Source: a virus
Reading direction: 5' to 3' (one strand)
Virus record (IMG/VR): IMGVR_UViG_3300049215_000529
Location: 124,001-188,000 of that record
DNA length: 64,000 nt
Both the position numbers and the translations under genes were made by a program. Below, in pieces: positions 1-64,000 of this stretch (positions within the stretch are counted from its first letter, which is position 1; each line of letters opens with the position of its first letter). The notes beneath the pieces are model-generated. The model ran no database searches and was not told where the DNA came from. It saw only the letters and a list, made by a program, of their open reading frames with translations.

Positions 1-268
1 TGTCAGCATGAAGAAACTCAATACGCTCTACTAACTTTTGGACCATCTCATCAGATAGGTTGTGGGCATTGTCGGTTATGAACTTTTCAATGTCCTTAGC
101 GCTATCTGATGTGAGTTTGACTCTGGCAATCTTATCAGAATCAGAAATGTCACTCTTGCGTTTGCGAAAAGATTTCCATCTATCCGAAAGAGAGTCTGAG
201 ATGAAAACATCCCACATTAAGATGGCAGCGCCGACTCCGAAAACTATTTCAATAATATGTTCCAACAT
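1..268 (-). CDS. Partial small membrane-anchored protein, runs off left edge
   Basis: Reading leftward from an ATG at 268 the frame is open for 89 codons to the window edge, so the C-terminus is missing. Residues 1-19 are hydrophobic (MLEHIIEIVFGVGAAILMW) and look like one N-terminal membrane segment; the rest is charged and helical with a basic patch (RKRKS). The start lies one base after the TAA of the RlaP-like gene and follows a TAGGG ribosome-binding site. No family recognised. Confidence 0.7.
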   Translation of the reverse strand, partial: MLEHIIEIVFGVGAAILMWDVFISDSLSDRWKSFRKRKSDISDSDKIARVKLTSDSAKDIEKFITDNAHNLSDEMVQKLVERIEFLHAD

Positions 269-269
269 G

Positions 270-1424
270 TTACCCTACTAATCGATTAATCATTTTTTGT
301 ACGTTATACCAAGAGTACTTCGATAGAGATTTCTCTACCAGTTCAATGCACAGCTTATCTAGCTTCTCTTTGTCAGGAGTCTTAGGTAGAACATTAGTGC
401 TGTTGTATAATGAGTTGAGTTCTTTATCTTCTCTCTCAGCAAATTCAATTAACTGATCATAACTCCAAGCACCATTACGAATGGATAGTAGTTCCTCGCG
501 GTCGGGACGTTTGACGACTACTTTTCCAGTGGTCAGAACCTCACGACACATACGAATCAATCGAACCAAATGATAGGCATGCTTGGTGTCATAGCCATAT
601 TTCTCTTCTAAGGCAGAGCGGGTTGGGTTACGAGTCTTCTTCCAGTTTTGATACTGATCCCACTCACGCTTAGCGTTGGTATACATACGCTCGCGCTGCA
701 TGAGTTCAATGAAATTGTCATCGAGACCAATCTTACGAGCCGCACTCATCCAGTGCTGATCGGCAGTAATCTTCAGCTCTGCTAACATTTCGGTGACTGT
801 AGTTCGGATACCAATCTTCTGAGATTCTTCGAGTCCTTCCATAAAATCGAACTGGAATCGGTCTAACTCCTTCTGGATCTCCGCGCTAGCAGCTGCAAGC
901 TGACCCGCATCAATTAGAGTGGTTTCCGGTAATCCAAAGCCAGTTCGTGTCGGCTCATCGACCGGAGGAGTCATAATCCATCGTTTGTGGGTCTTAATTC
1001 TCTTTAGCTGTGAAACAGAGTAGCCAAGGAAGGTATGCTTGATTTTCTTTGATAGGAAGTCATCTTTATGTTCCAGAATAACTTCACCAATGGAATCAAC
1101 GACGAAGTGGTCGCTAGGATCTGTATGTAGAACCTCTACAATATTTGGATTGCTATCTGCTGCCAAGTTAAAAAATTTTCGTATATCGTAAATTACTGCA
1201 TCCGGATCTGGTGCTTTTAACTCTGCTTGTTCAAATCTTTTGGTATAACCAAAAAAATATTCTTTGGTAGGAATACAAACACCTTTAAAATCCTCATCAG
1301 AGGTAGCGACATTAGTTCCATATGCATGGCTACCATGCCTCACTAAGAGGCAGGTGCCTTTAGTAATCCACGATAAATGTGGAGAATTTTTCACAATAGT
1401 ATCTAAAACGGGATGATTTTGCAT
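270..1424 (-). CDS. RlaP-like nucleotidyltransferase (RNA ligase-associated family)
   Basis: 384-residue member of the predicted nucleotidyltransferase family (pol-beta fold) often found beside RNA ligases in phages. The catalytic signature is visible: GSHAYGT at 31-37 followed by SDED at 42-45, whose acidic pair would bind metal. The remainder is mostly helical and charged. The physiological substrate of the family is unknown; RNA end repair or nucleotidylation is inferred from its usual neighbours, and an RNA ligase does occur in this window at 54.5 kb. A truncated paralogue lies at 2136-2726, so this locus was duplicated. Ends TAA, coupled to the next small membrane protein. Confidence 0.8.
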   Translation of the reverse strand: MQNHPVLDTIVKNSPHLSWITKGTCLLVRHGSHAYGTNVATSDEDFKGVCIPTKEYFFGYTKRFEQAELKAPDPDAVIYDIRKFFNLAADSNPNIVEVLHTDPSDHFVVDSIGEVILEHKDDFLSKKIKHTFLGYSVSQLKRIKTHKRWIMTPPVDEPTRTGFGLPETTLIDAGQLAAASAEIQKELDRFQFDFMEGLEESQKIGIRTTVTEMLAELKITADQHWMSAARKIGLDDNFIELMQRERMYTNAKREWDQYQNWKKTRNPTRSALEEKYGYDTKHAYHLVRLIRMCREVLTTGKVVVKRPDREELLSIRNGAWSYDQLIEFAEREDKELNSLYNSTNVLPKTPDKEKLDKLCIELVEKSLSKYSWYNVQKMINRLVG

Positions 1425-1471
1425 TATTCTATCAATTCTAACCCATGCTATATATCGCTAGGGTTGCAATC

Positions 1472-2128
1472 ATGAAACAGTGTAATACGTGCAAAGAAAA
1501 CAAAAAGCTAGGTGATTTTCACAAAAAGAGTTGTGTGCCTGATGGTCATAGCAATAAATGTAAAACGTGCCAAAAGAAATATCAGCAAAGTCATTACTTG
1601 CGAAACAAAGACAGAATTTACCAAAACAATCTTTCTAAAAGAAAATACCTTGCTCAAGAAGTGGATAAACTAAAAGATTATCCTTGCAAAGATTGTGGCA
1701 AAAAGTATGAACCATTCTGTATGGACTTTGACCACTTATCAGATAAGATCATGGCTGTATCAAAAATGGTTCACGAAACTTTTTCTTTGGAGAAGATTAA
1801 AGAAGAAATTACCAAATGTGAATTGGTTTGCGTCCTCTGTCATAAAAATAGAACCTACCAAAGATTACAAGAAATAGAAAAGAAGAAACTATATCCTTGT
1901 TATGATAGGAATCGAGAAATTATCAAACTTGCCAAAAATCAACCATGTGCCGTTTGCAATATTCAGTACCAGTCATGGCAAATGGAATTTGATCACATTG
2001 CTGATAAAGAAAAATCAGTCAGCTTGATGTTAGGCAATTCGCAACAAAAAATAAAAAATGAAATTAGTAAATGCCAAGTTCTTTGTGCCCTTTGTCATAG
2101 ACAAAAAACTAAAAAAGAACTATGGTAA
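1472..2128 (+). CDS. Tandem double HNH homing endonuclease
   Basis: Plus-strand gene inside a minus-strand region. I place the start at the ATG of MKQCNTC (1472), which matches the N-terminus of the related HNH gene at 11457. Layout: an N-terminal zinc module (CNTC ... CKTC), then two copies of the same HNH-like unit, each CxxC - FDH(L/I) - CxLCH (PCKDCG/MDFDHL/CVLCHK and PCAVCN/MEFDHI/CALCHR). Duplication of the nuclease unit inside one chain is unusual for this family. It sits between the intact RlaP-like gene and the decayed RlaP/IscA copy, as expected for a self-inserting endonuclease. Confidence 0.8.
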   Translation: MKQCNTCKENKKLGDFHKKSCVPDGHSNKCKTCQKKYQQSHYLRNKDRIYQNNLSKRKYLAQEVDKLKDYPCKDCGKKYEPFCMDFDHLSDKIMAVSKMVHETFSLEKIKEEITKCELVCVLCHKNRTYQRLQEIEKKKLYPCYDRNREIIKLAKNQPCAVCNIQYQSWQMEFDHIADKEKSVSLMLGNSQQKIKNEISKCQVLCALCHRQKTKKELW

Positions 2129-2135
2129 ATTACTC

Positions 2136-2726
2136 TTAAAATGAAACGCTGTTTCCGCGCCCACACGACCCAGTCGCTTTTGGATTAATAAACTTGAAGA
2201 CGCCACCTATCATACTATCAATCCAATCAATAGTAGAGTCATCTAAATACTGATAAGATATCACATCAAATAATAATCTTAACAGTCCCATAATAATCAG
2301 TAACTTCAATTACCTCATCAGAATCAGTGACTTGATCATCAAAATCCATGTCATAACTAAACCCAGCACACCCGCCGCCTCTAACCTTAGCTCGAACACA
2401 ACAGTGTCCAATGCCTTCAGCATTAGAGATTTCAATAATTTTAAGGGGTTTGGGTTACAGTCAGCAGCCAGGCTAAAGAATTTACGGATATCATAGATTA
2501 CCGCGTCAGGGTCAGGAGCTTTTAGCTCTGCCTGTTCGAAGCGTTTTGAGCCGAAGAAGTATTCCTTAGTAGGAATGGCAACACCCTTGAAGTCCTCGTC
2601 ACTGCTAGCTGTGTTGGTACCATAGGCATTAGAGCCGTGGCGAACCAACAATACTGTGCGGTCTGCCATCCAGCCTAGATGTGGACTCTTTTTTACGATA
2701 ATATCAATTACAGGATGCTTACTCAT
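2136..2726 (-). pseudogene. Chimeric pseudogene: RlaP N-terminus joined to a decayed IscA paralogue
   Basis: The first about 93 codons (from 2726) closely copy the N-terminus of the RlaP-like protein at 270-1424, including GSNAYGT and SDEDFKG. Near 2447 the reading frame continues as nonsense, while a different frame becomes IscA-like (KIIEISNAEGIGH ... GGGCAGF). That frame is itself broken near 2270 by a small indel and resumes (QYLDDSTIDWIDSM ... SCGRGNSVSF, stop at 2136). The second cysteine of the C-terminal CGC motif is Arg. The simplest reading is a deletion between tandem iscA-rlaP copies, then decay. Not expected to make a working protein. Confidence 0.85.
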
Positions 2727-2734
2727 CTTACACC

Positions 2735-3061
2735 TTAAAAACTTACAGAACTCCCACAGCCGCAGCTACTTTTGACGTTGGGGTTCAAAAACTTGAATCC
2801 TGTACCAAACTGACTCTCTACAAAATCTAGAGTGGTTTCATCCATATACTGCATAGACATAGGGTCTACTAGGATGGTAACGCCGTCCATCTCTATAACT
2901 TCATCTAATTCTTTTGCGCCAATATCATCAAAGTGCATATCTTGCGTAAATCCTGCGCAACCACCACCAACTACCTTGAGTCTGACAGTAAGGTGTCCAA
3001 CACCTTCGGCTTCAGAGATTTCTTTGATTTTGCTAATAGCTTTATCAGTAATGTGGATCAT
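2735..3061 (-). CDS. iscA: A-type iron-sulfur cluster carrier (IscA/ErpA/HesB family)
   Basis: 108 residues, the usual length. The three cluster ligands are present: C35 in GGGCAGF and C100/C102 in SCGCGSSVSF at the C-terminus. A-type carriers receive Fe-S clusters from the scaffold and pass them to client enzymes in the cytoplasm; the radical-SAM RlmN-like enzyme at 23.8 kb is a possible local client (inference). It has its own sigma70-type promoter at 3074-3101 and a GAGG ribosome-binding site. A decayed second copy lies immediately downstream. The exact orthologue (IscA, ErpA or SufA) cannot be decided. Confidence 0.9.
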   Translation of the reverse strand: MIHITDKAISKIKEISEAEGVGHLTVRLKVVGGGCAGFTQDMHFDDIGAKELDEVIEMDGVTILVDPMSMQYMDETTLDFVESQFGTGFKFLNPNVKSSCGCGSSVSF

Positions 3062-3073
3062 TTTACCTCAGGC

Positions 3074-3101
3074 AAAGTAATTCTTAAAAATTGTATGTCA
3101 A
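3074..3101 (-). promoter_or_regulatory. Sigma70-type promoter for iscA
   Basis: Minus strand: -35 TTGACA (3096-3101), 16-bp spacer, -10 TACTTT (3074-3079). Almost identical through the spacer to the promoter of tsf at 60538-60565. Confidence 0.6.
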
Positions 3102-3110
3102 GGCTCGCCA

Positions 3111-4154
3111 TCAAACGAAGGCGGCTAATTTTTTCAATTCGGGGAAAGAAACTAAAATATATTTGATATCCGTCATATTATTCTTAGAGGATAAGTAAGC
3201 TAAAATCTTTTTAGGAACTACCTGCGGAATCATCTTCATAAGTCTAATCAATCTATCTGCATTGGCTTTCTTATGACCAGTAGTACGCATGTATAGTTTA
3301 TTAGCATACATGATCGCCAACTCATCAGCAAACGAAGGATCCAATGTAATTACATTTTTGAAATTACGAAGATGATTTTCTTCTAAAAGGCAATGATCAC
3401 AAGTTCTTAATAGATCGCGAAGTCTATCTTTGAATACTGAATCATAGTCATTCTTCAATAGCACCATCATCTTAGGATCATTAAGAATAGCAAAAAAGGC
3501 GCGACGGTTCTTATCGTTTTGTTTGCGAACCGTCACAATTTCTTTTACAAGGCAAACAATGGGCTGTCTATCAAAATGTAGCCCACGCTCTTCTAGTGCC
3601 AGCAATAACTCGAAGCTACGAGCTGACTTGGTAATTTTTTGAGCCACTGCCCCGGCATATTCATCAAGGTCTTTGAAGATAAATGGAGTGAAGTCACGAA
3701 CAATAGAGACAAGCTTGTCTACATTAATATGAGACGGCATCTCCATTAAAGAATTTTTAATGGTAGCAAGGCTCTCGTGTCGAGCATGCTTGACTTTACA
3801 ATACTCCACAAACTGAAGGTATTCAATGTCATACTTGACATTAACCTCTGGTTTGTCGCGGAAAGCATTAAAAGCTCTCGTTTCTAGATACTCATCTAGA
3901 CGTTTGGTTAGCGCCCTATCATTCAAAGATAGTAGGAAAGATAGTCTATTGAACCAAAACTCTTCGCCGTTTTCCCAGAAAATTTCGGAACACTTCAAGA
4001 AACGGTCCCAAGCATATGCAAAATTCTCGGGCTTTTCTCTTAACATAGCCCTATAATTATTTAGATCTAAATCCATTCTATCAGAAAAGAATAGAAGATC
4101 TGTCAATTGTCTAAACCTTGGATTAATTTGATTAAAAGACTTGACCATATACAA
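3111..4154 (-). CDS. Hypothetical helical protein, 347 aa
   Basis: Not recognised. Predominantly alpha-helical and charged, no signal peptide or membrane segment, with scattered cysteines (a CDHC pair near 255) but no clear metal site. The repeated helix pairs suggest a solenoid-like scaffold, which is inference only. Starts at 4154 (or an internal Met three residues later). Confidence 0.7.
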   Translation of the reverse strand: MYMVKSFNQINPRFRQLTDLLFFSDRMDLDLNNYRAMLREKPENFAYAWDRFLKCSEIFWENGEEFWFNRLSFLLSLNDRALTKRLDEYLETRAFNAFRDKPEVNVKYDIEYLQFVEYCKVKHARHESLATIKNSLMEMPSHINVDKLVSIVRDFTPFIFKDLDEYAGAVAQKITKSARSFELLLALEERGLHFDRQPIVCLVKEIVTVRKQNDKNRRAFFAILNDPKMMVLLKNDYDSVFKDRLRDLLRTCDHCLLEENHLRNFKNVITLDPSFADELAIMYANKLYMRTTGHKKANADRLIRLMKMIPQVVPKKILAYLSSKNNMTDIKYILVSFPELKKLAAFV

Positions 4155-4178
4155 TCTATATCAAGATAGTATATGTCT

Positions 4179-4577
4179 TTACAGGGTCATTAGTTTAAAC
4201 ATTTTCCAAGTAGGAGAAATGGCAATCCTTTTCATCAATAACTTGGCTCTTTTACTTGGTTCTTTGGTTAGAAACCCAGTACCACGACCCTTACTATAAT
4301 CGATAGGAAATTTGAATTGGTCAGCGGTCAAGTCTAAAATGAACCCAGACTTGTGTTTTAAAAACCAATGAGAGCATCCCATATGCTTGACATAATGAGC
4401 TTTCCATCCCTCTTCTTTGCCACCAAGCAAATAATAGGCAGCTTCACTTGCAACATAGCAGTGACCAAATGAATGCGGCAAATGCTCTGACCTGCCACGT
4501 ATAGCCCTATACTTTTTATCTAAAAGATCTTCTGATAGATTATCAACGATGAGATCTCTAAATTCTTCCCAGTTCAT
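4179..4577 (-). CDS. YunG-like papain-fold protein
   Basis: 132 residues. Shows the ordered triad-like motifs of the YunG group: GHCYVAS (Cys near 40), a His in CSHWFLKH (near 70) and LDLTADQF (Asp near 82). This arrangement resembles cysteine peptidase/transglutaminase-like folds; an enzymatic role is inferred and the substrate is unknown. Its start is 2 nt from the stop of the gene before it (4579-5061), so the two are likely co-translated. Confidence 0.6.
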   Translation of the reverse strand: MNWEEFRDLIVDNLSEDLLDKKYRAIRGRSEHLPHSFGHCYVASEAAYYLLGGKEEGWKAHYVKHMGCSHWFLKHKSGFILDLTADQFKFPIDYSKGRGTGFLTKEPSKRAKLLMKRIAISPTWKMFKLMTL

Positions 4578-4578
4578 G

Positions 4579-5061
4579 TTAATTCAATGCCATACATACT
4601 AAAGGGAACAAAAATGCCAAGTGAATGATTTGATCGATTGCAATCATAAGAATCTTACCAAGTGGCGTCGAAATGAATTCTACAAATCCTTTTTTAGGAT
4701 CGGGCGGCAAAATGGTAACATAACCATCTAGTCCGGTCTGTTTCGTTGGCATCACCATCTCAGGTGGTCTGCGAATGTATCTTGCCCAAAGATACACTGG
4801 AATATAAGTATCTTCGACAAAGTGAGACCAGAACAGAATGTTTAATCCAACAACCCACTCCCAAGCCTGAAAATGAAGCAACACCATCATAGGAACGAAG
4901 CCAATCGTATAGATGAGGCAGTGGCGTGCTCGAACCCAAGGGTTGTTATGTTTCGCCATAGCTTCAGCGTGCGTTTGCAAAACCCAGTCCACAAAGAAGT
5001 GAACAAAAGTAAATACTGCAAACAAGCCACCAGCTAGGGCAACTTTTGTTACGATATCCAT
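4579..5061 (-). CDS. DUF3307-like integral membrane protein
   Basis: 160 residues with about four hydrophobic segments. The N-terminal HFFVDWVLQTH followed by MAKHN and an RARHCLIYT segment matches the His/Asp-rich pattern of DUF3307 membrane proteins, whose function is unknown. Acts in the inner membrane of the infected cell if expressed. Confidence 0.65.
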   Translation of the reverse strand: MDIVTKVALAGGLFAVFTFVHFFVDWVLQTHAEAMAKHNNPWVRARHCLIYTIGFVPMMVLLHFQAWEWVVGLNILFWSHFVEDTYIPVYLWARYIRRPPEMVMPTKQTGLDGYVTILPPDPKKGFVEFISTPLGKILMIAIDQIIHLAFLFPLVCMALN

Positions 5062-5078
5062 TTTACTTTCCTAAATTG

Positions 5079-5147
5079 TTAATCGTCTTTACGTAAATTA
5101 TAATAAAGAGCTACTGCAAGAATAACTCCAAGAATTATGTAGCTCAT
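5079..5147 (-). CDS. Tiny single-pass membrane protein (22 aa)
   Basis: Short ORF filling the gap between two genes: MSYIILGVILAVALYY then NLRKDD. One hydrophobic helix with a charged C-terminal tail, TAA stop. It lies 10 nt after the upstream stop. Small size makes this tentative. Confidence 0.4.
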   Translation of the reverse strand: MSYIILGVILAVALYYNLRKDD

Positions 5148-5157
5148 TGTATCCACA

Positions 5158-5610
5158 TCACCCTGCTTTGATTTGTGAAATATTTGAATTTAAAGAATTT
5201 AGATACTGATCTAGTTTGCCCGATTGATCTGGAGCAATGCTCTTTAGGACCGGAATAACCTGTCCCACATCTTCCAATACAGAACTTAAGAATCTTTTTA
5301 TATTAACAATTTTAGTGTTATCTAAGTCGTATCCTTGAATTGATGGATTCCAGGCTCTTTGCATCATAGTACGGATTGCATTATAACCTGTAAGTATATT
5401 AGTGGCTGGCACTTCAGCAACAGGGTATGTCTTCAATCTATCCTTGAATCTCTGAATCATGGTAACTAACTCAGTTAATAATCTGAATGAATTGGTAACC
5501 TTAGACACGTCATCTAAACCTGTACCAAAGCCTTCTTGCATTTGTGCTTCAGATGCAAGATACTTTTTCTCTAGTTTTTCCGCCACTTTGAATAAATTAC
5601 GAGCACTCAT
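5158..5610 (-). CDS. Hypothetical helical protein, 150 aa
   Basis: Not recognised. Helical, with conserved-looking aromatic and Gln-rich stretches and no signal peptide. Preceded by a sigma70-type promoter at 5648-5675. Style (MSARNLFKVAEKLEKKY start, amphipathic helices) resembles small virion-associated proteins of large phages, but this is only an impression. Confidence 0.65.
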   Translation of the reverse strand: MSARNLFKVAEKLEKKYLASEAQMQEGFGTGLDDVSKVTNSFRLLTELVTMIQRFKDRLKTYPVAEVPATNILTGYNAIRTMMQRAWNPSIQGYDLDNTKIVNIKRFLSSVLEDVGQVIPVLKSIAPDQSGKLDQYLNSLNSNISQIKAG

Positions 5611-5647
5611 ACACAGAATGCCGCGTTAGTAGTCGGTTACAGGCTAC

Positions 5648-5675
5648 AACATAAGTCGGAAAATTAGGGCGTCAA
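5648..5675 (-). promoter_or_regulatory. Sigma70-type promoter for the 5158-5610 gene
   Basis: Minus strand: TTGACG (5670-5675), 16-bp spacer, TATGTT (5648-5653). Located in the gap upstream of the gene and overlapping the stop of the cupin gene. Confidence 0.5.
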
Positions 5676-6049
5676 GGGAGGTCAAATTTTAGAATTATGT
5701 GATCCGGGGCATTTTGGCGCCCATAATCATCGTCTAGTCTGACCACATCATCCAAATGTGGAGTAGAAACCTCTACTACATCAACATCAGTTGCAGCAAC
5801 CATACGATGAATAGTATTTGGTGGGCAATGAAAAGAATCGCCCGCCTTCATATGAAGAACAGTTCTTTGATCATCTGGACCAATTTCTAGATCCATTTCA
5901 CCACTTTGTACTAAGAAAGTTTCTTCCTTGATATTATGATATTGGCGAGATAATTTATGACCTTGATTGATGTGCAGAACTTTCCCCACATAATCTTTAG
6001 TTTCTGCCCAAATAAGCTCATATCCCCATGGTTTATCTACGCGTCTCAT
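5672..6049 (-). CDS. Cupin protein, mannose-6-phosphate isomerase type II-like
   Basis: 125 residues, a single cupin. KPWGYELIW at 6-14 and the C-terminal TPHLDDVVRLDDDYGR are the hallmarks of the isomerase domain of bifunctional GDP-mannose pyrophosphorylase/phosphomannose isomerases. Metal-binding pattern is seen as QYHNIKEE and PPNTIHR. It lacks the nucleotidyltransferase half, so it is a stand-alone domain. A role in activated-sugar supply would fit the glycosyltransferase pair at 51.7-53.9 kb (inference). Starts two bases after the stop of the DUF2201 gene before it. Confidence 0.75.
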   Translation of the reverse strand: MRRVDKPWGYELIWAETKDYVGKVLHINQGHKLSRQYHNIKEETFLVQSGEMDLEIGPDDQRTVLHMKAGDSFHCPPNTIHRMVAATDVDVVEVSTPHLDDVVRLDDDYGRQNAPDHIILKFDLP

Positions 6050-6051
6050 GA

Positions 6052-7815
6052 TTAACTCGAACGAAGATCAAAAGCTCTGCCGAATGGAGGCTTGAAAGAA
6101 CTGCCGCTGGTAATCAACCAGATAACGTCTTTGCCAGGATGCTTCATCTCGGCAAGGTCAGTATCTAGCAAGAATCCGTCAGTAATGACAATTAGGAAGT
6201 CACAAGTACCAATGTTTTTCTCGTAGTCATCAAAGAAGGCTGCATACTTGGTTCCACCACGCCCAAAGATTTTAACCTTAGATAGTTCCTCAAAGTTGGC
6301 TTTCTTGACCTTGGTTGCCTTGTCCCAATAGATATCGGCATCTGCTGGCACGATAGTGCCCTCAGAACGCTCGTCTAGGGAGGCAAGCTGGGACAGACCA
6401 AAAGCCATGTCATCCTTGCTCATAGAGCCGCTGGTGTCCAGCAAACAGCCAAAGTGAGCGTAGTAGTTCTTTCTCTTAGGCACTAACAAGCCCGTGAACA
6501 TTGGGCGGCTTCTGAAACGGGTCCAGTCGTTACGACCGTTACCAGCTCTAGCCTTAAGCAATCTGGTGCGGATAATATCCTGCCAGGTCACCTTTGGCGC
6601 CGTTAATTTACCAAGCTCGTCTTCCAAGGCAGCTGGTACATAACCAGCCATCTTCTTGGCAGATTCCATAGCATCAGAGATTCTTTTGGCAAGCTTCTCT
6701 TCGGACTCTTCAGTGTCCATATGATCGTCTAGTGTGCTTCCAAATCCGAAAACATCGAAGCCGCCACCACACTCATCGCATCCGTGGTCACAATCACCAC
6801 TACCTTGTCCTTGACCATTTGGATCGTTCTGTCCCTGTCCGCCTTGTCCTTGACCCTGACCTTGGGCATCACCATCACTCGGCTGACCTTGACCGTCTCC
6901 ATGTTGGTGTGATGGGCAATTACATGGCTGACCGTCTCCATGATCATGCGATTGGTCTTTGTCACCATCTTGACCCGGCTGTTGGTCTTGACCCTCTTGC
7001 TTATCTTGGTCTTCGGACTTATCGCCCTTGCCCTTATTCTTGTCTTTACCCTTTTTCTTGTTTGGCATTTGATAAATACCAACACGCCCACACTTTGGAC
7101 ACTTTGGGAGAAGGCTATACAAGTAATCGTAAATAGCTTCGGGTCGCTTCATATCATCAGATAGATCTGGATCGGCATAAAAGAATTTAACACTCTTCTC
7201 GCGACGCTCCAATTCCTTTAACTCTTTAGGAGTTAACTCTCTATCTTCGTTAGGTGCAGGAAGTGCAACGTCTGAGGACCCACTTTGACCCATTGGCTCT
7301 AGTTCTTCGAACCCTTTGATTTTGGAGAAAGGATCTTTGAACATGTCAGCATATTGTTGCAAGGTCATGTACTTGCCAAGATGCTTGGTGAACATTTCCT
7401 TTGGATCCATTTTTCTGGCTTTGAAATCGTCCATCACGGTTCCATTGACGATGAAGTCAACAGCGATGTTCCACAGCTTAGGAATTCTAGATCCTCTTCT
7501 TTGTGGATGCATATAGATGGCGTGCCACGCTTCGTGACCACAAACAATACGCAAACCAATTCTAGATTGTTTAATAACGAATTTTGGATTCCAGTAGTAT
7601 CGCTTGCCATCAGTTGCGGCAGTAGGCATGTTCATAGTACATACATGCTCTACTGGATACATCAGGCTGAAGATGAGCGGGTCACCACCCATACCAGTAC
7701 CTACATGCTCGTTATTGTATCTAGTACCAAGCTCAAGGAAAACTTGTGATAGTTTGTCTTCTGCCTGTTGTACTAACTTTGGATCAACTTTGCCTATGAT
7801 TCTGGAAAATTTCAT
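6052..7815 (-). CDS. DUF2201-type putative metallopeptidase with VWA domain
   Basis: 587 residues. N-terminal part holds a zinc-peptidase-like HEAWH (94-98), typical of the DUF2201 N-terminal domain. A 90-residue Gly/Gln/Asp/His low-complexity linker (about 255-345) contains a CxxC pair just before it and a Cys/His-rich stretch. The C-terminal part is a VWA-like domain with a DTSGSMS MIDAS motif. Such proteins pair with MoxR AAA ATPases, and one is encoded immediately upstream (7858-9000). The pair probably acts as a chaperone-like metal-ion insertion or remodelling machine in the cytoplasm; the target is unknown. Confidence 0.8.
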   Translation of the reverse strand: MKFSRIIGKVDPKLVQQAEDKLSQVFLELGTRYNNEHVGTGMGGDPLIFSLMYPVEHVCTMNMPTAATDGKRYYWNPKFVIKQSRIGLRIVCGHEAWHAIYMHPQRRGSRIPKLWNIAVDFIVNGTVMDDFKARKMDPKEMFTKHLGKYMTLQQYADMFKDPFSKIKGFEELEPMGQSGSSDVALPAPNEDRELTPKELKELERREKSVKFFYADPDLSDDMKRPEAIYDYLYSLLPKCPKCGRVGIYQMPNKKKGKDKNKGKGDKSEDQDKQEGQDQQPGQDGDKDQSHDHGDGQPCNCPSHQHGDGQGQPSDGDAQGQGQGQGGQGQNDPNGQGQGSGDCDHGCDECGGGFDVFGFGSTLDDHMDTEESEEKLAKRISDAMESAKKMAGYVPAALEDELGKLTAPKVTWQDIIRTRLLKARAGNGRNDWTRFRSRPMFTGLLVPKRKNYYAHFGCLLDTSGSMSKDDMAFGLSQLASLDERSEGTIVPADADIYWDKATKVKKANFEELSKVKIFGRGGTKYAAFFDDYEKNIGTCDFLIVITDGFLLDTDLAEMKHPGKDVIWLITSGSSFKPPFGRAFDLRSS

Positions 7816-7857
7816 TATATCTCCAATACCTATATATCTAAAGAGGAATAGGTATTT

Positions 7858-9000
7858 TCATTCATCTACTGACTTATTGATCCTATTAAGAACCTGCTCC
7901 CATTCTGGGTGCTCATCAAGATTGAACTTGACCAAGCGATCGATTTGAATTTGGCTTCTAACAGCCACCAATACGTTTTCATACGAAGCCTTTTGCAAGA
8001 AACGACCTACGTGTCTAACTGCTGGCGGCGGCTCGTTCTCGTTGGCACCATCTAGGTGAGTTGCCAAACGGGCGCAAGTAATCATACAAGCAACTAATTG
8101 CTTGCCTGGTTCCATCACATTGTACTTGGATGAAACATCCTTGCCATGATAAATGGCTTCGATCATAGGAAGAAGTTCTTGGTAGTATTCATAGTAGTTA
8201 GAGTACTTGAGACCAGCATCTTTACCAACGCAACCACAAACCTTCTTGTTCAACATGGTGGTGGTCCAACCAAGCTTCTCACCAGCATACAAAAGCTGGG
8301 AAGCTCTCTGCCAACCACGAGGAGAAGGATCGGCATAACGATCTTCTGGATCTACTGCACCGAACAAATCCTTAGGATGGTCGTTGATGTAAGCAGTAAC
8401 AGATGGGTGAATATGATTTGACTTACCAGCCCAATCCAACCAAGAGGTTGCATCGGCTTCAACCAAATATTTTTCTGCTCTATCTAATAGGGGTAAGCTG
8501 GGACGAGAGCCACCTTCAGAGATCAAGTTACCAGTCAAGATACTTGCTCTCAGCTTAGGAAGCTTACGACCGTTGATGGACTTGAATTGAGTGAACTCTA
8601 GCAAAGGTGCCCATAGGCTTGGGTCAGCCTTGTCCACTTCGTCTAACAGAGCAACTACATCTACATCACCATCGAACATTGGCTTGTAGAAATGAGGGAG
8701 CAAGAAATCGACGAATCTTTTGCGATTATCTTCTTCAGAAATAACCTTGCCCATGATATCTGGATAACCACCTAAGTCTACTCTTTCCAAAACGGACAAG
8801 TTAATATAGACTTCGTGCAGTCCTGCTTTCTTAATCTCTTGTTTAGAGATTTCAGTTTTACCAGTTCCTCTTCGACCGAAGATTGCGATGTTACTACCTA
8901 CATCAATGGCAGCTTTAATATGAGATGCCAAGTCTTTAGTATTTAATTTTTCCAGATTAAAATCTGAAGTAGTCATTTGTTGCGGGGCTGGTGTCGGCAT
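7858..9000 (-). CDS. MoxR-like AAA+ ATPase
   Basis: 380 residues. Walker A GRRGTGKTE at 42-50, Walker B VVALLDEVDKA near 113-123, then a sensor region (RASILTGN). This is the AAA+ partner of the VWA/DUF2201 protein directly downstream. MoxR ATPases drive folding or activation of protein complexes with their VWA partner. The gene opens a probable operon with that partner; a weak promoter candidate lies at 9034-9062. Confidence 0.85.
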   Translation of the reverse strand: MPTPAPQQMTTSDFNLEKLNTKDLASHIKAAIDVGSNIAIFGRRGTGKTEISKQEIKKAGLHEVYINLSVLERVDLGGYPDIMGKVISEEDNRKRFVDFLLPHFYKPMFDGDVDVVALLDEVDKADPSLWAPLLEFTQFKSINGRKLPKLRASILTGNLISEGGSRPSLPLLDRAEKYLVEADATSWLDWAGKSNHIHPSVTAYINDHPKDLFGAVDPEDRYADPSPRGWQRASQLLYAGEKLGWTTTMLNKKVCGCVGKDAGLKYSNYYEYYQELLPMIEAIYHGKDVSSKYNVMEPGKQLVACMITCARLATHLDGANENEPPPAVRHVGRFLQKASYENVLVAVRSQIQIDRLVKFNLDEHPEWEQVLNRINKSVDE

Positions 9001-9033
9001 TATGTTTTCTCCAATTAGTGGAATGTACTTACC

Positions 9034-9062
9034 AATTTGCTCACGTTAGCCGCATGTGTCAA
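9034..9062 (-). promoter_or_regulatory. Candidate promoter for the MoxR/VWA operon
   Basis: Minus strand: perfect TTGACA (9057-9062), 17-bp spacer, poor -10 CAAATT (9034-9039). The -35 is convincing, the -10 is not. Confidence 0.35.
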
Positions 9063-9111
9063 CCGCTCTAAAAAAACTAAAATACGGTAGGAGCTGGAAA
9101 TTTTCAGAAAC

Positions 9112-9420
9112 TTAATTCAGCTTCTCATCCTCATCAGACTCAAAGCTCAACTCACCTTTTCTATAACCATCCAAAAGTGTTTGCGCCGCTTTCCATGGAT
9201 CGCGCCCGAAAGAAAGTCGCCCATGAGTAAACTGAATTCTTACAATTATGTCTTCGGGACAATTTGAATTTTCTAGCTCTTCCGCTAGCCATAGCCCAGC
9301 AAAACAAACTTCTTTTATAATGGCTGAGGCAAGTAATGGCTTGGGCAAGCGATCATCGTTATCTAAAACATCTTGCCAACGAGCAATGTCTTCTTCTGTA
9401 ACAAATTCTGGTCTTGACAT
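9112..9420 (-). CDS. Hypothetical protein, about 102 aa
   Basis: Not recognised. Start chosen at the ATG of MSRPEFVTEE (9420), one base after the TyrRS stop, rather than the slightly longer frame that overlaps TyrRS. Acidic and helical, with conserved-looking features such as DDRLPKPLLASAIIKE. This motif style is common in hypothetical proteins of large phages. Co-transcribed with tyrS. Confidence 0.65.
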   Translation of the reverse strand: MSRPEFVTEEDIARWQDVLDNDDRLPKPLLASAIIKEVCFAGLWLAEELENSNCPEDIIVRIQFTHGRLSFGRDPWKAAQTLLDGYRKGELSFESDEDEKLN

Positions 9421-9421
9421 A

Positions 9422-10624
9422 TTATTCCTCAATCATAAATCTCTTAAAACTCTTTTTACCCTTTTTCACTATAATCTCTTTGCCAAATTGTGATTTAGAA
9501 ATAATAAGTGTTGGATTATCTAAAACTTGAGTATTAATAGTAATACCTTTATTGTTAATTAGATTTCTTGCATCAGTACGAGACTTAGCAAATTCACATT
9601 TAACAATCAAGTCTAAAACATTAGTATTGTCATCGATAGGCGCGGCTTCCATGATAGACGGATCTTTCTTTTCAAAGAGAGACTCTACCACCTCAAGCGT
9701 GATATCGGTTGCATCTTTACCATGTACGATGGTAGTTAATTCGCAAGCCAATCTTTTCTTTGCCGCATTGATTTCCTCTACAGTAGTAAAGGGTATCGTA
9801 GCAATTTCCTGCAGCGACAAGAAGGTCAGCTGCTTAAAGCACTTCATAACCTCTGCGTCTGGAATGTTACGCCAGAACTGAAAAAAGTCGAAGATGCTCG
9901 TCTGCCCTTCTTCCGATAGCCACACTGCTCCCTTTTCGGTTTTCCCCATCTTGGTTCCATCCGAAGTAGTTAGCAAGGGGATTGTCAGTCCGAAAGATTC
10001 CTTGCCTTCTTTTTTATGAATCAAGTCAATACCAGCCAAAATGTTGGACCACTGATCATCGCCACCGATTTGAAGGATACAATCTCTCCAAACGAATAGA
10101 CGGAAGAAGTCAACCGCCTGCATGAGCATGTAATTGAATTCTAAAAATGAAAGTCCAGTCTCCAATCTGCTTTTGAAGCAATCGGCTCGCAGCATGTTGT
10201 TTACTGAGAATAACGGACCAAACTCTCGAATGAAGCTCAGGAAAGTAAAGTGCTGGAAGAATCTTTTGTTGTTGATGATCTGCCAGTCATCTACGCCCAC
10301 AATCTTTTTAATCTGCGGAGTAATGCTTTTGATGTTCGCTTCTACCACATGTTCTTCTAACATGGGGCGCATGCTACTCTTTCCACTCGGATCACCAATC
10401 TGTGCGGTAGCCCCACCAATTAACATGATTGGTATGTGACCAGCATTCGCCAAGCGTTTAGCAGTAATCATCTGTAATAAGTGCCCTACATGCAAACTGT
10501 TTGCAGTGGGATCAAATCCAATGTAAAAAGTAACTTTCTTTTCATTGAGAAGTTCACGGATCTTTTCCGTGTTGGTTGCCTGTTTCACCAGCCCACGCGC
10601 CTCTAAATCTTCAAATAGTTTCAT
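9422..10624 (-). CDS. tyrS: Tyrosyl-tRNA synthetase
   Basis: 400 residues, close to the bacterial length. Class I features: HVGH at 45-48 (HIGH motif) and KMGKT (KMSKS-type loop) around residue 226. DQWSNILAGIDLIHK is the usual tyrosine-site region, and a C-terminal S4-like domain (VKCEFAKSRTDARNLINN) binds tRNA. It charges tRNA-Tyr with tyrosine in the cytoplasm. No tRNA-Tyr gene lies in this window, so it would act on a host tRNA or one encoded elsewhere. All catalytic motifs look intact. Sequence is of the bacterial type. Confidence 0.95.
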   Translation of the reverse strand: MKLFEDLEARGLVKQATNTEKIRELLNEKKVTFYIGFDPTANSLHVGHLLQMITAKRLANAGHIPIMLIGGATAQIGDPSGKSSMRPMLEEHVVEANIKSITPQIKKIVGVDDWQIINNKRFFQHFTFLSFIREFGPLFSVNNMLRADCFKSRLETGLSFLEFNYMLMQAVDFFRLFVWRDCILQIGGDDQWSNILAGIDLIHKKEGKESFGLTIPLLTTSDGTKMGKTEKGAVWLSEEGQTSIFDFFQFWRNIPDAEVMKCFKQLTFLSLQEIATIPFTTVEEINAAKKRLACELTTIVHGKDATDITLEVVESLFEKKDPSIMEAAPIDDNTNVLDLIVKCEFAKSRTDARNLINNKGITINTQVLDNPTLIISKSQFGKEIIVKKGKKSFKRFMIEE

Positions 10625-10630
10625 GTCTTT

Positions 10631-11077
10631 TTATAGATTAAAGTAATTTACGTACGTACCTTCACGATGTGTTTCGGAAATGTTCTTAGCAATGACTTCA
10701 CAAATAGATTTTAAATCTTCTAAAGTTTTGTATGGTCCTCGATACGAAGTTTTGGTAGGTAGTCCTGGACTTTCCCAGTGTTCCATGCTGGTAGTGTATC
10801 CACCAATACCTTCTTGATCAGTCGGGCAAATCATTCCAAAATCATGCTCAAATAAATCTGATTTATCTCGCATGGCATGACCAAAAAATCCGATACAATC
10901 TTTAATAGGTAAGGGAGCCTCTATAACGCCAAACCATGCTCCACTTTTTAAACGAGAACACCATGCAGGGTATCCGACAGCAGTAGTCCATTCAGCATAG
11001 TCTGGTTCATTATCCCATGGACCAGATTTCCAATTAGAACGATCTATCTTTTTAGCTTTTTGATATTCTCGATCCAT
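10631..11077 (-). CDS. Hypothetical protein, 148 aa
   Basis: Not recognised. Soluble and rich in Trp/Tyr/Gly, with motifs such as WFGVIEAPLPIKDCIG. Starts 12 nt downstream of a hairpin terminator, so it probably begins a transcript that continues into tyrS. Confidence 0.65.
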   Translation of the reverse strand: MDREYQKAKKIDRSNWKSGPWDNEPDYAEWTTAVGYPAWCSRLKSGAWFGVIEAPLPIKDCIGFFGHAMRDKSDLFEHDFGMICPTDQEGIGGYTTSMEHWESPGLPTKTSYRGPYKTLEDLKSICEVIAKNISETHREGTYVNYFNL

Positions 11078-11089
11078 TTATAATCCACA

Positions 11090-11114
11090 AATAAAAATAG
11101 CTCCTTTCGGAGCT
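11090..11114 (-). terminator. Rho-independent terminator after tRNA-Arg(TCG)
   Basis: Minus strand: stem AGCTCC / GGAGCT with a GAAA tetraloop (11099-11114), followed by ATTTTTAT. Three bases after the tRNA CCA end, so it closes the tRNA transcript. Confidence 0.8.
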
Positions 11115-11116
11115 TC

Positions 11117-11191
11117 TGGTATCCCCAACAGGAATCGAACCTGTACTGATCGTTTCGAAGACGATCGTGATATCCTTTTCACTATAGGGAC
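11117..11191 (-). tRNA. tRNA-Arg (TCG)
   Basis: Cloverleaf on the minus strand with encoded CCA. Anticodon arm ATCGT-CTTCGAA-ACGAT, T-loop GTTCGATTC. The top acceptor pair is G1-U72, a mark shared with three other Arg tRNAs here. Confidence 0.9.
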
Positions 11192-11373
11192 ATACATCTC
11201 TTATGTCAAGGGATCAATCTCAAAATAAGAGCGGTCTTTGACTCGAACGTTTCTCGATGATGAAATTCCGAATATCTGGTTCCTGCATGTAAATGCTTCA
11301 TTCGCTCATCTTGCGAATGGGATCCATGCCCCGTCTTTCCTTAAAAGAAACGGCATGACAGCGACGACTGCCC
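11192..11373. other. Spacer between two Arg tRNAs
   Basis: No gene found. Holds a TTGACA at about 11205-11210 whose best -10 falls inside the tRNA, and a perfect 7-bp hairpin with 7-nt loop (CATTCGC / GCGAATG, 11299-11319). May be remnants of lost tRNA genes. Confidence 0.4.
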
Positions 11374-11452
<79 letters not shown>

Positions 11453-11456
11453 ATAA

Positions 11457-11894
11457 TTACAAACGTATGCCTTTATAGTAGTTGAATTGCTTTGCTGTTT
11501 TCTTTTTGTGACAGTTGGCACACCTTACGTCACATTTTTGAATTTCTTGTTTTATTGTCTCCAAGCTGAGCGTTCGCATCTCGCTCACATTATAAGTCTT
11601 GTCGCTACGATGGTCAAATTCTAAAACTATCGGATCTGTTTCTCCACAATCAATACATGGATTTTCTTTCAAGTAATCAATCATGAACTGCAAATTACTT
11701 ACTCTAATTTTATAATTGCGTTTCTTTGCTTTCGCAAGGTAATAATCTGTACGTAACTCGTAATGTTCTTTGTGAAGAACAGCTATACATTTCTTGCAAC
11801 GATGCTGAAGTCCGTCTTTCGAGCCAGCTCTTTTATTGAAATGATCTTCTAATGGGGTAGGATAATCTGTTTTACACTTCGTACAAATCTTCAT
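11457..11894 (-). CDS. HNH homing endonuclease
   Basis: 145 residues. N-terminal zinc module MKICTKC ... CKKC, then the HNH core CIDCG / LEFDHRSDK / CANCHKKK. Same family as the genes at 1472 and 16050. It lies within the tRNA array between two Arg(ACG) genes, the typical niche of a free-standing homing endonuclease. Ends 4 nt before the downstream tRNA. Confidence 0.85.
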   Translation of the reverse strand: MKICTKCKTDYPTPLEDHFNKRAGSKDGLQHRCKKCIAVLHKEHYELRTDYYLAKAKKRNYKIRVSNLQFMIDYLKENPCIDCGETDPIVLEFDHRSDKTYNVSEMRTLSLETIKQEIQKCDVRCANCHKKKTAKQFNYYKGIRL

Positions 11895-11935
11895 ACAAAG
11901 GATACGAAACTATTGATACATTTCGTATCAAATTC

Positions 11936-12021
11936 TGGCACGCCCGCTCGGAGTTGAACCGAGATAAAGAGTTTCGTAGACTCTTACGTAGACTCTTACG
12001 TAGATCCGCTACGACGGGCGT
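11936..12021 (-). tRNA. tRNA-Arg (ACG)-like with internal 12-nt tandem duplication
   Basis: Acceptor ACGCCCG/CGGGCGT, T-arm, encoded CCA and anticodon arm AGAGT-CTACGAA-ACTCT are all present. Between D-arm and anticodon arm a 12-nt unit (TAAGAGTCTACG) occurs twice in tandem, giving 86 nt; one copy removed leaves a normal 74-nt tRNA. Probably a recently damaged tRNA, unless the insert is processed out. Confidence 0.7.
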
Positions 12022-12024
12022 ATT

Positions 12025-12099
12025 TGGTATCTCTGATTGGACTCGAACCAACATAAAACTGCTTAGAAGGCAGCTGCCTTTCCATTAGACTACAGAGAC
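12025..12099 (-). tRNA. tRNA-Arg (TCT)
   Basis: Anticodon arm GCTGC-CTTCTAA-GCAGT, T-loop GTTCGAGTC, encoded CCA, G1-U72. Reads AGA. Confidence 0.9.
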
Positions 12100-12116
12100 A
12101 TAAAACAAAACTTACT

Positions 12117-12193
12117 TGGCATGCCCAGAAGGATTTGAACCCTCAACCTATCGGGTAGAAGCCGATCGCTCTGTCCAGTTGAGCTATGAGCAC
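12117..12193 (-). tRNA. tRNA-Arg (TCT), second copy
   Basis: Anticodon arm ATCGG-CTTCTAC-CCGAT, acceptor GTGCTCA/TGGGCAT (again G1-U72), G73 discriminator, encoded CCA. Sequence is well diverged from the other TCT gene. Confidence 0.85.
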
Positions 12194-12213
12194 ATAAAGA
12201 AACCAAAGTTTCT

Positions 12214-12288
12214 TGGTGATCCCTACGGGAATCGAACCCGTGTTAACAGATTGAGAATCTGCCGTCCTAGCCGCTAGACGAAGGGACC
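12214..12288 (-). tRNA. tRNA-Glu (CTC)
   Basis: Anticodon arm GCAGA-TTCTCAA-TCTGT, acceptor GGTCCCT, T-loop GTTCGATTC, encoded CCA. Reads GAG. Confidence 0.9.
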
Positions 12289-12319
12289 ATCGTATCTATT
12301 ATATCAGCTTATTAGCCGA

Positions 12320-12517
12320 TTAATGCCATCTAATTTCTTGTGGCTTTGGTTTGCAAACCGCAGGAGAATCAACTCCGTAAAATCCACAATACTCACCACG
12401 AGAACACTCACCATCATTTCCACAGAATTTTGCACCCTTAGGAACCGAACTCATGTCTACTTTATAAGCACATCCGATAACAAAAGCAACTGCTAACAAA
12501 ATTAATACTTTTTTCAT
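12320..12517 (-). CDS. Small lipoprotein, 65 aa
   Basis: Signal peptide MKKVLILLAVAFVIGC ends in a lipobox (VIGC), so the mature Cys16 would be lipid-modified and membrane-anchored. The mature part is Cys-rich (CGNDGECSRGEYCGF) and probably disulfide-bonded. It sits inside the tRNA cluster, one base from the next tRNA. Possible superinfection-exclusion or envelope role is only a guess; many phage moron lipoproteins look like this. Confidence 0.75.
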   Translation of the reverse strand: MKKVLILLAVAFVIGCAYKVDMSSVPKGAKFCGNDGECSRGEYCGFYGVDSPAVCKPKPQEIRWH

Positions 12518-12592
12518 TGGTGATCTGTACGAGAATCGAACTCGTGTGACAGCCTTGAAAGGGCTGGGTCCTAACCGCTAGACGAACAGACC
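12518..12592 (-). tRNA. tRNA-Glu (TTC)
   Basis: Anticodon arm CAGCC-CTTTCAA-GGCTG, acceptor GGTCTGT, encoded CCA. Reads GAA/GAG. Confidence 0.9.
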
Positions 12593-12594
12593 GT

Positions 12595-12669
12595 TGGTAC
12601 TCCGTAGGGGTATCGATCCCCTTTTTCCTGGGTGAAAACCAAGTATCCTAGCCACTAGATGAACGGAGC
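12595..12669 (-). tRNA. tRNA-Glu (TTC), second copy
   Basis: Anticodon arm CTTGG-TTTTCAC-CCAGG, acceptor GCTCCGT/ACGGAGT, encoded CCA. Only 2 nt from its neighbour. Confidence 0.85.
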
Positions 12670-12678
12670 ATAACTTAC

Positions 12679-12755
12679 TGGGGTGAGCGACGGGATTCGA
12701 ACCCGCTTATCGAGTGGTCACAACACCCGACCATTACCAAATGGAAACGCACACC
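12679..12755 (-). tRNA. tRNA-His (GTG)
   Basis: Anticodon arm GGGTG-TTGTGAC-CACTC. Genomic G-1 opposite C73 before an encoded CCA, the identity mark of tRNA-His. One T-T mismatch in the acceptor stem (position 4-69). Confidence 0.85.
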
Positions 12756-12766
12756 ATAAACTTACT

Positions 12767-12843
12767 TGGGGTGTCGTACGGGTTTCGATCCCGTCGAAGA
12801 TTGGTTCACAGCCAACCGGGGTCACCAGCTCCCTCACGACACC
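12767..12843 (-). tRNA. tRNA-His (GTG), second copy
   Basis: Anticodon arm GTTGG-CTGTGAA-CCAAT, fully paired acceptor GTGTCGT/ACGACAC, G-1 and C73 present, encoded CCA. First tRNA of the block in the direction of transcription. Confidence 0.9.
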
Positions 12844-12860
12844 ATAATCTGGTAATATTC

Positions 12861-12889
12861 TTGCTTAATTATTAGTATATTTCTATATA
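12861..12889 (+). promoter_or_regulatory. Sigma70-type promoter, plus strand
   Basis: TTGCTT (12861-12866), 17-bp spacer, TATATA (12884-12889), 22 nt before the ATG of the 12911 gene. Confidence 0.5.
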
Positions 12890-12910
12890 TCCTAGTTCAA
12901 GGGGTTTTTA

Positions 12911-13318
12911 ATGTCCTACACAATCGAGCAATTATTAACTTTAGCCACTCAATTTGATGAGCTATCTTCGGAGTCTTTGCAGAAAACTGCTGCAAAGAAA
13001 GAGAAAAAGAAGCTAGATCCTAAGGCTGAAGTTCGTAATAGAGGCAACGTTTGTGTTCCAGCTGAACAAGCCAAGGACAAGAAAGACCATTTCCCAATTA
13101 ATAATGCCGATCAAGCACGTAATGCTTTGTCTCGTGTTCATCAATACAGCTCTGTTCCAGAGTGGTACAAAGGTTCTTTGAAGGGTCTTCAAGCTTTAGT
13201 AGCAAGAAAAGTAAAAGCTAAGTATCCAAAGATTGATGTCGGCGGTAAAGATAAGAAATCCAAGAAAGCTGCTTTGGATGAAATCAATTCACTTCTTTCC
13301 AAGTACGCTGCTGAGTAA
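12911..13318 (+). CDS. Hypothetical protein, 135 aa, DUF6582-like
   Basis: One of the few plus-strand genes, with an AGGGG ribosome-binding site. Lys-rich. The middle (HFPINNADQARNALSRVHQY ... WYKGSLKGLQALV) resembles the 'lpi/ARAAL' core of DUF6582-type phage proteins, whose role is unknown. N-terminal MSYTIEQLLTLATQFDELS is helical. Plus strand and lysine-rich tail suggest a late or virion protein (inference). Confidence 0.65.
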   Translation: MSYTIEQLLTLATQFDELSSESLQKTAAKKEKKKLDPKAEVRNRGNVCVPAEQAKDKKDHFPINNADQARNALSRVHQYSSVPEWYKGSLKGLQALVARKVKAKYPKIDVGGKDKKSKKAALDEINSLLSKYAAE

Positions 13319-13477
13319 TTCTTTATATTCTTCACCACATCTCTTCTCGTGAGTTTCATAATTCACGACATCAATATTTGTGTGACAAGTAGGGCACTCA
13401 TAGCAGCAAGGCATGATGTGAGCAACATCAAAGTCGCCGTCATGACAATGACAATCACATTCTTCACCGAATAACAT
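13289..13477 (-). CDS. Small zinc-binding protein, 62 aa
   Basis: Cys/His-rich: CDCHCH near the N-terminus, CCYECPTCH in the middle, and H/C further on. Likely a zinc-knuckle protein. Its 3' end overlaps the convergent 12911 gene by 30 nt, and its start is adjacent to the HNH gene stop. Confidence 0.55.
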   Translation of the reverse strand: MLFGEECDCHCHDGDFDVAHIMPCCYECPTCHTNIDVVNYETHEKRCGEEYKELLSSVLGKK

Positions 13478-13967
13478 TTATTTAGCCTTCATATTTTTAG
13501 AACAAAAATTATCTGTTTGTGAATGACAGTTAGGGCAAAGGAATCTAAGATTTTCTCTGCGATTATCAAGCCCATTACCATTTTTATGATCAACTTGAAG
13601 AACTAATTTCTTACCGTTCCATTCTGATTTCAAACCACATTCACACTGTTCTGGAACGCCAGACTCTACTAGTGCTCGTTTTATTTTCCAACCATGATCT
13701 CTGCGACCGCCCAGTCTATCAAAAACAAGAATAGTTTCAGCCGATAATTTTGGAAATCCACCTTTATGAGGTTTGCCTTGGTTAGTAGCTAAACCTGTAA
13801 AATGTGAGGTATCTATGTTATAAAGTTTAAATCTGGATTTCAAATGAGAACTGCTGCCACCACTTATCTTTAAACCAAGCTCTCTCATTACCTGCTAGTA
13901 AGAGAAACACTTTTTTAACAATTGGCTCTAATAGTTCTTTGGAATATTTTTGATTGTTCTTACTCAT
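13478..13967 (-). CDS. HNH endonuclease, 5' part frameshifted
   Basis: The intact frame (13478-13888, 136 aa) has the HNH core CECG ... LQVDHKNGNGLDNRREN ... CPNCH. The real start appears to be upstream at 13967 (MSKNNQKYSKELLEPIVKK), in another frame. Joining them as IVKKSVSLTS then VMRELGLKISGG needs one base added at an A6 run and two bases (AG) removed just before the intact frame. The family N-terminus recalled from other phages supports this. Either decayed or misread; the HNH half could still be made from the internal ATG at 13888. Confidence 0.7.
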
Positions 13968-13975
13968 TTAGAATC

Positions 13976-14061
13976 TGGTACTACTGGAGGGACTTGAACC
14001 CCCATGCCCTTACGAGCGCAACGTTCTTAGCGTTGTGTGTCTGCCGTTCCACCACAGTAGC
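13976..14061 (-). tRNA. tRNA-Leu (AAG)
   Basis: Class II tRNA with a long variable arm. Anticodon arm CAACG-CTAAGAA-CGTTG, encoded CCA. A34 in a leucine tRNA is unusual for bacteria. Confidence 0.9.
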
Positions 14062-14066
14062 ATAAG

Positions 14067-14152
14067 TGGTGCTATCAGAGGGACTTGAACCCCCACGGGA
14101 TTACTCCCAACAGGTTCTAAGCCTGCCGCGTCTGCCGTTCCGCCATGATAGC
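14067..14152 (-). tRNA. tRNA-Leu (TAG)
   Basis: Class II with long variable arm; anticodon arm GCAGG-CTTAGAA-CCTGT, encoded CCA. Reads CUA and probably other CUN codons. Confidence 0.9.
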
Positions 14153-14156
14153 ATTT

Positions 14157-14233
14157 TGGTGCTCAAGATGGGAGTCGAACCCATAAAACCTACTTTCTGA
14201 GAGTAGTACGTATGCCAATTCCGTCACCTGAGC
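14157..14233 (-). tRNA. tRNA-Leu (CAG) with short variable loop
   Basis: Anticodon arm CTACT-CTCAGAA-AGTAG, acceptor GCTCAGG/CTTGAGC, encoded CCA. D-arm resembles its Leu neighbours but the variable region is only about 5-6 nt instead of a class II arm. Confidence 0.85.
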
Positions 14234-14338
14234 GTGATGCCTTTATATATCGTCTTATTCCCAGATTTCTCGGAGAATGTCACCCACTAAGATAAGTCGG
14301 CAGCACATGATTGTCAAGACTGACAATTTTAAAATTAA

Positions 14339-14425
14339 TGGTGGTCATGGTGGGAATCGAACCCACACGGGATTGCTCCCAACAGTTTTTGAGACTGCCG
14401 CGTCTGCCTATTCCGCCACACGACC
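14339..14425 (-). tRNA. tRNA-Leu (CAA)
   Basis: Class II; anticodon arm GCAGT-CTCAAAA-ACTGT, acceptor GGTCGTG/CATGACC, encoded CCA. First Leu tRNA after the promoter at 14448-14475. The 105-nt spacer to the next Leu tRNA holds no gene. Confidence 0.9.
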
Positions 14426-14447
14426 AGTAAGACTATACCAAAATATT

Positions 14448-14475
14448 AATATAACCACTATAGTTAGAGTGTCAA
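14448..14475 (-). promoter_or_regulatory. Sigma70-type promoter for the Leu tRNA block
   Basis: Minus strand: TTGACA (14470-14475), 16-bp spacer, TATATT (14448-14453). Predicted start about 15 nt upstream of tRNA-Leu(CAA). Confidence 0.75.
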
Positions 14476-14481
14476 GCGTGA

Positions 14482-16053
14482 TTATTTTAAGAAATGGTAA
14501 GCTGCCGTTGTTAAAAATTCTTCGAATCGTTCAGCTGTAGATAATGAAACAAACAGATCACGCGCTTTATATCCATTATCAAAATCCTTAGTTTCTTTTT
14601 GAAGAGTTATCATTTCCTCATCAACCATTTCTAGAAACCAATCTTTAGTTAGTGTTTGTTTATCTTCATCGGCAGTTACTATTGCCACCTTATGTCGCAA
14701 CCACTGCCAAACCTGGGAGCGGGATATTTCTGCCGTTGCAGCGTCCTCCATTAAGTTATAAATTGGGACACAGCCTTGTCCGGACAACCATGCTGCCAAA
14801 TAACGGATGCCGACGCGAATGTTATAACGTAAACCAGCTTCAGTACAAGTCCCTTCTGGTACAGCCAGTAAATCTTGTTCAGTCACTGTTGAATAGTGAA
14901 TGTTGCCAATTTGATTAGAGTGAGGCATGTATTCGTCAAAAATTTGACGAGCTACTGGAACCAATCCAGGATGGGCTACCCACGTTCCATCATGACCAGC
15001 TTTGACCTCGCGTAGCTTGTCAGCCTTTACTTTAGCCATAGCAGCTTCATTGGCTTTTGGATCGTCCTTAATTGGAATCTGTGCAGCCATACCGCCCATA
15101 GCATGGACATTTCTCTTATGGCAAGTCTGAATTAGGAGCTGGACATACGCATTAAGAAATCCTTTGTCCATTGTCAATTGAGCGCGATCGGGTAGAATAA
15201 ATTCCGGTTTATTCGCAAACTTTTTAATAAAGCTGAAAAGATAATCCCAACGCCCGCAATTCAAGCCAGCTGAATGATCTTTTAATTCCCATAGAAATTC
15301 ATTCATTTCAAATGCGGCATAGATGTTTTCAATTAAACAAGTTGCTTTAATTGTGCCTTTTGGAATTTTGAATTTCTTTTGAGAATAAACAAAAATATCA
15401 TTCCATAGACGAGCTTCCAAATAACTTTCCATTTTAGGAAGGTAAAAATAAGGAGCAGTTCCTCTTTCCATCAATTCTTTAACATTGTGGAAAAAGTATA
15501 AACCAAAATCCAATAGAGCTGCTGGAATGGGCATATTGTCTAACATAAAGTTCTTTTCGACTAAATGCCAACCACGCGGTCTGACCATCAAGACAGCAGT
15601 TTTTTCATTGAGTTTGTAGTCTTTACCTGCGTCTGATGTGAAGGTTATGGTGCGACGGACGGCATCCATCAAGTTAACCTGACCTTGCATCATGTTTTCC
15701 CATGTAGGAGAGTTAGAGTCTTCTAGGTCAGCCATGAACACATTAGCGCCCGAATTAAGGGCATTGATGATCATTTTGCGTTCGGTTGGTCCCGTAATCT
15801 CTACTCGCCTATCTAATAAGTCAGCAGGCAATGAAGCTACAGTCCAATCCGAACCACGGATGTGTGCGGTATTTGGTAAGAAGTATGGGAGCAAATCATG
15901 TCTATCCAACAGGGCTTGTCTTGCCTGGCGAGAAAATAATATCTCATTGACTCTTGGCGCAAACCTATTTACCAAATCAACCACAAAAAAGATTGCTTCA
16001 TCTGTTAATATGGTGTCTTTATATTTATCTAAATTAACTATCTCTATTCTCAT
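14482..16053 (-). CDS. aceB: Malate synthase A
   Basis: 523 residues, essentially full length for malate synthase A. The family signature is visible at 259-271 (GLNCGRWDYLF after DHSA). RPRGWH (R160) carries the catalytic arginine, and NLMEDAATAEISRS holds the catalytic Asp (D437). It condenses glyoxylate with acetyl-CoA to malate, the second step of the glyoxylate shunt, in the cytoplasm. Isocitrate lyase, the first step, is encoded just upstream, with only an HNH gene between. The start overlaps the HNH stop (ATGA). No truncation seen. A glyoxylate shunt is highly unusual in a phage. Confidence 0.95.
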   Translation of the reverse strand: MRIEIVNLDKYKDTILTDEAIFFVVDLVNRFAPRVNEILFSRQARQALLDRHDLLPYFLPNTAHIRGSDWTVASLPADLLDRRVEITGPTERKMIINALNSGANVFMADLEDSNSPTWENMMQGQVNLMDAVRRTITFTSDAGKDYKLNEKTAVLMVRPRGWHLVEKNFMLDNMPIPAALLDFGLYFFHNVKELMERGTAPYFYLPKMESYLEARLWNDIFVYSQKKFKIPKGTIKATCLIENIYAAFEMNEFLWELKDHSAGLNCGRWDYLFSFIKKFANKPEFILPDRAQLTMDKGFLNAYVQLLIQTCHKRNVHAMGGMAAQIPIKDDPKANEAAMAKVKADKLREVKAGHDGTWVAHPGLVPVARQIFDEYMPHSNQIGNIHYSTVTEQDLLAVPEGTCTEAGLRYNIRVGIRYLAAWLSGQGCVPIYNLMEDAATAEISRSQVWQWLRHKVAIVTADEDKQTLTKDWFLEMVDEEMITLQKETKDFDNGYKARDLFVSLSTAERFEEFLTTAAYHFLK

Positions 16054-16527
16054 TTTAGAACTGCTTTAGAAAATTTTTGATTCCATTCATCAATGGAACA
16101 GCCTTCAATTCGAAGCTCTGCTTCATACCAATTTTGGTCTTTCGCAGTCTTCTTCATATGACAACTGGCACACCTTATTACGCACTTTTCAATTTCTTTT
16201 TTAAGTAGTAGAAGAGAATGTCCACCATTCGCCAAAATTCCTACATTCATAAACTTAATATCACTCACGTGATCGAATTGTAGACAAATTGGATTACTTT
16301 CACCGCAGTCTACACACGGATGAGATTTTTTATATTCCCATAAAAACTGTCTCTTCCTGCGACGAGACTTTTCTTTTTGCTTCAATCCATTTTTCTTGTC
16401 GCATTTTTTACAAAGATATTTAGTATAAATACCTTTACCGCCCTTATTTCTATTATCCTTAAAACAATAAAAAATCAGAAACAGATTTTTCCTCTTTGCA
16501 GACGCCACATATTTTTGTATTTTTCAT
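16050..16527 (-). CDS. HNH homing endonuclease between aceA and aceB, one-base frameshift
   Basis: The long frame (16050-16508) carries the core CVDCG / LQFDHVSD / CASCHMKK. Its N-terminus is meaningless, but a second frame from the ATG at 16527 gives the expected zinc module (MKNTKICGVCKEEKSVSDF) and stops soon after. Dropping one T from the T6 run near 16460 joins both into DFYCFKDNRNKGG ... CKKC, matching the related genes at 1472 and 11457. So it is either a recent pseudogene or a homopolymer sequencing error. Inserted cleanly between the two glyoxylate-shunt genes; stop overlaps the aceB start. Confidence 0.75.
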
Positions 16528-16565
16528 GCCATCATACAGAAGTATTGATAGGCACGTTGATGATA

Positions 16566-17798
16566 TTAAAACTGATCTTTTTCAGTACTGTCAGGAAGTG
16601 CTAAAGTAGAAGAGCTGCCTGAAGAAATTACAGTGGAAATTTGGTCAAAATAATTTGCACCAACCTCGCGTTGGTGTTTTACTGCTGTATATCCCGCTGC
16701 GACATTTTCGAATTCAGCTTCTTGCAAAGATGAGTAGGCACTCATGCCACTTGTCTTATATGCCTGCGCTAAAGTAAACATTGAATGATTTAGAGCATGA
16801 AATCCTGCCAAAGTGACGAATTGGAATTTATATCCTAATGCTCCTAGTTCATCTTGGAAAGAAGCAATTTGAGATTCTGATAAATTCTTTTTCCAATTGA
16901 AAGAAGGAGAGCAATTATAAGCCAAGGGCATGTTTGGGAAATTTTTATGAATTTCATCTGCAAACTCTTTAGCTTGACCAATATCGGGCGTAGAAGTTTC
17001 CATCCACAACATATCCGCATAAGGCGCATAAGCCAAGCCTCGGGCAATACAATACTCTACACCATTCTTAATTTTGAAAAAACCTTCGTCGGTACGCTCA
17101 GAAGATACAATGAAGGGACGATCTCTTTCGTCAGCATCTGTAGTAATTAATTTGGCTGAATCGGCATCTGTACGGGCAATGATAATAGTTCTGGTACCGC
17201 AGATATCGGCAGCTAGGCGAGCAGCGACTAATGATTTTATAAATTGATTCATGGGGACTAATACCTTGCCGCCCATATGACCGCACTTCTTTTCAGAAGA
17301 TAATTGATCCTCGAAATGTACGCCAGCAGCTCCCGCCTCAATCATACCCTTCATTAATTCAAAAGAATTAAGAGGTCCACCAAAGCCTGCCTCGGCATCA
17401 GCTACGATAGGAGCAAGCCAATATCTTTGAGGACATCCCTCCGCGCTCTCTATCTGATCAGCCCTAAGAAGTGCTGAGTTAATCTTTTTGACAACACTTG
17501 GAACGCTATTAGCAGGATACAAAGATTGGTCAGGATACATTTGACCAGCTAGATTAGCATCTGCCGCTACTTGCCAGCCCGAAAGATAAATCGCATGGAG
17601 CCCAGCTTTTACTTGTTGAACTGCCTGGTTACCAGTTAAAGCTCCCAAAGCTTTTACATATGGATCTACATTAAACAGAGTCCACAATCTTTCACAACCT
17701 AATTTTGCTATTGTATACTCGATTTGAAAGGAACCCCTTAATTTATCCACATCTTGCTTAGAGTAAACACGGAATTCATTAGGCTTATAGACACTCAT
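16566..17798 (-). CDS. aceA: Isocitrate lyase
   Basis: 410 residues, slightly shorter than the E. coli enzyme (434). Active-site KKCGHMGGK with the catalytic cysteine at C172; substrate and metal motifs [10 protein letters not shown] (73-82) and [11 protein letters not shown] (131-141), [13 protein letters not shown] near 329-341. It cleaves isocitrate to glyoxylate and succinate, the entry step of the glyoxylate shunt. No key residue is missing. It starts directly after the SLOG gene with a GGAGAATAAATG start region. With malate synthase it makes a complete bypass of the decarboxylating TCA steps. Confidence 0.95.
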
Positions 17799-18269
17799 TT
17801 ATTCTCCATTAGGGTCGATAAAGATGATTTGCTTACCAATAGATTTCGCATAATTGATACAATTAGCAGTACCACCTGCTGTTCCGTCCCAAATTGCGAT
17901 TAAGATATCGCAATGGTCCACCATCCATTGATTGCGAATCTGCATTTTTGCCGCAGAATATCCGCCAGGAGAAACAACAACTTTTTCAATTGCGAATCTC
18001 AATAACATTCTGTAAATGTATTGTGAATGAAATGGCCAAGCATTATCTTGGTTTTCAAAAGGCACGGCTGCGGTAAAGGGAATATTTAATTTAATAGCAA
18101 TGAAAGCTGCCCATTGATCTATACCTAAAGCCATTCCAGAGATGACTCTATCAGGTTTTAGTTCACGGAGCTTGGCATCAATTTTCTTACAAACACGAAT
18201 ATAAGTTGGATTGGGAATCTTATATCCGCCGAGTTTGTCAGGTCGATGTCCAGTAAATGCTATTATCAT
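17799..18269 (-). CDS. SLOG/YpsA-like (DUF1273-type) nucleotide-binding protein
   Basis: 156 residues with a Rossmann-like pattern: TGHRPDKLGG (6-15), GMALGIDQWAA, and a C-terminal DGTAGGTANCINYAK. This is the DprA/YpsA/SLOG superfamily, which binds nucleotides or nucleotide-derived ligands. Some members generate or sense NAD- or ADP-ribose-type signals, so a link to the NAD theme of this window is possible but unproven. Overlaps the SprT-like gene by 4 nt and abuts aceA. Confidence 0.75.
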   Translation of the reverse strand: MIIAFTGHRPDKLGGYKIPNPTYIRVCKKIDAKLRELKPDRVISGMALGIDQWAAFIAIKLNIPFTAAVPFENQDNAWPFHSQYIYRMLLRFAIEKVVVSPGGYSAAKMQIRNQWMVDHCDILIAIWDGTAGGTANCINYAKSIGKQIIFIDPNGE

Positions 18270-18643
18270 TTAGGAGTTCGTTTTCTTGGTGAATAATCTT
18301 TGTATATGTATCGTTTGCAGTAAGACTTATATGATTGGTATGTGCCACCAATTGCCACAACAACTTCTCTCCATTTTTTACCATGATATGGAATATTATT
18401 AGAAGTACAGCTAATAATATGTGCAACCTCATGTAGCAGTGTAAATTTTTCTCTTAATTGCGTTTTACGGCGCAAACATATCCAACCAGGATAATCATTA
18501 TGATTGCAATGTGCATGTGCCGCATGATGCTTATTAATTTCACATTTTTCTACACATTCACCAATACAAATTCCCCTAACTTCTTTGAAGTGTCGAATAC
18601 ATTTAGGAAATTGTGAGCGTCTTCTAATTTTCACTCCAATCAT
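18266..18643 (-). CDS. SprT-like zinc metalloprotease
   Basis: 125 residues. HEVAH at 71-75 with a further His (H87) in the position typical of SprT/Spartan-like minigluzincins, and several Cys/His upstream. Could process DNA-protein crosslinks or virion proteins; substrate unknown. Translationally coupled (ATGA) at both ends. Confidence 0.7.
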   Translation of the reverse strand: MIGVKIRRRSQFPKCIRHFKEVRGICIGECVEKCEINKHHAAHAHCNHNDYPGWICLRRKTQLREKFTLLHEVAHIISCTSNNIPYHGKKWREVVVAIGGTYQSYKSYCKRYIYKDYSPRKRTPK

Positions 18644-18996
18644 TTTTTCGCTCTAAATCCTGGACATTCATCTACGCCACAGTATTTGCAGCCCACTGGA
18701 GCCATTTCATCATAACTATCAAAGTGGCGATAATATGGATGATCGCATTCACATGGAAGCTCATCACCATAGAAGGGATCATATTTGGAAGATAACTCTT
18801 CATCTAGGTTATCTTCCTCATCGTCTGCACCTTCTTCAGGAGGAGGCATACCTAGTTGCTCTTGCTCAATCATTTGCATAAACTGCTCACTCAATTCTGT
18901 AAATTCGCCATTACGTTGTAGATAGAACATGCCGACAAATTGTCCGCCCAGCGTGCCCAATTCTTCTACTTTGACTCTTACTTTGCCATGAATCAA
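18640..18996 (-). CDS. Acidic protein with C-terminal zinc motif, 118 aa
   Basis: Not recognised. Central run rich in Glu/Asp (residues 55-70) and a Cys-rich C-terminus (CECDH ... CKYCGVDECPGF). The start is uncertain: the frame opens with TTG at 18996 overlapping the previous stop (TTGA); there is no ATG upstream in frame. Confidence 0.55.
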   Translation of the reverse strand: MIHGKVRVKVEELGTLGGQFVGMFYLQRNGEFTELSEQFMQMIEQEQLGMPPPEEGADDEEDNLDEELSSKYDPFYGDELPCECDHPYYRHFDSYDEMAPVGCKYCGVDECPGFRAKK

Positions 18997-19103
18997 TGTA
19001 TTAATGTATTAATGTTCGATGCAAATTCGGCAATTTTGGTACCGTCATCGAACATTAATACAATTGGAAGATTAAGTAAGACTTCTTTCGGCTTGACTTT
19101 CAT
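18993..19103 (-). CDS. Small protein, 36 aa
   Basis: Missed by length cut-offs but well placed: ATG at 19103 overlaps the upstream TGA (ATGA) and its own TGA overlaps the next start. Sequence begins MKVKPKEVLLNLPIVLMF and continues DDGTKIAEFASN. Unknown function. Confidence 0.5.
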   Translation of the reverse strand: MKVKPKEVLLNLPIVLMFDDGTKIAEFASNINTLIH

Positions 19104-19249
19104 TCTACATGCTCTCTAGTAGTCAATACTTCTTTGATATTTTTATAAGCTTCCTGCCACGAAGGGTGGGACTTAGTAATCAGCTTATTCTTATAAGCCA
19201 ACAATCTTGCAGTAGTAAGTCTTTCCATTTGAAATTTTGTTAAAAACAC
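19100..19249 (-). CDS. Small protein, 49 aa, GTG start
   Basis: Start chosen at GTG 19249, six bases after a GAGG site and one base after the phosphoesterase stop; an internal ATG (MERLTTARLL) is the alternative. Helical and basic. Longer upstream extensions only overlap the phosphoesterase. Unknown. Confidence 0.5.
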   Translation of the reverse strand: MFLTKFQMERLTTARLLAYKNKLITKSHPSWQEAYKNIKEVLTTREHVE

Positions 19250-19250
19250 A

Positions 19251-19895
19251 TTACACCTCAATTGTAATCGGAGGGTTAGTTGGAGCATATGCTTCGGTAC
19301 AGCATGATGCATTAACAAATTGCACATTAGCAAGTTGCATTTTGCCATATCCATAGTGAATATGTCCACAGATATGAGCCTTTAGATTAGGCAACTCTGT
19401 AATACGCTTTGCTAACTCTTCACAGCCCACGTGCTCTACGTCAGCAACACCACGTGGAGCTGCATCCAATACATTCATAACTGGACCATGTGTAATCAGG
19501 ACATTGGTATCCTCGGGAATCTTTGCCCAATGATGAGCAATATCCTTGCCCCTCATGGCATTGAAAGCCCAGTTATGAAACCAAGGCTGCCAAGGGCTTC
19601 CCCAAAAGTTAATGCCACCAATCTTGACACCACTGTCTTGAAGATAGGTGATTTCATTTTCTTCGCACAATCTGAGCGCAATATTTCGGCTATTGTTTTG
19701 GAAACACCAATCATGATTACCAGAGATGATAATCTTACTTTGGAAGTTTTGGGCACTCATCCAGCGCAAAAATTTGGATAGCTTGCCAATATCACCACGA
19801 TAGGTAATGTCACCAGCATGAACAAGCACATCGCCTGGCGGCAAAAGAATTTTCTCTTCTTGCTCATGTGTGTCGGAAATACATACTATTTTCAT
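19251..19895 (-). CDS. Calcineurin-like metallophosphoesterase
   Basis: 214 residues. Metal-binding blocks in order: SDTHEQ (7-12), HAGDITYRGD, SGNHDWCF, HGPVMN and CGHIHYG. This matches the class III phosphoesterase family related to MPPED1-type proteins. Likely a nucleotide or phosphodiester hydrolase; the substrate is not evident. Confidence 0.85.
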   Translation of the reverse strand: MKIVCISDTHEQEEKILLPPGDVLVHAGDITYRGDIGKLSKFLRWMSAQNFQSKIIISGNHDWCFQNNSRNIALRLCEENEITYLQDSGVKIGGINFWGSPWQPWFHNWAFNAMRGKDIAHHWAKIPEDTNVLITHGPVMNVLDAAPRGVADVEHVGCEELAKRITELPNLKAHICGHIHYGYGKMQLANVQFVNASCCTEAYAPTNPPITIEV

Positions 19896-19900
19896 TTTCG

Positions 19901-20125
19901 TTACCTTTTCATATCATTCTTAACATACGCAACAATACCACCAAACAATGCCATCAAACGGTGTCCAGGTTTGACACAATTGTCAGTATTGCAGGTTGAA
20001 CACTGTGCTTGCTTAAAATTGACGCCACGCGGAGTATTGCATGGGCAGCCGTCATCCACATACAAATTTTCTAACAATATAGGCTTTCCACAGCCATTGC
20101 ATTTTTCTGGAATGTTAGGATTCAT
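19901..20125 (-). CDS. Zinc-ribbon protein, 74 aa
   Basis: Cys pairs CNGCG, CPC and CSTCNTDNC suggest a zinc ribbon; C-terminus is basic (YVKNDMKR). Overlaps the upstream gene by 4 nt. Unknown function. Confidence 0.6.
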   Translation of the reverse strand: MNPNIPEKCNGCGKPILLENLYVDDGCPCNTPRGVNFKQAQCSTCNTDNCVKPGHRLMALFGGIVAYVKNDMKR

Positions 20126-20325
20126 TCTTGTTCTGTTCTTACACTAATTCCATCAATAACGGGCGGTATAATTTTTCTTGTTTTATTATCTAGCCGTTTA
20201 ACTAGCACTACCACAGCATAACCATCATCATCAGAAATGACTGTGCTGGAACTATACCAAGAGTGTACTGAAAGTTGCATTTTAAGTTGCAAACGAACTT
20301 GATTGGCTTCTTTAAAGGTAGACAT
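20122..20325 (-). CDS. Hypothetical protein, 67 aa
   Basis: Soluble small protein with a beta-rich core (SDDDGYAVVVLVKRLDNKTR). Coupled to its neighbours. No family recognised. Confidence 0.55.
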   Translation of the reverse strand: MSTFKEANQVRLQLKMQLSVHSWYSSSTVISDDDGYAVVVLVKRLDNKTRKIIPPVIDGISVRTEQE

Positions 20326-20332
20326 ATGAACC

Positions 20333-20941
20333 TCAACTAAATACTAACAATGTTTTGATTTTATTAACTACTTTACGTGGCTTTGAATAATCAAAAGAAA
20401 TTATTGGAAGAGTAAATGGTTTATTATCATCTATAATGCCACCATCATCATCTTGATAGCACTGAGAAATAATCATCTCTTTATCGAGATACATTGTGGT
20501 AATGTGAAATTTATCTTTTTGATTTAAAAGATAAACGCTATCTCGCTCGATTCCAACATTAGTAATTTTATGGTTTAAGAAATCAAATTCTAAATCGCCG
20601 CTATTCGAATAAGACGAATTGCATTTGCGGCAATCGCTATTGATTATGAAATAAAAATAAGCTGAAGATGCGCGAGTAACACTGCGCTCCGACAGCTCAG
20701 GTTCCGATATATCAAATGTAAAACTGTTATCCAAACAATTAATTTGATATTTGTTGAAAAACTTTCTATTACCCAAATTAAGTTGGCAATGTAAGTGCAG
20801 GATATGATTATCCTTTTTGAAGGATTGTAGCTCTGTAGCTTCATCGGGACCAACTGAAATATAGATGGATCTCGTAATATCTTGACAGACGGGACAGAAT
20901 AGACAATGTGACCACAATTGTTGTAAAGTCAATATTTTCAT
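20333..20941 (-). CDS. Hypothetical protein with two Cys pairs, 202 aa
   Basis: Not recognised. CPVCQ near the N-terminus (16-20) and CRKCN near 115 may bind one zinc. Divergent from the plus-strand gene at 20951 with only 9 nt between starts. Confidence 0.6.
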   Translation of the reverse strand: MKILTLQQLWSHCLFCPVCQDITRSIYISVGPDEATELQSFKKDNHILHLHCQLNLGNRKFFNKYQINCLDNSFTFDISEPELSERSVTRASSAYFYFIINSDCRKCNSSYSNSGDLEFDFLNHKITNVGIERDSVYLLNQKDKFHITTMYLDKEMIISQCYQDDDGGIIDDNKPFTLPIISFDYSKPRKVVNKIKTLLVFS

Positions 20942-20950
20942 ATTACTACT

Positions 20951-21550
20951 ATGTCCAGTAAAATCCTGCTCGCCCGAATCAAGAAATTAGCTGATACTTC
21001 TACTTTAGACAGAAACGAACAGTTTCGTCTTCAAAGAGAAAAGCTAGAGCAATTCTATCATGACTTGCACATGAAGTTTAGAGTTATGCTTAACGAGATG
21101 GAGGGAGATCTAAGGACATTAAAAGAGAAAGATTTCCCCAAAAACCTTTTGAAATCTTTCTTTCAAGTTTGGTACGATTTGATCGATATCTCCAAACAGT
21201 TGGATGTAAAAGATCCATATGTCGCCGCCGACAAGTTAGTGCAATATGTCAAGCAGCGCCCGCATCGTTCAATCATAGACAATCTAGATTTTCTAATCCA
21301 ACATCATATGCAGAAGAATGAAATAGATACTCAGACCGGATCAATGTTGCAGCAAGTTCAAGTTAAAAGCCTAAAGTTGCTTAAAGAGCTAGCTAGCAGA
21401 CTAGAACAGTACATGACGGAAAATCCGCTAATCACTGGACCAAGCGGGATACCAGAAGAACCAAAAGATCTAAAAACAGTTTCTCCTGTTTTCGTTCCAT
21501 CGAATATTCCGCCGCAAGAAGACACTTACATTCCTCCGGTCAAAAAATAA
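20951..21550 (+). CDS. Hypothetical coiled-coil protein, 199 aa
   Basis: Plus strand. Residues 20-70 and 120-150 are strongly helical/coiled-coil; the C-terminal 40 residues are Pro-rich (TGPSGIPEEPKD ... PPQEDTYIPPVKK). Convergent with the next gene. Unknown; the plus-strand position suggests a virion or assembly role (inference). Confidence 0.65.
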   Translation: MSSKILLARIKKLADTSTLDRNEQFRLQREKLEQFYHDLHMKFRVMLNEMEGDLRTLKEKDFPKNLLKSFFQVWYDLIDISKQLDVKDPYVAADKLVQYVKQRPHRSIIDNLDFLIQHHMQKNEIDTQTGSMLQQVQVKSLKLLKELASRLEQYMTENPLITGPSGIPEEPKDLKTVSPVFVPSNIPPQEDTYIPPVKK

Positions 21551-21781
21551 TTACTCTTCGCCTTCAAAAGATTCAGCAAAAGTAACTTCTATTTTGATTT
21601 TCGAACCCATCCTAACGCCTTGAGCAGCCAATTTTTTGACTGTAAGGGTTCCCTCAATTGCAGCTGATTTAGCTGCAATGTTTTTGGTTTCTACGCTGCC
21701 ATCATTGGTTTTGAATTCAATAGTAACGTCGCCACCATTAACTTTAAAGGAGTCAATCTCTCCTTTGAATGTGGCTCTCAT
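21551..21781 (-). CDS. Hypothetical beta-rich protein, 76 aa
   Basis: Alternating pattern (MRATFKGEIDSFKVNGGDVT ...) suggests a small beta barrel. Overlaps the 3' end of the gene before it by 4 nt. Unknown. Confidence 0.6.
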   Translation of the reverse strand: MRATFKGEIDSFKVNGGDVTIEFKTNDGSVETKNIAAKSAAIEGTLTVKKLAAQGVRMGSKIKIEVTFAESFEGEE

Positions 21782-22254
21782 TTTCGTGGAAAGAGAGACG
21801 GTTGAGAGTTAAACATTTGATCCCAAAGGTCCTTAGCTGGCATAACAGCCGGTGGAGTAACCGTTGGAGCAGTCATGCTAACTGGAGGGTTAACACTTAC
21901 AGTTCCATCAGAAGCAACACTTGCAGGAACTGGAACTGTAATTCTAGCCGAAACTTGAGTTCGTTTTTGGTCATCATATGCCGTATCCAAATCCCAAGAG
22001 GCAGACAATGGATGATACAATAACGCTTCAACCTGCGAACCATCAGCCAAGGTCACAGTAATGGGACTTCGCGCCCAACCATGTGGCTCAATGTGGCTAG
22101 TAAATTTGGAACGAACCATGTCTCTAACTTCACGGTGACGCGCATTTGGCATCGCCAGTTTCACTTTATTGCTGACATCCAGCGCAGTGAACAAAACCTC
22201 ATCCTGTACCAAACCTTCGAGCACATCATCAACAATATCTTCCAACGTTTGCAT
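21778..22254 (-). CDS. Hypothetical protein, 158 aa
   Basis: N-terminal 70 residues are helical (MQTLEDIVDDVLEGLVQDE), a small beta region follows (PITVTLADGSQVEALLYH), then a Val/Pro/Thr-rich low-complexity segment. Not recognised. Confidence 0.6.
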   Translation of the reverse strand: MQTLEDIVDDVLEGLVQDEVLFTALDVSNKVKLAMPNARHREVRDMVRSKFTSHIEPHGWARSPITVTLADGSQVEALLYHPLSASWDLDTAYDDQKRTQVSARITVPVPASVASDGTVSVNPPVSMTAPTVTPPAVMPAKDLWDQMFNSQPSLFPRK

Positions 22255-22327
22255 TTTTCAGATCTCCTGTATTTTGTATAGTAAATTCTTTGAAATTAAA
22301 AGCAAGGGGTAGTAATTATAAAAATAA

Positions 22328-22504
22328 TCACAAGTGTTTATTTAGCCAATCAACTGAGAATCCGATTATGGCTATAACCGCAAATATTGGCCAAATTATG
22401 GCTGCCCAAAACATAAACCAAAAATCGTAATAGACACGCAAGAATTTTGTTAAAGCATGTCCCACAAATAATCCAATCAAAAGGTAAAGCAAGAAATAAA
22501 TCAT
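22328..22504 (-). CDS. Small two-pass membrane protein, 58 aa
   Basis: ATG shares a base with the NADAR stop (TAATG). Two hydrophobic helices: MIYFLLYLLIGLFVGHAL and a Trp/Phe/Ile-rich second segment, ending DWLNKHL. End of the RlmN-macro-NADAR operon. Confidence 0.55.
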   Translation of the reverse strand: MIYFLLYLLIGLFVGHALTKFLRVYYDFWFMFWAAIIWPIFAVIAIIGFSVDWLNKHL

Positions 22505-22947
22505 TACTCTCCCTGTAATTCTTTACGGACCCTCATCAAAGTCTTGCCAAGCATATTTTTGCCTGTACCATCTTTGCCACATCCCCAGTACCAGTCCACG
22601 GGCGAATCTTCAATAAGCTCTTCATTGCCAGTAGCCATTAGTTCGGCGCGCAAGTCTGCATGTTGTAGAAATTTAGCTAGAACACACTGATACATAACAT
22701 CATCTTTGACATGGTTCCAATCACCACGAAGTTTTATTTTCTGTCCAAGATCACGAGCTTCGCGAGGAGTCTTAGCTGCCCAAATCATTTCTTCGTCTTC
22801 TAGGATAACAGTTTTGGCAGCTTGATAAGCCGTTTCAACATTGTCACACCAGCGCCCGCCACCCGGACCAACTATAAACATTCTGGCTTTCTTGAAGTTA
22901 TTCAGAAATCCATATGGTTCATTGGTCTTATAAAATTTAATAGCCAT
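22504..22947 (-). CDS. NADAR-domain protein (YbiA-like)
   Basis: 147 residues, one NADAR domain. Diagnostic motifs: FYKTNEPYGFLNNF (5-18), ETAYQAAK, KDDVMYQCVLAKFLQH and the end block YWGCGKDGTGKNMLGKTLM. NADAR proteins act on N-glycosidic bonds in ADP-ribose-type compounds; members remove ADP-ribose from guanine in DNA and a phage NADAR is known as an anti-DarT factor. Encoded in one coupled operon with a macro-domain protein, which supports an ADP-ribose role here. Alternatively a housekeeping riboflavin-intermediate hydrolase like YbiA. Confidence 0.85.
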   Translation of the reverse strand: MAIKFYKTNEPYGFLNNFKKARMFIVGPGGGRWCDNVETAYQAAKTVILEDEEMIWAAKTPREARDLGQKIKLRGDWNHVKDDVMYQCVLAKFLQHADLRAELMATGNEELIEDSPVDWYWGCGKDGTGKNMLGKTLMRVRKELQGE

Positions 22948-23296
22948 CGTATTCCCTGTTAATCAGTTTTGTAAAAGCTTCGTTTTCTTCAAACCCGCGT
23001 GCCAACATATCCTGCCTAATTTCTTCGACAGATCTATCGCCATCATTGTCCCAAACACTTTCCATACACTCAGAAAGATCGTTAGACTGATCCCACATAT
23101 TATTTTCTTTGTGAAAATACAATTTTGGTGTTATGAAAACCATAACAAAATTTTCCGGAGTATCACCTGGAGATTCAACAAACGAACTCTCGCCTTTAAC
23201 TAAGAAATAAAAATCTGATGGAGTTGATGTTTCGCATAATTTTTGATATGCGTCTCTGTCGCCATATGGAGGATCTTCCCAAGATACATTACTCAT
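22937..23296 (-). CDS. Hypothetical acidic protein, 119 aa, between NADAR and macro genes
   Basis: Not recognised. Acidic, soluble. Overlaps NADAR by 11 nt and macro by 4 nt, so it is translated with them and may belong to the same pathway. Confidence 0.6.
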   Translation of the reverse strand: MSNVSWEDPPYGDRDAYQKLCETSTPSDFYFLVKGESSFVESPGDTPENFVMVFITPKLYFHKENNMWDQSNDLSECMESVWDNDGDRSVEEIRQDMLARGFEENEAFTKLINREYDGY

Positions 23297-23787
23297 TCAT
23301 CACCTTCTCTGCGATAAATTACAACACGAACATTCTTATCTTCAAGATAATTTGCGAAGTTAGTTAGCGTGCCTAAATAGTGTTCCCAAATACCACCACC
23401 AAGATTGCATCCAATTTTCCATGGGAATGCGATGCTTTCCAAATCAGGAATCTCTGCAATTCGCAACAAACACCTATGGAAACATTTGTCTCGAACTAAT
23501 ATGCCATCCAAAGTCGATTTGGGATACTTGGGCTTGCCAGGATAGTATTGAGCAAACATGTTGATGACATATCGCTGCTCTTGACCATCACCCAATATTT
23601 TTATTGTTCCAAGAGCATCTGGTTCAGTCCTTGCGACATAAGTGTTAGCATGAGGAAACTTATCAAAAATAGCTTTGGCTGTTCCAGCAGAATTCTGTGT
23701 CAAACAATTGCATTGATGTGCAATATATTTTTCTTTAGAATTTAGCAAGTCACCTGTAACAATTTCAATCATGTGTCTATCTGTCAT
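23293..23787 (-). CDS. Macro-domain protein (ADP-ribose binding/hydrolysing)
   Basis: 164 residues. Motifs of the Poa1/ALC1-like macro group: EIVTGDLLN (8-16), IAHQCNCLTQNSAG, INMFAQYYPGKP and IAFPWKIGCNLGGGIWEHY. Macro domains bind ADP-ribose and many remove it from proteins, nucleic acids or ADP-ribose-1''-phosphate. Placed between the RlmN-like enzyme and NADAR in a coupled operon. Which ADP-ribose bond it cleaves cannot be told. Confidence 0.85.
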   Translation of the reverse strand: MTDRHMIEIVTGDLLNSKEKYIAHQCNCLTQNSAGTAKAIFDKFPHANTYVARTEPDALGTIKILGDGQEQRYVINMFAQYYPGKPKYPKSTLDGILVRDKCFHRCLLRIAEIPDLESIAFPWKIGCNLGGGIWEHYLGTLTNFANYLEDKNVRVVIYRREGDE

Positions 23788-24722
23788 TTAGGAGTATGTA
23801 TAACTGGTAATCCTCGACCTATTGAGGGTCTTGCAAACTGAGGATTATCTCTCATCCAAGATTGAGTCATCCATAATTGTCCGCACCCACTCCCGACATC
23901 ATCTTGTCCAGCAGGATCAAACATGCGCGTAGAGAAACCACGTTCCAATAATAGACTCTGGAAATTAGCAGCTAATTCACGTTGACGTGCATTTGCAGCA
24001 GCAACCGTTTCCTCTCGTTCGCAGATAACTGAAATGGTAGCTTGCCAAATGCTTGGATCAAAAAGTTTCATGAGTCTATCAGCATCTTCAGCCGAAGAGT
24101 TTTTCTCATGAGCGCAGTAGTTGAAGAAGGGTTGGCGACCAACTTCCATTGCCCACAGAGTTCCTTGGCGAGCAATCTCTCCCAAAGTTAATTTCTTTTG
24201 GAACGGAATGAGTTGATTGCGAGCTTCATCCGTGCTTTCATGAACGGAAAACTGCAAACCAACCTTATCCACTTCCTTGGAAATGTCAATGACTGGTTGG
24301 TAATCGACACGCGGAGCTGAAGTTGAAATCAGCAGTGCGGCTTGTGGATACAATGAATGCAGCTTGCGAATTGCCGGATTCAGCTCCTTAAGATTGAGCA
24401 TGGGCTCGCCCATGCTCATGAACATGATTTGCATACGCTGGACCTTGGTAGGGTCAATGCCTTTATCGGCAAACAGGTGTTCCGTTTGCGAAACAATCTC
24501 ATCCGCTGTTAAAGAGCGGACGAAACTGTCACCAGCACCACAGAATCGGCATCCAATTGGACAACCGCTTTGAGTGGAACAGCAAACCACTGTTCTGGCT
24601 TCAAAAGTTGGATATTTGTAGAGGACAGATTCCGCCACAGCATTATCCTTTTCGAAGACATATTTGAAAACATTTTCATCTATGCTAGGAATACACCTGG
24701 TTTTATTCCATAATTGTTGCAT
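23784..24722 (-). CDS. RlmN/Cfr-like radical SAM RNA methyltransferase
   Basis: 312 residues. Radical-SAM cluster CPIGCRFC around 54-61, SAM site SMGEP, and both methyl-transfer cysteines: one in VVCCSTQSG just before the cluster and one in GSGCGQLW near the C-terminus. RlmN methylates A2503 of 23S rRNA and A37 of some tRNAs; Cfr methylates C8 of A2503. Which one is meant here cannot be told. It is shorter than cellular RlmN (about 380) and lacks most of the N-terminal accessory domain. A translation-linked role fits the many tRNA and synthetase genes. Confidence 0.85.
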   Translation of the reverse strand: MQQLWNKTRCIPSIDENVFKYVFEKDNAVAESVLYKYPTFEARTVVCCSTQSGCPIGCRFCGAGDSFVRSLTADEIVSQTEHLFADKGIDPTKVQRMQIMFMSMGEPMLNLKELNPAIRKLHSLYPQAALLISTSAPRVDYQPVIDISKEVDKVGLQFSVHESTDEARNQLIPFQKKLTLGEIARQGTLWAMEVGRQPFFNYCAHEKNSSAEDADRLMKLFDPSIWQATISVICEREETVAAANARQRELAANFQSLLLERGFSTRMFDPAGQDDVGSGCGQLWMTQSWMRDNPQFARPSIGRGLPVIHTPK

Positions 24723-24727
24723 TTATT

Positions 24728-24820
24728 TCATCTCAATGATTGAAACGGTTTTATTTCTTTGTTGGGCTGCCCATAATCGGGTTGTTCTAAAAAATACACA
24801 AACTCTTGATTGTTAAACAT
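24728..24820 (-). CDS. Small protein, 30 aa, upstream of the RlmN-like gene
   Basis: ATG at 24820 follows a good TGAGGAAAT site; MFNNQEFVYFLEQPDYGQPN then KEIKPFQSLR, TGA. Could be a leader peptide for the operon. Tentative because of size. Confidence 0.4.
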   Translation of the reverse strand: MFNNQEFVYFLEQPDYGQPNKEIKPFQSLR

Positions 24821-24888
24821 ATTTCCTCAAAATCTACTAATTTGGTGATATAGATATACCATCACCATACATGATCACGGAGCATTAT

Positions 24889-25752
24889 ATGTCGCGACCA
24901 AAACGAATTATCACCGAGCAAGAAAAACAAAAAATTGTGGCAGACTACAAAGCTGGCGTATCACTCAAAAAATTGCAAAAAGAAACGAAGTTGCAGCAGA
25001 AGCAACTGAAATTCATTCTTGACCAATTTGATGTTCCAATTCTAACAGCATATGAAACGCAGAGACGAAAAGCGATGTTAGAAGAACGAAACTATTTTGA
25101 CGAGTTAGACGCGCTTCAATGCTATGTGTTAGGGTTGATATTCGGTGATGGATGCGTTCATTACAATCCTAAAAGATACAAATATGCTACAACGATTGTT
25201 AGCAATGATATGGATATCTTAGAAAGTGCCAGACATTTATTAGGGACCAACTTTCCTATTACTAAGAGAAAGAAAGCCAAAGCTTATAACCTTGTCATCA
25301 ACTCCAAACATTTATGCCAAGAACTAATCAATAAGTTTCATCTACAAAGTCCCAAGAGTAGTAAATTGATTTTTCCTAACTTACCACAAGATATGTATCA
25401 GTTCTTCGTTTCGGGACTGTTGAGCACCGATGGGTGTGTCAGAATTGACGACCGCAGAAAAAATCAATCATGTGGTATCGAGTTTTCCTATTCTTCTAAT
25501 TGTTTAGATTTCGTTCAAAAATTGCGTCATTATCTATCTAATACGCTTGATATCGCCGAAGATGGACATATCAAAACGATAAAGCGAAGTAAGAAACGAA
25601 AGAACCCCAACTACTCCTTGCGATACTCGGGAACCAATGCAACTAAGATATTAACTTGGATTTACGAAAATACCTCACCAATAACAAGATGTCAAAGAAA
25701 ATACGATATCTACCGTAATCATTTGGCTTGCGTTTCAAATTCTATAATATAG
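24889..25752 (+). CDS. LAGLIDADG homing endonuclease
   Basis: Start chosen at MSRPKRI (24889), after a GGAG site. N-terminal helix-turn-helix (ITEQEKQKIVADYKAG), then two LAGLIDADG-type helices: VLGLIFGDGC and FVSGLLSTDGC, each with the catalytic Asp. A single-chain, two-motif enzyme that cuts an asymmetric DNA site. It is the only protein gene here ending in TAG, which supports recent arrival. Its 3' end overlaps the convergent PARP gene by 34 nt. Confidence 0.85.
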   Translation: MSRPKRIITEQEKQKIVADYKAGVSLKKLQKETKLQQKQLKFILDQFDVPILTAYETQRRKAMLEERNYFDELDALQCYVLGLIFGDGCVHYNPKRYKYATTIVSNDMDILESARHLLGTNFPITKRKKAKAYNLVINSKHLCQELINKFHLQSPKSSKLIFPNLPQDMYQFFVSGLLSTDGCVRIDDRRKNQSCGIEFSYSSNCLDFVQKLRHYLSNTLDIAEDGHIKTIKRSKKRKNPNYSLRYSGTNATKILTWIYENTSPITRCQRKYDIYRNHLACVSNSII

Positions 25753-27203
25753 CGGATACAATGTTGTTGTTCTGGTCCACTTGGCGTATATGTAATCAAT
25801 TCTTCATTATATAGTGACCCGCCTGTTTTAGCCCAAACACTATGTGCTGGGTTAATATTCTTCTTGGTATAGAAGTGAGACTGTTGCGTGATCTTTTGAT
25901 TTCCAAAAGCCACATCTGCTAAAAAGAGATATGCTGTTTTATTTGTTCCTTGAGCCCAGTAGCTACCTCTAACATCACAATAATTCATACTCTTGGTAGA
26001 ATTGGTTGCCCAGTAGATTCCATCCCCAAATGCAGACCCAGCATGGATAACGCCAGAAGGACGAATCAAAAGACCTTTGGTTGTGATACCAATCATGTTT
26101 GCACGACGAGTACCGTGCCATGCAGGAAGAACGTTTGCCTTCTTATAAAGGGCATCCATTTCTTTGGTAATGTCAATACGTTCTTTTACCCACTTAGCAT
26201 ATACTTCAGAAGGAGTGTATTTGCCACATTCCTTAGCAATCTTCTCGGAAGCTTCCATCCAATGCTTGTCTTCATCGTGACGAGCAACACGGAAAACTTT
26301 ATGAGTCTTTAGTTTGCCCAAGCCACCATGATTGCTTGCACGGGTACCATGTAGCATGTTATCAATCCACTTGAACACCGGATCGGAAGGATCAACGTAC
26401 TCCAAATCAGCTTTCAAAGTCGCATACTGCGAATCTACTGCGCTCTTCTTGGAGATAACTGCTTGAACGTTCTTTGCGTCAGCAAAGACGTCGAGAATGT
26501 CGAAAGCTTTATTGAGCTTATCGTCGTCGTCCAAACGTAATACGTCAGCATCAATCTTACGAGGGAGGACGTGAGGAATGTTAGAGTAGTATTGGCTGGT
26601 AAGCTTATTCAACTCCTTGACGTCAGGCTTCTTGACGTGGATTTGCTTACGAGCTTCATCCAGAATTTGTTTGGCGAAATCAATTTGGGTTAACGACAAT
26701 TGACCCAATGGACACTTGTTGGTATCAAGGTTCAATTCAACGAACTCTTGTGTAACGCCGAACCAAGTACGAACTAAGTCCTGCACTTGCGCATGAAGTT
26801 TACTAGCCGATTCGTCTTTCTCAGTGACAGTTGCGCCCAATCGTTTGAGAGCTTCCACAGAAACGGTAGAGTCTACTTTAGATTTACCCATATCAGAGCC
26901 AACGTCAGCCTTAACCAACTTGACTTCAACATAGCCCTTTTTGGTTTTGGACTTGATAATCTTCTCGGCTTCTTTTTCGGCATCAGCCTTATCTTCGCAG
27001 ACACGATACTCTTTGGCGCCAGAAACACCAACACGCCCATACTGCGTATAGATATAGTACTTACCATCATTGGATTCAATCAACTCCAAGTTGTAATACT
27101 TGTTATTGTTATTGATGATGTCAGTAAAATTTAGAGTATAACGCTTAAAAACGTCTTTGATGGAAACTTGAAGTTCATCTTCTCTGATAACAGGCTTAGC
27201 CAT
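25719..27203 (-). CDS. WGR-PARP: DNA-damage-type poly/mono-ADP-ribosyltransferase
   Basis: Start at MAKPVIRED (27203), giving 494 residues. Domain order: WGR-like domain (about 20-95, YTQYGRVGVSG), helical PARP regulatory domain (about 135-255), then the catalytic fold (275-494). The H-Y-E triad is present: His363 in AWHGTRR, Tyr397 in GDGIYWATNSTK, Glu467 in LYNEELITY, as in eukaryotic PARP1-3. It uses NAD+ to attach ADP-ribose to targets; the Glu suggests chain-forming ability (inference). Starts inside the 3' end of a membrane protein gene. Very rare in phages, and fits the NAD/ADP-ribose genes nearby. Confidence 0.92.
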   Translation of the reverse strand: MAKPVIREDELQVSIKDVFKRYTLNFTDIINNNNKYYNLELIESNDGKYYIYTQYGRVGVSGAKEYRVCEDKADAEKEAEKIIKSKTKKGYVEVKLVKADVGSDMGKSKVDSTVSVEALKRLGATVTEKDESASKLHAQVQDLVRTWFGVTQEFVELNLDTNKCPLGQLSLTQIDFAKQILDEARKQIHVKKPDVKELNKLTSQYYSNIPHVLPRKIDADVLRLDDDDKLNKAFDILDVFADAKNVQAVISKKSAVDSQYATLKADLEYVDPSDPVFKWIDNMLHGTRASNHGGLGKLKTHKVFRVARHDEDKHWMEASEKIAKECGKYTPSEVYAKWVKERIDITKEMDALYKKANVLPAWHGTRRANMIGITTKGLLIRPSGVIHAGSAFGDGIYWATNSTKSMNYCDVRGSYWAQGTNKTAYLFLADVAFGNQKITQQSHFYTKKNINPAHSVWAKTGGSLYNEELITYTPSGPEQQHCIRYIIEFETQAK

Positions 27204-27567
27204 TTTTAACCTTGGTTCGTTTACGTGGTTGAGGTGCCTCAAGTGGAGGCTCGGGCTCTGACGCCAGTGGCGCCGTGAGCCTCGTCAAAATCAAGTCCAT
27301 TATAAGGCTGATCATGCCGCCAGCAAGACCCCAGCAAATTAATAAATTGAGGCTCCATATTTTTTCGTGCAATAAATAGACGAACCAACCACAATGGAAA
27401 CCAAGGCAGAAATAACAATCCAGTAATTTATAAAAGAATGTACCCACATGAGGGTTTTTAAAGAGTTCATTACGGGCTCTTGCCATCAAACCCCAGGGAC
27501 CGTCTGATTCTTTAATAAAGAAAGCTAGACCAAAAATGGCACCAACAACAATTATGAAATCCAACAT
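27196..27567 (-). CDS. DUF1360-like membrane protein
   Basis: 123 residues; N-terminal hydrophobic segment, a second segment around 60-85 and the motif LLDCYFCLGFHCGW typical of DUF1360-type small membrane proteins. C-terminal tail is Pro/Glu-rich then basic. Overlaps the PARP start by 8 nt. Confidence 0.6.
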   Translation of the reverse strand: MLDFIIVVGAIFGLAFFIKESDGPWGLMARARNELFKNPHVGTFFYKLLDCYFCLGFHCGWFVYLLHEKIWSLNLLICWGLAGGMISLIMDLILTRLTAPLASEPEPPLEAPQPRKRTKVKNG

Positions 27568-27570
27568 TTA

Positions 27571-28224
27571 TTACACTCGATTCATGCAGTCAGTATAATC
27601 CAATACAGTGTCACCATATTGAACCTTTTGATACACATTAAAAGACTTCGCCGTGTATCCTCTGCCCTCTTGATCGCGAATAAAACTCCTCAATCGTGGA
27701 GAGGCTTTCATATCATACTTCTTCAATGCAACCAAAGATTTAGAAACACAAAGATACGGGTATGGATTGGGCTCGTAAACAATATCAAGAACCCTTGATT
27801 CCATTGCTTTAGTAAAGCCTTTGTCCAAAATTGCTTTATCATCTAGGCAATAAGCAACAGCATCTACATTCAAGAAGACTGTCTGTGGAATGGTCTCTAA
27901 TTTTTTAGAGAATTTGGGATCATTTCCAAATGCCCAAGTAGAATCCAGATTCCAAATATCAAATTCAACCTTGTCAAGAGTTAACTTGTAGCCGCCAAAA
28001 CGATTCTTTTTGGCTTTGTATTTAATCAAAGCATCTAAAGCCTGAGATGGACAGTCAACTACTACATCAATGTCACGAGGTTGATTACCAAAAGACCAAT
28101 CTCTAACCGCACCACCGAAGACTGCTGCCTTCCCCCAACTCTTAACCTCTTCTAACAGCTGAGAAATTTTAGGATTCTCACAAAGCTTTACCAAATTTGA
28201 CTGAGTTGATTCTGCTAAATTCAT
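27571..28224 (-). CDS. PolyA-polymerase/CCA-enzyme head-domain nucleotidyltransferase
   Basis: 217 residues. Catalytic pattern FGGAVRDW (36-43) and RDIDVVVD with the metal-binding Asp pair, as in the head domain of tRNA nucleotidyltransferases and polyA polymerases. It lacks the long RNA-binding tail, so it is probably a small RNA or nucleotide modifying enzyme. Could act in tRNA 3' repair; the tRNAs here encode CCA already. Confidence 0.75.
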   Translation of the reverse strand: MNLAESTQSNLVKLCENPKISQLLEEVKSWGKAAVFGGAVRDWSFGNQPRDIDVVVDCPSQALDALIKYKAKKNRFGGYKLTLDKVEFDIWNLDSTWAFGNDPKFSKKLETIPQTVFLNVDAVAYCLDDKAILDKGFTKAMESRVLDIVYEPNPYPYLCVSKSLVALKKYDMKASPRLRSFIRDQEGRGYTAKSFNVYQKVQYGDTVLDYTDCMNRV

Positions 28225-28562
28225 CTATGATGCCCTCCATGAAAGTTTCCTCGATATCCTCCACCACTACGACCATACCAACCACGATGATAGTATTCGT
28301 GATATCTTGGAAAGCCTCCACGATAATAACTACCATGCCACCAATAACCGTGTGGTCCAATCCAAGCACTGAAATGCGTGTCCCAATAAACAACTCCATC
28401 AGGAGTTTCATAATATTGTACATTACATAATTCGCGGCAACCATAATCATCGCAAATAGTAGTACAACCATATTGATATGCGATGTTTGGATTGGATGGA
28501 TCGATAACGTATTCCGCACATCCAGACAAAATCATAATCAAGCTAAACAAAAAATACTTCAT
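28221..28562 (-). CDS. Lipoprotein rich in Tyr/His/Gly, 113 aa
   Basis: Signal MKYFLFSLIMILSGC with lipobox LSGC. Mature part has two Cys clusters (YGCTTICDDYGCRELC) and a long Tyr/Trp/His/Gly tail (about 65-113). Envelope location predicted. Unknown role. Overlaps the polyA-head gene start (ATGA). Confidence 0.7.
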   Translation of the reverse strand: MKYFLFSLIMILSGCAEYVIDPSNPNIAYQYGCTTICDDYGCRELCNVQYYETPDGVVYWDTHFSAWIGPHGYWWHGSYYRGGFPRYHEYYHRGWYGRSGGGYRGNFHGGHHR

Positions 28563-28563
28563 C

Positions 28564-29382
28564 TTAGCTCCCCATAGTAGAAAGAATGATTAGTTCATTC
28601 TTATGTTTCCAATTTTCTTTCTTACCATTGATGCAATAGCGGGCGGCTAGGTCAATAACTTGCTTTGACTTATACATCTGCCGCGTCTCATAACAGTCAT
28701 CGTAAGAAAGAACCCAATTGGTTCTGTTTTCTAGAATCTTTGCCAGATTTTCATGCTCCTGGGGCTTCATAGTCTCATGATAAAGGATGTTTCCTTTGAC
28801 GAAATATGGCGGGTCTAAGTAGACTGGCATGCTCATCTGAGTCAGCACAGGATAAGTCGCCACATCTTGATTGTCAACCGTAGTGCGCCCTGCTAATAAT
28901 TTGTGGCAGTGCAGTATTTTTGCCTTTAGTTTCTTGTAGTTATAGCGACAGTCAACTGTATATTTCGATTTTTGATCTTTACCACCGATGGGTCCGCTAT
29001 AAAAGATACCTGAAAAGGTGGTTCGATTGAAGAAGATAGCCTTGTAGGCACACTTAATTTCGTCCCGTGTATCCTCTTCACGTAATTTATAAAATAGTTC
29101 TAGCGTCGGGACAGCCTCCATGAGCTTCAGCAGCTGGTCCAATTTATTGGTATCTGTGTCAGCCACGACCTTCCAGAAGCAATACATCCAATAATCTTTG
29201 TCATTGGCATACAATTGAACCTTAGGATACTTACGAGCAACCTCTAGAAGTACCGAACCCCCACCCACAAACACATCTGCAAAAGAACTCTGACCTTCCA
29301 TCATCTTATCCATATGTTCCATCAGTATCGGCAGTAGCTTATTTTTGGAACCAGGATATCGGAAGGGAGTTATAGTTGCCAT
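28564..29382 (-). CDS. dam: DNA adenine methyltransferase (D12 class, Dam-like)
   Basis: 272 residues. SAM-binding FRYPGSKNKLLP (7-18), FVGGGSVLLEVA, and catalytic YLDPPYF. N6-adenine methylation of a short site such as GATC is the usual activity of the class; the actual site is not deducible. It overlaps the upstream gene, a putative nuclease, by 13 nt, like a methylase/endonuclease pair. Confidence 0.9.
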   Translation of the reverse strand: MATITPFRYPGSKNKLLPILMEHMDKMMEGQSSFADVFVGGGSVLLEVARKYPKVQLYANDKDYWMYCFWKVVADTDTNKLDQLLKLMEAVPTLELFYKLREEDTRDEIKCAYKAIFFNRTTFSGIFYSGPIGGKDQKSKYTVDCRYNYKKLKAKILHCHKLLAGRTTVDNQDVATYPVLTQMSMPVYLDPPYFVKGNILYHETMKPQEHENLAKILENRTNWVLSYDDCYETRQMYKSKQVIDLAARYCINGKKENWKHKNELIILSTMGS

Positions 29383-29969
29383 AATTCGTTAGGATGCTTT
29401 AATAGGTCGTCGCAATATACGGCGACTTTGTTTCCGCGCAAGGACTGCTTCTTCATTTCTTTGAAAAGCTTCTTATCGTGCAACCATTGCACTTTAACAA
29501 TAGCTCTGATTGTACCAAATCTTTTTGGTACATTCAAAGAAACAAACGCTACATAGTGATTTGGATCAACTTCTTTAAAGACTCCAGTATCACAATCATA
29601 TTTTCCGCCATTACCAAATTGAAAAACCCAAGACTCACCGAAGCTGAGGGCAGATTCAATGTCTTGGGACTTGACAGCAACACGAATAGACGAGCCAGTA
29701 TCACTCAAATCAGGTGACCATGACTTATCTCTCTTATCATAAATGTTATGATCGGGTTTAGATAAGTTGGGAAGCGTAGCTACTAGCTTTTCGTAGACAC
29801 CCTCTTCACCAATCTTGCCGTTTCGAATATCTTTGACAATCTTTTCTACATCAAACTGATTGCGTCTAGCATATTTGTCAGCGCTCGTATTGACCGAAGC
29901 CTTGGCAAAGGTAACACACCTATCATAAACACCAGCATTAATTAAAAATTTTGGATCACTTATCGTCAT
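29370..29969 (-). CDS. Putative PD-(D/E)XK restriction-like endonuclease
   Basis: Start at MTISDPKFL (29969), preceded by an AGAGGA site; 199 residues. Pattern IGEEGVYEKL ... KPDHNIYDK ... WSPDL ... RVAVKSQDIE has the order E - PD - (D/E)xK expected of type II restriction nucleases, though the family was not identified. The 13-nt overlap with dam is the strongest hint. Could also be a DNA-binding protein of unknown kind. Confidence 0.5.
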   Translation of the reverse strand: MTISDPKFLINAGVYDRCVTFAKASVNTSADKYARRNQFDVEKIVKDIRNGKIGEEGVYEKLVATLPNLSKPDHNIYDKRDKSWSPDLSDTGSSIRVAVKSQDIESALSFGESWVFQFGNGGKYDCDTGVFKEVDPNHYVAFVSLNVPKRFGTIRAIVKVQWLHDKKLFKEMKKQSLRGNKVAVYCDDLLKHPNELWQL

Positions 29970-30002
29970 GGAAACATCCTCTGACGACATATACCGGCAG
30001 TC

Positions 30003-30263
30003 TTAGCCGTATTTTCTACAAGAATAACAAATCATAGAGCCATCTTTTTGATTAGGCTCAGCATATGGGTAAAGCTCTTTGCATTTTTTACAAACACAAC
30101 CTTCAGAATTCTTCTTTGGTTCCAAGTCTTTAATAAAATCAAAATCAAATGACTCTCCAAATGCCCAAGAATCATTGTCATCTTGACATTTTTGAACGTT
30201 CTGATGCATTGAACCAGAGTCAAGATCTATTAAATCCATTCCCATCATACATAAATAACACAT
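30003..30263 (-). CDS. Zinc-ribbon protein, 86 aa
   Basis: CYLC at 2-5 and CVCKKC plus CYSC in the C-terminal half. AAGGA ribosome-binding site before the ATG. Unknown function. Confidence 0.6.
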   Translation of the reverse strand: MCYLCMMGMDLIDLDSGSMHQNVQKCQDDNDSWAFGESFDFDFIKDLEPKKNSEGCVCKKCKELYPYAEPNQKDGSMICYSCRKYG

Positions 30264-30305
30264 TAAGTTGTCCTTTGTCTAGGTTTATGTATTGTAAGTA
30301 GCAGG

Positions 30306-31112
30306 TTAAATAAAGATATGTTCTTCATTCCTTACTGAATCATAGTACTTGGCGTTATTAACCTTGCATTCAATGTTACGAGAGACGTGAATCCAGCAAT
30401 CTGTATGAGTGTGTCCTGCCAAAACTGTAACATTTCTCTTCTTACGCTCACTCATAACCTTCTCAATAGCCTTTCCCAGCCTCAAATTGACATTATAAGG
30501 CAAGAAATATGGTTCCAGCAACGTTCCTTCATCACGAGTTGCTTCCTTCCAAGGAGGAAAGTGAGTGAGAATGTAGATGGTTTTGTAGTCTTGCTCTAGA
30601 GCTTTCTCTAACTTGTCCGCTAAAATTTCACAGCTTTGGTCTGCAAGGCTGCGAAAACGGTCGATGCAAGCATTAAAATCGGGCAGTTTCCTAAAATCTT
30701 CAGTCAAAAACCAATCAAAAGAGACTCTAAGATAGTTTGGGTTGCCCATTTGGGCATCATACCATCCCTCAGTCCCAATGATTGCGACCTCTGGTGTCAA
30801 TGAAATAACGTCAGAGCCGGTTAACCAAACTAGATTAGGATACTTTTTGCACAGCGCTCGGATCTTTTTATGCTGTTTAGAGATACTAGTGAAGTGATAA
30901 TCGTGATTGCCAAGTACAAAATAGATTGGACACTTGATAAACCGGGCTAATAACTTCAAATGCCAACATGTTAGGATGCCATTCGAGATATCTCCGGTAA
31001 GAAAAATTCCTTTGGGCTTTTCTTTCTTAATGTGTCTAATAAATTTAATCAGCGTCCAAGGCGCTACCTTATCAAGATGAGTGTCTGTGTACCAAAGATA
31101 TTTGTCCTTCAT
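30306..31112 (-). CDS. Metallophosphoesterase
   Basis: 268 residues with ordered motifs YTDTHLDK (8-15), LTGDISNG, LGNHDYHF, LTHFPPW and AGHTHTD. Calcineurin-like family; distant from the one at 19251. Substrate unknown. Confidence 0.85.
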   Translation of the reverse strand: MKDKYLWYTDTHLDKVAPWTLIKFIRHIKKEKPKGIFLTGDISNGILTCWHLKLLARFIKCPIYFVLGNHDYHFTSISKQHKKIRALCKKYPNLVWLTGSDVISLTPEVAIIGTEGWYDAQMGNPNYLRVSFDWFLTEDFRKLPDFNACIDRFRSLADQSCEILADKLEKALEQDYKTIYILTHFPPWKEATRDEGTLLEPYFLPYNVNLRLGKAIEKVMSERKKRNVTVLAGHTHTDCWIHVSRNIECKVNNAKYYDSVRNEEHIFI

Positions 31113-31165
31113 GCTTACACTCTATGCTGAAAACGGCAGATCACTACAAGAAAGTTACTTATTTG

Positions 31166-33040
31166 TTACTTGACCAAATCCAAAAACTCTTCTTCCGAAA
31201 TCAAGTTAGTGCCCAGCTTACGTGCAGCTTGCGCCTTTGAACTTGTGCTGCTAGGGTCAGCAATTACCAAGTAGGTAAGTCCTTTGCCCACAGAACTCTT
31301 AACATCAGCACCAGCCTCAGCCGCCATCTTCTCCAAGAGTGGGCGCTTGTTCTTCATAGCGCCAGTGAAACAGACTGACTTGCCAGTCATATTACCAATT
31401 ATTTTGGCTTTGACCTCTACTCCATTGTTAAGTAAGTCCAAAATCAATTTCTGATTGTGTCGCAAACCATCTGCCAAGAACTTTGCCTTGGTCGGACCAA
31501 CACCCGGCACTTGTTCAAAGGCTTCGGCATTGAGTTGCCCAAACTTCTCTAGTGTATCACAGCCCGCGTTCATGATTGCCTTGATTGTGCTTTGACCAAT
31601 CATCGGAATACTAAGGGCTCCAAGCAAAACTTCCAGACCAATCTCTTTGTTAGCCCATAGAATGTCCAAACACTTCTGCGCGGTCTTGTCCCCCAAGCGA
31701 TCTAGCTCAGAGATATCTGTTAGCTTCAAGGTGTATAGGTCAGCAACTGTAGTAACCTTCTTGGCATCCACTAGTTTCTCAACCAAAGAATCGCCCCACT
31801 CAAGTAGATTAAGCTCTTTGACCCAGTTCTTGATACGACCAATGACCTGTGCACGGCAACGTTTAGTGTTGCCACACATCAAATTCTCACCATCCATCTT
31901 GGTCAGACCGCCACATTCAGGGCAGAAGTGAGGCGCCTTGGCAACTTTGCCAGTACCCTTGACCAACTCTTCAATGCGAGGGATAACATCATTGGCTCGG
32001 GCAACCAAAACAGTTGCGCCGATATCCAACTTCAACTCTTCAATGTATGACATATTGTAGATGCTAGCTCGGGTGACTGTCGCGCCCACTAGTTGCACAG
32101 GATCAACCACAGCAACCGGAGTAATACGTCCGCTGTTACCTACTTGCCAAATGATATCACGAATGACTGACTCGCGAGCTTCGTTATCAAACTTGAAAGC
32201 AATAGCTCCCTTGGGTCGCATATCCTTGTCACCAAGTGCAAGTTGCTTCTCCATGTTGTCAACACGAATTACCAAGCCGTCGATATCGTAATCCAACTTG
32301 TCACGCTTGTCATCTTGATACTCTCGCCAATGCTTATTGACCATATCAGCATTCTTCATTACCCACCAGTTGGGGGTATCGAGGTCTTGATTGACGAGCC
32401 ATACGAATTGCAACTGCTCATTACCAAAGTCTACATCGCCTAGCACCTGATAGAACATGATGTTGAGCTTATCAACACCTACGCCATCCAAGCGCTTGCT
32501 GGTACCAGAGGCTGCATTACGAGGATTAGCCTTGTCAGCAAAGTATTGCTTGTGGTTGCTCCTGGTCATGATAATTTCGCCACGCAAGGAACCAGTAAAC
32601 TTGTCTTTCAGATGAGACCGAACACCACCCATCTTAACAACGTTGACTGTAATGTCTTCACCAGTCTCGCCATCACCACGAGTAATGGCTTGTACGAGGC
32701 TACCCTTTTCGTAAATCAGCTCGATGGATAGACCGTCAAGCTTCTCAGTAACGAAAAGTTTGCCATCAGGGTAAGTATCTTCAACCCATTTGGACAGCTC
32801 GGCAGGTGTATTGACTTTATCCAATGAGCCCATGGGGATTTGATGCTTGGCTTTCTTCCATTCAGAAGGGACGATAGGAGCACCAATTGCAGTGACAGCC
32901 TTGCTGGTAGGGTCTAAAGTTCGCAATTCATCTACCCAGGCATCGTATACCTTATCCGAAACAGAGGGTTGATGGTTGTAATAATCAGTGCGGGCTTGGA
33001 AAATCTTGTTTTCTAGCTCTTTGATACGATCCTTCGTCAT
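31166..33040 (-). CDS. ligA: NAD+-dependent DNA ligase
   Basis: 624 residues against about 670 in bacteria. Domain Ia (YYNHQPSVSDKVYD, 20-33, binds NMN part), adenylation Lys100 in EKLDGLS, OB fold, Zn finger (CPECGG ... CGNTKRC), helix-hairpin-helix region and C-terminal BRCT (FTGAMKNKRP ...). Seals DNA nicks using NAD+ and releases NMN, which NadM-Nudix here could turn back to NAD+. Has its own strong promoter at 33120-33148. Confidence 0.95.
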   Translation of the reverse strand: MTKDRIKELENKIFQARTDYYNHQPSVSDKVYDAWVDELRTLDPTSKAVTAIGAPIVPSEWKKAKHQIPMGSLDKVNTPAELSKWVEDTYPDGKLFVTEKLDGLSIELIYEKGSLVQAITRGDGETGEDITVNVVKMGGVRSHLKDKFTGSLRGEIIMTRSNHKQYFADKANPRNAASGTSKRLDGVGVDKLNIMFYQVLGDVDFGNEQLQFVWLVNQDLDTPNWWVMKNADMVNKHWREYQDDKRDKLDYDIDGLVIRVDNMEKQLALGDKDMRPKGAIAFKFDNEARESVIRDIIWQVGNSGRITPVAVVDPVQLVGATVTRASIYNMSYIEELKLDIGATVLVARANDVIPRIEELVKGTGKVAKAPHFCPECGGLTKMDGENLMCGNTKRCRAQVIGRIKNWVKELNLLEWGDSLVEKLVDAKKVTTVADLYTLKLTDISELDRLGDKTAQKCLDILWANKEIGLEVLLGALSIPMIGQSTIKAIMNAGCDTLEKFGQLNAEAFEQVPGVGPTKAKFLADGLRHNQKLILDLLNNGVEVKAKIIGNMTGKSVCFTGAMKNKRPLLEKMAAEAGADVKSSVGKGLTYLVIADPSSTSSKAQAARKLGTNLISEEEFLDLVK

Positions 33041-33119
33041 TTTCTATCACCTTTTAGAGGCGGGTAAGTGCAATCCAGGTAAAAATCAGGGCTTCGGATA
33101 CACCTTCCCTCGCCCATCA

Positions 33120-33148
33120 AATATAGGCATTCGCAGCGTCCATGTCAA
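33120..33148 (-). promoter_or_regulatory. Strong sigma70-type promoter for ligA
   Basis: Minus strand: TTGACA (33143-33148), 17-bp spacer, TATATT (33120-33125). Leaves a 5' leader of about 70 nt before the ligA ATG. Confidence 0.75.
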
Positions 33149-33168
33149 GTTGGCACGGATCTTGCCGG

Positions 33169-33708
33169 TTACTTTTCCTTGGGCTGCTTCATGTACACGA
33201 ATGGGGCTGCAACACCTGCACTAAAATGAGCGGCAGCCTCCAAAGCAACCTTCATTCTGTACTTGGGGTCCTTGCCTACAGTAGTATACAATGAACCAAG
33301 AGCTAAATTAGAGCCACATCCAACTGCGGCATATTGATTGATTGGTTTGCCAACTTGGAAATCACTATCTACAGTATAGAGTGTACCCTTATACCCCACT
33401 AAAAAGGAACCGCCAGAGGATTCTGTGCCATACCCATTTTCAACGAAACACTTAATGGCAGTATCGATGAAGTCAGTGACCATGTATTTCATATCATCCA
33501 TGTGCACCGTCTGTTTCGGCGGGCTAAGTTTGTATCTCAACAGTTGTCCCATACGAAATGAGGTTGTAAAGCCCATAATGAAAGGACCGTTGATAAATAC
33601 CTTTTCGTCCGCTCTAAGAGTAATAGATAGCTCGCTTGCATTAACTCCAGCACTATCACCACCAATATACACGTTGCCTTTGTCTACTAACCCAACAATA
33701 CAAGTCAT
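33169..33708 (-). CDS. Proteasome/HslV-like Ntn hydrolase
   Basis: 179 residues with the fold signature of proteasome beta subunits and HslV: N-terminal MTCIVGL, GNVYIGGDSAGV and a central FLVGYKGTLYTVDSDF. After Met removal Thr2 would be the nucleophile, with Cys3 next. No HslU ATPase seen in the window. Role in protein turnover or virion processing is open. Short for HslV plus tail. Confidence 0.7.
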   Translation of the reverse strand: MTCIVGLVDKGNVYIGGDSAGVNASELSITLRADEKVFINGPFIMGFTTSFRMGQLLRYKLSPPKQTVHMDDMKYMVTDFIDTAIKCFVENGYGTESSGGSFLVGYKGTLYTVDSDFQVGKPINQYAAVGCGSNLALGSLYTTVGKDPKYRMKVALEAAAHFSAGVAAPFVYMKQPKEK

Positions 33709-33718
33709 GTAATTTCCT

Positions 33719-34354
33719 TTATCCTACGGTCGGCTCCTGTAGCTCGATAATGGTACTATATCGAGTAATCAGGTGCCTTATTTCATCTCTTACTACAGTG
33801 ATATTTGACAAATACATCGGAGGACAAATTTGCATCATCTGATCAAACAATGGAAAATACTTTTCCTTGGTTTCTTTAACTTGCTTTTTCTGGAATTCGG
33901 GAGTCGTTCCAGGAATCATTAAAGAACGTAGGTTGTCTAGGCGGTCGCAAGCCTTGAGGGCAAGTGCCTTCCAATTTTTACAGTTGTTTAGACGGTCAAG
34001 ATATCCCTCTTTAGGGACCTTGCTCAGGACCTTGACTAAGGATACTACTTCGGTTCCAAAGCAATGCTCTAATAGTTCTGGCGACAGGTCCTGACAATCC
34101 TCGATAGAGTCGTGAAGTAAAGCTGCAATAATCATGTCTTTATCCATGATTTTCATTTCATCCATTAGGACAATGGCAACTCGGCGAACGTGCTCGAAAT
34201 ATCGAGTAGGTTTTCCGTCCGTAAGTTCTTTTCTAGTCTGGGCACGATGCCCGAATTTGGCTAGAGTATATGCGAGTTTGACGTCAAGCTGATCCGAAGG
34301 GCTAAAGTAAGGTCTAATTCTGGATTGAAACGTTTCTTTATTTTCGGTTGCCAT
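33719..34354 (-). CDS. SpoT/MESH1-like HD hydrolase
   Basis: Start at MATENKE (34354), 211 residues. HD-domain motifs: [18 protein letters not shown] and LLHDSIED, matching the (p)ppGpp hydrolase half of RelA/SpoT without a synthetase. Probably degrades alarmone (p)ppGpp, which would counter the host stringent response (inference). Start overlaps the 3' end of an HNH gene. Confidence 0.75.
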
Positions 34355-34898
34355 ATAATTCAATTATCTCCTCAGCATATTTTAGTAAATCTTCTATTCT
34401 TTTACCGCAGGGCTGTTTTGTGCTCCAAAGTTCAAGATTTTCTAGCCTGTTATCATCCCTGTTGCCATTTTTATGATGAACATTCTCACTTTTTAAAAGA
34501 GATCTGCCCAAATATTTTTCCATAACGTATCTGTGTTCAAGAATATATTTACCATCTCTATATACTTTTCGGTAACCACCAGATTTTATTGAGCCATCTC
34601 TACCAGATTTATCAAACCTTTTGGTTCCTCTTAAAGGAATATTGTGCTCTTTTAATACAATGTACAGCTGTTCAGAACAGATTTTGAACTTGTTTTTGAT
34701 TTGATTTATAGTATTTTTCTTATCAAGATACAAATTAATCAATTTAGTTTTTTCACCTGGTTTCCACTGCCTTTGATTGTGAGCAATTCTAGTTGGCTTA
34801 TCAGTAGTTCCGTGACGTTTCCAGCGCCTATAATGCAAATCACATAAATCTCGCGCTACAACTTTTTTATTACAATCTGGTATATTACAAAACCTCAT
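34338..34898 (-). CDS. HNH homing endonuclease (H-N-H with N-terminal zinc module)
   Basis: Start at [10 protein letters not shown] (34898). N-terminal CxxxxC/CxxH zinc module, a helical DNA-binding segment, then [15 protein letters not shown] and [19 protein letters not shown], the standard phage HNH_3 core. Sits before the HD hydrolase gene. Confidence 0.85.
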
Positions 34899-34964
34899 AC
34901 AAGTATGGGGCAATATTACCATAATTACGGACTATAATCCAGTCTCCATCTCTAGCCTATTTTT

Positions 34965-34993
34965 AATATAACCACTGCGCGCCCTTTAATCAA
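34965..34993 (-). promoter_or_regulatory. Sigma70-type promoter upstream of the HNH/HD genes
   Basis: Minus strand: TTGATT (34988-34993), 17-bp spacer, TATATT (34965-34970). Shares AGTGGTTATATTAA with the Leu tRNA promoter. Confidence 0.5.
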
Positions 34994-35321
34994 GCTCGGT
35001 GGAGGCATCGCAATCTTTTTCGTCCTGCCATATTTTTAAAGCATCAGCACGTGATATCTTAAAGTGTCTAAGAAGAGCCTCTAATAAAATATAGTCATTT
35101 GCCTCTTCTTTACGACAAATACAACAGCTATATCTTGTGTTATCGTAATCATCATCGTTCTCATCATTATTTTCGTCCTCACCCTCTTCTTCGTCTAAGG
35201 GTTGTGGGTCAGCACATTTGTTTGAACAAAATTGATTGGAACATTCTTCGCAGAAATAGTAGTTTCCACAATCAGGAAAGTTACGACTACAATTTGCACA
35301 TGTATAAAAATCAACACCCAT
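34986..35321 (-). CDS. Zinc-finger protein, 111 aa
   Basis: Cys-rich N-terminus (CANCSRNFPDCG, CEEC, CSNKC) like a MYND/LIM-style cluster, an acidic Glu/Asp/Asn run, then CCICRKEE. Starts within one base of the pheS stop. Unknown role. Confidence 0.6.
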   Translation of the reverse strand: MGVDFYTCANCSRNFPDCGNYYFCEECSNQFCSNKCADPQPLDEEEGEDENNDENDDDYDNTRYSCCICRKEEANDYILLEALLRHFKISRADALKIWQDEKDCDASTELD

Positions 35322-36424
35322 TATCTCATCTCCACTTCTAGTTCTGAAACGAGCCTTTTTCTAATGGCTCTTTGTATTTTTTCTACTTCTGAGTTTTTTA
35401 GAGTTGTATCAATAGAACGATAAGTCACTCTGTAGCAATGCGAGGTTTTATCCTTCTTTTTAAACTGATCGATTAGTTCAATGGACTCAATGTAGTTGAG
35501 CTTATCTTCTTCACGGGCAATGCTACAGAAGTCATTGTATGTGAATTTAGGGCTAAGATAGAATGACACATCCTTATAGCACATCTCATACTTAGAATAG
35601 GGCTTGAATTTGGTAATCTTGCCAGCCTTGAATTGATCTAAGAAACGCGGGTCAGTGCTCCAGAATAGTCGAATATCAGGGATATCGAACATAACCATTG
35701 CCAATCGCTCTAACCCAAGACCAAATGCCCAGGCTTGAGTACCTGGTAAACCAAGGTCTTTCATGATATCGGGGTGAACGGTACCCGCGCCAAGGATTTC
35801 TAGGTCTTTAGTTGACCCATCTTCCATCTTGAACTTGACCTCTACTTCCAAAGAATCAACTGTAAAAGGGAAGTAGATGTTTTTGTGCTCTGAATCCTCT
35901 AAAAATCGGAAGACACACTTATCACCGAATAGGTGTTTTACCAGTCCTGTTAATCTTTTACGCAAATCCTTCTTAACATCAGTGCCAGGATCTACGATGT
36001 AGAAGGCATCCATCTGATGGAAAGCTGGATAATGGGTCGCATCAATGGCGTCTTTTCGATATACATCACCACAGGTAATATATCGAAGTCTACTTTGACC
36101 ACTGTTAGTATGACCAAGTGGATACAAATAGCAAGTCATGTGTGTTCTTAATACAGTCTTTTCATCTAAATAGAATGTATCAGATGGGCTTCTAGATGGG
36201 TGATCTTCGGGAACACGTAATCTATCGAAATTATATTCGATAGGTACATATGGATTGTCAATATCGATTTTGGCTAAATCCGAAAAGTACTCAAATACCT
36301 TCTCTTTAACAATGGCAATCGGATGATTTGGCTCATTGTACAGATTCTTACCAATTTTTTCGATAATACTGCTAGGGATGTTATTCATAACGTACTTTTG
36401 ACTTTCCAGATTTCCTTTAGCCAT
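35321..36424 (-). CDS. pheS: Single-chain phenylalanyl-tRNA synthetase (mitochondrial FARS2-like architecture)
   Basis: 367 residues. Class II core: DHPSRSPSDTFY (74-85), QMDAFYIVD (137-145), LEILGAGTVHPDI (208-220) and motif 3 AFGLGLERLAM (233-243). From about 273 to the end comes a ferredoxin-fold anticodon-binding domain (FKPYSKYEMCYKDVSFYL ...), which in bacteria is at the end of the beta subunit. No beta subunit gene is seen. This is the layout of mitochondrial PheRS, a one-chain enzyme. Charges tRNA-Phe; no tRNA-Phe here. Overlaps the SGNH gene by 40 nt. Confidence 0.9.
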   Translation of the reverse strand: MAKGNLESQKYVMNNIPSSIIEKIGKNLYNEPNHPIAIVKEKVFEYFSDLAKIDIDNPYVPIEYNFDRLRVPEDHPSRSPSDTFYLDEKTVLRTHMTCYLYPLGHTNSGQSRLRYITCGDVYRKDAIDATHYPAFHQMDAFYIVDPGTDVKKDLRKRLTGLVKHLFGDKCVFRFLEDSEHKNIYFPFTVDSLEVEVKFKMEDGSTKDLEILGAGTVHPDIMKDLGLPGTQAWAFGLGLERLAMVMFDIPDIRLFWSTDPRFLDQFKAGKITKFKPYSKYEMCYKDVSFYLSPKFTYNDFCSIAREEDKLNYIESIELIDQFKKKDKTSHCYRVTYRSIDTTLKNSEVEKIQRAIRKRLVSELEVEMR

Positions 36425-36954
36425 TTGACTGTGCCGTCCGGTGTGGGATGAACTCCATCACCCAGTGGTATGTTCAAGCTCTCTGTATCAATGTAAGCAC
36501 AAGTTGGAGTGACTTTATTTTTTAATAAAGTGTTGATGACATGTTTTTCGCCATGTACGGCGGTTGGTCCCACCCAAATACACTTGAGGTGACGGGCGGT
36601 AACTTCGTTTAATATTCGCTGTACACTTGGTAACCATGGAAAATTGAAATTAACCGTTCCCAAAAAGATGATTACCACATCAGTTCTAGGAGATTGATTC
36701 AGTGCTTCTGTGAAATGACCATCATTCCAATAGGTAATTGGCGTACCACCCTTGTAATGAACTGTAATTGTCTCATTAGGCTGCCTGACGTCATTAAGTT
36801 TCCAGCTGGCATAGCCAGCAGTAGAATCTCCCACTATTGTAATGTTTTGATGTGGAGGAGCAACATCGGTTCCGGCATCTTCTTCTGATAAATTAGATGA
36901 AGAGGCTACTGATTGGCACCCCAAAATCAATGGTAAAAGATAGTACAGTCTCAT
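36385..36954 (-). CDS. SGNH/GDSL-like hydrolase lipoprotein
   Basis: 189 residues. Signal MRLYYLLPLILGC with lipobox LILGC. GDSTAG (block I, catalytic Ser) and GVHPTPDG (block V, Asp-His-type) are the SGNH signature. Probably an envelope esterase, for example a cell-wall or polysaccharide deacetylase. Overlaps the upstream lysozyme-like gene by 4 nt. Confidence 0.7.
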   Translation of the reverse strand: MRLYYLLPLILGCQSVASSSNLSEEDAGTDVAPPHQNITIVGDSTAGYASWKLNDVRQPNETITVHYKGGTPITYWNDGHFTEALNQSPRTDVVIIFLGTVNFNFPWLPSVQRILNEVTARHLKCIWVGPTAVHGEKHVINTLLKNKVTPTCAYIDTESLNIPLGDGVHPTPDGTVKWLKEIWKVKSTL

Positions 36955-37505
36955 TCTTCACCCTCATCTATTTCAACAGGCGGGAGTGGATTACTTGAAT
37001 GCCATTTCAAGGCACAAGTAATCTTTTGCCTAGATTGCCAACTTTCACGGCAACGACCATCTGTATAACCAGAAAGCTTATCCAAAGGATTAATTCTTGG
37101 ATTTAGACTTGTACACCAATTGAAGCTTCTTTCAACAAAGTTCAAAGCAAACCCTGCTGCATCTGATAAATTATTGCAAGTTTGAGCCTTGCTGGTATGT
37201 GTTTGCCATGGACCAAAGGCGATACCATTATCACCATTTCGTTTACAGGTAACAGCATTTTTCTCGTATCCAGTTTCAGTAGAGGCAATGGAGGCTAACA
37301 GTAAGGCAGTTTTTACCTTTCCATCATCTCCGCTAAACACAGGAGTACGAGATTCGTCTAGGGCGACCGTCGCCATAGCAAGCGCAATTTCACAATACCT
37401 TAGCAAAGTAGAATCTTCTTTTTCATAATACGAGTGTTCTTTGAGTGGCACCCATGAAACCATGGCTGTCAGCAAGTAACTCGCTAACATAATAACTTTA
37501 ATCAT
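36951..37505 (-). CDS. Secreted lysozyme-like (lytic transglycosylase-type) protein
   Basis: 184 residues with a signal-like N-terminus (MIKVIMLASYLLTAMVS). Core LASIASTETGYEKN ... IAFGPWQTH resembles the Glu-containing core of soluble lytic transglycosylases/lysozymes, with the putative catalytic Glu in STETGY. Several cysteines suggest disulfides. Likely acts on peptidoglycan in the periplasm together with the SGNH lipoprotein. Confidence 0.6.
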   Translation of the reverse strand: MIKVIMLASYLLTAMVSWVPLKEHSYYEKEDSTLLRYCEIALAMATVALDESRTPVFSGDDGKVKTALLLASIASTETGYEKNAVTCKRNGDNGIAFGPWQTHTSKAQTCNNLSDAAGFALNFVERSFNWCTSLNPRINPLDKLSGYTDGRCRESWQSRQKITCALKWHSSNPLPPVEIDEGEE

Positions 37506-37514
37506 GACATGTCC

Positions 37515-38615
37515 TTATTTTCCTGTTCCCAGGAATTTTTTAATGGATGGCAAGATTTCATTTCGGTTGTTAATTTCACTTAAAATCACCTTATCCTTTT
37601 GAGAAGTCCCAAGAAAGGAGGATTCTAATACTTTGAGGAAATTACCAGTTCCCGAATTAACCTGACCATAACAAAATAAATTGGAGTTAGGGATGATTTT
37701 CGACTCTAATAAAGAGACCGCAACTGCATCATCTGAATCTCCCCAATTGTCTCCGTCACTAAAGTGGAATGGATATACATTATATTCAGCAAATGGATAT
37801 TCATTTTCCATCATAGTGGCACAGAATTTATACGCAGAAGAAATACTAGTACCACCTGATTCAGAGATAGTGAAAAACTGCTCACGATCTACTTCTGATG
37901 CTACTGTATCATGGATAATGAATCGGGATTCAATATCCTTGTACTGATATTTCAGCCATAGATCAATCCAAAATACTTCAGATTTAACTATGTGCTTTTG
38001 TTCGGCTCCCATTGAACCAGATACATCCATCATATAGATAACGACAGTATTGATATTTGGTTCTTCAATAGGAATAGCGGCACGATATCTCCTATCAGCC
38101 TTGATAGGAAACATCCCAGGTTTTCCTGGTTCATAAGTGCCAGAAGCGATATTTCGCTTCAGCATCTCTTTGTAGGTTCTTTTGAAGTGTTTGAGTCCTT
38201 CAGAACCTACCGTTCTAATTCCAGTATATTTGTTTTTACTGGAGGCAATTTTACCTTTGCCCTTCTCATCAACATTTGGAAGAGATAGTTCTTCGCTCAA
38301 AAGTTGAGCTAGTTCATCGGCAGTAAATTCGGCTTGATAGCCATGCTGACCCTCATCATTACCAGCCTTACCTTTTCCTTGACCAGGCTTGCCTTGACCG
38401 TCAATTGGATCACCGTCTTCACCTTCTCCTTGACCTGTACCACCACCATGACTGTGGGTAAAATGGGGCAGGTCAATACTATCAATTGGAATTGAAACGC
38501 GCTTATTTCCCTGCTGTCCGATTAACTGATCGGAGCTTACATATTTGCCAAGGTTGTGCTTTACCTTATTTCGAACGATGTTTTTAAAACGACCAACATC
38601 CTGATCTATTTTCAT
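37515..38615 (-). CDS. DUF444/YeaH-like VWA protein
   Basis: 366 residues. N-terminal basic region, Gly/Asp/Gln-rich linker (54-95), and a VWA domain with MIDAS MDVSGSMG and GGTSISSAY. This is the YeaH/UPF0229 group, which in bacteria pairs with the PrkA kinase; none is seen here. A second VWA system distinct from the DUF2201/MoxR pair at 6-9 kb. Confidence 0.8.
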   Translation of the reverse strand: MKIDQDVGRFKNIVRNKVKHNLGKYVSSDQLIGQQGNKRVSIPIDSIDLPHFTHSHGGGTGQGEGEDGDPIDGQGKPGQGKGKAGNDEGQHGYQAEFTADELAQLLSEELSLPNVDEKGKGKIASSKNKYTGIRTVGSEGLKHFKRTYKEMLKRNIASGTYEPGKPGMFPIKADRRYRAAIPIEEPNINTVVIYMMDVSGSMGAEQKHIVKSEVFWIDLWLKYQYKDIESRFIIHDTVASEVDREQFFTISESGGTSISSAYKFCATMMENEYPFAEYNVYPFHFSDGDNWGDSDDAVAVSLLESKIIPNSNLFCYGQVNSGTGNFLKVLESSFLGTSQKDKVILSEINNRNEILPSIKKFLGTGK

Positions 38616-39496
38616 TTTGGTGGAATCCTTGTAGCAAGTACAGTCGTTTCCAGATCTCCCACAGCTTTCACCATGTCATTAAATCTTTTGCTTACGTAGA
38701 CATGCTTTTCAATATAGCTTCTATCCTGTGAAAAGATAGGGATTTCGTTATCTACTACCCACTCAGTACGCTCTGCATTGAATACTTCACCAGTTTTGGG
38801 GTTAGTGCCCTGTTTCATCACTTTGGTCTTGACAATACAGCGACCACGTTTTTGAGAGGTTGGACAGTCATTCCAGTTGATACCCTTTTGGAAACATAGT
38901 TCTTGTAGCTCAGAATTACCTTTACCCTCTAATTGTTTGTGAGAGTATAGAGTACAAGCTAGCATTTGAACTGAGTTTCGGGTGGCATCCTGTTGGCGCC
39001 ATAGAAAATAGTTCACCACTTCTTCTTTCGGAACAATGAAGGCGCGGCTATCGAAATAAGCTGGTCTGTTGAAATCACACTCACTCATAGGATCGGCACC
39101 AGCATCAACTTCAGCGGAAGTTTTGGGCGCCCAAATTTGCCAAGAGTTCATTGTAAACGTAACCGATGCCATTGATGCAGAAATACTAACCATCTTCTGT
39201 AGGTTATTATCAAACCATGATTGGGTGTCAACGTCTGTATAATTGTTTAGCAGCAATGAAATCTCATCAGATTGCACATAGGCAATTTGACAGCCTTGAA
39301 CATGCTCGCAAAGATACTTTGCGGTTTCGTTCATACAATCGATCAAACCTTGATCTAGAGGTCGCTTACAGCCCTTGGTGTAAGTATGAAATGCTTTGCC
39401 GTCAATACGAAGAATAACGGGCATTCTAATGGGCAAATGTGTCCTATAAGCATCCTCATAGGATTTCATTCTGTCGCCTAGATTATCATTGCTCAT
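38612..39496 (-). CDS. Thg1-like 3'-5' RNA polymerase (tRNA-His guanylyltransferase family)
   Basis: 294 residues. Catalytic ILRIDGKAFHTYTKG (D32) and QSDEISL (D77/E78) are the metal-binding motifs of Thg1/TLP enzymes, which add nucleotides in the reverse (3'-5') direction. True Thg1 adds G-1 to tRNA-His; bacterial relatives repair 5'-truncated tRNAs. Both His tRNAs here already encode G-1, so a repair role is more likely (inference). Longer than bacterial TLPs, closer to eukaryotic Thg1 in length. Overlaps DUF444 by 4 nt. Confidence 0.9.
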   Translation of the reverse strand: MSNDNLGDRMKSYEDAYRTHLPIRMPVILRIDGKAFHTYTKGCKRPLDQGLIDCMNETAKYLCEHVQGCQIAYVQSDEISLLLNNYTDVDTQSWFDNNLQKMVSISASMASVTFTMNSWQIWAPKTSAEVDAGADPMSECDFNRPAYFDSRAFIVPKEEVVNYFLWRQQDATRNSVQMLACTLYSHKQLEGKGNSELQELCFQKGINWNDCPTSQKRGRCIVKTKVMKQGTNPKTGEVFNAERTEWVVDNEIPIFSQDRSYIEKHVYVSKRFNDMVKAVGDLETTVLATRIPPK

Positions 39497-39500
39497 AATT

Positions 39501-39809
39501 TCACCACATCTTATCTATACGGGTTTTCATCTTGATACACAAATTGAACTTCTTGTTAAGTAGTACGCGTTCTTTTCTAATTCTTTTTAGATACTTCACT
39601 CGTTGGCGAGCCTCTGTACCAGCGAAACCATATGTACTATGCGGAGGGTTTTCTTTAGCAAAAACTTGCTCATCCCTAATGGAATTATCTAATGTTTTTA
39701 AATCTTCTTGAAAAGAAAGAAGCAAATAATTTAGTATTTTTTCGTCCCCCAAACTATTAAGCATCTTGACAATTAACAAGTCTGTTTCTGCAGTTTTCTT
39801 ATTTTTCAT
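39501..39809 (-). CDS. Hypothetical coiled protein, 102 aa
   Basis: Helical, Lys/Arg-rich. Not recognised. Overlaps the PLD gene stop by 4 nt. Confidence 0.6.
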   Translation of the reverse strand: MKNKKTAETDLLIVKMLNSLGDEKILNYLLLSFQEDLKTLDNSIRDEQVFAKENPPHSTYGFAGTEARQRVKYLKRIRKERVLLNKKFNLCIKMKTRIDKMW

Positions 39810-40381
39810 AGTGATTGCCTAGTTGAGTGTTCTTTGTGATGATCCCAATTTTGCTGATATGTTTCTGCAATTTTGGCATTAGTTAATTCGATACTATTCT
39901 CTGCGTTGCTATGCTCGGCAGCATTGGTAAAGTTGAAAGATCCAGTGAAAACAGTCTTCTTGTCAATAATCATAATCTTGTTGTGAGCAATAGCGTGCTT
40001 GTCATCAATGTAGGTAGTTATACCATGACCCACCAACATTGGCAAAACGCTTCCTTTGCCGGTCCTGTCGCTCTTATCAAGAATCACTTCGACATGCACA
40101 CCTCGTTGATGGGCAGCCATCAAAGCTTGAGCAATTGGTACCGAAGTAAATGAATACGCTTGAACATAAACAGATTGTTGCGCTTTACCAAGTTCCTCCA
40201 CTACATGAGTGGTGCAGCCACCATTGGGTGAGAAGTGAGCGTTCCACTGGATATCAGACGATTCTTGTACAGTGGTTGGGGCTGTGATAACGGGATCACG
40301 TTTGATTGGTTTTTCATTGATATTGGGCATGTCATTACAGCCCACTAAAACAAATAGAATGACAAATAAAAGTTTATGCAT
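39806..40381 (-). CDS. Phospholipase D-family nuclease-like lipoprotein
   Basis: Start at MHKLLFVILFVLVGC (40381), 191 residues; lipobox LVGC. One HKD motif, HNKIMIIDKKTVFTGSFNF, with the classic SFN follow-on, matching the Nuc/PLD group of single-HKD enzymes that work as dimers. Predicted to sit in the envelope, where it could cut incoming DNA or act on lipids; a role in excluding other phages is possible but unproven. Confidence 0.85.
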   Translation of the reverse strand: MHKLLFVILFVLVGCNDMPNINEKPIKRDPVITAPTTVQESSDIQWNAHFSPNGGCTTHVVEELGKAQQSVYVQAYSFTSVPIAQALMAAHQRGVHVEVILDKSDRTGKGSVLPMLVGHGITTYIDDKHAIAHNKIMIIDKKTVFTGSFNFTNAAEHSNAENSIELTNAKIAETYQQNWDHHKEHSTRQSL

Positions 40382-41021
40382 TGTAGTATTTATTGTAAAG
40401 TTCGATAAATGGTTTGTTTTCATTTTTAAGTTTGATATTGAATCCAGCAGGCACTCCAGTAGATAAATAAGCCTGACATTCATCCACGTAGACATGGGAA
40501 GTATATCCGATGCGTTTCAAGACTTTAAACATAGAGTTTCGAAAATTAGGCTTAAGTTCACTGACAAGAGTAGCCATTTCCTTTTTATATTTCGGAATCA
40601 AATAAAACATACCATGAGCCACTTCATGCTTCATGGTAAATAGATTCTTTGTTTTATTGCCAGTAGAACCAATAAGGTAAAAATCGCCTCCAGCTTTTTG
40701 GCTGCAAGCGGCATGTACATCTAACATGACTTGATCATACTTGTTTTTATCTGGAATTCCCAAGCTATGAACCATGGTAATGACATTGCTTGGGACATTG
40801 AACCCCGCCCAATCTAGTGGATAAGTAAAAGAGCCATTGCCAAAAGTTTCAGAATACCACTCCATAAAATCTACCAAACTAAAAGCGTGATTGCGAAATT
40901 TAGGATTGGGCGACTCATAATACTCTTGATATCGCAAGAAATGCATGGCGCATTGATATGGGTCTTTGAAATTCAGATGAAAAATCTTTGGCTTAACTTC
41001 TTTAACAGTAAAATGTCTCAT
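40374..41021 (-). CDS. Putative zinc metallopeptidase, 215 aa
   Basis: Contains HEVAH (132-136) with the expected hydrophobic flank (FTMKHEVAHGMFYLIP) and a later VDECQAYL that could give the third ligand. No signal peptide. Family not identified; the minimal motif is the only evidence. Coupled to Pth2 upstream (ATGA) and overlapping the PLD gene start. Confidence 0.6.
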   Translation of the reverse strand: MRHFTVKEVKPKIFHLNFKDPYQCAMHFLRYQEYYESPNPKFRNHAFSLVDFMEWYSETFGNGSFTYPLDWAGFNVPSNVITMVHSLGIPDKNKYDQVMLDVHAACSQKAGGDFYLIGSTGNKTKNLFTMKHEVAHGMFYLIPKYKKEMATLVSELKPNFRNSMFKVLKRIGYTSHVYVDECQAYLSTGVPAGFNIKLKNENKPFIELYNKYYNA

Positions 41022-41470
41022 TTTAATACCTGTAGTTTTTTAATAACTTTGGGAACTTGGCTTTTCTTCATTGGCCAAAGTCCAATAACTGTTTCACTCA
41101 TAGGAGCAATTTCAGTCAAACCAGCATCCACCACAAGAACAAACTTGTTTGGAAATTCAGCTTTGATCTTGTCCCATTCTTTATCATCAGCTTTTAAAAC
41201 AACTTTACGAAAAGATTCATCAAGCCACGCTTTAAAAGACGTAACTAACGAAGGGTCATGCTCTGGCTCCCAACCACACAAATTGTTTGCTTCATTTTCC
41301 GAACGAAAAGTGTCGTACTTTAACTGAAGCATTTGGGAAGCATGCGCACACTGTGCTGCCGTTTTACCTATACCCATGCCTAATGACTCTCGTACGATTA
41401 GGTACATTACAATAGGGTCTTCTTGATTAGCTCGCTTTGCAGCTGCCTCTGATGAATCCAGTGGTTCCAT
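41018..41470 (-). CDS. pth2: Peptidyl-tRNA hydrolase type 2 (archaeal/eukaryotic Pth2)
   Basis: 150 residues. Core MYLIVRESLGMGIGKTAAQCAHAS with the conserved Lys/Gln/His, then KVVLKADDKEWDKI and VVDAGLTEI, typical of Pth2 rather than the bacterial Pth1. It releases stalled peptidyl-tRNAs, recycling tRNA. Fits the translation gene set. Promoter at 41477-41504. Confidence 0.85.
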   Translation of the reverse strand: MEPLDSSEAAAKRANQEDPIVMYLIVRESLGMGIGKTAAQCAHASQMLQLKYDTFRSENEANNLCGWEPEHDPSLVTSFKAWLDESFRKVVLKADDKEWDKIKAEFPNKFVLVVDAGLTEIAPMSETVIGLWPMKKSQVPKVIKKLQVLK

Positions 41471-41476
41471 ACAAAT

Positions 41477-41504
41477 ATCTTAATCACTAAAATAAGGAAG
41501 TCAA
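41477..41504 (-). promoter_or_regulatory. Sigma70-type promoter for pth2
   Basis: Minus strand: TTGACT (41499-41504), 16-bp spacer, TAAGAT (41477-41482), seven bases before the ATG region. Confidence 0.5.
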
Positions 41505-41523
41505 GCCCCGCCAATCTGAAAAA

Positions 41524-42720
41524 TTAGGCGCCGTAATCAGTTTTCCAAGGAGGGAATCCGAGAACTACGAACAAATCCAGTTTGTTAGGAGTCGCATTGA
41601 CTTGGGTTCGTGTAACTGAGCCGTAACTGACAGCAATCACATCGTCCAATTTGTATTTCAAAAGAGAATTGTTGGCAAAAACAATAGTACTTCCATTGCC
41701 ACCAAATAAGAATAATCGATCGTAAATAATCGCAAGTTGCGATTGAGAAACTTCTCCAGGAATAGATGTCTTTGTATCTATCCATGAAAATGGATTAGAC
41801 AATTGACATCTTAAGATTCTTGTTGGAGAAACATAACCATCAGTTGGAGTAAATAAAAATCCTTGATTACCTACTGTGGCAAACTGACCATAAAAACATG
41901 GAAATGGTAAAAAGCTAGTAAAAGACCAAGTAGTTGGTGTATTAATCGGTGCTGAATAAATATTCTTGGTAGTAGTATTATTGGTCGTTAATCCGCCAAA
42001 TAATATCGCATATCCATCTACAATAGCTAGCTGTGAACCATATAAAGGATCTGGTAAAGTCTGTCCGGTATCACTCCACGATAGTGGGCTGCTAGTTGGG
42101 GCGCTTAGAATGGCTTTGCTTGGACCATATCCATCATAGCCGCCAAATAAATACATGTAACCATCAATAATGCCCAATTGGGAATGATGAAGATTTTTTG
42201 GCAGAATATAACCATCATTGGTCCAGTTTAATGGATTAGAGGTTGGAGCCGACAGAACTGCATTGGTTGGTGTTCCAAAGGTAGCATCTGTAGTTCCACC
42301 AAACAAATAGACAGAGTTGTTTACAATAGCTAATTGCGAGCCAGCAAGCGGTATTGGCAATTTAGCGCCAGTATCAGCCCAAACACCCGGATTATTAACG
42401 GGGGCACGAAGAATCTTGGAACTGTTCTGTCCACCAAATAAATAGACATAACCATCAATAACAGCGGTTTGTGAATCACAGGTGTAGCATGGAAGCACTC
42501 TTCTGGTAGTAGACCAGTCTTCTGCATTAGGTAAATTGAAATTAGCTACAACACTAGGATCAAGAATTTCATAAGCAGTAACATCCACTAACGGACTAGG
42601 ACCTGATTTATCGCCAGTATATAGCGCACCAGTGAAATCCGGCGTATCATTCACTACCCAAGTTCTATATTGTATTGGAGACGAATCAACGTCTCTGCCA
42701 AGCATTTTGAAGCATACCAT
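41524..42720 (-). CDS. Kelch-repeat beta-propeller protein (probable virion surface protein)
   Basis: 398 residues. At least six repeats of (V/M)YLFGG plus a following W and SxxxLP/SQLAI pattern (for example SQLAIVDGYAILFGG). A short N-terminal domain precedes them. Kelch propellers bind ligands or receptors; in phages they fit tail fibre or decoration roles. The start may be Met6 (MLGRDVD). Different repeat style from the plus-strand Kelch protein at 62023. Confidence 0.75.
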   Translation of the reverse strand: MVCFKMLGRDVDSSPIQYRTWVVNDTPDFTGALYTGDKSGPSPLVDVTAYEILDPSVVANFNLPNAEDWSTTRRVLPCYTCDSQTAVIDGYVYLFGGQNSSKILRAPVNNPGVWADTGAKLPIPLAGSQLAIVNNSVYLFGGTTDATFGTPTNAVLSAPTSNPLNWTNDGYILPKNLHHSQLGIIDGYMYLFGGYDGYGPSKAILSAPTSSPLSWSDTGQTLPDPLYGSQLAIVDGYAILFGGLTTNNTTTKNIYSAPINTPTTWSFTSFLPFPCFYGQFATVGNQGFLFTPTDGYVSPTRILRCQLSNPFSWIDTKTSIPGEVSQSQLAIIYDRLFLFGGNGSTIVFANNSLLKYKLDDVIAVSYGSVTRTQVNATPNKLDLFVVLGFPPWKTDYGA

Positions 42721-42748
42721 ATCAACATAATGCTACATTATGACGATA

Positions 42749-44239
42749 TTAGATCTTGGCTAGTTTCTTCACCAAATATAGCTCAGATTTACTACGAGTT
42801 ACGGCAACATACCAAAGGTTATCTTCTTCTCCGCCCATTCCGCTTTTTCGATAGGTGCTGGTCAAAATAAAGACACGATCGCGTTCCAAACCTTTGGCTT
42901 TATGAGTCGTAGAAAACATAACTTTAGCAGCATCATCAACATCATTAAACAGTTTCTCGATAGTCTCTTTGAGATCTTTAATCGTCAAAGTTCCTTCGCA
43001 TAGGTTCAATAAACATTCCGCTTTATCGATACATACTGTCGTATCTCTCTTCTCCGACAATAATCTTCTAATTTCTTGCTCTTTCCATTCAACAACATAA
43101 GCAATGAAATCATTAATGGTTTTTGCCTTAGATTTTTTGATGAAGTACAATAGGTTAGCACCAACATCTCGACCCTGAATATTAGCTGGGACACCCGCTT
43201 TGAGCAAAGCCATGCAGTGTTTTACCAATGGGGCATTAGTTCTTGATAGAACGAAATCTCCTGCCTTAACTGATTTTTGCAAATCTTCCACAGGCATTTC
43301 AACAACAAATCCATCTGGAGCATTGTCGTGAGCCTGAATATCGGGAACTATCTCTTGTGCCAGTTTCACCACCTTTTTAGGGCAGCGGTATGTGACTGAA
43401 AGCGGCAACGTCTTAGCTTTCAACTTATTAATGAAATTAGGAATAGCTTCACTGTCGGCTCCGCGAAACTGATAAATGCTTTGAGCAGGGTCACCTACCG
43501 CAATGATTCTACCACCTGGCTTGATTGCCGACATTACCATAGCAATTTGGGCAGCATTCAAATCCTGAGCCTCATCAACGAATACTACATCCCATTTGCC
43601 AACATTGAGACGATACACGAATGGAAACCAAATCATATCATCAAAGTCCACAACTTGCTTTTGAGACTTGCACAATCCTAGTGTTTTGATGACGTACTCA
43701 ATAAATTTGGGTCGTTCTAAATCTAGAGGATCGATATCAAATCGGTCCATCAACTCATCGATTTTGGTTGGAGTGTCAAATAAAAAGCCTTTGCATAAAG
43801 AAACGCATTTGCAAATACTTTGATTAAGCTCCCACAAATCATAGTCGTCACCAATCAAAGTGGCGACCAATGCTCTGCATTTATCGTTCTCTAGGATGAC
43901 ATTGCCAAAATTCTGTTTGATGGCGCGAAAGCCCAAACTGTGAAGGGTTAGAGTGTCTACGTAGGATGGTGCTCGTTGCTTTAGCTCTTCAGCGATGCTT
44001 TTGTTGAAAGCAACCATGAGAGTCTTTTTACCTCTCGGAATGTACTTGAATCCCTCTACGATAGTGGATGTTTTACCAGAACCTGCGCGGGCAATTACCA
44101 CAGTATGATCTGATGCTTTGGCAATATCTTTGAAGATATTCTTCTGAAAGTCAGACCACTCTCTCTTGGGATTGAACTTGACGAGGTGTGAATTATCTGG
44201 TCTTTTGGGTGGAAACTTACTGACCTTTTTTGAGGACAT
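42749..44239 (-). CDS. UvrD/Rep-type SF1 DNA helicase
   Basis: 496 residues. Walker A ARAGSGKTST (50-59), motif II VVFVDEAQDLN, motif III DPAQSIYQFRGA, motif VI VAVTRSKSELYLV. It unwinds or clears DNA 3'-5' using ATP. Shorter than UvrD (720), so compact. Overlaps the preceding gene by 23 nt. Confidence 0.9.
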   Translation of the reverse strand: MSSKKVSKFPPKRPDNSHLVKFNPKREWSDFQKNIFKDIAKASDHTVVIARAGSGKTSTIVEGFKYIPRGKKTLMVAFNKSIAEELKQRAPSYVDTLTLHSLGFRAIKQNFGNVILENDKCRALVATLIGDDYDLWELNQSICKCVSLCKGFLFDTPTKIDELMDRFDIDPLDLERPKFIEYVIKTLGLCKSQKQVVDFDDMIWFPFVYRLNVGKWDVVFVDEAQDLNAAQIAMVMSAIKPGGRIIAVGDPAQSIYQFRGADSEAIPNFINKLKAKTLPLSVTYRCPKKVVKLAQEIVPDIQAHDNAPDGFVVEMPVEDLQKSVKAGDFVLSRTNAPLVKHCMALLKAGVPANIQGRDVGANLLYFIKKSKAKTINDFIAYVVEWKEQEIRRLLSEKRDTTVCIDKAECLLNLCEGTLTIKDLKETIEKLFNDVDDAAKVMFSTTHKAKGLERDRVFILTSTYRKSGMGGEEDNLWYVAVTRSKSELYLVKKLAKI

Positions 44240-45053
44240 GAGGAAATCTTCTTTCTAAATCAGAAACCACTTGGACGCCAATTTTCCTGTTTTCTTCCTG
44301 GCGAGCGTGATCATCTTCTCCGCTACTATATCGTGATTTGACCTGAGGAACGCCACTTTTATCTCGCAACAATAAGGCAGCTTCATAAGCTAAAGCTAAC
44401 CAATCTGGCTTCACATCATCCGGTACCTTGCAAATATCGGAATAATCTTTGGAGACAGGATAAAAGCTATAAACACCAGATGTCCAATATTTGGATTGTG
44501 GATCGCTATAATCGTCGTATTCGTTTAGAATCTCTTCATATCCATATTTTTTGAGAAGTTTCTTGACCTCTGCGGCTGCCTCAAATACTTCTTTATTTTC
44601 TTCGCGACGAGCTAAAGAATCAAGATAACTATCTGGGCTTGTATTCATAAGGCTACCATCTAACCAATCATATCCATTACCAATAGTAAAGAACCAATGA
44701 TCAAGATAGGAAACTCTAGTCGGATAAATGTCTGACCAGTATTTGGCGCAGTACTCAAAAGACTCCTCAACTGTGGGCGGACCTTTCTTTTTAAACTCAT
44801 CAATCCAATCAAGACAAGTCTTCATTGCTACGTCACGTGTTTTACCAGGACGTAAACAAATGCCAACGTACGGTCTTGATAATGGAGCATCATGAGTTTT
44901 TCCGTCAATTTTTAAGTCGTAATCTACCAGAATTTTAGCCTGATGAATAGATCCAAATTTCCAAGTATTAACGACAAATCTGTCAATTGTAGTGTACCAT
45001 GTCTCATGATTTTGTTCCCAATCATGACCGAAACAATGTAATTTCTTGGACAT
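44217..45053 (-). CDS. Hypothetical protein, 278 aa
   Basis: Not recognised. Soluble, Trp/Tyr-rich, no clear motif. Starts one base after the DraG stop and overlaps helicase. Confidence 0.6.
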   Translation of the reverse strand: MSKKLHCFGHDWEQNHETWYTTIDRFVVNTWKFGSIHQAKILVDYDLKIDGKTHDAPLSRPYVGICLRPGKTRDVAMKTCLDWIDEFKKKGPPTVEESFEYCAKYWSDIYPTRVSYLDHWFFTIGNGYDWLDGSLMNTSPDSYLDSLARREENKEVFEAAAEVKKLLKKYGYEEILNEYDDYSDPQSKYWTSGVYSFYPVSKDYSDICKVPDDVKPDWLALAYEAALLLRDKSGVPQVKSRYSSGEDDHARQEENRKIGVQVVSDLERRFPHVLKKGQ

Positions 45054-45054
45054 G

Positions 45055-45969
45055 TTACCCTCTTGGAAAGAATGAAGAATCAGATCTGTTGAATAATTGA
45101 CTGTCTAAAGCAATAAGCTTATCGAAGTCTTCTACCGCATAGAAAGCAGGATCAATGGCTTTCATGCCATATTTTGCGCCAAATAAGGCGCCGACAATAG
45201 CGGCAGTCGTGTCAGTATCTCCACCAGCCTTGATAGCAGTTACCACTGCATCATAGTAGTTATCAAACTTCAAGAAGCAATATAGTGCTGCTGGAACTGT
45301 TTCTTGAACGTTAGCCTTGGTACCAAGTACCTTGAGAGCTTGCCGTGGGCTAATGTGGTCAGAGCTAATCAAAGCATCTAAACTATAGACAGTATTCTTT
45401 ACCTTACTATCTGGCAAGTGAGCCCAAATCTTTTCTAACAAATTGTCAGAATCATCATTGACAGCGTAATAAGCTGCCACTGCAATAGCAATCGAACCAG
45501 CCTCAGCATCTGGTGATACGTGGGTGATAGCACTATCAACTTTACAGATATCGACTAATGATTTGAGGTCATTGCGGAAATAGACTCCAAATGGTGCGGA
45601 GCGCATAGCGGTACCATTGCCAAGAGAGCCAACAATACCAGATTCACTCCAATGTTTGCCAGAAGTCAAATTCTGAATTGCCATCAAGGTAGTTTTGCCC
45701 CAACCTCTAGCTCGACCAGAAGTCATCCAATCTACGTACCTAGCAGACAAATCGTCTGGATTGAAACCACGATTCTCAATTAGAGATTCGGCAACCATCA
45801 AACTCATTTGAGTATCATCTGAGTATTGTCCTGGTTGTAGCTTATGGTGTTCACTACCCAAGAAACTTTTGCCATCCCATTCCAATAAGGCTGGGTTGTT
45901 TATTAGCTTAGTTTCAAACGGAACGCCAAGTGCATCTGCAACAGCTGTTCCTAATAGTACGTTACTCAT
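45055..45969 (-). CDS. ADP-ribosylglycohydrolase (DraG/ARH family)
   Basis: 304 residues. Metal and substrate motifs: GTAVADALGVPFE (7-19), YSDDTQMSLM, and AGGDTDTTAAIVGALFG. These give the two-magnesium site of DraG/ARH3 enzymes, which remove ADP-ribose from proteins, nucleic acids or small molecules. It is two genes downstream of NAMPT, so its product ADP-ribose is not directly NAD+ but belongs to the same cycle. Overlaps the DUF6939-like gene by 8 nt. Confidence 0.92.
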   Translation of the reverse strand: MSNVLLGTAVADALGVPFETKLINNPALLEWDGKSFLGSEHHKLQPGQYSDDTQMSLMVAESLIENRGFNPDDLSARYVDWMTSGRARGWGKTTLMAIQNLTSGKHWSESGIVGSLGNGTAMRSAPFGVYFRNDLKSLVDICKVDSAITHVSPDAEAGSIAIAVAAYYAVNDDSDNLLEKIWAHLPDSKVKNTVYSLDALISSDHISPRQALKVLGTKANVQETVPAALYCFLKFDNYYDAVVTAIKAGGDTDTTAAIVGALFGAKYGMKAIDPAFYAVEDFDKLIALDSQLFNRSDSSFFPRG

Positions 45970-46531
45970 GTATTATTCCTTCTAATAGCATTGCCAACAC
46001 ATATGCATGTCCCACTTTTAGATTTGGATTGTTAACTAGTTCCCAGTAATCAAACGTACCAGGTTCCAAATTATGCGCATCAAAATCTAAAAGAAATACT
46101 TTTTCGTTAGCTTTAGCTAGATCTTTTAATTTTTCAAAAGCAAACGTTCGCTGTACTGCACGAGCATATAGCGGGATGTATATTTTCTTTCTTGCTTCTA
46201 CATAAGAAAATTTTTCACCGTCCCAATAAGAATACAAAGGTTTTGCTTCTTTGCCCATTGGATAACGATCGGCTCTGATTTTGTTCCAACCGCTCTATGC
46301 CCAATCGAAATATCTTTTGCCCACAGTTCCATTATCTTCTAGATAATATTCATAGACCTTGCTATATTGCCAAGCATTTTCCATATTTTGGGAAACATAA
46401 CCATTATACAACTCACATGGTCCACAAAAGAATGGGCTTAAGGACTGGCTCCAATCTTTTGATCGAGAAGTTGCATTGACCACCAAATCACCAGGTTGGG
46501 ACTTGTAGTGGTAGTTGATGACTTTAATCAT
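45962..46531 (-). CDS. DUF6939-like protein interrupted by one in-frame TAG
   Basis: From ATG 46531 (MIKVINYHYKSQPGDLVV) the frame runs to TAG at 46295-46297, and then continues in the same frame through 12 sense codons into the ORF 45962-46258 (MGKEAKPLYSYWDGEKF). The joined 189-codon product has the DUF6939 pattern: NATSRSKDWSQSLSPF in the front half and VEARKKIYIPLYARAV in the back. Either nonsense mutation, read-through, or two proteins. It lies between NAMPT and DraG, so possibly linked to NAD metabolism; no function is known for the family. Confidence 0.65.
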
Positions 46532-46712
46532 AAATATCCTTCCAAAATCATACACAAAGCAAATGCTTGTCCTACTGGGCGGTCAGGATCATTAACCACC
46601 TGATCCCAGGATTTCTCTAGGTAACGATGATTATATCCTTCAAAATCGATCAAGTAACACAAGTATGTTTGTATGTCCAATTGCTAATATCTTGTTTTTT
46701 AAGCACCTTCAT
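46528..46712 (-). pseudogene. C-terminal remnant of a second DUF6939-like copy
   Basis: Starts with MKVLKKQDISNWTYKHT overlapping the NAMPT stop, shifts frame near 46660, then continues YLCYLIDFEGYNH ... QAFALCMILEGYL. The end resembles the end of the intact DUF6939-like protein (KVFLLDFDAHN ... VLAMLLEG). Only the last third survives. Evidence of tandem duplication and loss. Confidence 0.7.
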
Positions 46713-48099
46713 GACGAACTCTCTTTCTAATTTCTTCGAAATTATCGTCCACCAAAATCTCACCATTCTCATATACCGTCTTCATAACAGTGCGTTTATG
46801 AGAAACCTCATCTTCAAACAAAGGAACGGTTTCATAACCGCCGCGTTCATTGAAGCACAAATCCAAACGTCCTGCTTTGCTTGCCTTGCCCTTGTCAGTC
46901 ACTGGATCTTTGAATACATCCACCGATTTGTCTCCGATGAAAATATGGCTGCACTTCATAGCAAATTTTTCAGTATCACGGTTGAGTTGTTGTAGCAAAG
47001 CGCCACCCATACCAAAAGCAATGTTCGTGGCACTGTAACCATTGTCCATCAAAGTGTCTAGGATCAGCTGGATAGACCTTTCATTGATGCCGTCGCCCTG
47101 AATGATACGGACATTTTTCAAGACCTTATAGCCCCTCTTGTTAATGGTCGTTCCAAACTTTTCTTCCAATAGTTTAACGGTCTTTAGCACTACCGTAGGA
47201 GGATGACCAGAGTCGGGGCGAATGATGACCACTGCACCAGAATCAATCACTTCCTGCTTCAACTGATCACCCCACAAGTGAGAACAAGCATTCCACAAGT
47301 CGTAAGAGTCCGATACACAGGCAACCAAGGCGCCCGGCTTAGCGAATTGCTTTAGCATATTACGATATGCTTCAACTTCATTTTCTTTGCCCCAAGAAGT
47401 AATGGAGCTATGTTCTGCTGCCGGAATGCTGAATCCAGCCATTGGAATATTGTAGTACTCATTGGCACATAACACTCCCACAACCGTATCACTTCCCATA
47501 AAATTGACCAAGTGGGCTGCGCCACCAATCATAGCAGACTCTTGGCTACTAACTCCACGCGAGCCAAAGTCATGAAGCTTAAAGCTGATTTCTGCTTGCG
47601 GATCATCCGAAGATGCTTGCAATGCACGCAAAATAATACCACGAATTGTACGACTGCGGCTAGCTACCGTGATAGGATACCAAACCCTAAGCAACATGGT
47701 TTCAATCCAAGAAACAATCCAAAACACTTTCGGATCAGTAGATTCAATACTGACAAGAATATTATGGGTTGGAACCACAGTTCCTTCTGGTACGGCGCGA
47801 ATACGAATGGGGAGCTTGCCTTTCAAATCTTTGGCAATGTACATCCAGCCGTCATAGTTGAATGGCTCGCCATGTGCCGCAAAGAGTACCTTGGCTTTCT
47901 CAACCTCTTCTACTGTAACTCGATGAGTCAAATATTCCTTCAAGTAGTATTGCAATCCAAAGAAAACAGTTTCACTGTATTCTCCGCCTCGGCTTTCGAT
48001 GTAGGAGAACATACTTGTGGTACCAGGAGGATACTGCAAGTAGTGGGAAACTTTGTAGCTGTCTGTATCAAACAAGTAACTAAAACGATTGGTTTTCAT
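46699..48099 (-). CDS. nadV: Nicotinamide phosphoribosyltransferase (NAMPT/NadV)
   Basis: 466 residues, normal for the family. FDTDSYKVSHYLQYPPGTT near 10-28, DFGSRGVSSQESAMIGG in the middle, and active-site RPDSGHP and RIIQGDGINE. It makes NMN from nicotinamide and PRPP. With NadM-Nudix directly upstream this is a full two-step NAD+ salvage pathway, as in phage NARP2 systems that restore NAD+ after host defence depletes it. A conserved hairpin (48125-48141) lies in its leader, 27 nt before the ATG. Confidence 0.95.
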   Translation of the reverse strand: MKTNRFSYLFDTDSYKVSHYLQYPPGTTSMFSYIESRGGEYSETVFFGLQYYLKEYLTHRVTVEEVEKAKVLFAAHGEPFNYDGWMYIAKDLKGKLPIRIRAVPEGTVVPTHNILVSIESTDPKVFWIVSWIETMLLRVWYPITVASRSRTIRGIILRALQASSDDPQAEISFKLHDFGSRGVSSQESAMIGGAAHLVNFMGSDTVVGVLCANEYYNIPMAGFSIPAAEHSSITSWGKENEVEAYRNMLKQFAKPGALVACVSDSYDLWNACSHLWGDQLKQEVIDSGAVVIIRPDSGHPPTVVLKTVKLLEEKFGTTINKRGYKVLKNVRIIQGDGINERSIQLILDTLMDNGYSATNIAFGMGGALLQQLNRDTEKFAMKCSHIFIGDKSVDVFKDPVTDKGKASKAGRLDLCFNERGGYETVPLFEDEVSHKRTVMKTVYENGEILVDDNFEEIRKRVRHEGA

Positions 48100-48124
48100 T
48101 ATACTCTCCGTATGTTTGCCATTC

Positions 48125-48141
48125 GTTCTCTCAGTGAGAAC
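48125..48141 (-). promoter_or_regulatory. Leader hairpin 1 (upstream of NAMPT)
   Basis: Minus strand GTTCTC-ACTGA-GAGAAC: perfect 6-bp stem, 5-nt loop. Same type at five other sites up to 50495. Confidence 0.6.
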
Positions 48142-48146
48142 TTGGC

Positions 48147-49160
48147 TCAGAACTTGGAAACAAAATACTTTATTATATGGTAGTGGTCCTCGAAAAATTC
48201 ATTCTCCATCGAATGAAATTCGCCCAAAGGTAACCAAAACGCTCTCTCTGCATCGTCAGCTCCTTTTACTTGAGGGAGTGGACCTATCCCCAAATCAATT
48301 AGGTATGCATTAGTAATAGTACGACCGCGAGCAGAACGCAAGGGGTCATCAAATACTTTAAAGTCGGCTATCGATTTTTTTAAATCTGGAGTATTAATTT
48401 TGATACCGGTTTCCTCTTTTAATTCTCTGAGGGCGGCGTCTTGCAATTTCTCTTTTTGATTGACGAAACCACCAGGCAGAGCCAGCAAACCCTTACCAGG
48501 ATTAGACCTTCTAGTCACAATCAATACGTGACCAGACTTCACAACTATTGTATCAACAGTTACAAATATGGGTGGAAATGGGGCTCCTCGCCATTGTTCT
48601 TTGTAATTGTCTATAAAATACTTTTCTTGCTTTATGTTCACGAATTCTTTGGTTTGCTTAAAATTTTCTAAATATTCAGCAACACCATTTGGTACCATTG
48701 TTTTGTAAGATGCGTTATGTGAAAAATATAAATCTCTAACTTGGGTGGCATGAAAATTATATTCTGTCCCGCATTGAATATATTTATATTGGGGAAAAAG
48801 TTTCAAATAATATGATGATTCATCACTTTCGTATCCTATTAGGGATACTTTTTCGGAATAATCCGTGGCTTCACTCACTTTTTGTTGAAGTGTTGATATC
48901 CACAAATTATCATTGTAAGTATAATCCTTCATTGAAATAAATATCACTCTATCTTTTTCTTCCGAAGAGAGACACCGCCTAATCATTTCTTGACGCTCAT
49001 CGCCAGACCACGGATTTCTTATGGTGCGGGGCGAACCACAACTTCCCACCACCACAATCACCTTTTCTGCTATGGTAAGAGCTTTGTCCAAAATAAATTT
49101 GTGAGCTTTCTGAAGGGGAGAAAAACGCCCAATGAATACACAAAAATCAAATTTTTCCAT
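48147..49160 (-). CDS. Bifunctional NMN adenylyltransferase / Nudix hydrolase (NadM-Nudix)
   Basis: Start at MEKFDFCVFIG (49160), after a GCGAGG site; 337 residues. First half: GRFSPLQKAH (nucleotidyltransferase GxFxPxHxxH-type motif) and RTIRNPWSGDER, as in NadM. Second half: complete Nudix box GGFVNQKEKLQDAALRELKE followed by ETGI. The first domain joins NMN with ATP to NAD+; the Nudix half typically hydrolyses ADP-ribose or oxidised nucleotides. That makes it both a supplier of NAD+ and a remover of ADP-ribose in one chain. Directly upstream of NAMPT. Confidence 0.92.
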   Translation of the reverse strand: MEKFDFCVFIGRFSPLQKAHKFILDKALTIAEKVIVVVGSCGSPRTIRNPWSGDERQEMIRRCLSSEEKDRVIFISMKDYTYNDNLWISTLQQKVSEATDYSEKVSLIGYESDESSYYLKLFPQYKYIQCGTEYNFHATQVRDLYFSHNASYKTMVPNGVAEYLENFKQTKEFVNIKQEKYFIDNYKEQWRGAPFPPIFVTVDTIVVKSGHVLIVTRRSNPGKGLLALPGGFVNQKEKLQDAALRELKEETGIKINTPDLKKSIADFKVFDDPLRSARGRTITNAYLIDLGIGPLPQVKGADDAERAFWLPLGEFHSMENEFFEDHYHIIKYFVSKF

Positions 49161-49192
49161 ATTAACCTCGCTCTTCTTTAGAGCATGCATTC

Positions 49193-49209
49193 GTCCTCTC
49201 AATGAGAAC
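49193..49209 (-). promoter_or_regulatory. Leader hairpin 2 (upstream of NadM-Nudix)
   Basis: Minus strand GTTCTC-ATTGA-GAGGAC, 33 nt before the NadM-Nudix ATG. Near-copy of hairpin 1. Confidence 0.6.
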
Positions 49210-49215
49210 TTGCAT

Positions 49216-49980
49216 TCAAACATATATCACGATATTAGTAGCACAATTGGTTTGAAATTTAATAAGTTGGTCTATCCATTTTACCCACGCCGAATATGAC
49301 ATATCTAATTTGGCACGATTACAGACCCAGCAACAAGTTACACAATTCTGTATGGTATAATCGCTATTGCTATCCAACCTATCTATGCCATTATAATTAA
49401 ATATGATTGTGTTATCGGTTCTTTTAATAACTACAGTTTTATTGGGAGATACGCCACAATAATGGCAATCTTTAGATATTAGAGATGAGAATTCATCATA
49501 CGATAATTTCCACTCAATATTTCTGCGCTTAGCATTTCTTTTATATGAATTCAAAATTCTTTTGGTTGCTCTATCATCTTCTGATAATAAACCAATTGTT
49601 GAGTTTTTATTTTGAGCACGCTTGCATCCGCAACTTTTTGATGCACCAGCGATTAAGTTTTTCGAAGGAATATAACAAATTGTTCCACAAATACATTTGC
49701 ATTCCCATATAATTGAGCCATTATTCGATCTTTCATCAGTGATTTTCAATACTGACAAAAATCCAAATCTCATTCCCAAAAGACATGAATAATCTGCAAA
49801 ACATACTCTTTTTCCACAAGAGCGGGAGCGACCTGTTACCAAGTCGGCTGTTCTAATTGATTTTTCAAAACCACAAATACATCTAACTAAGGTGCGAGAT
49901 TTTGGCTTATTTATTTCGATTACTGTCCAAGAACCAAATTGATCATTACAAAAAACATGATATTTAGATTTTAAAGGCAT
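49216..49980 (-). CDS. HNH homing endonuclease with repeated zinc modules
   Basis: 254 residues. N-terminal repeats of a Cys-rich element (RCICGFEKSIRTADL, ECKCICGTICYIPSKNL, SKSCGCKR), then the HNH core: LNSYKRNAKRRNIEWKLSYD, CHYCGVSP, NGIDRLDSNSDY and CCWVCNRAK. This is the large phage-type HNH with DNA-binding repeats. Lies directly upstream of the NAD+ salvage genes. Confidence 0.85.
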   Translation of the reverse strand: MPLKSKYHVFCNDQFGSWTVIEINKPKSRTLVRCICGFEKSIRTADLVTGRSRSCGKRVCFADYSCLLGMRFGFLSVLKITDERSNNGSIIWECKCICGTICYIPSKNLIAGASKSCGCKRAQNKNSTIGLLSEDDRATKRILNSYKRNAKRRNIEWKLSYDEFSSLISKDCHYCGVSPNKTVVIKRTDNTIIFNYNGIDRLDSNSDYTIQNCVTCCWVCNRAKLDMSYSAWVKWIDQLIKFQTNCATNIVIYV

Positions 49981-50001
49981 AACTATTCCGATAGAAGTTA
50001 C

Positions 50002-50043
50002 CTCCTCACCGGAGCATAAGTTTTTGTATTTCCTCTCTGGAAA
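50002..50043 (-). promoter_or_regulatory. Leader hairpins 3a and 3b (upstream of the 49216-49980 HNH gene)
   Basis: Minus strand TTTCC-AGAGA-GGAAA (50029-50043) followed by CTCC-GGTGA-GGAG (50002-50014). Same 5-nt loop pattern ending in GA as hairpins 1 and 2. The second contains a Shine-Dalgarno-like GAGGAGGT, but 20 nt from the ATG. Confidence 0.5.
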
Positions 50044-50052
50044 CTTTATAGA

Positions 50053-50082
50053 TTTTGATGAAAGAACTAACCTTCATCAAAA
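50053..50082. terminator. Long AT-rich hairpin after the 50091 gene
   Basis: Perfect 10-bp inverted repeat TTTTGATGAA / TTCATCAAAA with a 10-nt loop, just after the 50091-50417 stop. Could terminate in either direction through its own T/A runs; no clean U tract follows. Confidence 0.45.
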
Positions 50083-50090
50083 TTGACTAA

Positions 50091-50417
50091 TTAATTGGGT
50101 TTTGACTCTGGTGGAGTTTGTGGATTGGAGACATCATCTACATGATTTCCGTCCTCATCCATATGAGCCCCACAATCCTTGCAGGTATGTGGTCTCTTAT
50201 CCCATTCGTCCCAAAACTCATTCTCTGTCCACCCAACAGAAACCAAAAATAATTTCCAGAAAGATATAAACCTGACATCAAACTCATCAGGTGACTCATT
50301 GGGATGGAAAGTATCATGTAGTACATCAAAAAACGCGTCTATGCGCTCAAAATCCATTCTTTCGATGATAGTTAACCCGGTTGATTGTTCGTCCAATACA
50401 ATATTTGCTTTTTTCAT
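50091..50417 (-). CDS. Hypothetical protein, 108 aa, C-terminal Cys pair
   Basis: Acidic, Asp/Glu-rich, with HTCKDCGAHMDEDG near the C-terminus (possible zinc). AGGAG ribosome-binding site. Unknown. Confidence 0.6.
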   Translation of the reverse strand: MKKANIVLDEQSTGLTIIERMDFERIDAFFDVLHDTFHPNESPDEFDVRFISFWKLFLVSVGWTENEFWDEWDKRPHTCKDCGAHMDEDGNHVDDVSNPQTPPESKPN

Positions 50418-50448
50418 AGTATACTCCTATAATTTCGGTCTGTTAAAC

Positions 50449-50495
50449 CTCCTCACCGGAGAACTATGTGAAAAATTAAAATCCCTCACTGGGAT
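50449..50495 (-). promoter_or_regulatory. Leader hairpins 4 and 5 (upstream of the 50091-50417 gene)
   Basis: Tandem pair on the minus strand: ATCCC-AGTGA-GGGAT (50481-50495) and CTCC-GGTGA-GGAG (50449-50461), about 32 nt before the ATG. Same design as the hairpins before NAMPT and NadM-Nudix. Confidence 0.55.
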
Positions 50496-50507
50496 ATAAA
50501 TAATGAT

Positions 50508-50621
50508 TCACTCAAATTGAAATATAACCATGCACTGCGTGATGTCAAACCAACCGTTATTTTTAAATAAAACGAGCAGCCTTGGACCATTCCAGACTGC
50601 CCGCTTCACTTTGAACGTCAT
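50508..50621 (-). CDS. Small protein, 37 aa
   Basis: ATG at 50621, 10 nt after the stop of the 50632 gene; MTFKVKRAVWNGPRLLVLFK then NNGWFDITQCMVIFQ. No family. Tentative. Confidence 0.4.
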   Translation of the reverse strand: MTFKVKRAVWNGPRLLVLFKNNGWFDITQCMVIFQFE

Positions 50622-50631
50622 GTCGCGTTGC

Positions 50632-51594
50632 TCAAATCCTACTGTACATTGGTTCAGCCTGCTCTCGTGGGAAAGCTCGACTAAAAGAACCAATTCTTGG
50701 AGTATTACCCAAGCTCATAATGTGTTGTTTCTTGTCGCCAGGAAAACCGGAAGCATGAGGGGCTGGAACATTGCGTTCCTTCAACTTGGCAACCAAATCG
50801 TCCCACCACATGTAACGGACTCTAACAGTTTCAGATAGAGTTGGCTTAATCAAACCTGTTACATAAGTAATCTTTTGATCAACATGTTCTCCTGCACCAA
50901 CTGCAGCTAAACTCTCTAGTTCTTTAGGAGGAGAAGCATCGCATGTATAAATTCCACTAGCATCACCAATATTTATACTATTGGAAACAACTGAATCAAA
51001 AGATTGACTGTTTCTTAATACATTGGAAGAATTGAAAGTTGCATTGCCTGAACCAAGTCCACCAGTATTGCCGCCGATGGTATTGTACCAAATGACAGGA
51101 TAATAAAATGGATTACTATAATGCTTAGGATAGTGATGATGGTGATGCTCTTCAGTAACAATAACAGGAGGGCTCAATCTAACTGGTTCCACATGACCTT
51201 CTGTAAAAACGGCTGCAGCGATAATTCCTCTGCTAGATAGATCGCCATGAGTATGAACGGCTACACTATTGTTCGCACTAGTAAATATTAATTGCGCACC
51301 GCCATTACTGGTTTCTGGCCAAGCTTTTATATTTAAGGTGCCATATCCATTTACAACCCACATATCATCGGAGACTTTTGTATCAGCCTTATCTCCAGTA
51401 AGAATGTCAGTTCCATCAATAGATAATTTTACTTGAACTTTCTGCCAAGAATGATTTTTGAATACAATTTCAAATGGTTCATCTCCCCAAGCTCCAACAG
51501 TATTGATGCCATCTACGTAATATTGACGGAGGCTCTTCTTATCGAACTTTGGGTGGTGTGAAATGATTTCTAGTGTGTAATTTGGGTTAGACAT
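50632..51594 (-). CDS. Probable virion protein, 320 aa
   Basis: N-terminal beta-sandwich-like domain (YYVDGINTVGAWGDEPFEI, SIDGTDILTG), a His-rich HHHHHYPKHY run near 153, then a Gly/Ser/Asn-rich section and a C-terminal domain. The N-terminal motif block (VDG ... WGDEPFEI ... W) is known to me from structural-type proteins of large DNA phages and viruses, but I cannot name its family. Confidence 0.5.
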   Translation of the reverse strand: MSNPNYTLEIISHHPKFDKKSLRQYYVDGINTVGAWGDEPFEIVFKNHSWQKVQVKLSIDGTDILTGDKADTKVSDDMWVVNGYGTLNIKAWPETSNGGAQLIFTSANNSVAVHTHGDLSSRGIIAAAVFTEGHVEPVRLSPPVIVTEEHHHHHYPKHYSNPFYYPVIWYNTIGGNTGGLGSGNATFNSSNVLRNSQSFDSVVSNSINIGDASGIYTCDASPPKELESLAAVGAGEHVDQKITYVTGLIKPTLSETVRVRYMWWDDLVAKLKERNVPAPHASGFPGDKKQHIMSLGNTPRIGSFSRAFPREQAEPMYSRI

Positions 51595-51677
51595 AATATC
51601 TCCTGTGTTAGTTAACCTTCAACACCGTATATATCATATCTTTCATAGAAATTATCACTTTTTATCATTAATTTCAG

Positions 51678-52970
51678 TTAGCAACCCATTTCGAACAATA
51701 AAATGTAACGTGAAGCGATATTTTCCCAAGTATTTTCATTTAGGTAATCAATTTGTTTCTTAACTTGAGCTTCACGAGCGGCAGGGTTAGTAAACAGTTG
51801 TTCTAGTGCTTTAGCAATATCTTCAGAGGTATCAGCCTTAATCGTGGGCAAATCTGAGAAGTGATTGACTGAAGATGTAACTACAGGCAATGCCTTTGAC
51901 ATTGCAATTCTTGCTGCGCCGGATGCGCCATATACTTCATGGGCAGGATGAGATACATAAGGAAATAAAGTTGCCTGATTCGTTCTCATATAGCTATCTA
52001 AAGTTTCATCTGACTGAAAACCACGAATCAGCGCCACATTTTCTTGGATATCAAGCTGTTCTATTAGGTCAGTTAGCTCATGGTAATAAACATCATGCTC
52101 TGTCTTGCTTTGTGCTGACTCGGAAAATAATCCAGTGAAGAAGACATCTGGAAACTTTTTCTTAAGTTCTGCAGTCGCCCGAATTGAATTTTCCCATCCT
52201 TTATATCTAAATCCAAATCCAAACTGCATAAAAGTTCGCTCTGACTTATACATGTTCCAAAGTCGTTCTTTGCTAGTACAAGGGAAACAACCATGAGGTA
52301 TTACATATACTTTGCCAGGAACTTTCTTTTCATTCTTTAAAACTTCATAACCGCCCTGTAAGTGCACCACGATCTCTGGTATAGCAGCTTCACAAATCGT
52401 TTTGTCTTTGTGATGAAAGACTGAGTGCATAGTAACGATGACCCTATAATCTGATAGCTGACTCATCAAAGATAGCCAATGGCGAGCATCAGGAAATAAT
52501 CCAAACTCATGCTGAATCCACACGATATCCGGATCATATTCCTTAATAGCTTTAGCCAAATCAGATGTTGGTTGTCCGCGCTTCCAGCAAACTTTAACTT
52601 TGTCATCTGGAATTATTTGCCCACCAATCTCATTTAGATTTCCAATAACCGAATTATCTTCGATGAATAATTTAAAATCTCCCACATGCTTTACGACTTC
52701 TGGCCATAAATTTTGGGAGTAAGTGGCAATTCCACATTGCATTTTCCAATTTCCAACCAAAGCCACTTTCAAATCTTTAGCTGACTTTTTGATATGCTTG
52801 TATTTAATTTTGCCGTTGCAAACGACGCAAGAAGTAATGAGTTCTGTAGGTGAGACATGTGAAAGCTCGGGCGGGATTTCAATTATCTCCAAGCCCTCAT
52901 TGCTAAAACTTTTGTCTGACACCACACATATGCGGTTGTGCCTAACTCCAACAAATCTCGCCATATCCAC
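51678..52970 (-). CDS. Family 4-type glycosyltransferase
   Basis: 430 residues. GT-B pattern: VGNWKMQCGIATYSQN (about 73-88, donor fold start), VWIQHEFGLFPD, and in the second half GFGFRYKGWENSIRA, IRGFQSDETLDSYMR and the acceptor/nucleotide loop HPAHEVYGASGAARIAM. Transfers a sugar from a nucleotide sugar, probably onto DNA, virion or surface polysaccharide. Next to a pyruvyltransferase-like gene. N-terminal 65 residues are extra. Confidence 0.8.
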   Translation of the reverse strand: MDMARFVGVRHNRICVVSDKSFSNEGLEIIEIPPELSHVSPTELITSCVVCNGKIKYKHIKKSAKDLKVALVGNWKMQCGIATYSQNLWPEVVKHVGDFKLFIEDNSVIGNLNEIGGQIIPDDKVKVCWKRGQPTSDLAKAIKEYDPDIVWIQHEFGLFPDARHWLSLMSQLSDYRVIVTMHSVFHHKDKTICEAAIPEIVVHLQGGYEVLKNEKKVPGKVYVIPHGCFPCTSKERLWNMYKSERTFMQFGFGFRYKGWENSIRATAELKKKFPDVFFTGLFSESAQSKTEHDVYYHELTDLIEQLDIQENVALIRGFQSDETLDSYMRTNQATLFPYVSHPAHEVYGASGAARIAMSKALPVVTSSVNHFSDLPTIKADTSEDIAKALEQLFTNPAAREAQVKKQIDYLNENTWENIASRYILLFEMGC

Positions 52971-52976
52971 CAGCCA

Positions 52977-53942
52977 TTAGGTAAGACTTAACACATCTTT
53001 ACTTAATGCCTCAAATATAGTGGATTCTGTTGGAAAACTATTTTGAAATTTCATTTTCATTGATTGCTCGAAAGAGTCAATCAATTTTCTCTTGGAACTA
53101 TTATAGTAGTTTATGAAAACTCCATCGTTTGGCTGTACAAACCTGAGCTTATCATGATGGTGAATAGCTAGGTATGGAGTTCTGGTCATTTCAGATAGTA
53201 TGATACCGTGAAATCTTTGTGTAATAACTGTTTCATATTTGGAAACAAGAGCGGTGACTGACCTGATACCTACTGGTAAACCATTTAAGATAAAGGTCTT
53301 GTCGCCCTTATCCATTGAACTAAGAAGCTCAGCTATTGCCCAATCATCATTATCTTTGTTACCTTGACACATAGACAAAAAGTTAATGCGATAACCTTCA
53401 GTAACAAGATAATCTAAAAACTGACTAAATTCCGACTTGAAGTAGGTCCAAGCCGCATGTTTCCAGTGCGGTTCAGAATTTTTCGGTACCACAGCAATAT
53501 TAGGCATTATCAAAACTGATTTATTAAATTTTGACAATTTAACCACTTTGGATTGAAGGGAATAAACTAAATCAGGAATCCATCTAGTATTAGGATTTAT
53601 TTCCTTTAACCTATCAACTTGATCAGGAGAACGTGTAGCTATTAGTTTTGCCGCCCTCATTAGGTCAAGATGAGTTGGATGAATGTCAATCTCGACACCA
53701 ACACCAATGTAAAATATTTTTTTAGATTTCAATAGCTGCAATACTTCGGCAGGAATATTTGGCGGGCTGTAAAGAAAAGAGCCGCCTCCAAAGAAGACGG
53801 CATCAATATTTTCTAATTTTTTAGTAGTAATGGCGTCACAAAAAACAAACTGACAGTTGGGAAATAGTTGTTGAAATGCTTCAACAAACAAATCATCACC
53901 AATGTTTGATTGGTTATACCAACCATATACTAAAACTTTCAT
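52977..53942 (-). CDS. Polysaccharide pyruvyl transferase (CsaB-like)
   Basis: 321 residues. VYGWYNQSNIGDDLF (4-18) with the NxGD start, GGGSFLY, and a late ITQRFHGIILS with the catalytic Arg/His. Adds pyruvate ketals to glycans. The pairing with a glycosyltransferase suggests decoration of a phage or host glycan (inference). Confidence 0.8.
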   Translation of the reverse strand: MKVLVYGWYNQSNIGDDLFVEAFQQLFPNCQFVFCDAITTKKLENIDAVFFGGGSFLYSPPNIPAEVLQLLKSKKIFYIGVGVEIDIHPTHLDLMRAAKLIATRSPDQVDRLKEINPNTRWIPDLVYSLQSKVVKLSKFNKSVLIMPNIAVVPKNSEPHWKHAAWTYFKSEFSQFLDYLVTEGYRINFLSMCQGNKDNDDWAIAELLSSMDKGDKTFILNGLPVGIRSVTALVSKYETVITQRFHGIILSEMTRTPYLAIHHHDKLRFVQPNDGVFINYYNSSKRKLIDSFEQSMKMKFQNSFPTESTIFEALSKDVLSLT

Positions 53943-53947
53943 TTAAC

Positions 53948-54226
53948 TTAATAGATTACAAACCAGTCAATCTCTCTCACACCAAATACTTCCCATTCTA
54001 TATATAAGAAGAATTGGCGATCATGATGGTGATGAATAACTTTTCTGTGTTCATGTTGGTCTTCATCCACATGAATAATTTCCCAATCTAAATGATCGTG
54101 GTGATGTGGATTGCAAGGATGAGGTTCTTTTTCATGTCTGAAACGAACACTTACCTCTCTTGGTCTGCCAGATAGGAGAATTCTTGTTGAATTTTCTCCA
54201 GTTACAGTTAAAGCGCCTGAATGCAT
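53948..54226 (-). CDS. Small beta-sandwich protein A, 92 aa
   Basis: Paralogue of the next upstream gene: shares SGALTVTGE start, EVSVRFRHE, PCNPHHHDHLDWE and end FGVREIDWFVIY. His-rich insert HEHRKVIHHHHDRQ. Probable virion or sugar-binding Ig-like domain (inference). Good AAGGAT ribosome site. Confidence 0.6.
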   Translation of the reverse strand: MHSGALTVTGENSTRILLSGRPREVSVRFRHEKEPHPCNPHHHDHLDWEIIHVDEDQHEHRKVIHHHHDRQFFLYIEWEVFGVREIDWFVIY

Positions 54227-54238
54227 GTGCTTATCCTT

Positions 54239-54472
54239 TTAGTAGGCAACATGCCATTTAACTTCACGAACACCAGTTACATTCCAAGTAACAACTAAGA
54301 CTACACCAGTTGCAGTGGTTTGTACCTCATATTCCAAAGTGTCTACATGCTGAGGGTTGCAGGGTACCAGCTCAAGGTCATTTATGAATTTAACTTTGAC
54401 TTCTCCTGGGAAGTTGCGCAATTGAATTATTGCTTCACCTGCGCCTGTCACAATTAGTTCACCTGATTGCAT
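54239..54472 (-). CDS. Small beta-sandwich protein B, 77 aa
   Basis: Paralogue of 53948-54226: SGELIVTG, EVKVKFIND, PCNPQHVDTLEYE, TGVREVKWHVAY. Shorter because it lacks the His-rich insert. Function unknown. Confidence 0.6.
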   Translation of the reverse strand: MQSGELIVTGAGEAIIQLRNFPGEVKVKFINDLELVPCNPQHVDTLEYEVQTTATGVVLVVTWNVTGVREVKWHVAY

Positions 54473-54498
54473 AGTATCTCCTATGCCCTAATGTCTAA

Positions 54499-55116
54499 TT
54501 ATTCCAGCATTGCATACAGTTTTTCATTGCCATTGCAATATGTTTTTAATTTTTGTAACCATGCTTGCGATTTTATCTTAAACATTACGGGCATACGAGC
54601 TTTACTGTCGGACGCACCCTTACAAACTACACCCTCAAAAGTCATGCCGGGCAAGGTGGATTGCTTGACCTCATCAAACAATTCTGTATTAACTTTCCCC
54701 TCATATAGTACCTTTGGGGTGTCTAGGTGTCCAAAGTATTTAATAAATTCTTTGGGCTCCAGGATGCCCTGTTTATAGGGGTTCACGTCGATCAGCGTTA
54801 CAGTCAAGTTCTCTTGGAAGTTATGGTTGCCTGCAAACGAACTTGGTCCCCACAACTCAAAGAAGCAAATGACGTCACGCCACCTTTGCTCTTTGAATAC
54901 CATTTCCAGATCAGCCGCATATTTGTCCCTCAACAAATTAATCGCGCACCCAAATGGTTTATTGGTTTCATCGATTAATTGGTTCTTGGTTCCGAACTTA
55001 TAGAAGCCCCTTTTGGCGTTCCACTCGGCACGGATGTTTGACCCATCTAGCTTGTCAAAAGCATAAATGTAAACTCCGTGTCTAACTTCTTTTGTAATTG
55101 ATGGATATGATTTCAT
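54499..55116 (-). CDS. RNA ligase (Rnl2-like nucleotidyltransferase)
   Basis: 205 residues. Catalytic FDKLDGSNIRAE with the adenylated Lys at 22, KFGTKNQLID, LTFEGVVC-type motif (TFEGVVCKG), and FKIKSQAW. Covalent nucleotidyltransferase fold without the C-terminal domain, so a compact RNA ligase. Probably repairs tRNA breaks made by host anticodon nucleases, together with RlaP-, Thg1- and 2H-type proteins in this window. Confidence 0.85.
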   Translation of the reverse strand: MKSYPSITKEVRHGVYIYAFDKLDGSNIRAEWNAKRGFYKFGTKNQLIDETNKPFGCAINLLRDKYAADLEMVFKEQRWRDVICFFELWGPSSFAGNHNFQENLTVTLIDVNPYKQGILEPKEFIKYFGHLDTPKVLYEGKVNTELFDEVKQSTLPGMTFEGVVCKGASDSKARMPVMFKIKSQAWLQKLKTYCNGNEKLYAMLE

Positions 55117-55395
55117 ATAAATGTTTTTAATGTATTAGAAATAAATGGAACTAATCGGGCATTGATTGCCAGTTCTCGGTAAGCTTTGTGTTCTTCGCAG
55201 CAGCATTCTTCACTAAACAGACGCTCTTCACTATAGAGTACAGTGTATTTGGCGTCATTGGGGCAATCTTTACTGGTATTACATTTTTTTATTTAAAAAG
55301 GCTTGGTGAGCCCCACCATTAGCTACCCATTGATTAAATTCATAGGCGCGGGCGTCACGCTCCCAACTATCTTCTTTTAAAATGCCGCCACCCAT
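55113..55395 (-). CDS. Hypothetical protein, split by one-base shift at an A7 run
   Basis: From ATG 55395: MGGGILKEDSWERDARAYEF ... HQAFLNKKM, TAA. Skipping one A in the A7 run near 55290 leads to KKCNTSKDCPNDAKY ... SEECCCEEHKAYREL ... NTLKTFI, whose TGA overlaps the RNA ligase ATG (ATGA). That overlap supports the corrected frame. Cys-rich second half. No family found. Confidence 0.6.
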
Positions 55396-55427
55396 ATTTA
55401 CCTGAAAAATGTCTGGTTTTATTTTAC

Positions 55428-55883
55428 ATTGATAGAATATCGAAACAGATTATACAGAGCCTAAACGCTGGCGACACTATTGTTTTGGAAGACCTTACTG
55501 GTATTCGCAATAGGCGCCTACATAAACCACAACGCACTCTCATCAATAGCTGGTCATACTTCCAGCTTGGTCAATTCTTGACCTATAAGGCAATGATGAA
55601 AGGTATCAGTATCGAATACATCGATGCTCGTTATACCAGCCAAAGATGTAGTGAGTGCGGTTGTATATGTCGAAGCAATCGCAAGCAGCACTCTTTCGAG
55701 TGCAAGCAATGTGGATTTAGGCTCAATTCAGACTTGAATGCAAGTAGAAATATTTGCAACAAGCATCTTGAAAGCTATAAGCTTTCGGATCGGGCTGATG
55801 TCAATCAGCCTAACGGCAGCAATGCCAATGTAGGAGCAGCAATGCTACTTACAAGCCACCAGCCTCGTGCTGGTGGTAATTGA
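55428..55883 (+). pseudogene. TnpB (IS200/IS605) C-terminal remnant
   Basis: Frame reads FYIDRISKQIIQSLNAGD, VLEDLTGIRNRR (RuvC-II Glu), IDARYTSQRCSECG ... ECKQCGF zinc ribbon, and NSDLNASRNI (RuvC-III Asp). The N-terminal two thirds, including the first RuvC aspartate, is missing, so it cannot be an active nuclease. Codons 55428-55484 lack a good ATG (an internal TTG at 55485 is the only start). Confidence 0.85.
55853..55875 (+). repeat. IS200/IS605-type right-end hairpin
   Basis: CCACCAGC-CTCGT-GCTGGTGG, a perfect 8-bp stem, at the 3' end of the TnpB remnant. Typical of an IS605 right end and of the guide-RNA scaffold that ends there. A second hairpin GGCTGAT-GTC-AATCAGCC lies inside the gene near 55795. 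Confidence 0.65.
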
Positions 55884-55885
55884 CA

Positions 55886-55924
55886 GGAAATACAAAAGCC
55901 GCCTCATCATTACAATGGGCGGCT
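55886..55924 (-). terminator. Rho-independent terminator after groES
   Basis: Minus strand stem AGCCGCC / GGCGGCT (7 bp, 14-nt loop), then TTTGTATTT. Sits 24 nt after the groES stop. Confidence 0.7.
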
Positions 55925-55948
55925 AAAAATTGTTTGAGTTTAATTTTT

Positions 55949-56236
55949 TCAGTCTCTGAGAACGCAGGTAACGTTGTCTTCTCTTAAGACGAAGACAGTT
56001 TCTCCGCCATGAGAAACTTCAGTAGCCATATTCTTGTTAAACTTTACTTCATCGCCAACAACAACATCTAATGGTATAATCGCGCCCTGTTGTGTAACAC
56101 GACCAGAGCCAACTCTAACTACCTTACCAGTAACTAGCTTCTCTTCGATAGTATCTGGTCTAATAATAAGTCCCTCTTGCTTCTTAGCAGTGACAACAGT
56201 AACAACAATTTGATCTCTAATTGGATGAACGCTCAT
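55949..56236 (-). CDS. groES: Co-chaperonin GroES
   Basis: Start at MSVHPIRDQIVV (56236), 95 residues. GroES features: IRDQIVVTV strand, the mobile loop region (EGLIIRPDTI), VGSGRVTQ and a GDEVKFNKNMATEV block. It caps a chaperonin ring, host GroEL or a phage one elsewhere, to fold capsid proteins as T4 gp31 does. No groEL in the window. Confidence 0.85.
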   Translation of the reverse strand: MSVHPIRDQIVVTVVTAKKQEGLIIRPDTIEEKLVTGKVVRVGSGRVTQQGAIIPLDVVVGDEVKFNKNMATEVSHGGETVFVLREDNVTCVLRD

Positions 56237-56260
56237 GTGTAATCTCCTACACAAAATATA

Positions 56261-56779
56261 TCAGCCACAATCAGATTCTATTATTCTAATCAATTGCTCG
56301 AAACAAAATTTGATGCGACGACGCTCACACATTTCAGTAAAATTAATATCAAACTGATAAATACTCATATAATCGGCAAATGTCATGGGTCTAATTTTTA
56401 GAACTTGGCACGCCTGCTGAATGATGGTATTGGGGACCGCAATGTCGGTTTTAAGACATTCCTCTTTGGCTATATTCAATACTTTGATTCTAAGATTGTT
56501 GTAATATAATTTTTTATATTTTTCAATCTTATCTTCCGAGAAATTAAATTGCTTACAATAATCAAAGAAAGGTTTATTTCCCCTCTTATTATTACAATAA
56601 GAGCATGATACGGTTAGATTTGTACTATTGAATGTACCCTTCTTACTGTCTGGAACAATATGTTCCATGGTAACAGTTTCGTCTGTTAATACTTTATCAC
56701 AGTAGCAACAAATCATCCCATCACGATCAATAACATGTTCTTTAATTCTTTTTTGTCGTTTTCTTTCTTGTGCGCCCAT
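56261..56779 (-). CDS. HNH endonuclease
   Basis: 172 residues. ERKRQKRIKEHVIDRDG ... CCYCD, MEHIVPDSKKG, CSYCNNKRGNKP: standard HNH zinc core. Remaining helical tail of 80 residues. Another free-standing homing endonuclease. Confidence 0.85.
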   Translation of the reverse strand: MGAQERKRQKRIKEHVIDRDGMICCYCDKVLTDETVTMEHIVPDSKKGTFNSTNLTVSCSYCNNKRGNKPFFDYCKQFNFSEDKIEKYKKLYYNNLRIKVLNIAKEECLKTDIAVPNTIIQQACQVLKIRPMTFADYMSIYQFDINFTEMCERRRIKFCFEQLIRIIESDCG

Positions 56780-56780
56780 A

Positions 56781-57458
56781 TTAACTCTTTACTAGTAAGT
56801 GAGAACAGTCATTAATACTAATCAGTCTCCAACCTTCTTTTCCAAAAGAAAGCTTTGATACTGAAGTATTGTCTATAGTTACCTTCCAAGTAAAATTTCT
56901 TTCAAAACCCATTACATAATGTAATAGGCACTTTATAGTCATGCCATGACTGAAGCAAGCAATGTTGAGTGGAGGGTGTTCGTTCTCTTTTTTCCAGGCA
57001 GAAAGCTCTGCCATTTCTTTATTGTATAAAATTGTTTCTTCCAACCATCTAGAAGCTCGACGCTCTACCTGAGTCATTGATTCACCACTGGGTGGCAAGA
57101 ATCCATGATGAAGGTAGCCCATTCTTAACTTCATTTGGTCATTAAGTGTTTCTTTTCTGCTGGCATTAGTCCAATCGCCCGCGTCATATTCTCGCAGCGG
57201 CTCAGCCAAAATAATTTCTTGGGACGACTCTCCGCGAACAATCTGTGCAGTATTGAGTGCGCGAGTGTAATCAGAAGAATATATTTTATCGAAATAATTT
57301 CCATCCAGCACAAACTTATTATGTAATGCTCTTGCTTGCCGCCTACCTACATCGGTTAACTGGACATCTGCCCGTTGCCCCATAATATCTGGCTTGATGT
57401 TAATCTCAGATTGTCCGTGTCGAATAAGGCTAAGCGTAAATTGAATGTCAGCGAGCAT
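56781..57458 (-). CDS. Histidine phosphatase (phosphoglycerate mutase superfamily)
   Basis: 225 residues. LIRHGQSEIN (12-21) carries the nucleophile His; TDVGRRQA and later NIACFSHGMTIK hold the second His. Acid-phosphatase/PGM fold; dephosphorylates small molecules. Substrate unknown. Overlaps the upstream gene by 11 nt. Confidence 0.85.
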   Translation of the reverse strand: MLADIQFTLSLIRHGQSEINIKPDIMGQRADVQLTDVGRRQARALHNKFVLDGNYFDKIYSSDYTRALNTAQIVRGESSQEIILAEPLREYDAGDWTNASRKETLNDQMKLRMGYLHHGFLPPSGESMTQVERRASRWLEETILYNKEMAELSAWKKENEHPPLNIACFSHGMTIKCLLHYVMGFERNFTWKVTIDNTSVSKLSFGKEGWRLISINDCSHLLVKS

Positions 57459-57861
57459 CCTCGGTGGTCCTTCCGATAGTTAAGTGGAATCCAAAGCGTG
57501 GCTCTCTAGATAGTCCATATTTCTCTCTGAGTTCAGAAAGATACGGACATTTAGCTTTGAGCCAATAGTATTCCTTGTTGTCTATAACACCACCATCATA
57601 TTCGAATTCAACAAGTTTATTAGCATCTAAACCCCACAGTTTTATGTTGGGGATGAACTCGCCTCGTATTACGGAGACGTGAGTGCCCCATACAGGACGG
57701 GTTAATTTACCAATTCGCTCACCGTTTAGGTAAGGGTAATCCTTGGTAAACAGGTGCCTGTAGTATTTGGAAATCTCATCATCGCACATCAATACTAGCC
57801 ACTTTTCAGAGGAAGACAAGTGGGTGCGCGGAGAATACACCAATTTACCAACAGACTTCAT
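57448..57861 (-). CDS. 2H phosphoesterase-like protein
   Basis: 137 residues. Two H-x-S/T motifs, THVSVIRG near 81 and HLTIGRT near 128, are the signature of 2H phosphodiesterases such as RNA cyclic phosphodiesterases. Probably hydrolyses 2',3'-cyclic phosphate ends of RNA or cyclic nucleotides. Fits RNA repair with the ligase nearby. Coupled at both ends. Confidence 0.65.
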   Translation of the reverse strand: MKSVGKLVYSPRTHLSSSEKWLVLMCDDEISKYYRHLFTKDYPYLNGERIGKLTRPVWGTHVSVIRGEFIPNIKLWGLDANKLVEFEYDGGVIDNKEYYWLKAKCPYLSELREKYGLSREPRFGFHLTIGRTTEDAR

Positions 57862-58262
57862 AAAAATACTTTCAATCGATTAATCTTGTGAACAACTTTT
57901 AGAATGTGACAAATTTTATCAACAATCTCATTAGGAGAGTTAGAGTCAAATGTGGCTTCGTAATGATCAATAACAAATATTTTTTTGATTTCTTCTATCT
58001 CTTGAAACCTGTTATCAATAAGTGGTACAATAGTTTTCTCTGCGATGATTTCGCCCTCTTTGTCACGCGTCAATTCAGTTAGACTAAGTGTGACAGTGCG
58101 CCCGGTTTGGCTTCCTTCCGGTCTAACTACTTCTGCTATGACCTTGTAGTGCGGTAAGACTAGATAGTAATTGACCTGAGGAAGCGTACTTATATAGAAC
58201 GCTGCCTGCTTTCTAAACTTAGAAAGGTCTAATTTTTCACCAAAATCTAATCGTAATTTCAT
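57858..58262 (-). CDS. Hypothetical protein, 134 aa
   Basis: Start at MKLRLDFGEK (58262), whose ATG shares a base with the CCA end of the upstream tRNA (CCATG). Basic, beta-rich. Unknown; overlaps the 2H gene by 4 nt. Confidence 0.6.
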   Translation of the reverse strand: MKLRLDFGEKLDLSKFRKQAAFYISTLPQVNYYLVLPHYKVIAEVVRPEGSQTGRTVTLSLTELTRDKEGEIIAEKTIVPLIDNRFQEIEEIKKIFVIDHYEATFDSNSPNEIVDKICHILKVVHKINRLKVFL

Positions 58263-58335
58263 GGTTCCGGGGTTGGGGATCGAACCCAAATCAGATCATT
58301 CGGAATAACCTATCCTGCCATTAGACGAACCCGGA
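58262..58335 (-). tRNA. tRNA-Arg (CCG)
   Basis: Anticodon arm GGTTA-TTCCGAA-TGATC, acceptor TCCGGGT/CCCCGGA with one mismatch, encoded CCA. Reads CGG. Directly abuts the Gln tRNA with no spacer. Confidence 0.85.
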
Positions 58336-58409
58336 TGGCTGGGATACTAGGATTCGAACCTAGATAAAAGGATTCAGAGACCTTTGTCCTGCCGTTAGAC
58401 GATATCCCA
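58336..58409 (-). tRNA. tRNA-Gln (CTG)
   Basis: Acceptor TGGGATA/TATCCCA with G73, both usual for tRNA-Gln, encoded CCA. Anticodon loop CTCTGAA reads CAG. The top anticodon-stem pair nearest the loop is T-T. Confidence 0.85.
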
Positions 58410-58436
58410 ATCAACATAATGTAAACTTATTACCAG

Positions 58437-58637
58437 TCACTTCTTTAATACAACCGGTTGTCTAGAAGAGCAGTAACGCTTGCAATTTTCCAAAAACTCT
58501 TCTTCTGGAGACAATTTTTTAATCATGTCTCCCGGCTTAGTTTCCACTGTTCCATCACGAACTTTACTTGGCATTTGTCTGCTGAGCCACCAATAAGAGG
58601 CGTCAACTAGCTTGAGAAAAACATCGACAGCTTTCAT
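58437..58637 (-). CDS. Hypothetical protein, 66 aa
   Basis: Lys/Glu-rich, soluble. Overlaps the next gene by 4 nt (ATGA). Unknown. Confidence 0.5.
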   Translation of the reverse strand: MKAVDVFLKLVDASYWWLSRQMPSKVRDGTVETKPGDMIKKLSPEEEFLENCKRYCSSRQPVVLKK

Positions 58638-58999
58638 TCAGCATAATCCAAGAAGGGATGCCACCCAAGTGTATCCAACCAAAAATTGCAGAACGTATGG
58701 TAATCCTGAGTAACTACGTCTTCAGCGAAAGCTTTCTTTAGTTTGGTAAGCTCATCAAAATAAGTATCCTTATCTTGCCTTAAAACGTCCACTTGCTTTG
58801 CAAGCATATCAGATGCAACACGCGGCTCCCAATTAATAGCGAGAGCTGTGTTGGTTTTAACCTTACGAAGCTCTATCTCTACTTCATCAAGACGATCAAA
58901 TAACAAATCAAATGCATCAACCATCTTTGCAAAGAACTCAATCGGATCTTTATTTCCAATCATGTGCTTCATATCTTTTAATACATCTTCACGTTTCAT
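58634..58999 (-). CDS. Hypothetical protein, 121 aa
   Basis: Start at MKREDVLKDM (58999), overlapping the upstream stop (ATGA). Helical with a coiled-coil segment (DLLFDRLDEVEIELRK). Unknown. Confidence 0.6.
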   Translation of the reverse strand: MKREDVLKDMKHMIGNKDPIEFFAKMVDAFDLLFDRLDEVEIELRKVKTNTALAINWEPRVASDMLAKQVDVLRQDKDTYFDELTKLKKAFAEDVVTQDYHTFCNFWLDTLGWHPFLDYAE

Positions 59000-59352
59000 G
59001 TTATGCTTTCTCGCTCTCGTTTTGATTTTTCCCAAAATTCTTTGTATTCCTTGATATCCCGCTCTAATTCGGAAGGCAGATTATTCATGCGCAACCAAAA
59101 CTCTTTAATGAGTGAACCAGACATATCATCTGCATGAGTAAACCCTAAGGAAGTCATTTGGGCGGCTAAGGGTCCACCACTCCAAAGTCCCCAGTTGTTA
59201 CGCATCCACCTACCCAAACCATGATGATATCTATACAGATCTTCTCTAGTACCCTTGGTCAACTCAATTTGTTCCTCAGGAGATAATATCTTGGTTAGAG
59301 CCACCATCGCCTCTTCAAAAGTGGTGGGGACTTCAGCATTTTTTGAATTCAT
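58996..59352 (-). CDS. DUF6794-like protein
   Basis: 118 residues. TFEEAMVALTKILSPEEQIE then YRYHHGLGRWMRNNWGLW and HADDMSGSLIKEFW fit the DUF6794 pattern (Phe/Tyr-HxGLG-(M/R)xxRNxxGLW ... HpDD). Small protein of unknown function common in phages. Confidence 0.6.
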   Translation of the reverse strand: MNSKNAEVPTTFEEAMVALTKILSPEEQIELTKGTREDLYRYHHGLGRWMRNNWGLWSGGPLAAQMTSLGFTHADDMSGSLIKEFWLRMNNLPSELERDIKEYKEFWEKSKRERESIT

Positions 59353-59648
59353 TGGCTAACCAAGTCGCCTAACTCTTGAACTGGATCTTTTGGTTGCACG
59401 GTCATGGCAACAAACTTGTTAGCAAGTTCCTTTAATGCCGAAGGAAGATCGCTTCCCTGAGCCTTGCAAACTACCAACTTATCCTTGGCGAATGCACCAG
59501 TATAACGAACCACAGAGCAATAATAGCCCTTCTTGAGAGCAGAGACTGTAACTCCTGGAGACGTCTTGTCGTCGCGAAACCTAAAGCTAACCGCCTTAGT
59601 TAGTTTGTCCATCAATTGATCGGTTGTAACATTCATATTCTTCTTCAT
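59349..59648 (-). CDS. Hypothetical protein, 99 aa
   Basis: Soluble; FRFRDDKTSPGVTVSALKKG and FAKDKLVVCKAQ suggest a small beta protein. Follows the tsf gene by 15 nt. Unknown. Confidence 0.55.
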   Translation of the reverse strand: MKKNMNVTTDQLMDKLTKAVSFRFRDDKTSPGVTVSALKKGYYCSVVRYTGAFAKDKLVVCKAQGSDLPSALKELANKFVAMTVQPKDPVQELGDLVSQ

Positions 59649-59663
59649 AGTATACCTTTATTG

Positions 59664-60521
59664 TTATGCACCAACTTGGCAACGGATAAATCCAACTACT
59701 TGAATGTCTCCGCCCAGTTTGGCGCTCATATTTTTCACGACCTGTTGAACTGAAGTCTTAGGCTGAACCACTGACTCCTGCTCTAACAAACAGACTTCAG
59801 TATGCCACTTCTTGAACTTTCCTTCTAAAATCTTTGCCCAAGCAGCCTGAGGTTTGTTCATTTCCTTCAGTTGCGCTTCAAAGATTCCCCTTTGTCTTTC
59901 AACTACCTCGGCTGGTAAAGAGTCAACAGAAACTGCAACTGAACTCATGGCTGCCACTTGCATTGCTAATTCCTCTCCAAGAGTTTTGAAATCTTCAGTA
60001 TTAGCCGCCTCTACCGAGGGAGCTACCATGGAAAGCAAGACACCAATCTTATTATTGGAGTGTATGTAGTGACACACTCTGCCAGCCTCTGGCATCACTT
60101 GCTCAACCCACCAACGACGAATGACAATGTTCTCTTTAGTTTTAGAGATTAAGTCCTTTCGTGCATTTTCCAAGACGTCGCAATCATGATAGAATGGATT
60201 AGACTGAGCTACATCGGATCCAAGTTGGAAAGATACTAGATCCACAAACTTATTAAAGTCAGGACTATTAGCAACAAAATCAGTCTGGCAATTGACCTCG
60301 ACCATACTCTTGGTTCGATTATCTCCAACATGACCAATGCGAACAATACCTTCCGTAGCAACATTATTGCTGGTGCGGGAGACTACATTAAGACCTTTGA
60401 TCTTTACGATATCCACTGCCTTTTGCAAGTCCCATGCGGCTTCTTCGAGGGCATCTTTGCAGTCCTTCATGCCAGCTTGAGTAAGTGCTCGTAACTCTTT
60501 GATCAGATCAGTGTTGTTCAT
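59664..60521 (-). CDS. tsf: Elongation factor Ts
   Basis: Start at MNNTDLIKELR (60521); 285 residues, close to the bacterial 283. N-terminal UBA (LIKELRALTQAGMKDCKDAL), signature VEVNCQTDFVANSPDF, and a C-terminal dimerisation half. EF-Ts reloads EF-Tu with GTP, so it speeds elongation. Unusual in phages, where EF-Ts otherwise appears as a host subunit of RNA phage replicase. Strong promoter at 60538-60565 and AAAGG site. Confidence 0.95.
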   Translation of the reverse strand: MNNTDLIKELRALTQAGMKDCKDALEEAAWDLQKAVDIVKIKGLNVVSRTSNNVATEGIVRIGHVGDNRTKSMVEVNCQTDFVANSPDFNKFVDLVSFQLGSDVAQSNPFYHDCDVLENARKDLISKTKENIVIRRWWVEQVMPEAGRVCHYIHSNNKIGVLLSMVAPSVEAANTEDFKTLGEELAMQVAAMSSVAVSVDSLPAEVVERQRGIFEAQLKEMNKPQAAWAKILEGKFKKWHTEVCLLEQESVVQPKTSVQQVVKNMSAKLGGDIQVVGFIRCQVGA

Positions 60522-60537
60522 AGTAATACCTTTGCGC

Positions 60538-60565
60538 AAAGTAAATCTTAAAAATTGTAAGTCAA
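60538..60565 (-). promoter_or_regulatory. Sigma70-type promoter for tsf
   Basis: Minus strand: TTGACT (60560-60565), 16-bp spacer, TACTTT (60538-60543). Spacer differs from the iscA promoter by only one base. Confidence 0.6.
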
Positions 60566-60698
60566 GGGCGGCAAATTTTTAATATAATCCAAATATCTTG
60601 AGCCGCCTCGACTCATATAACGATTCCTGCCTCTTTTTAATTTATAAACTTAATGTGAATAATAGATCATACTGATAATAGAATTAGAGAGGAACAAT

Positions 60699-61439
60699 AT
60701 GCTTATTGCTGTTATTAATCAATCTACAATGGTAAATAATATTGATGTAAATACCATGTGCCAAGCCATTCAAATTCAGCTTAGTCTGCATGTACTACCT
60801 GCTTATAATATGAAGGCAGCTACTGTTACTTTCTATGCCGATAAAACTAAAGTCCCAGGCTATGCTTGGGTAATTAGCGTGCTTGATAACTCTACACAAG
60901 CTGGCGCTCTTGGTTATCACTCCGAAGACAATGATAAGGTTGATGGATACATCTTTGCTCAACCAGTTTTAAGTAATGCTGGGGTGGTATTGTATGATAC
61001 AAACAATCCACAAAATGTCAGCGTTGCTTCTGTATTGAGTCATGAAATTTGTGAAATGGTTGGTGATCGCTTTGCCAATGCATGGGTCGATGGTCCAGCC
61101 ATCGCTCAAGGTAGCGAATATGCTCAAGAATTATGCGATCCAGTAGAAGGCGATTCTTATGCCATTACTGTTAATGGTGCAAAGGTTTCAGTATCTAACT
61201 TCATCTTTCCTTCTTGGTTCAATCCAGAAGCAACGACAGTTAACTTGCCATTTGATTATCTAGGAAAACTCAAAGCACCATTTACCATGACTCCTGGCGG
61301 CTACATGATCGTTCGTCAGTCTGGTACGGTCTCTCAAGTATTTGGTGAAGAGATGCCAGAATGGAAGAGAGAAGTTAAGCGTGCCAAAGCAGCTAAGCGT
61401 CCTTCTAAGACTAGAAAAAAGTTTCTAGGAATATTCTAA
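60699..61439 (+). CDS. Probable virion protein with metallopeptidase-like motif, 246 aa
   Basis: GAGAGGAAC before ATG. The block VLSHEICEMVGDRFANAWVD contains a HExxE-like sequence, and QELCDPVEGDSYAIT follows; this pairing recurs in phage-associated proteins of unknown function. C-terminal 35 residues are Lys/Arg-rich (KREVKRAKAAKRPSKTRKK). Could be a processing peptidase or a head protein. Plus strand, like the Kelch protein downstream. Confidence 0.6.
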   Translation: MLIAVINQSTMVNNIDVNTMCQAIQIQLSLHVLPAYNMKAATVTFYADKTKVPGYAWVISVLDNSTQAGALGYHSEDNDKVDGYIFAQPVLSNAGVVLYDTNNPQNVSVASVLSHEICEMVGDRFANAWVDGPAIAQGSEYAQELCDPVEGDSYAITVNGAKVSVSNFIFPSWFNPEATTVNLPFDYLGKLKAPFTMTPGGYMIVRQSGTVSQVFGEEMPEWKREVKRAKAAKRPSKTRKKFLGIF

Positions 61440-61443
61440 ATAA

Positions 61444-61521
61444 TGGAGCGGGTGATGGGACTCGAACCCATGATGATGTCTGCTTGGAAGGCAGATGCCG
61501 TCGCCACTGAGCCACACCCGC
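61444..61521 (-). tRNA. tRNA-Gly (TCC)
   Basis: Anticodon arm TCTGC-CTTCCAA-GCAGA, acceptor GCGGGTG/CACCCGC, encoded CCA. Reads GGA/GGG. Confidence 0.9.
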
Positions 61522-61544
61522 ATTTTAACAGCTTTGCACTTACT

Positions 61545-61619
61545 TGGAGCGGTTAACGAGAATCGAACTCGTGTCCCTAGAATGGCAATCTAGGATTCTA
61601 CCATTGGACCATAACCGCT
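61545..61619 (-). tRNA. tRNA-Gly (GCC)
   Basis: Anticodon arm CTAGA-TTGCCAT-TCTAG, acceptor AGCGGTT/AACCGCT (A1-U72), encoded CCA. Reads GGC/GGU. Confidence 0.9.
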
Positions 61620-61663
61620 TAATAGACGACTAAAATTGATGAGATCTTTTTCCAATCTCTTAC

Positions 61664-61742
61664 GAGAAAGGTTGATGGGTTTGAACCATCTATTCTAAAG
61701 TTTCCCTTAGAAATTTACCATGTAATCACATCAGCATTCGTC
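61664..61742 (-). tRNA. tRNA-like remnant
   Basis: Intact T-arm GATGG-TTCAAAC-CCATC, and a possible anticodon hairpin around GGGAAA whose position 33 is not T. No clean acceptor or CCA. Probably a decayed tRNA inside the Gly block. Confidence 0.3.
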
Positions 61743-61744
61743 TG

Positions 61745-61819
61745 TGGAGCGGATGACGGGGCTCGAACCCGTGACATTCTGCTTGGCAAGCAGACATTCT
61801 ACCACTGAATTACATCCGC
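61745..61819 (-). tRNA. tRNA-Gly (GCC), second copy
   Basis: Anticodon arm TCTGC-TTGCCAA-GCAGA, acceptor GCGGATG/CATCCGC, encoded CCA. Confidence 0.9.
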
Positions 61820-61825
61820 ATGGTA

Positions 61826-61899
61826 TGGAGCGGGCAACCGGAATCGAACCGGTATAGCTAGCTTGGAAGGCTAGAGCACAACCATTATGCCATGCCCGC
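61826..61899 (-). tRNA. tRNA-Gly (TCC), second copy
   Basis: Anticodon arm CTAGC-CTTCCAA-GCTAG, acceptor GCGGGCA/TGCCCGC, encoded CCA. First tRNA after the promoter. Confidence 0.9.
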
Positions 61900-61908
61900 G
61901 TATTCATT

Positions 61909-61936
61909 ATTATATCACGTTATGCCCTATTGTCAA
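61909..61936 (-). promoter_or_regulatory. Perfect sigma70-type promoter for the Gly tRNA block
   Basis: Minus strand: TTGACA (61931-61936), 16-bp spacer, TATAAT (61909-61914). Both hexamers match the bacterial consensus. Confidence 0.8.
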
Positions 61937-62022
61937 TCCCGACTATTGTTAAAAATTCTATCACTTATCTGTCATAGAATTAAGTTAAATTAAGTTTTGG
62001 CTCTACTTAAAAAGAGGATAAT

Positions 62023-62973
62023 ATGACTGCTCACTCACCATTTGCTTGTGCTTTCGCTGGTATGGCACGTTTGCCAGGAGCAACCAATAAGGTTGTGCTT
62101 CTTGATTCAGGATCGTACCCAGCATTTTCTAACTATGTAAATGCAACTTGGACCTGGAACGGTACCGACTGGACTGCCGTTACTACTGCTGCTAACGGTA
62201 TTGACTCTGCTGGTCCATTACCTAGCCGCCAAAATTTTGCGATGACTTATGATGGAACTAACATCATGATGTATGGTGGTCAGGCAGGTTCTGAAACTGG
62301 CGGTTCCTTAAATGATACTTGGACTTGGAACGGAACCGTTTGGGCTAAGGCAACAGGTACCGCACCATTCGCACGTACTTATGCTGAAGCTTGTCAGTTT
62401 AATACTGGTGCTACTTCTGCTATTATGTTCGGCGGATTCGGTGGTGGTGGCGGTGGTACGTTCCTAAATGAAACATGGTCTTGGAACGGTGCATCTAAGC
62501 AATGGTCCCAAATAACCACAGCTGCATCTCCTCCTGCTAGAATCGGACACTGTATGGACGGTGGACCTTCTTACACCATTATGTTTGGTGGTCAAGGAAC
62601 CAACTCTCTTCTAAACGATACCTGGAAATATGATGGTACCAACTGGACCCAACTAAACCCAGCAACAGTTCCTTCTGTAAGAACTGGCGCTCAAATGTGT
62701 TATGACCAAACTCGTAACGTATGGGTTATGTTCGGCGGACAAAACACCGCAGGTCGTTTGGCAGAAACCTGGATCTTTGACGGAACCAACTGGACACTAT
62801 GTGGTCCTCAAAACTCCCCAGCTGGAGTTACTTGGGGTCAAATGTGCTGGGACGGTCATACAAACAGAGTTATGATGTTTGGTGGCTTTAACTCAGGTGA
62901 CAGTTCAATTTCTACTGGCGCAGTTACATCTCAAACCTGGGCTTGGTCTGGAACTACCTGGTCTCAACTATAA
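62023..62973 (+). CDS. Kelch-type propeller protein, 316 aa (probable virion surface)
   Basis: Repeats of TWxWNGTxW and IMFGGxG (for example NDTWTWNGTVW, AIMFGGFGGGG, NDTWKYDGTNW, WVMFGGQN). Five or six blades. GAGGATAAT ribosome site. Gly/Thr/Asn-rich surface propeller; likely tail or decoration protein. The C-terminus overlaps the minus gene at 62964 by 10 nt. Confidence 0.75.
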   Translation: MTAHSPFACAFAGMARLPGATNKVVLLDSGSYPAFSNYVNATWTWNGTDWTAVTTAANGIDSAGPLPSRQNFAMTYDGTNIMMYGGQAGSETGGSLNDTWTWNGTVWAKATGTAPFARTYAEACQFNTGATSAIMFGGFGGGGGGTFLNETWSWNGASKQWSQITTAASPPARIGHCMDGGPSYTIMFGGQGTNSLLNDTWKYDGTNWTQLNPATVPSVRTGAQMCYDQTRNVWVMFGGQNTAGRLAETWIFDGTNWTLCGPQNSPAGVTWGQMCWDGHTNRVMMFGGFNSGDSSISTGAVTSQTWAWSGTTWSQL

Positions 62974-63276
62974 CCTTTGAGCTTGCCCCAGGCAAGCCAA
63001 ATGTTTGCAATGTCTTCGTGAACTCCCCGCGATTCCTCTGGAACGTGGGGATGTTCTTTTGTGGGAACTAAATCAAACAAGAGATGATGAATAGTCCAAC
63101 TAGGATCAATCTTATCTGCCTCTAACAAAAAGCCTACAATTACATCAGGCTCTGCTTTCCCCCCAATGTAACATTGCTTGATAATATGGGTGTTTTGTTT
63201 CAGTGAAGGAAAGAAACTTAGTCTCTTCCTCAAATGAAGAGAGTAGAAATTTGAATATTTCTTTCTTGTTAATCAT
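62964..63276 (-). CDS. Hypothetical protein, reading frame broken at a G6 run
   Basis: From ATG 63276 (overlapping the stop of the gene before it, ATGA): MINKKEIFKFLLSSFEEETK ... HPYYQAMLHWG, then the frame shifts at GGGGGG near 63163 and continues KAEPDVIVGFLLEADK ... SWTIHHLLFD ... IANIWLAWGKLKGY. One G fewer joins them. The joined product matches a common bacterial pattern (HPxY ... P-I-x-L ... W ... WLxWGxxxGY). The listed downstream frame alone starts at TTG. Confidence 0.6.
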
Positions 63277-63548
63277 GGACAAATAGCCTCATCGTGCCCA
63301 CTACAGGCACCAGTAGATGTGCAGTGATCAGTTACCCAATGTACTGTGCATTGTTTGCCGTCCACCATGATATGGCGGACAGGCGCTTTAGCTTGACCAC
63401 AAACTACAATTACAAGTACCAGTGCTGCTAATCCTAAAAGGATAAGTGGAACTAACCAGCGATCATCCGTTGGTCGATGACAGTCACATTTACCTCCGCA
63501 CGGACAAGGCGGTCCTGGTCGTGAGCGCTTTCTCATTTGACCAAACAT
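63273..63548 (-). CDS. Small single-pass membrane protein, 91 aa
   Basis: Cys/Pro/Gly-rich N-terminal part (CPCGGKCDCH), one hydrophobic helix (WLVPLILLGLAALVLVIVVC), then a Cys-containing tail. Unknown function. Confidence 0.65.
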   Translation of the reverse strand: MFGQMRKRSRPGPPCPCGGKCDCHRPTDDRWLVPLILLGLAALVLVIVVCGQAKAPVRHIMVDGKQCTVHWVTDHCTSTGACSGHDEAICP

Positions 63549-63557
63549 GGGATTACC

Positions 63558-63758
63558 TTAGCAGGTAACGCCCCAACCTTGACCATAGCAAAAACATGTA
63601 TTGCCAACTGGTGTCCAGTTCTCTAGAACACAACGGACATTTCCGCCAGCATCACAACACTTACGACTCAATAAAACCTGAGCTTCAGCTGGTTGAGAAG
63701 GAGCCAACACACCAACTAAAATCATACCAACAACTAAAATTGAGATAAATTTCTTCAT
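63558..63758 (-). CDS. Small secreted Cys-rich protein, 66 aa
   Basis: Start at MKKFISILVVGM (63758). Signal peptide (ILVVGMILVGVLAPSQPAEA) with AEA cleavage site, mature part with six Cys (RKCCDAGGNVRCVLEN, CFCYGQGWGVTC). Upstream of the ATG is an AAAGGAAAG site. Likely periplasmic or secreted. Unknown. Confidence 0.65.
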   Translation of the reverse strand: MKKFISILVVGMILVGVLAPSQPAEAQVLLSRKCCDAGGNVRCVLENWTPVGNTCFCYGQGWGVTC

Positions 63759-63819
63759 AATACTTTCCTTTATTTTTAAATAGTAGGCGATTAAGTTTAT
63801 GAATGATATATAACCTACC

Positions 63820-64000
63820 ATGGAACAAGTGACTAAAAAATGTGAATGGTGCCAAAAAGATTTTAGTGTTGACTCATATACTCATAAAAGAGGTAATGGC
63901 AAATTTTGCTCACTAGTTTGTGTTGGATTTCATACTGCTAATAAAAATAAACCCAAGCCTAATACTTTTTGTGCTTTTTGTAAAAAGGCACTTTATAGAA
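63820..64000 (+). CDS. Partial HNH-type endonuclease (N-terminal zinc module), runs off right edge
   Basis: ATG at 63820, open for 60 codons. CEWCQKDFSVDSYTHKRG, CSLVCVGFHT and CAFCKKALYR repeat a Cys-x2-Cys module seen in HNH homing endonuclease N-termini. The catalytic core would lie beyond the edge. Confidence 0.6.
   Translation, partial: MEQVTKKCEWCQKDFSVDSYTHKRGNGKFCSLVCVGFHTANKNKPKPNTFCAFCKKALYR

What the first reader, a model, noticed from the sequence alone, without database searches (positions are those of the whole stretch)
35321..36424. One-chain, mitochondrial-type phenylalanyl-tRNA synthetase
The alpha-type catalytic core is followed by a ferredoxin-fold anticodon domain in the same chain and no beta subunit is seen. 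Cellular bacteria use alpha2beta2. This architecture is known from mitochondrial PheRS, so a phage or phage-like origin for that form, or convergence, is worth testing.
Basis: partly seen in the sequence, partly recalled or inferred. Interest (0 to 1): 0.75.

Follow-up and report, generated by a model that had tools for sequence, protein, structure and literature searches.

The report
Mitochondrial-type PheRS in huge phages
Several groups of very large bacterial viruses carry a compact one-piece enzyme that loads phenylalanine onto tRNA, and it is the closest relative found here of the enzyme our own mitochondria use, so part of the mitochondrial translation machinery may share its origin with a phage gene.

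Summary
The minus-strand ORF encodes a complete one-chain phenylalanyl-tRNA synthetase: class II PheRS core plus C-terminal FDX-ACB domain. It passes NCBI's mitochondrial PheRS model (267.5 bits, cut-off 258.35) and folds like human FARS2 (pLDDT 90, TM 0.89). No pheT gene was found in the 204-kb record or in related records. The likely start is ATG 36388, giving 355 aa. IMG/VR scans found 29 loci in contigs up to 536 kb: a ~70%-identical, syntenic clade around the window, and 12 divergent phage copies (42-49% identical) that score 320-386 bits on the mitochondrial model and, all but one, keep the FARS2-type active site. Both domains, analysed separately, group phage proteins with human FARS2 (98-100% support) against bacterial PheS/PheT; FARS2 with alphaproteobacteria is rejected. 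Convergence is out; one shared origin of the fusion is in. Direction (phage to mitochondrion, the reverse, or a common donor) is unresolved: only one eukaryotic sequence was available. Four of five other phage records examined carry tRNA-Phe within 18-57 tRNAs, so the enzyme most likely charges tRNA-Phe during infection. The window's own clade carries four conserved changes in the amino-acid pocket.

The parts
35321..36388 (-). One-chain, FARS2-type phenylalanyl-tRNA synthetase (355 aa from ATG 36388; the ORF can be read from ATG 36424 as 367 aa)
   Evidence: AF2 model of the 355-aa form pLDDT 90.1, pTM 0.87
35630..36349 (-). Class II PheRS catalytic core (residues 26-265 of the 367-aa reading), with motif 2 GDVYRKDAID and motif 3 WAFGLGLERLAM
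   Evidence: PF01409 7.4e-53; alignments
35324..35596 (-). C-terminal ferredoxin-fold anticodon-binding domain (FDX-ACB, residues 277-367), joined by a ~11-residue linker (35597-35629)
   Evidence: PF03147 2.8e-16; FDX-only tree
36125..36148 (-). Amino-acid/ATP pocket loop R93-THMTCYL-100, altered from RTHTSAHQ of the divergent phage enzymes and RTHTSPVQ of bacteria; conserved in the window's clade
36008..36016 (-). Q137-M138-D139: alpha-amino pocket, Glu to Asp relative to nearly all PheRS
36385..36954 (-). Upstream ORF (weak GDSL/DUF459-like match, lipoprotein-like start) whose stop overlaps the PheRS start (ATGA); not found next to PheRS in relatives
34986..35321 (-). Downstream CxxC-rich small protein, start overlaps the PheRS stop (TAATG); 33-40% identical counterparts next to PheRS in several relatives
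38612..39496 (-). tRNA-His guanylyltransferase (Thg1), conserved neighbour of PheRS in the clade
   Evidence: PF04446 1.9e-30; phrog_4717 3e-94; synteny
33719..34363 (-). HD-domain phosphohydrolase (HD_4), conserved neighbour
   Evidence: PF13328 4e-13; synteny
31166..33040 (-). NAD-dependent DNA ligase, conserved neighbour
   Evidence: PF01653 3.8e-41; synteny
11117..14425 (-). tRNA cluster (4 Arg, 3 Glu, 2 His, 4 Leu)
58262..61899 (-). tRNA cluster (Arg, Gln, 4 Gly)

Best explanation
[quoted passage not shown] Shown: it has the complete PheRS core fused to the FDX-ACB domain, no beta subunit and no editing module, and it descends from the same one-chain ancestor as human mitochondrial PheRS; in its own phage lineage it lies in a conserved block with Thg1; most of the other phage records examined carry tRNA-Phe within sets of 18-57 tRNAs, some with tmRNA. 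Inferred: the core activates Phe with ATP, the FDX-ACB domain swings onto the anticodon (G34) as in human mtPheRS, and the enzyme charges phage (and probably host) tRNA-Phe without proofreading, keeping phage protein synthesis going independently of the host's two-subunit PheRS. A single 355-aa chain is the cheapest way to bring PheRS along in one gene, and the human mitochondrial enzyme is described as permissive for tRNAs.
For: Domains and curated model: (all but one of the tested phage copies pass TIGR00469; 0 of 14 control genomes and 0 of 399 Pseudomonadota genomes do). Structure: AF2 pLDDT 90.1; Foldseek best human mtPheRS, e.g. 3cmq TMq 0.89, rmsd 2.5, full length, E 1e-38, against bacterial PheS mostly over ~240 columns. 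Trees: phage + FARS2 98/100 (core), 100/100 (core+FDX), 100/100 (FDX alone); FARS2 with alphaproteobacteria rejected (p 1e-52 joint, 6e-28 core, 1e-3 FDX). No pheT. tRNA-Phe(GAA) in G004, G008, G425 and G418, with 18-57 tRNAs. The four standard-length GAA tRNA-Phe have G1-C72, A73 and G34 (sequences), elements reported for mitochondrial PheRS (PMC9976931). Codon use fits the phage. Phage nature: TerL in 8 of 14 records, phrog_2 8.9e-45 in G425.
Against: The window's clade has four conserved changes in the amino-group/ATP side of the pocket (T to M, S to T, Q to L, E to D), most of them shared by L095, so efficient phenylalanylation is not certain. Its own record has no tRNA-Phe (it seems to break off before the region that holds it in G004), and one divergent-phage record (G424) has only 3 tRNAs, none for Phe. 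No activity has been measured. G1-C72, A73 and G34 are common features and discriminate little.
Confidence: 0.82

Rival explanations
1. Phage to mitochondrion: the one-chain PheRS arose in, or was spread by, phages, and an early eukaryote took it from a phage (of the mitochondrial ancestor or its prey), as has been proposed for mitochondrial RNA polymerase, Twinkle and DNA polymerase. (Compatible with the best explanation; it concerns direction.)
For: Phage copies are as diverse among themselves as they are distant from FARS2, and the divergent ones share no synteny with the window. FARS2 sits inside the phages in the best trees, weakly; phages are one clade without FARS2 in only 0-20% of bootstrap trees. 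No bacterial one-chain FARS2-type gene was found.
Against: Phage monophyly without FARS2 is not rejected (p-AU 0.26-0.46). Only one eukaryotic sequence was available.
Confidence: 0.4
2. Eukaryote to phage: phages acquired the gene from eukaryotic mitochondrial PheRS and spread it.
For: Huge phages carry many synthetase genes related to cellular ones (PMC7162821); the tree cannot exclude it.
Against: Phages infect prokaryotes; the copies are deeply divergent, lack the ~35-residue human FARS2 insert, and occur in phages without shared gene order.
Confidence: 0.2
3. An unsampled or extinct bacterial lineage had a one-chain PheRS and gave it to both phages and mitochondria.
For: A PheS-like one-chain relative, SrmL, does exist in cellular replicons, so one-chain relatives can sit in bacteria.
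Against: 0 of 399 Pseudomonadota and 0 of 14 controls pass the model; plasmid and phage collections gave none. But the GTDB scan used patterns of the window's subclade only, and other phyla were not searched with the profile.
Confidence: 0.25
4. Independent fusion of a bacterial pheS with the B8 domain of pheT in phages and in mitochondria (convergence).
For: Both halves are homologous to PheS and PheT B8, so such a fusion is easy to imagine.
Against: Core and FDX-ACB each group phage with FARS2 at 98-100% support with long stems; FDX identity FARS2-phage 41-46%, FARS2-PheT 14-28%; shared signatures such as RNLHN, TSAHQ, GDVYR, HYPxFHQ, IPDIRLFW, TSHCYRITYR.
Confidence: 0.02
5. The window clade's enzyme is no longer a plain PheRS: its changed pocket accepts another substrate, or it is a SrmL-like ligase.
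For: HMT...L and D139 are conserved in the whole clade, and similar residues are seen in SrmL.
Against: Phenyl-ring pocket FPF and the motif 3 Ala are kept; a cellular mycoplasma PheS has the same Thr/Asp pair; score 200 on SrmL against a cut-off of 300; SrmL branches elsewhere.
Confidence: 0.12

Closest known systems
Mitochondrial PheRS (FARS2 / yeast MSF1; NCBIfam TIGR00469)
   Same: Fused PheRS core + FDX-ACB, no beta subunit or editing module; curated cut-off passed; 44% (window) to 54% (L093) identity to human FARS2 over the core; full-length fold match TM 0.89.
   Different: Encoded by phages; no N-terminal targeting extension; lacks the human insert around residues 164-197; the window's clade has a changed amino-acid pocket (the divergent phages, except L095, do not).
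Bacterial PheRS alpha subunit (PheS, TIGR00468) with PheT
   Same: Homologous catalytic core, 35-38% identity; FDX-ACB homologous to the B8 domain of PheT.
   Different: No pheT, no N-terminal domain of PheS, fused FDX-ACB; separated by a long, well supported branch; 171 bits against a cut-off of 237.
SrmL, 'PheS-related mystery ligase' (NF051887)
   Same: Also one chain with a PheS-like core and an FDX-like tail; shares M, L/I and D (and T in one) in the pocket with the window's clade.
   Different: FPF is lost; separate branch; window scores 200 against a cut-off of 300; found in the 634-kb phage LR745206 and, by similarity, on a Glutamicibacter plasmid.
Other phage-encoded aaRS and tRNA arrays of huge phages (Al-Shayeb et al. 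2020, PMC7162821)
   Same: Huge phages with many tRNAs, tmRNA and some tRNA synthetases.
   Different: [quoted passage not shown] this one is related to the mitochondrial form. 'phenylalan' does not occur in that paper's main text; its supplement was not readable here.

Membership tests
Mitochondrial-type monomeric PheRS (TIGR00469) | PheRS class II core and FDX-ACB in one chain | tested here: met
Mitochondrial-type monomeric PheRS (TIGR00469) | Score above the curated equivalog cut-off | tested here: met
   267.5 vs 258.35; divergent phage copies 320-386, human FARS2 fragment 433
Mitochondrial-type monomeric PheRS (TIGR00469) | No beta subunit, no B3/B4 editing module | tested here: met
   records may be fragments
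Mitochondrial-type monomeric PheRS (TIGR00469) | Phylogenetic grouping with FARS2 | tested here: met
   98/100, 100/100, 100/100; a single eukaryotic sequence
Mitochondrial-type monomeric PheRS (TIGR00469) | Canonical Phe pocket residues | tested here: inconclusive
   Window: FPF and motif 3 Ala kept, four amino-pocket changes; 11 of 12 divergent phages canonical
Mitochondrial-type monomeric PheRS (TIGR00469) | Charges tRNA-Phe as a monomer | not testable with these tools
   needs a charging assay and gel filtration
Bacterial alpha2beta2 PheRS | PheT partner | tested here: not met
Bacterial alpha2beta2 PheRS | TIGR00468 curated cut-off | tested here: not met
   171.2 vs 237.45
SrmL (NF051887) | Curated cut-off of 300 bits | tested here: not met
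   200.3; separate clade

The most novel reading that the evidence does not exclude
Mitochondrial PheRS (FARS2) is of phage origin: the one-chain fusion arose or was carried in huge phages and replaced the mitochondrial ancestor's two-subunit enzyme early in eukaryote evolution, adding a translation enzyme to the mitochondrial RNA polymerase, Twinkle and DNA polymerase for which a phage origin has been proposed.
Probability: 0.4. Interest if true: 0.95.

Novelty: new variant of a known kind. Interest (0 to 1): 0.8.

Why it matters
The one-chain mitochondrial PheRS has had no prokaryotic counterpart that I know of. Here is a diverse set of homologues in viruses of prokaryotes with the same fusion, up to 54% identical to the human core, which makes the question of its origin directly testable by adding eukaryotic sequences. 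It also gives a natural, compact, presumably editing-free PheRS for the study of phage translation takeover and for tRNA-charging tools.

Tried and rejected
Convergent fusion was rejected by separate trees of the two domains. Recent capture of a host pheS was rejected (long stem; about 35% identity to bacteria). SrmL membership was rejected. A giant-virus or eukaryotic source of the contigs was rejected for the records with TerL or tmRNA; the BFVD viral structure library has no close match (best TM 0.44, ProRS). A first tree without the divergent phages left FARS2 as a long branch between phage and bacteria; it was superseded. TAG recoding was considered because of a CTA-anticodon tRNA: coding density does not support it in the own record. 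The motif scan for RTHTSAHQ found only known loci plus one chance hit, L225. L088 looks like bacterial DNA with a frameshift. Literature searches for a phage one-chain PheRS found nothing.

Full report
WHAT IS THERE. The ORF at 35321-36424 on the minus strand matches the PheRS class II core PF01409 (residues 26-265, 7.4e-53) and the ferredoxin-fold anticodon-binding domain PF03147 (277-367, 2.8e-16). NCBIfam gives TIGR00469 pheS_mito 267.5 bits, above its curated cut-off of 258.35; SrmL 200 (cut-off 300), bacterial pheS 171 (cut-off 237), and pheT only through its FDX-ACB end. The best solved relative is human mitochondrial PheRS (8.5e-72; bacterial PheS about 1e-35, core only). The real start is probably ATG 36388, which overlaps the stop of the upstream ORF (ATGA) and matches the start of relatives; the downstream ORF overlaps the stop (TAATG). 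The gene thus sits in a tightly packed, operon-like string.

NO BETA SUBUNIT. The window is bases 124001-188000 of a 204,190-bp virus record. The pheT model rings there only on this gene's own C-terminus. The same is true in 6 relatives and in a set of 16 phage records of up to 536 kb, apart from two matches of 18-21 bits.

STRUCTURE. A first AlphaFold2 model from 16 close sequences had pLDDT 77.5. With 24 phage sequences including the divergent ones it reached 90.1, pTM 0.87. Foldseek puts human mtPheRS first over the full length (3cmq TMq 0.89, rmsd 2.5, E 1e-38; the tRNA-bound open form 3tup 0.65), bacterial PheS mostly over ~240 columns. In the library of predicted viral proteins nothing comes close (best a giant-virus ProRS, TM 0.44).

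A FAMILY OF PHAGE GENES. Scans of IMG/VR found 17 loci close to the window (68-74% identical, plus one of them at 100% that is probably the same phage). They share the block Thg1 - PheRS - HD hydrolase - DNA ligase, with some gaps. A scan with phage + human FARS2 patterns found 12 more, 42-49% identical to the window, in contigs of 69-536 kb; a further profile scan and a motif scan found no others. These divergent copies share almost no neighbouring genes with the window. Those scored reach 320-386 bits on TIGR00469 (human FARS2 fragment 433), and except for L095 they carry the FARS2-type pocket: RTHTSAHQ, FHQxE(G/A), FPFT, (W/F)AFGxG. Eight of 14 tested records have a terminase match, and G425 a strong one (phrog_2, 8.9e-45), so these are tailed phages. 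No cellular genome passed the model: 0 of 14 controls and 0 of 399 Pseudomonadota. In the phage and plasmid collections the only near-full-length matches were a SrmL and a SrmL-like gene. The GTDB-wide scan was limited to patterns of the window's subclade, so other bacterial phyla are not excluded.

ONE ORIGIN WITH FARS2. Core tree (49 rows): phages + FARS2 98/100 on a stem of 2.8 changes per column, apart from 21 bacterial PheS, 2 phage PheS of two-subunit type, and SrmL. Core + FDX: 100/100. FDX alone, rooted by PheT C-termini: 100/100. Holding FARS2 with alphaproteobacteria is rejected (p 1e-52 joint, 6e-28 core, 1e-3 FDX). Core identity FARS2-L093 54%, FARS2-window 44%, FARS2-bacteria 30-36%. 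Since both halves agree and the junction signatures are shared, the fusion most likely happened once. Whether FARS2 lies inside the phages is open: phages are one clade in 0-20% of bootstrap trees, but the test does not reject it (p 0.26-0.46). All statements about FARS2 rest on one eukaryotic sequence (human, read, with residues 164-197 missing).

MECHANISM. From established knowledge (PMC3275996) PheRS occurs in three forms, of which the mitochondrial one is a monomer, and the editing site of the two-subunit forms lies in the beta subunit; loss of editing in the mitochondrial form is cited there (Roy et al. 2005). Human mtPheRS needs a large rearrangement of its anticodon domain to read G34, and G1-C72 and A73 are among the elements used (PMC9976931); it is called permissive (PMC10375062). 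A relative of the window's phage carries 52 tRNAs with 2 GAA tRNAs and tmRNA (G004), another 57 with Phe(gaa) and tmRNA (G008); divergent phages carry 36 with Phe and tmRNA (G425) and 18 with Phe (G418); G424 has only 3. The own record has 32 tRNAs and appears to stop before the arm that holds tRNA-Phe in G004. The standard-length GAA tRNAs have G1-C72, G34 and A73. I infer a self-contained Phe-charging module: phage tRNA-Phe plus a single-chain PheRS without editing, maintaining Phe decoding when host synthetase or tRNA is limiting or attacked. Other synthetases are few: none of the PF00133 or PF00749 families in seven records of the window's clade, a D/K/N-type enzyme in G007 and G008, a class IIb fragment in G009; among divergent phages a CysRS lies next to PheRS in G422. 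So PheRS is the synthetase this clade keeps most consistently among those tested. One possible reason is that PheRS is otherwise a four-chain machine and hard to bring along.

THE WINDOW'S OWN TWIST. In the 16 aligned copies of the window's clade, M96, T97, C98, Y99, L100 and D139 are invariant, where most bacteria, FARS2 and the divergent phages have T, S, (A/P), (H/V), Q and E; L095 shares M, T and D. The phenyl-ring side (FPF, Ala233) is kept. The assignment of these positions to the substrate pocket is from general knowledge of Thermus PheRS. The Ser-to-Thr / Glu-to-Asp pair also occurs in the cellular PheS of Mesomycoplasma, so I expect retained Phe specificity with altered kinetics, but this is not shown.

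VERDICT. Observation confirmed; convergence rejected; a shared origin with mitochondrial PheRS well supported; direction open. As an enzyme it is a member of a known family in an unexpected carrier with a changed pocket. As an evolutionary finding it may bear on where mitochondrial PheRS came from. I found no earlier description: Al-Shayeb et al. report up to 15 synthetases in huge phages, related to those of hosts (PMC7162821), but their supplement could not be read here and may contain such genes.

Noticed in passing
L100:11454-12803 (430-kb phage record G425): Directly downstream of the mitochondrial-type PheRS lies a full BCS1-like protein (BCS1_N + AAA + BCS1 lid; 227 bits to mitochondrial BCS1 structures). 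BCS1-like AAA proteins also occur in many cultured phages, so a second 'mitochondrial' protein has phage relatives.
   Followed up: partly
G004 (268 kb), G008 (481 kb), G425 (430 kb): Near-complete tRNA sets (36-57 tRNAs) with tmRNA in phages.
   Followed up: partly
own record, L017:19329-19420: A tRNA with a CTA (amber) anticodon and ~92-nt body; TAG ends only 2% of ORFs of 100 aa or more, and coding density gives no sign of TAG recoding.
   Followed up: partly
L020:19695-19784 (G004): A 90-nt, long-variable-arm tRNA body with a GAA (Phe) anticodon: a Ser/Leu/Tyr-like body that would read Phe codons, or a wrong anticodon call.
   Followed up: no
L009 (LR745206, 634-kb phage); L080 (Glutamicibacter plasmid): One-chain PheS-related SrmL-type genes (417 bits in the phage) of unknown function; pocket residues resemble those of the window's clade.
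   Followed up: partly
L087 (PV036440, Ruminococcus phage, 79.5 kb) and L089 (MT836033): Phage records with adjacent pheS- and pheT-like genes of two-subunit type, hypothetical or unannotated; fast-evolving, grouped together in the tree.
   Followed up: partly
window 38612-39496: Thg1 (tRNA-His guanylyltransferase) near PheRS in a phage that also carries two tRNA-His genes.
   Followed up: no
window 37515-38615: DUF444 protein (PF04285, 5.5e-81) in the phage; no homologue near PheRS in the relatives.
   Followed up: no
window 46699-48099 and 48147-49223: Nicotinamide phosphoribosyltransferase and a nucleotidyltransferase/NUDIX protein: a likely phage NAD salvage pair.
   Followed up: no
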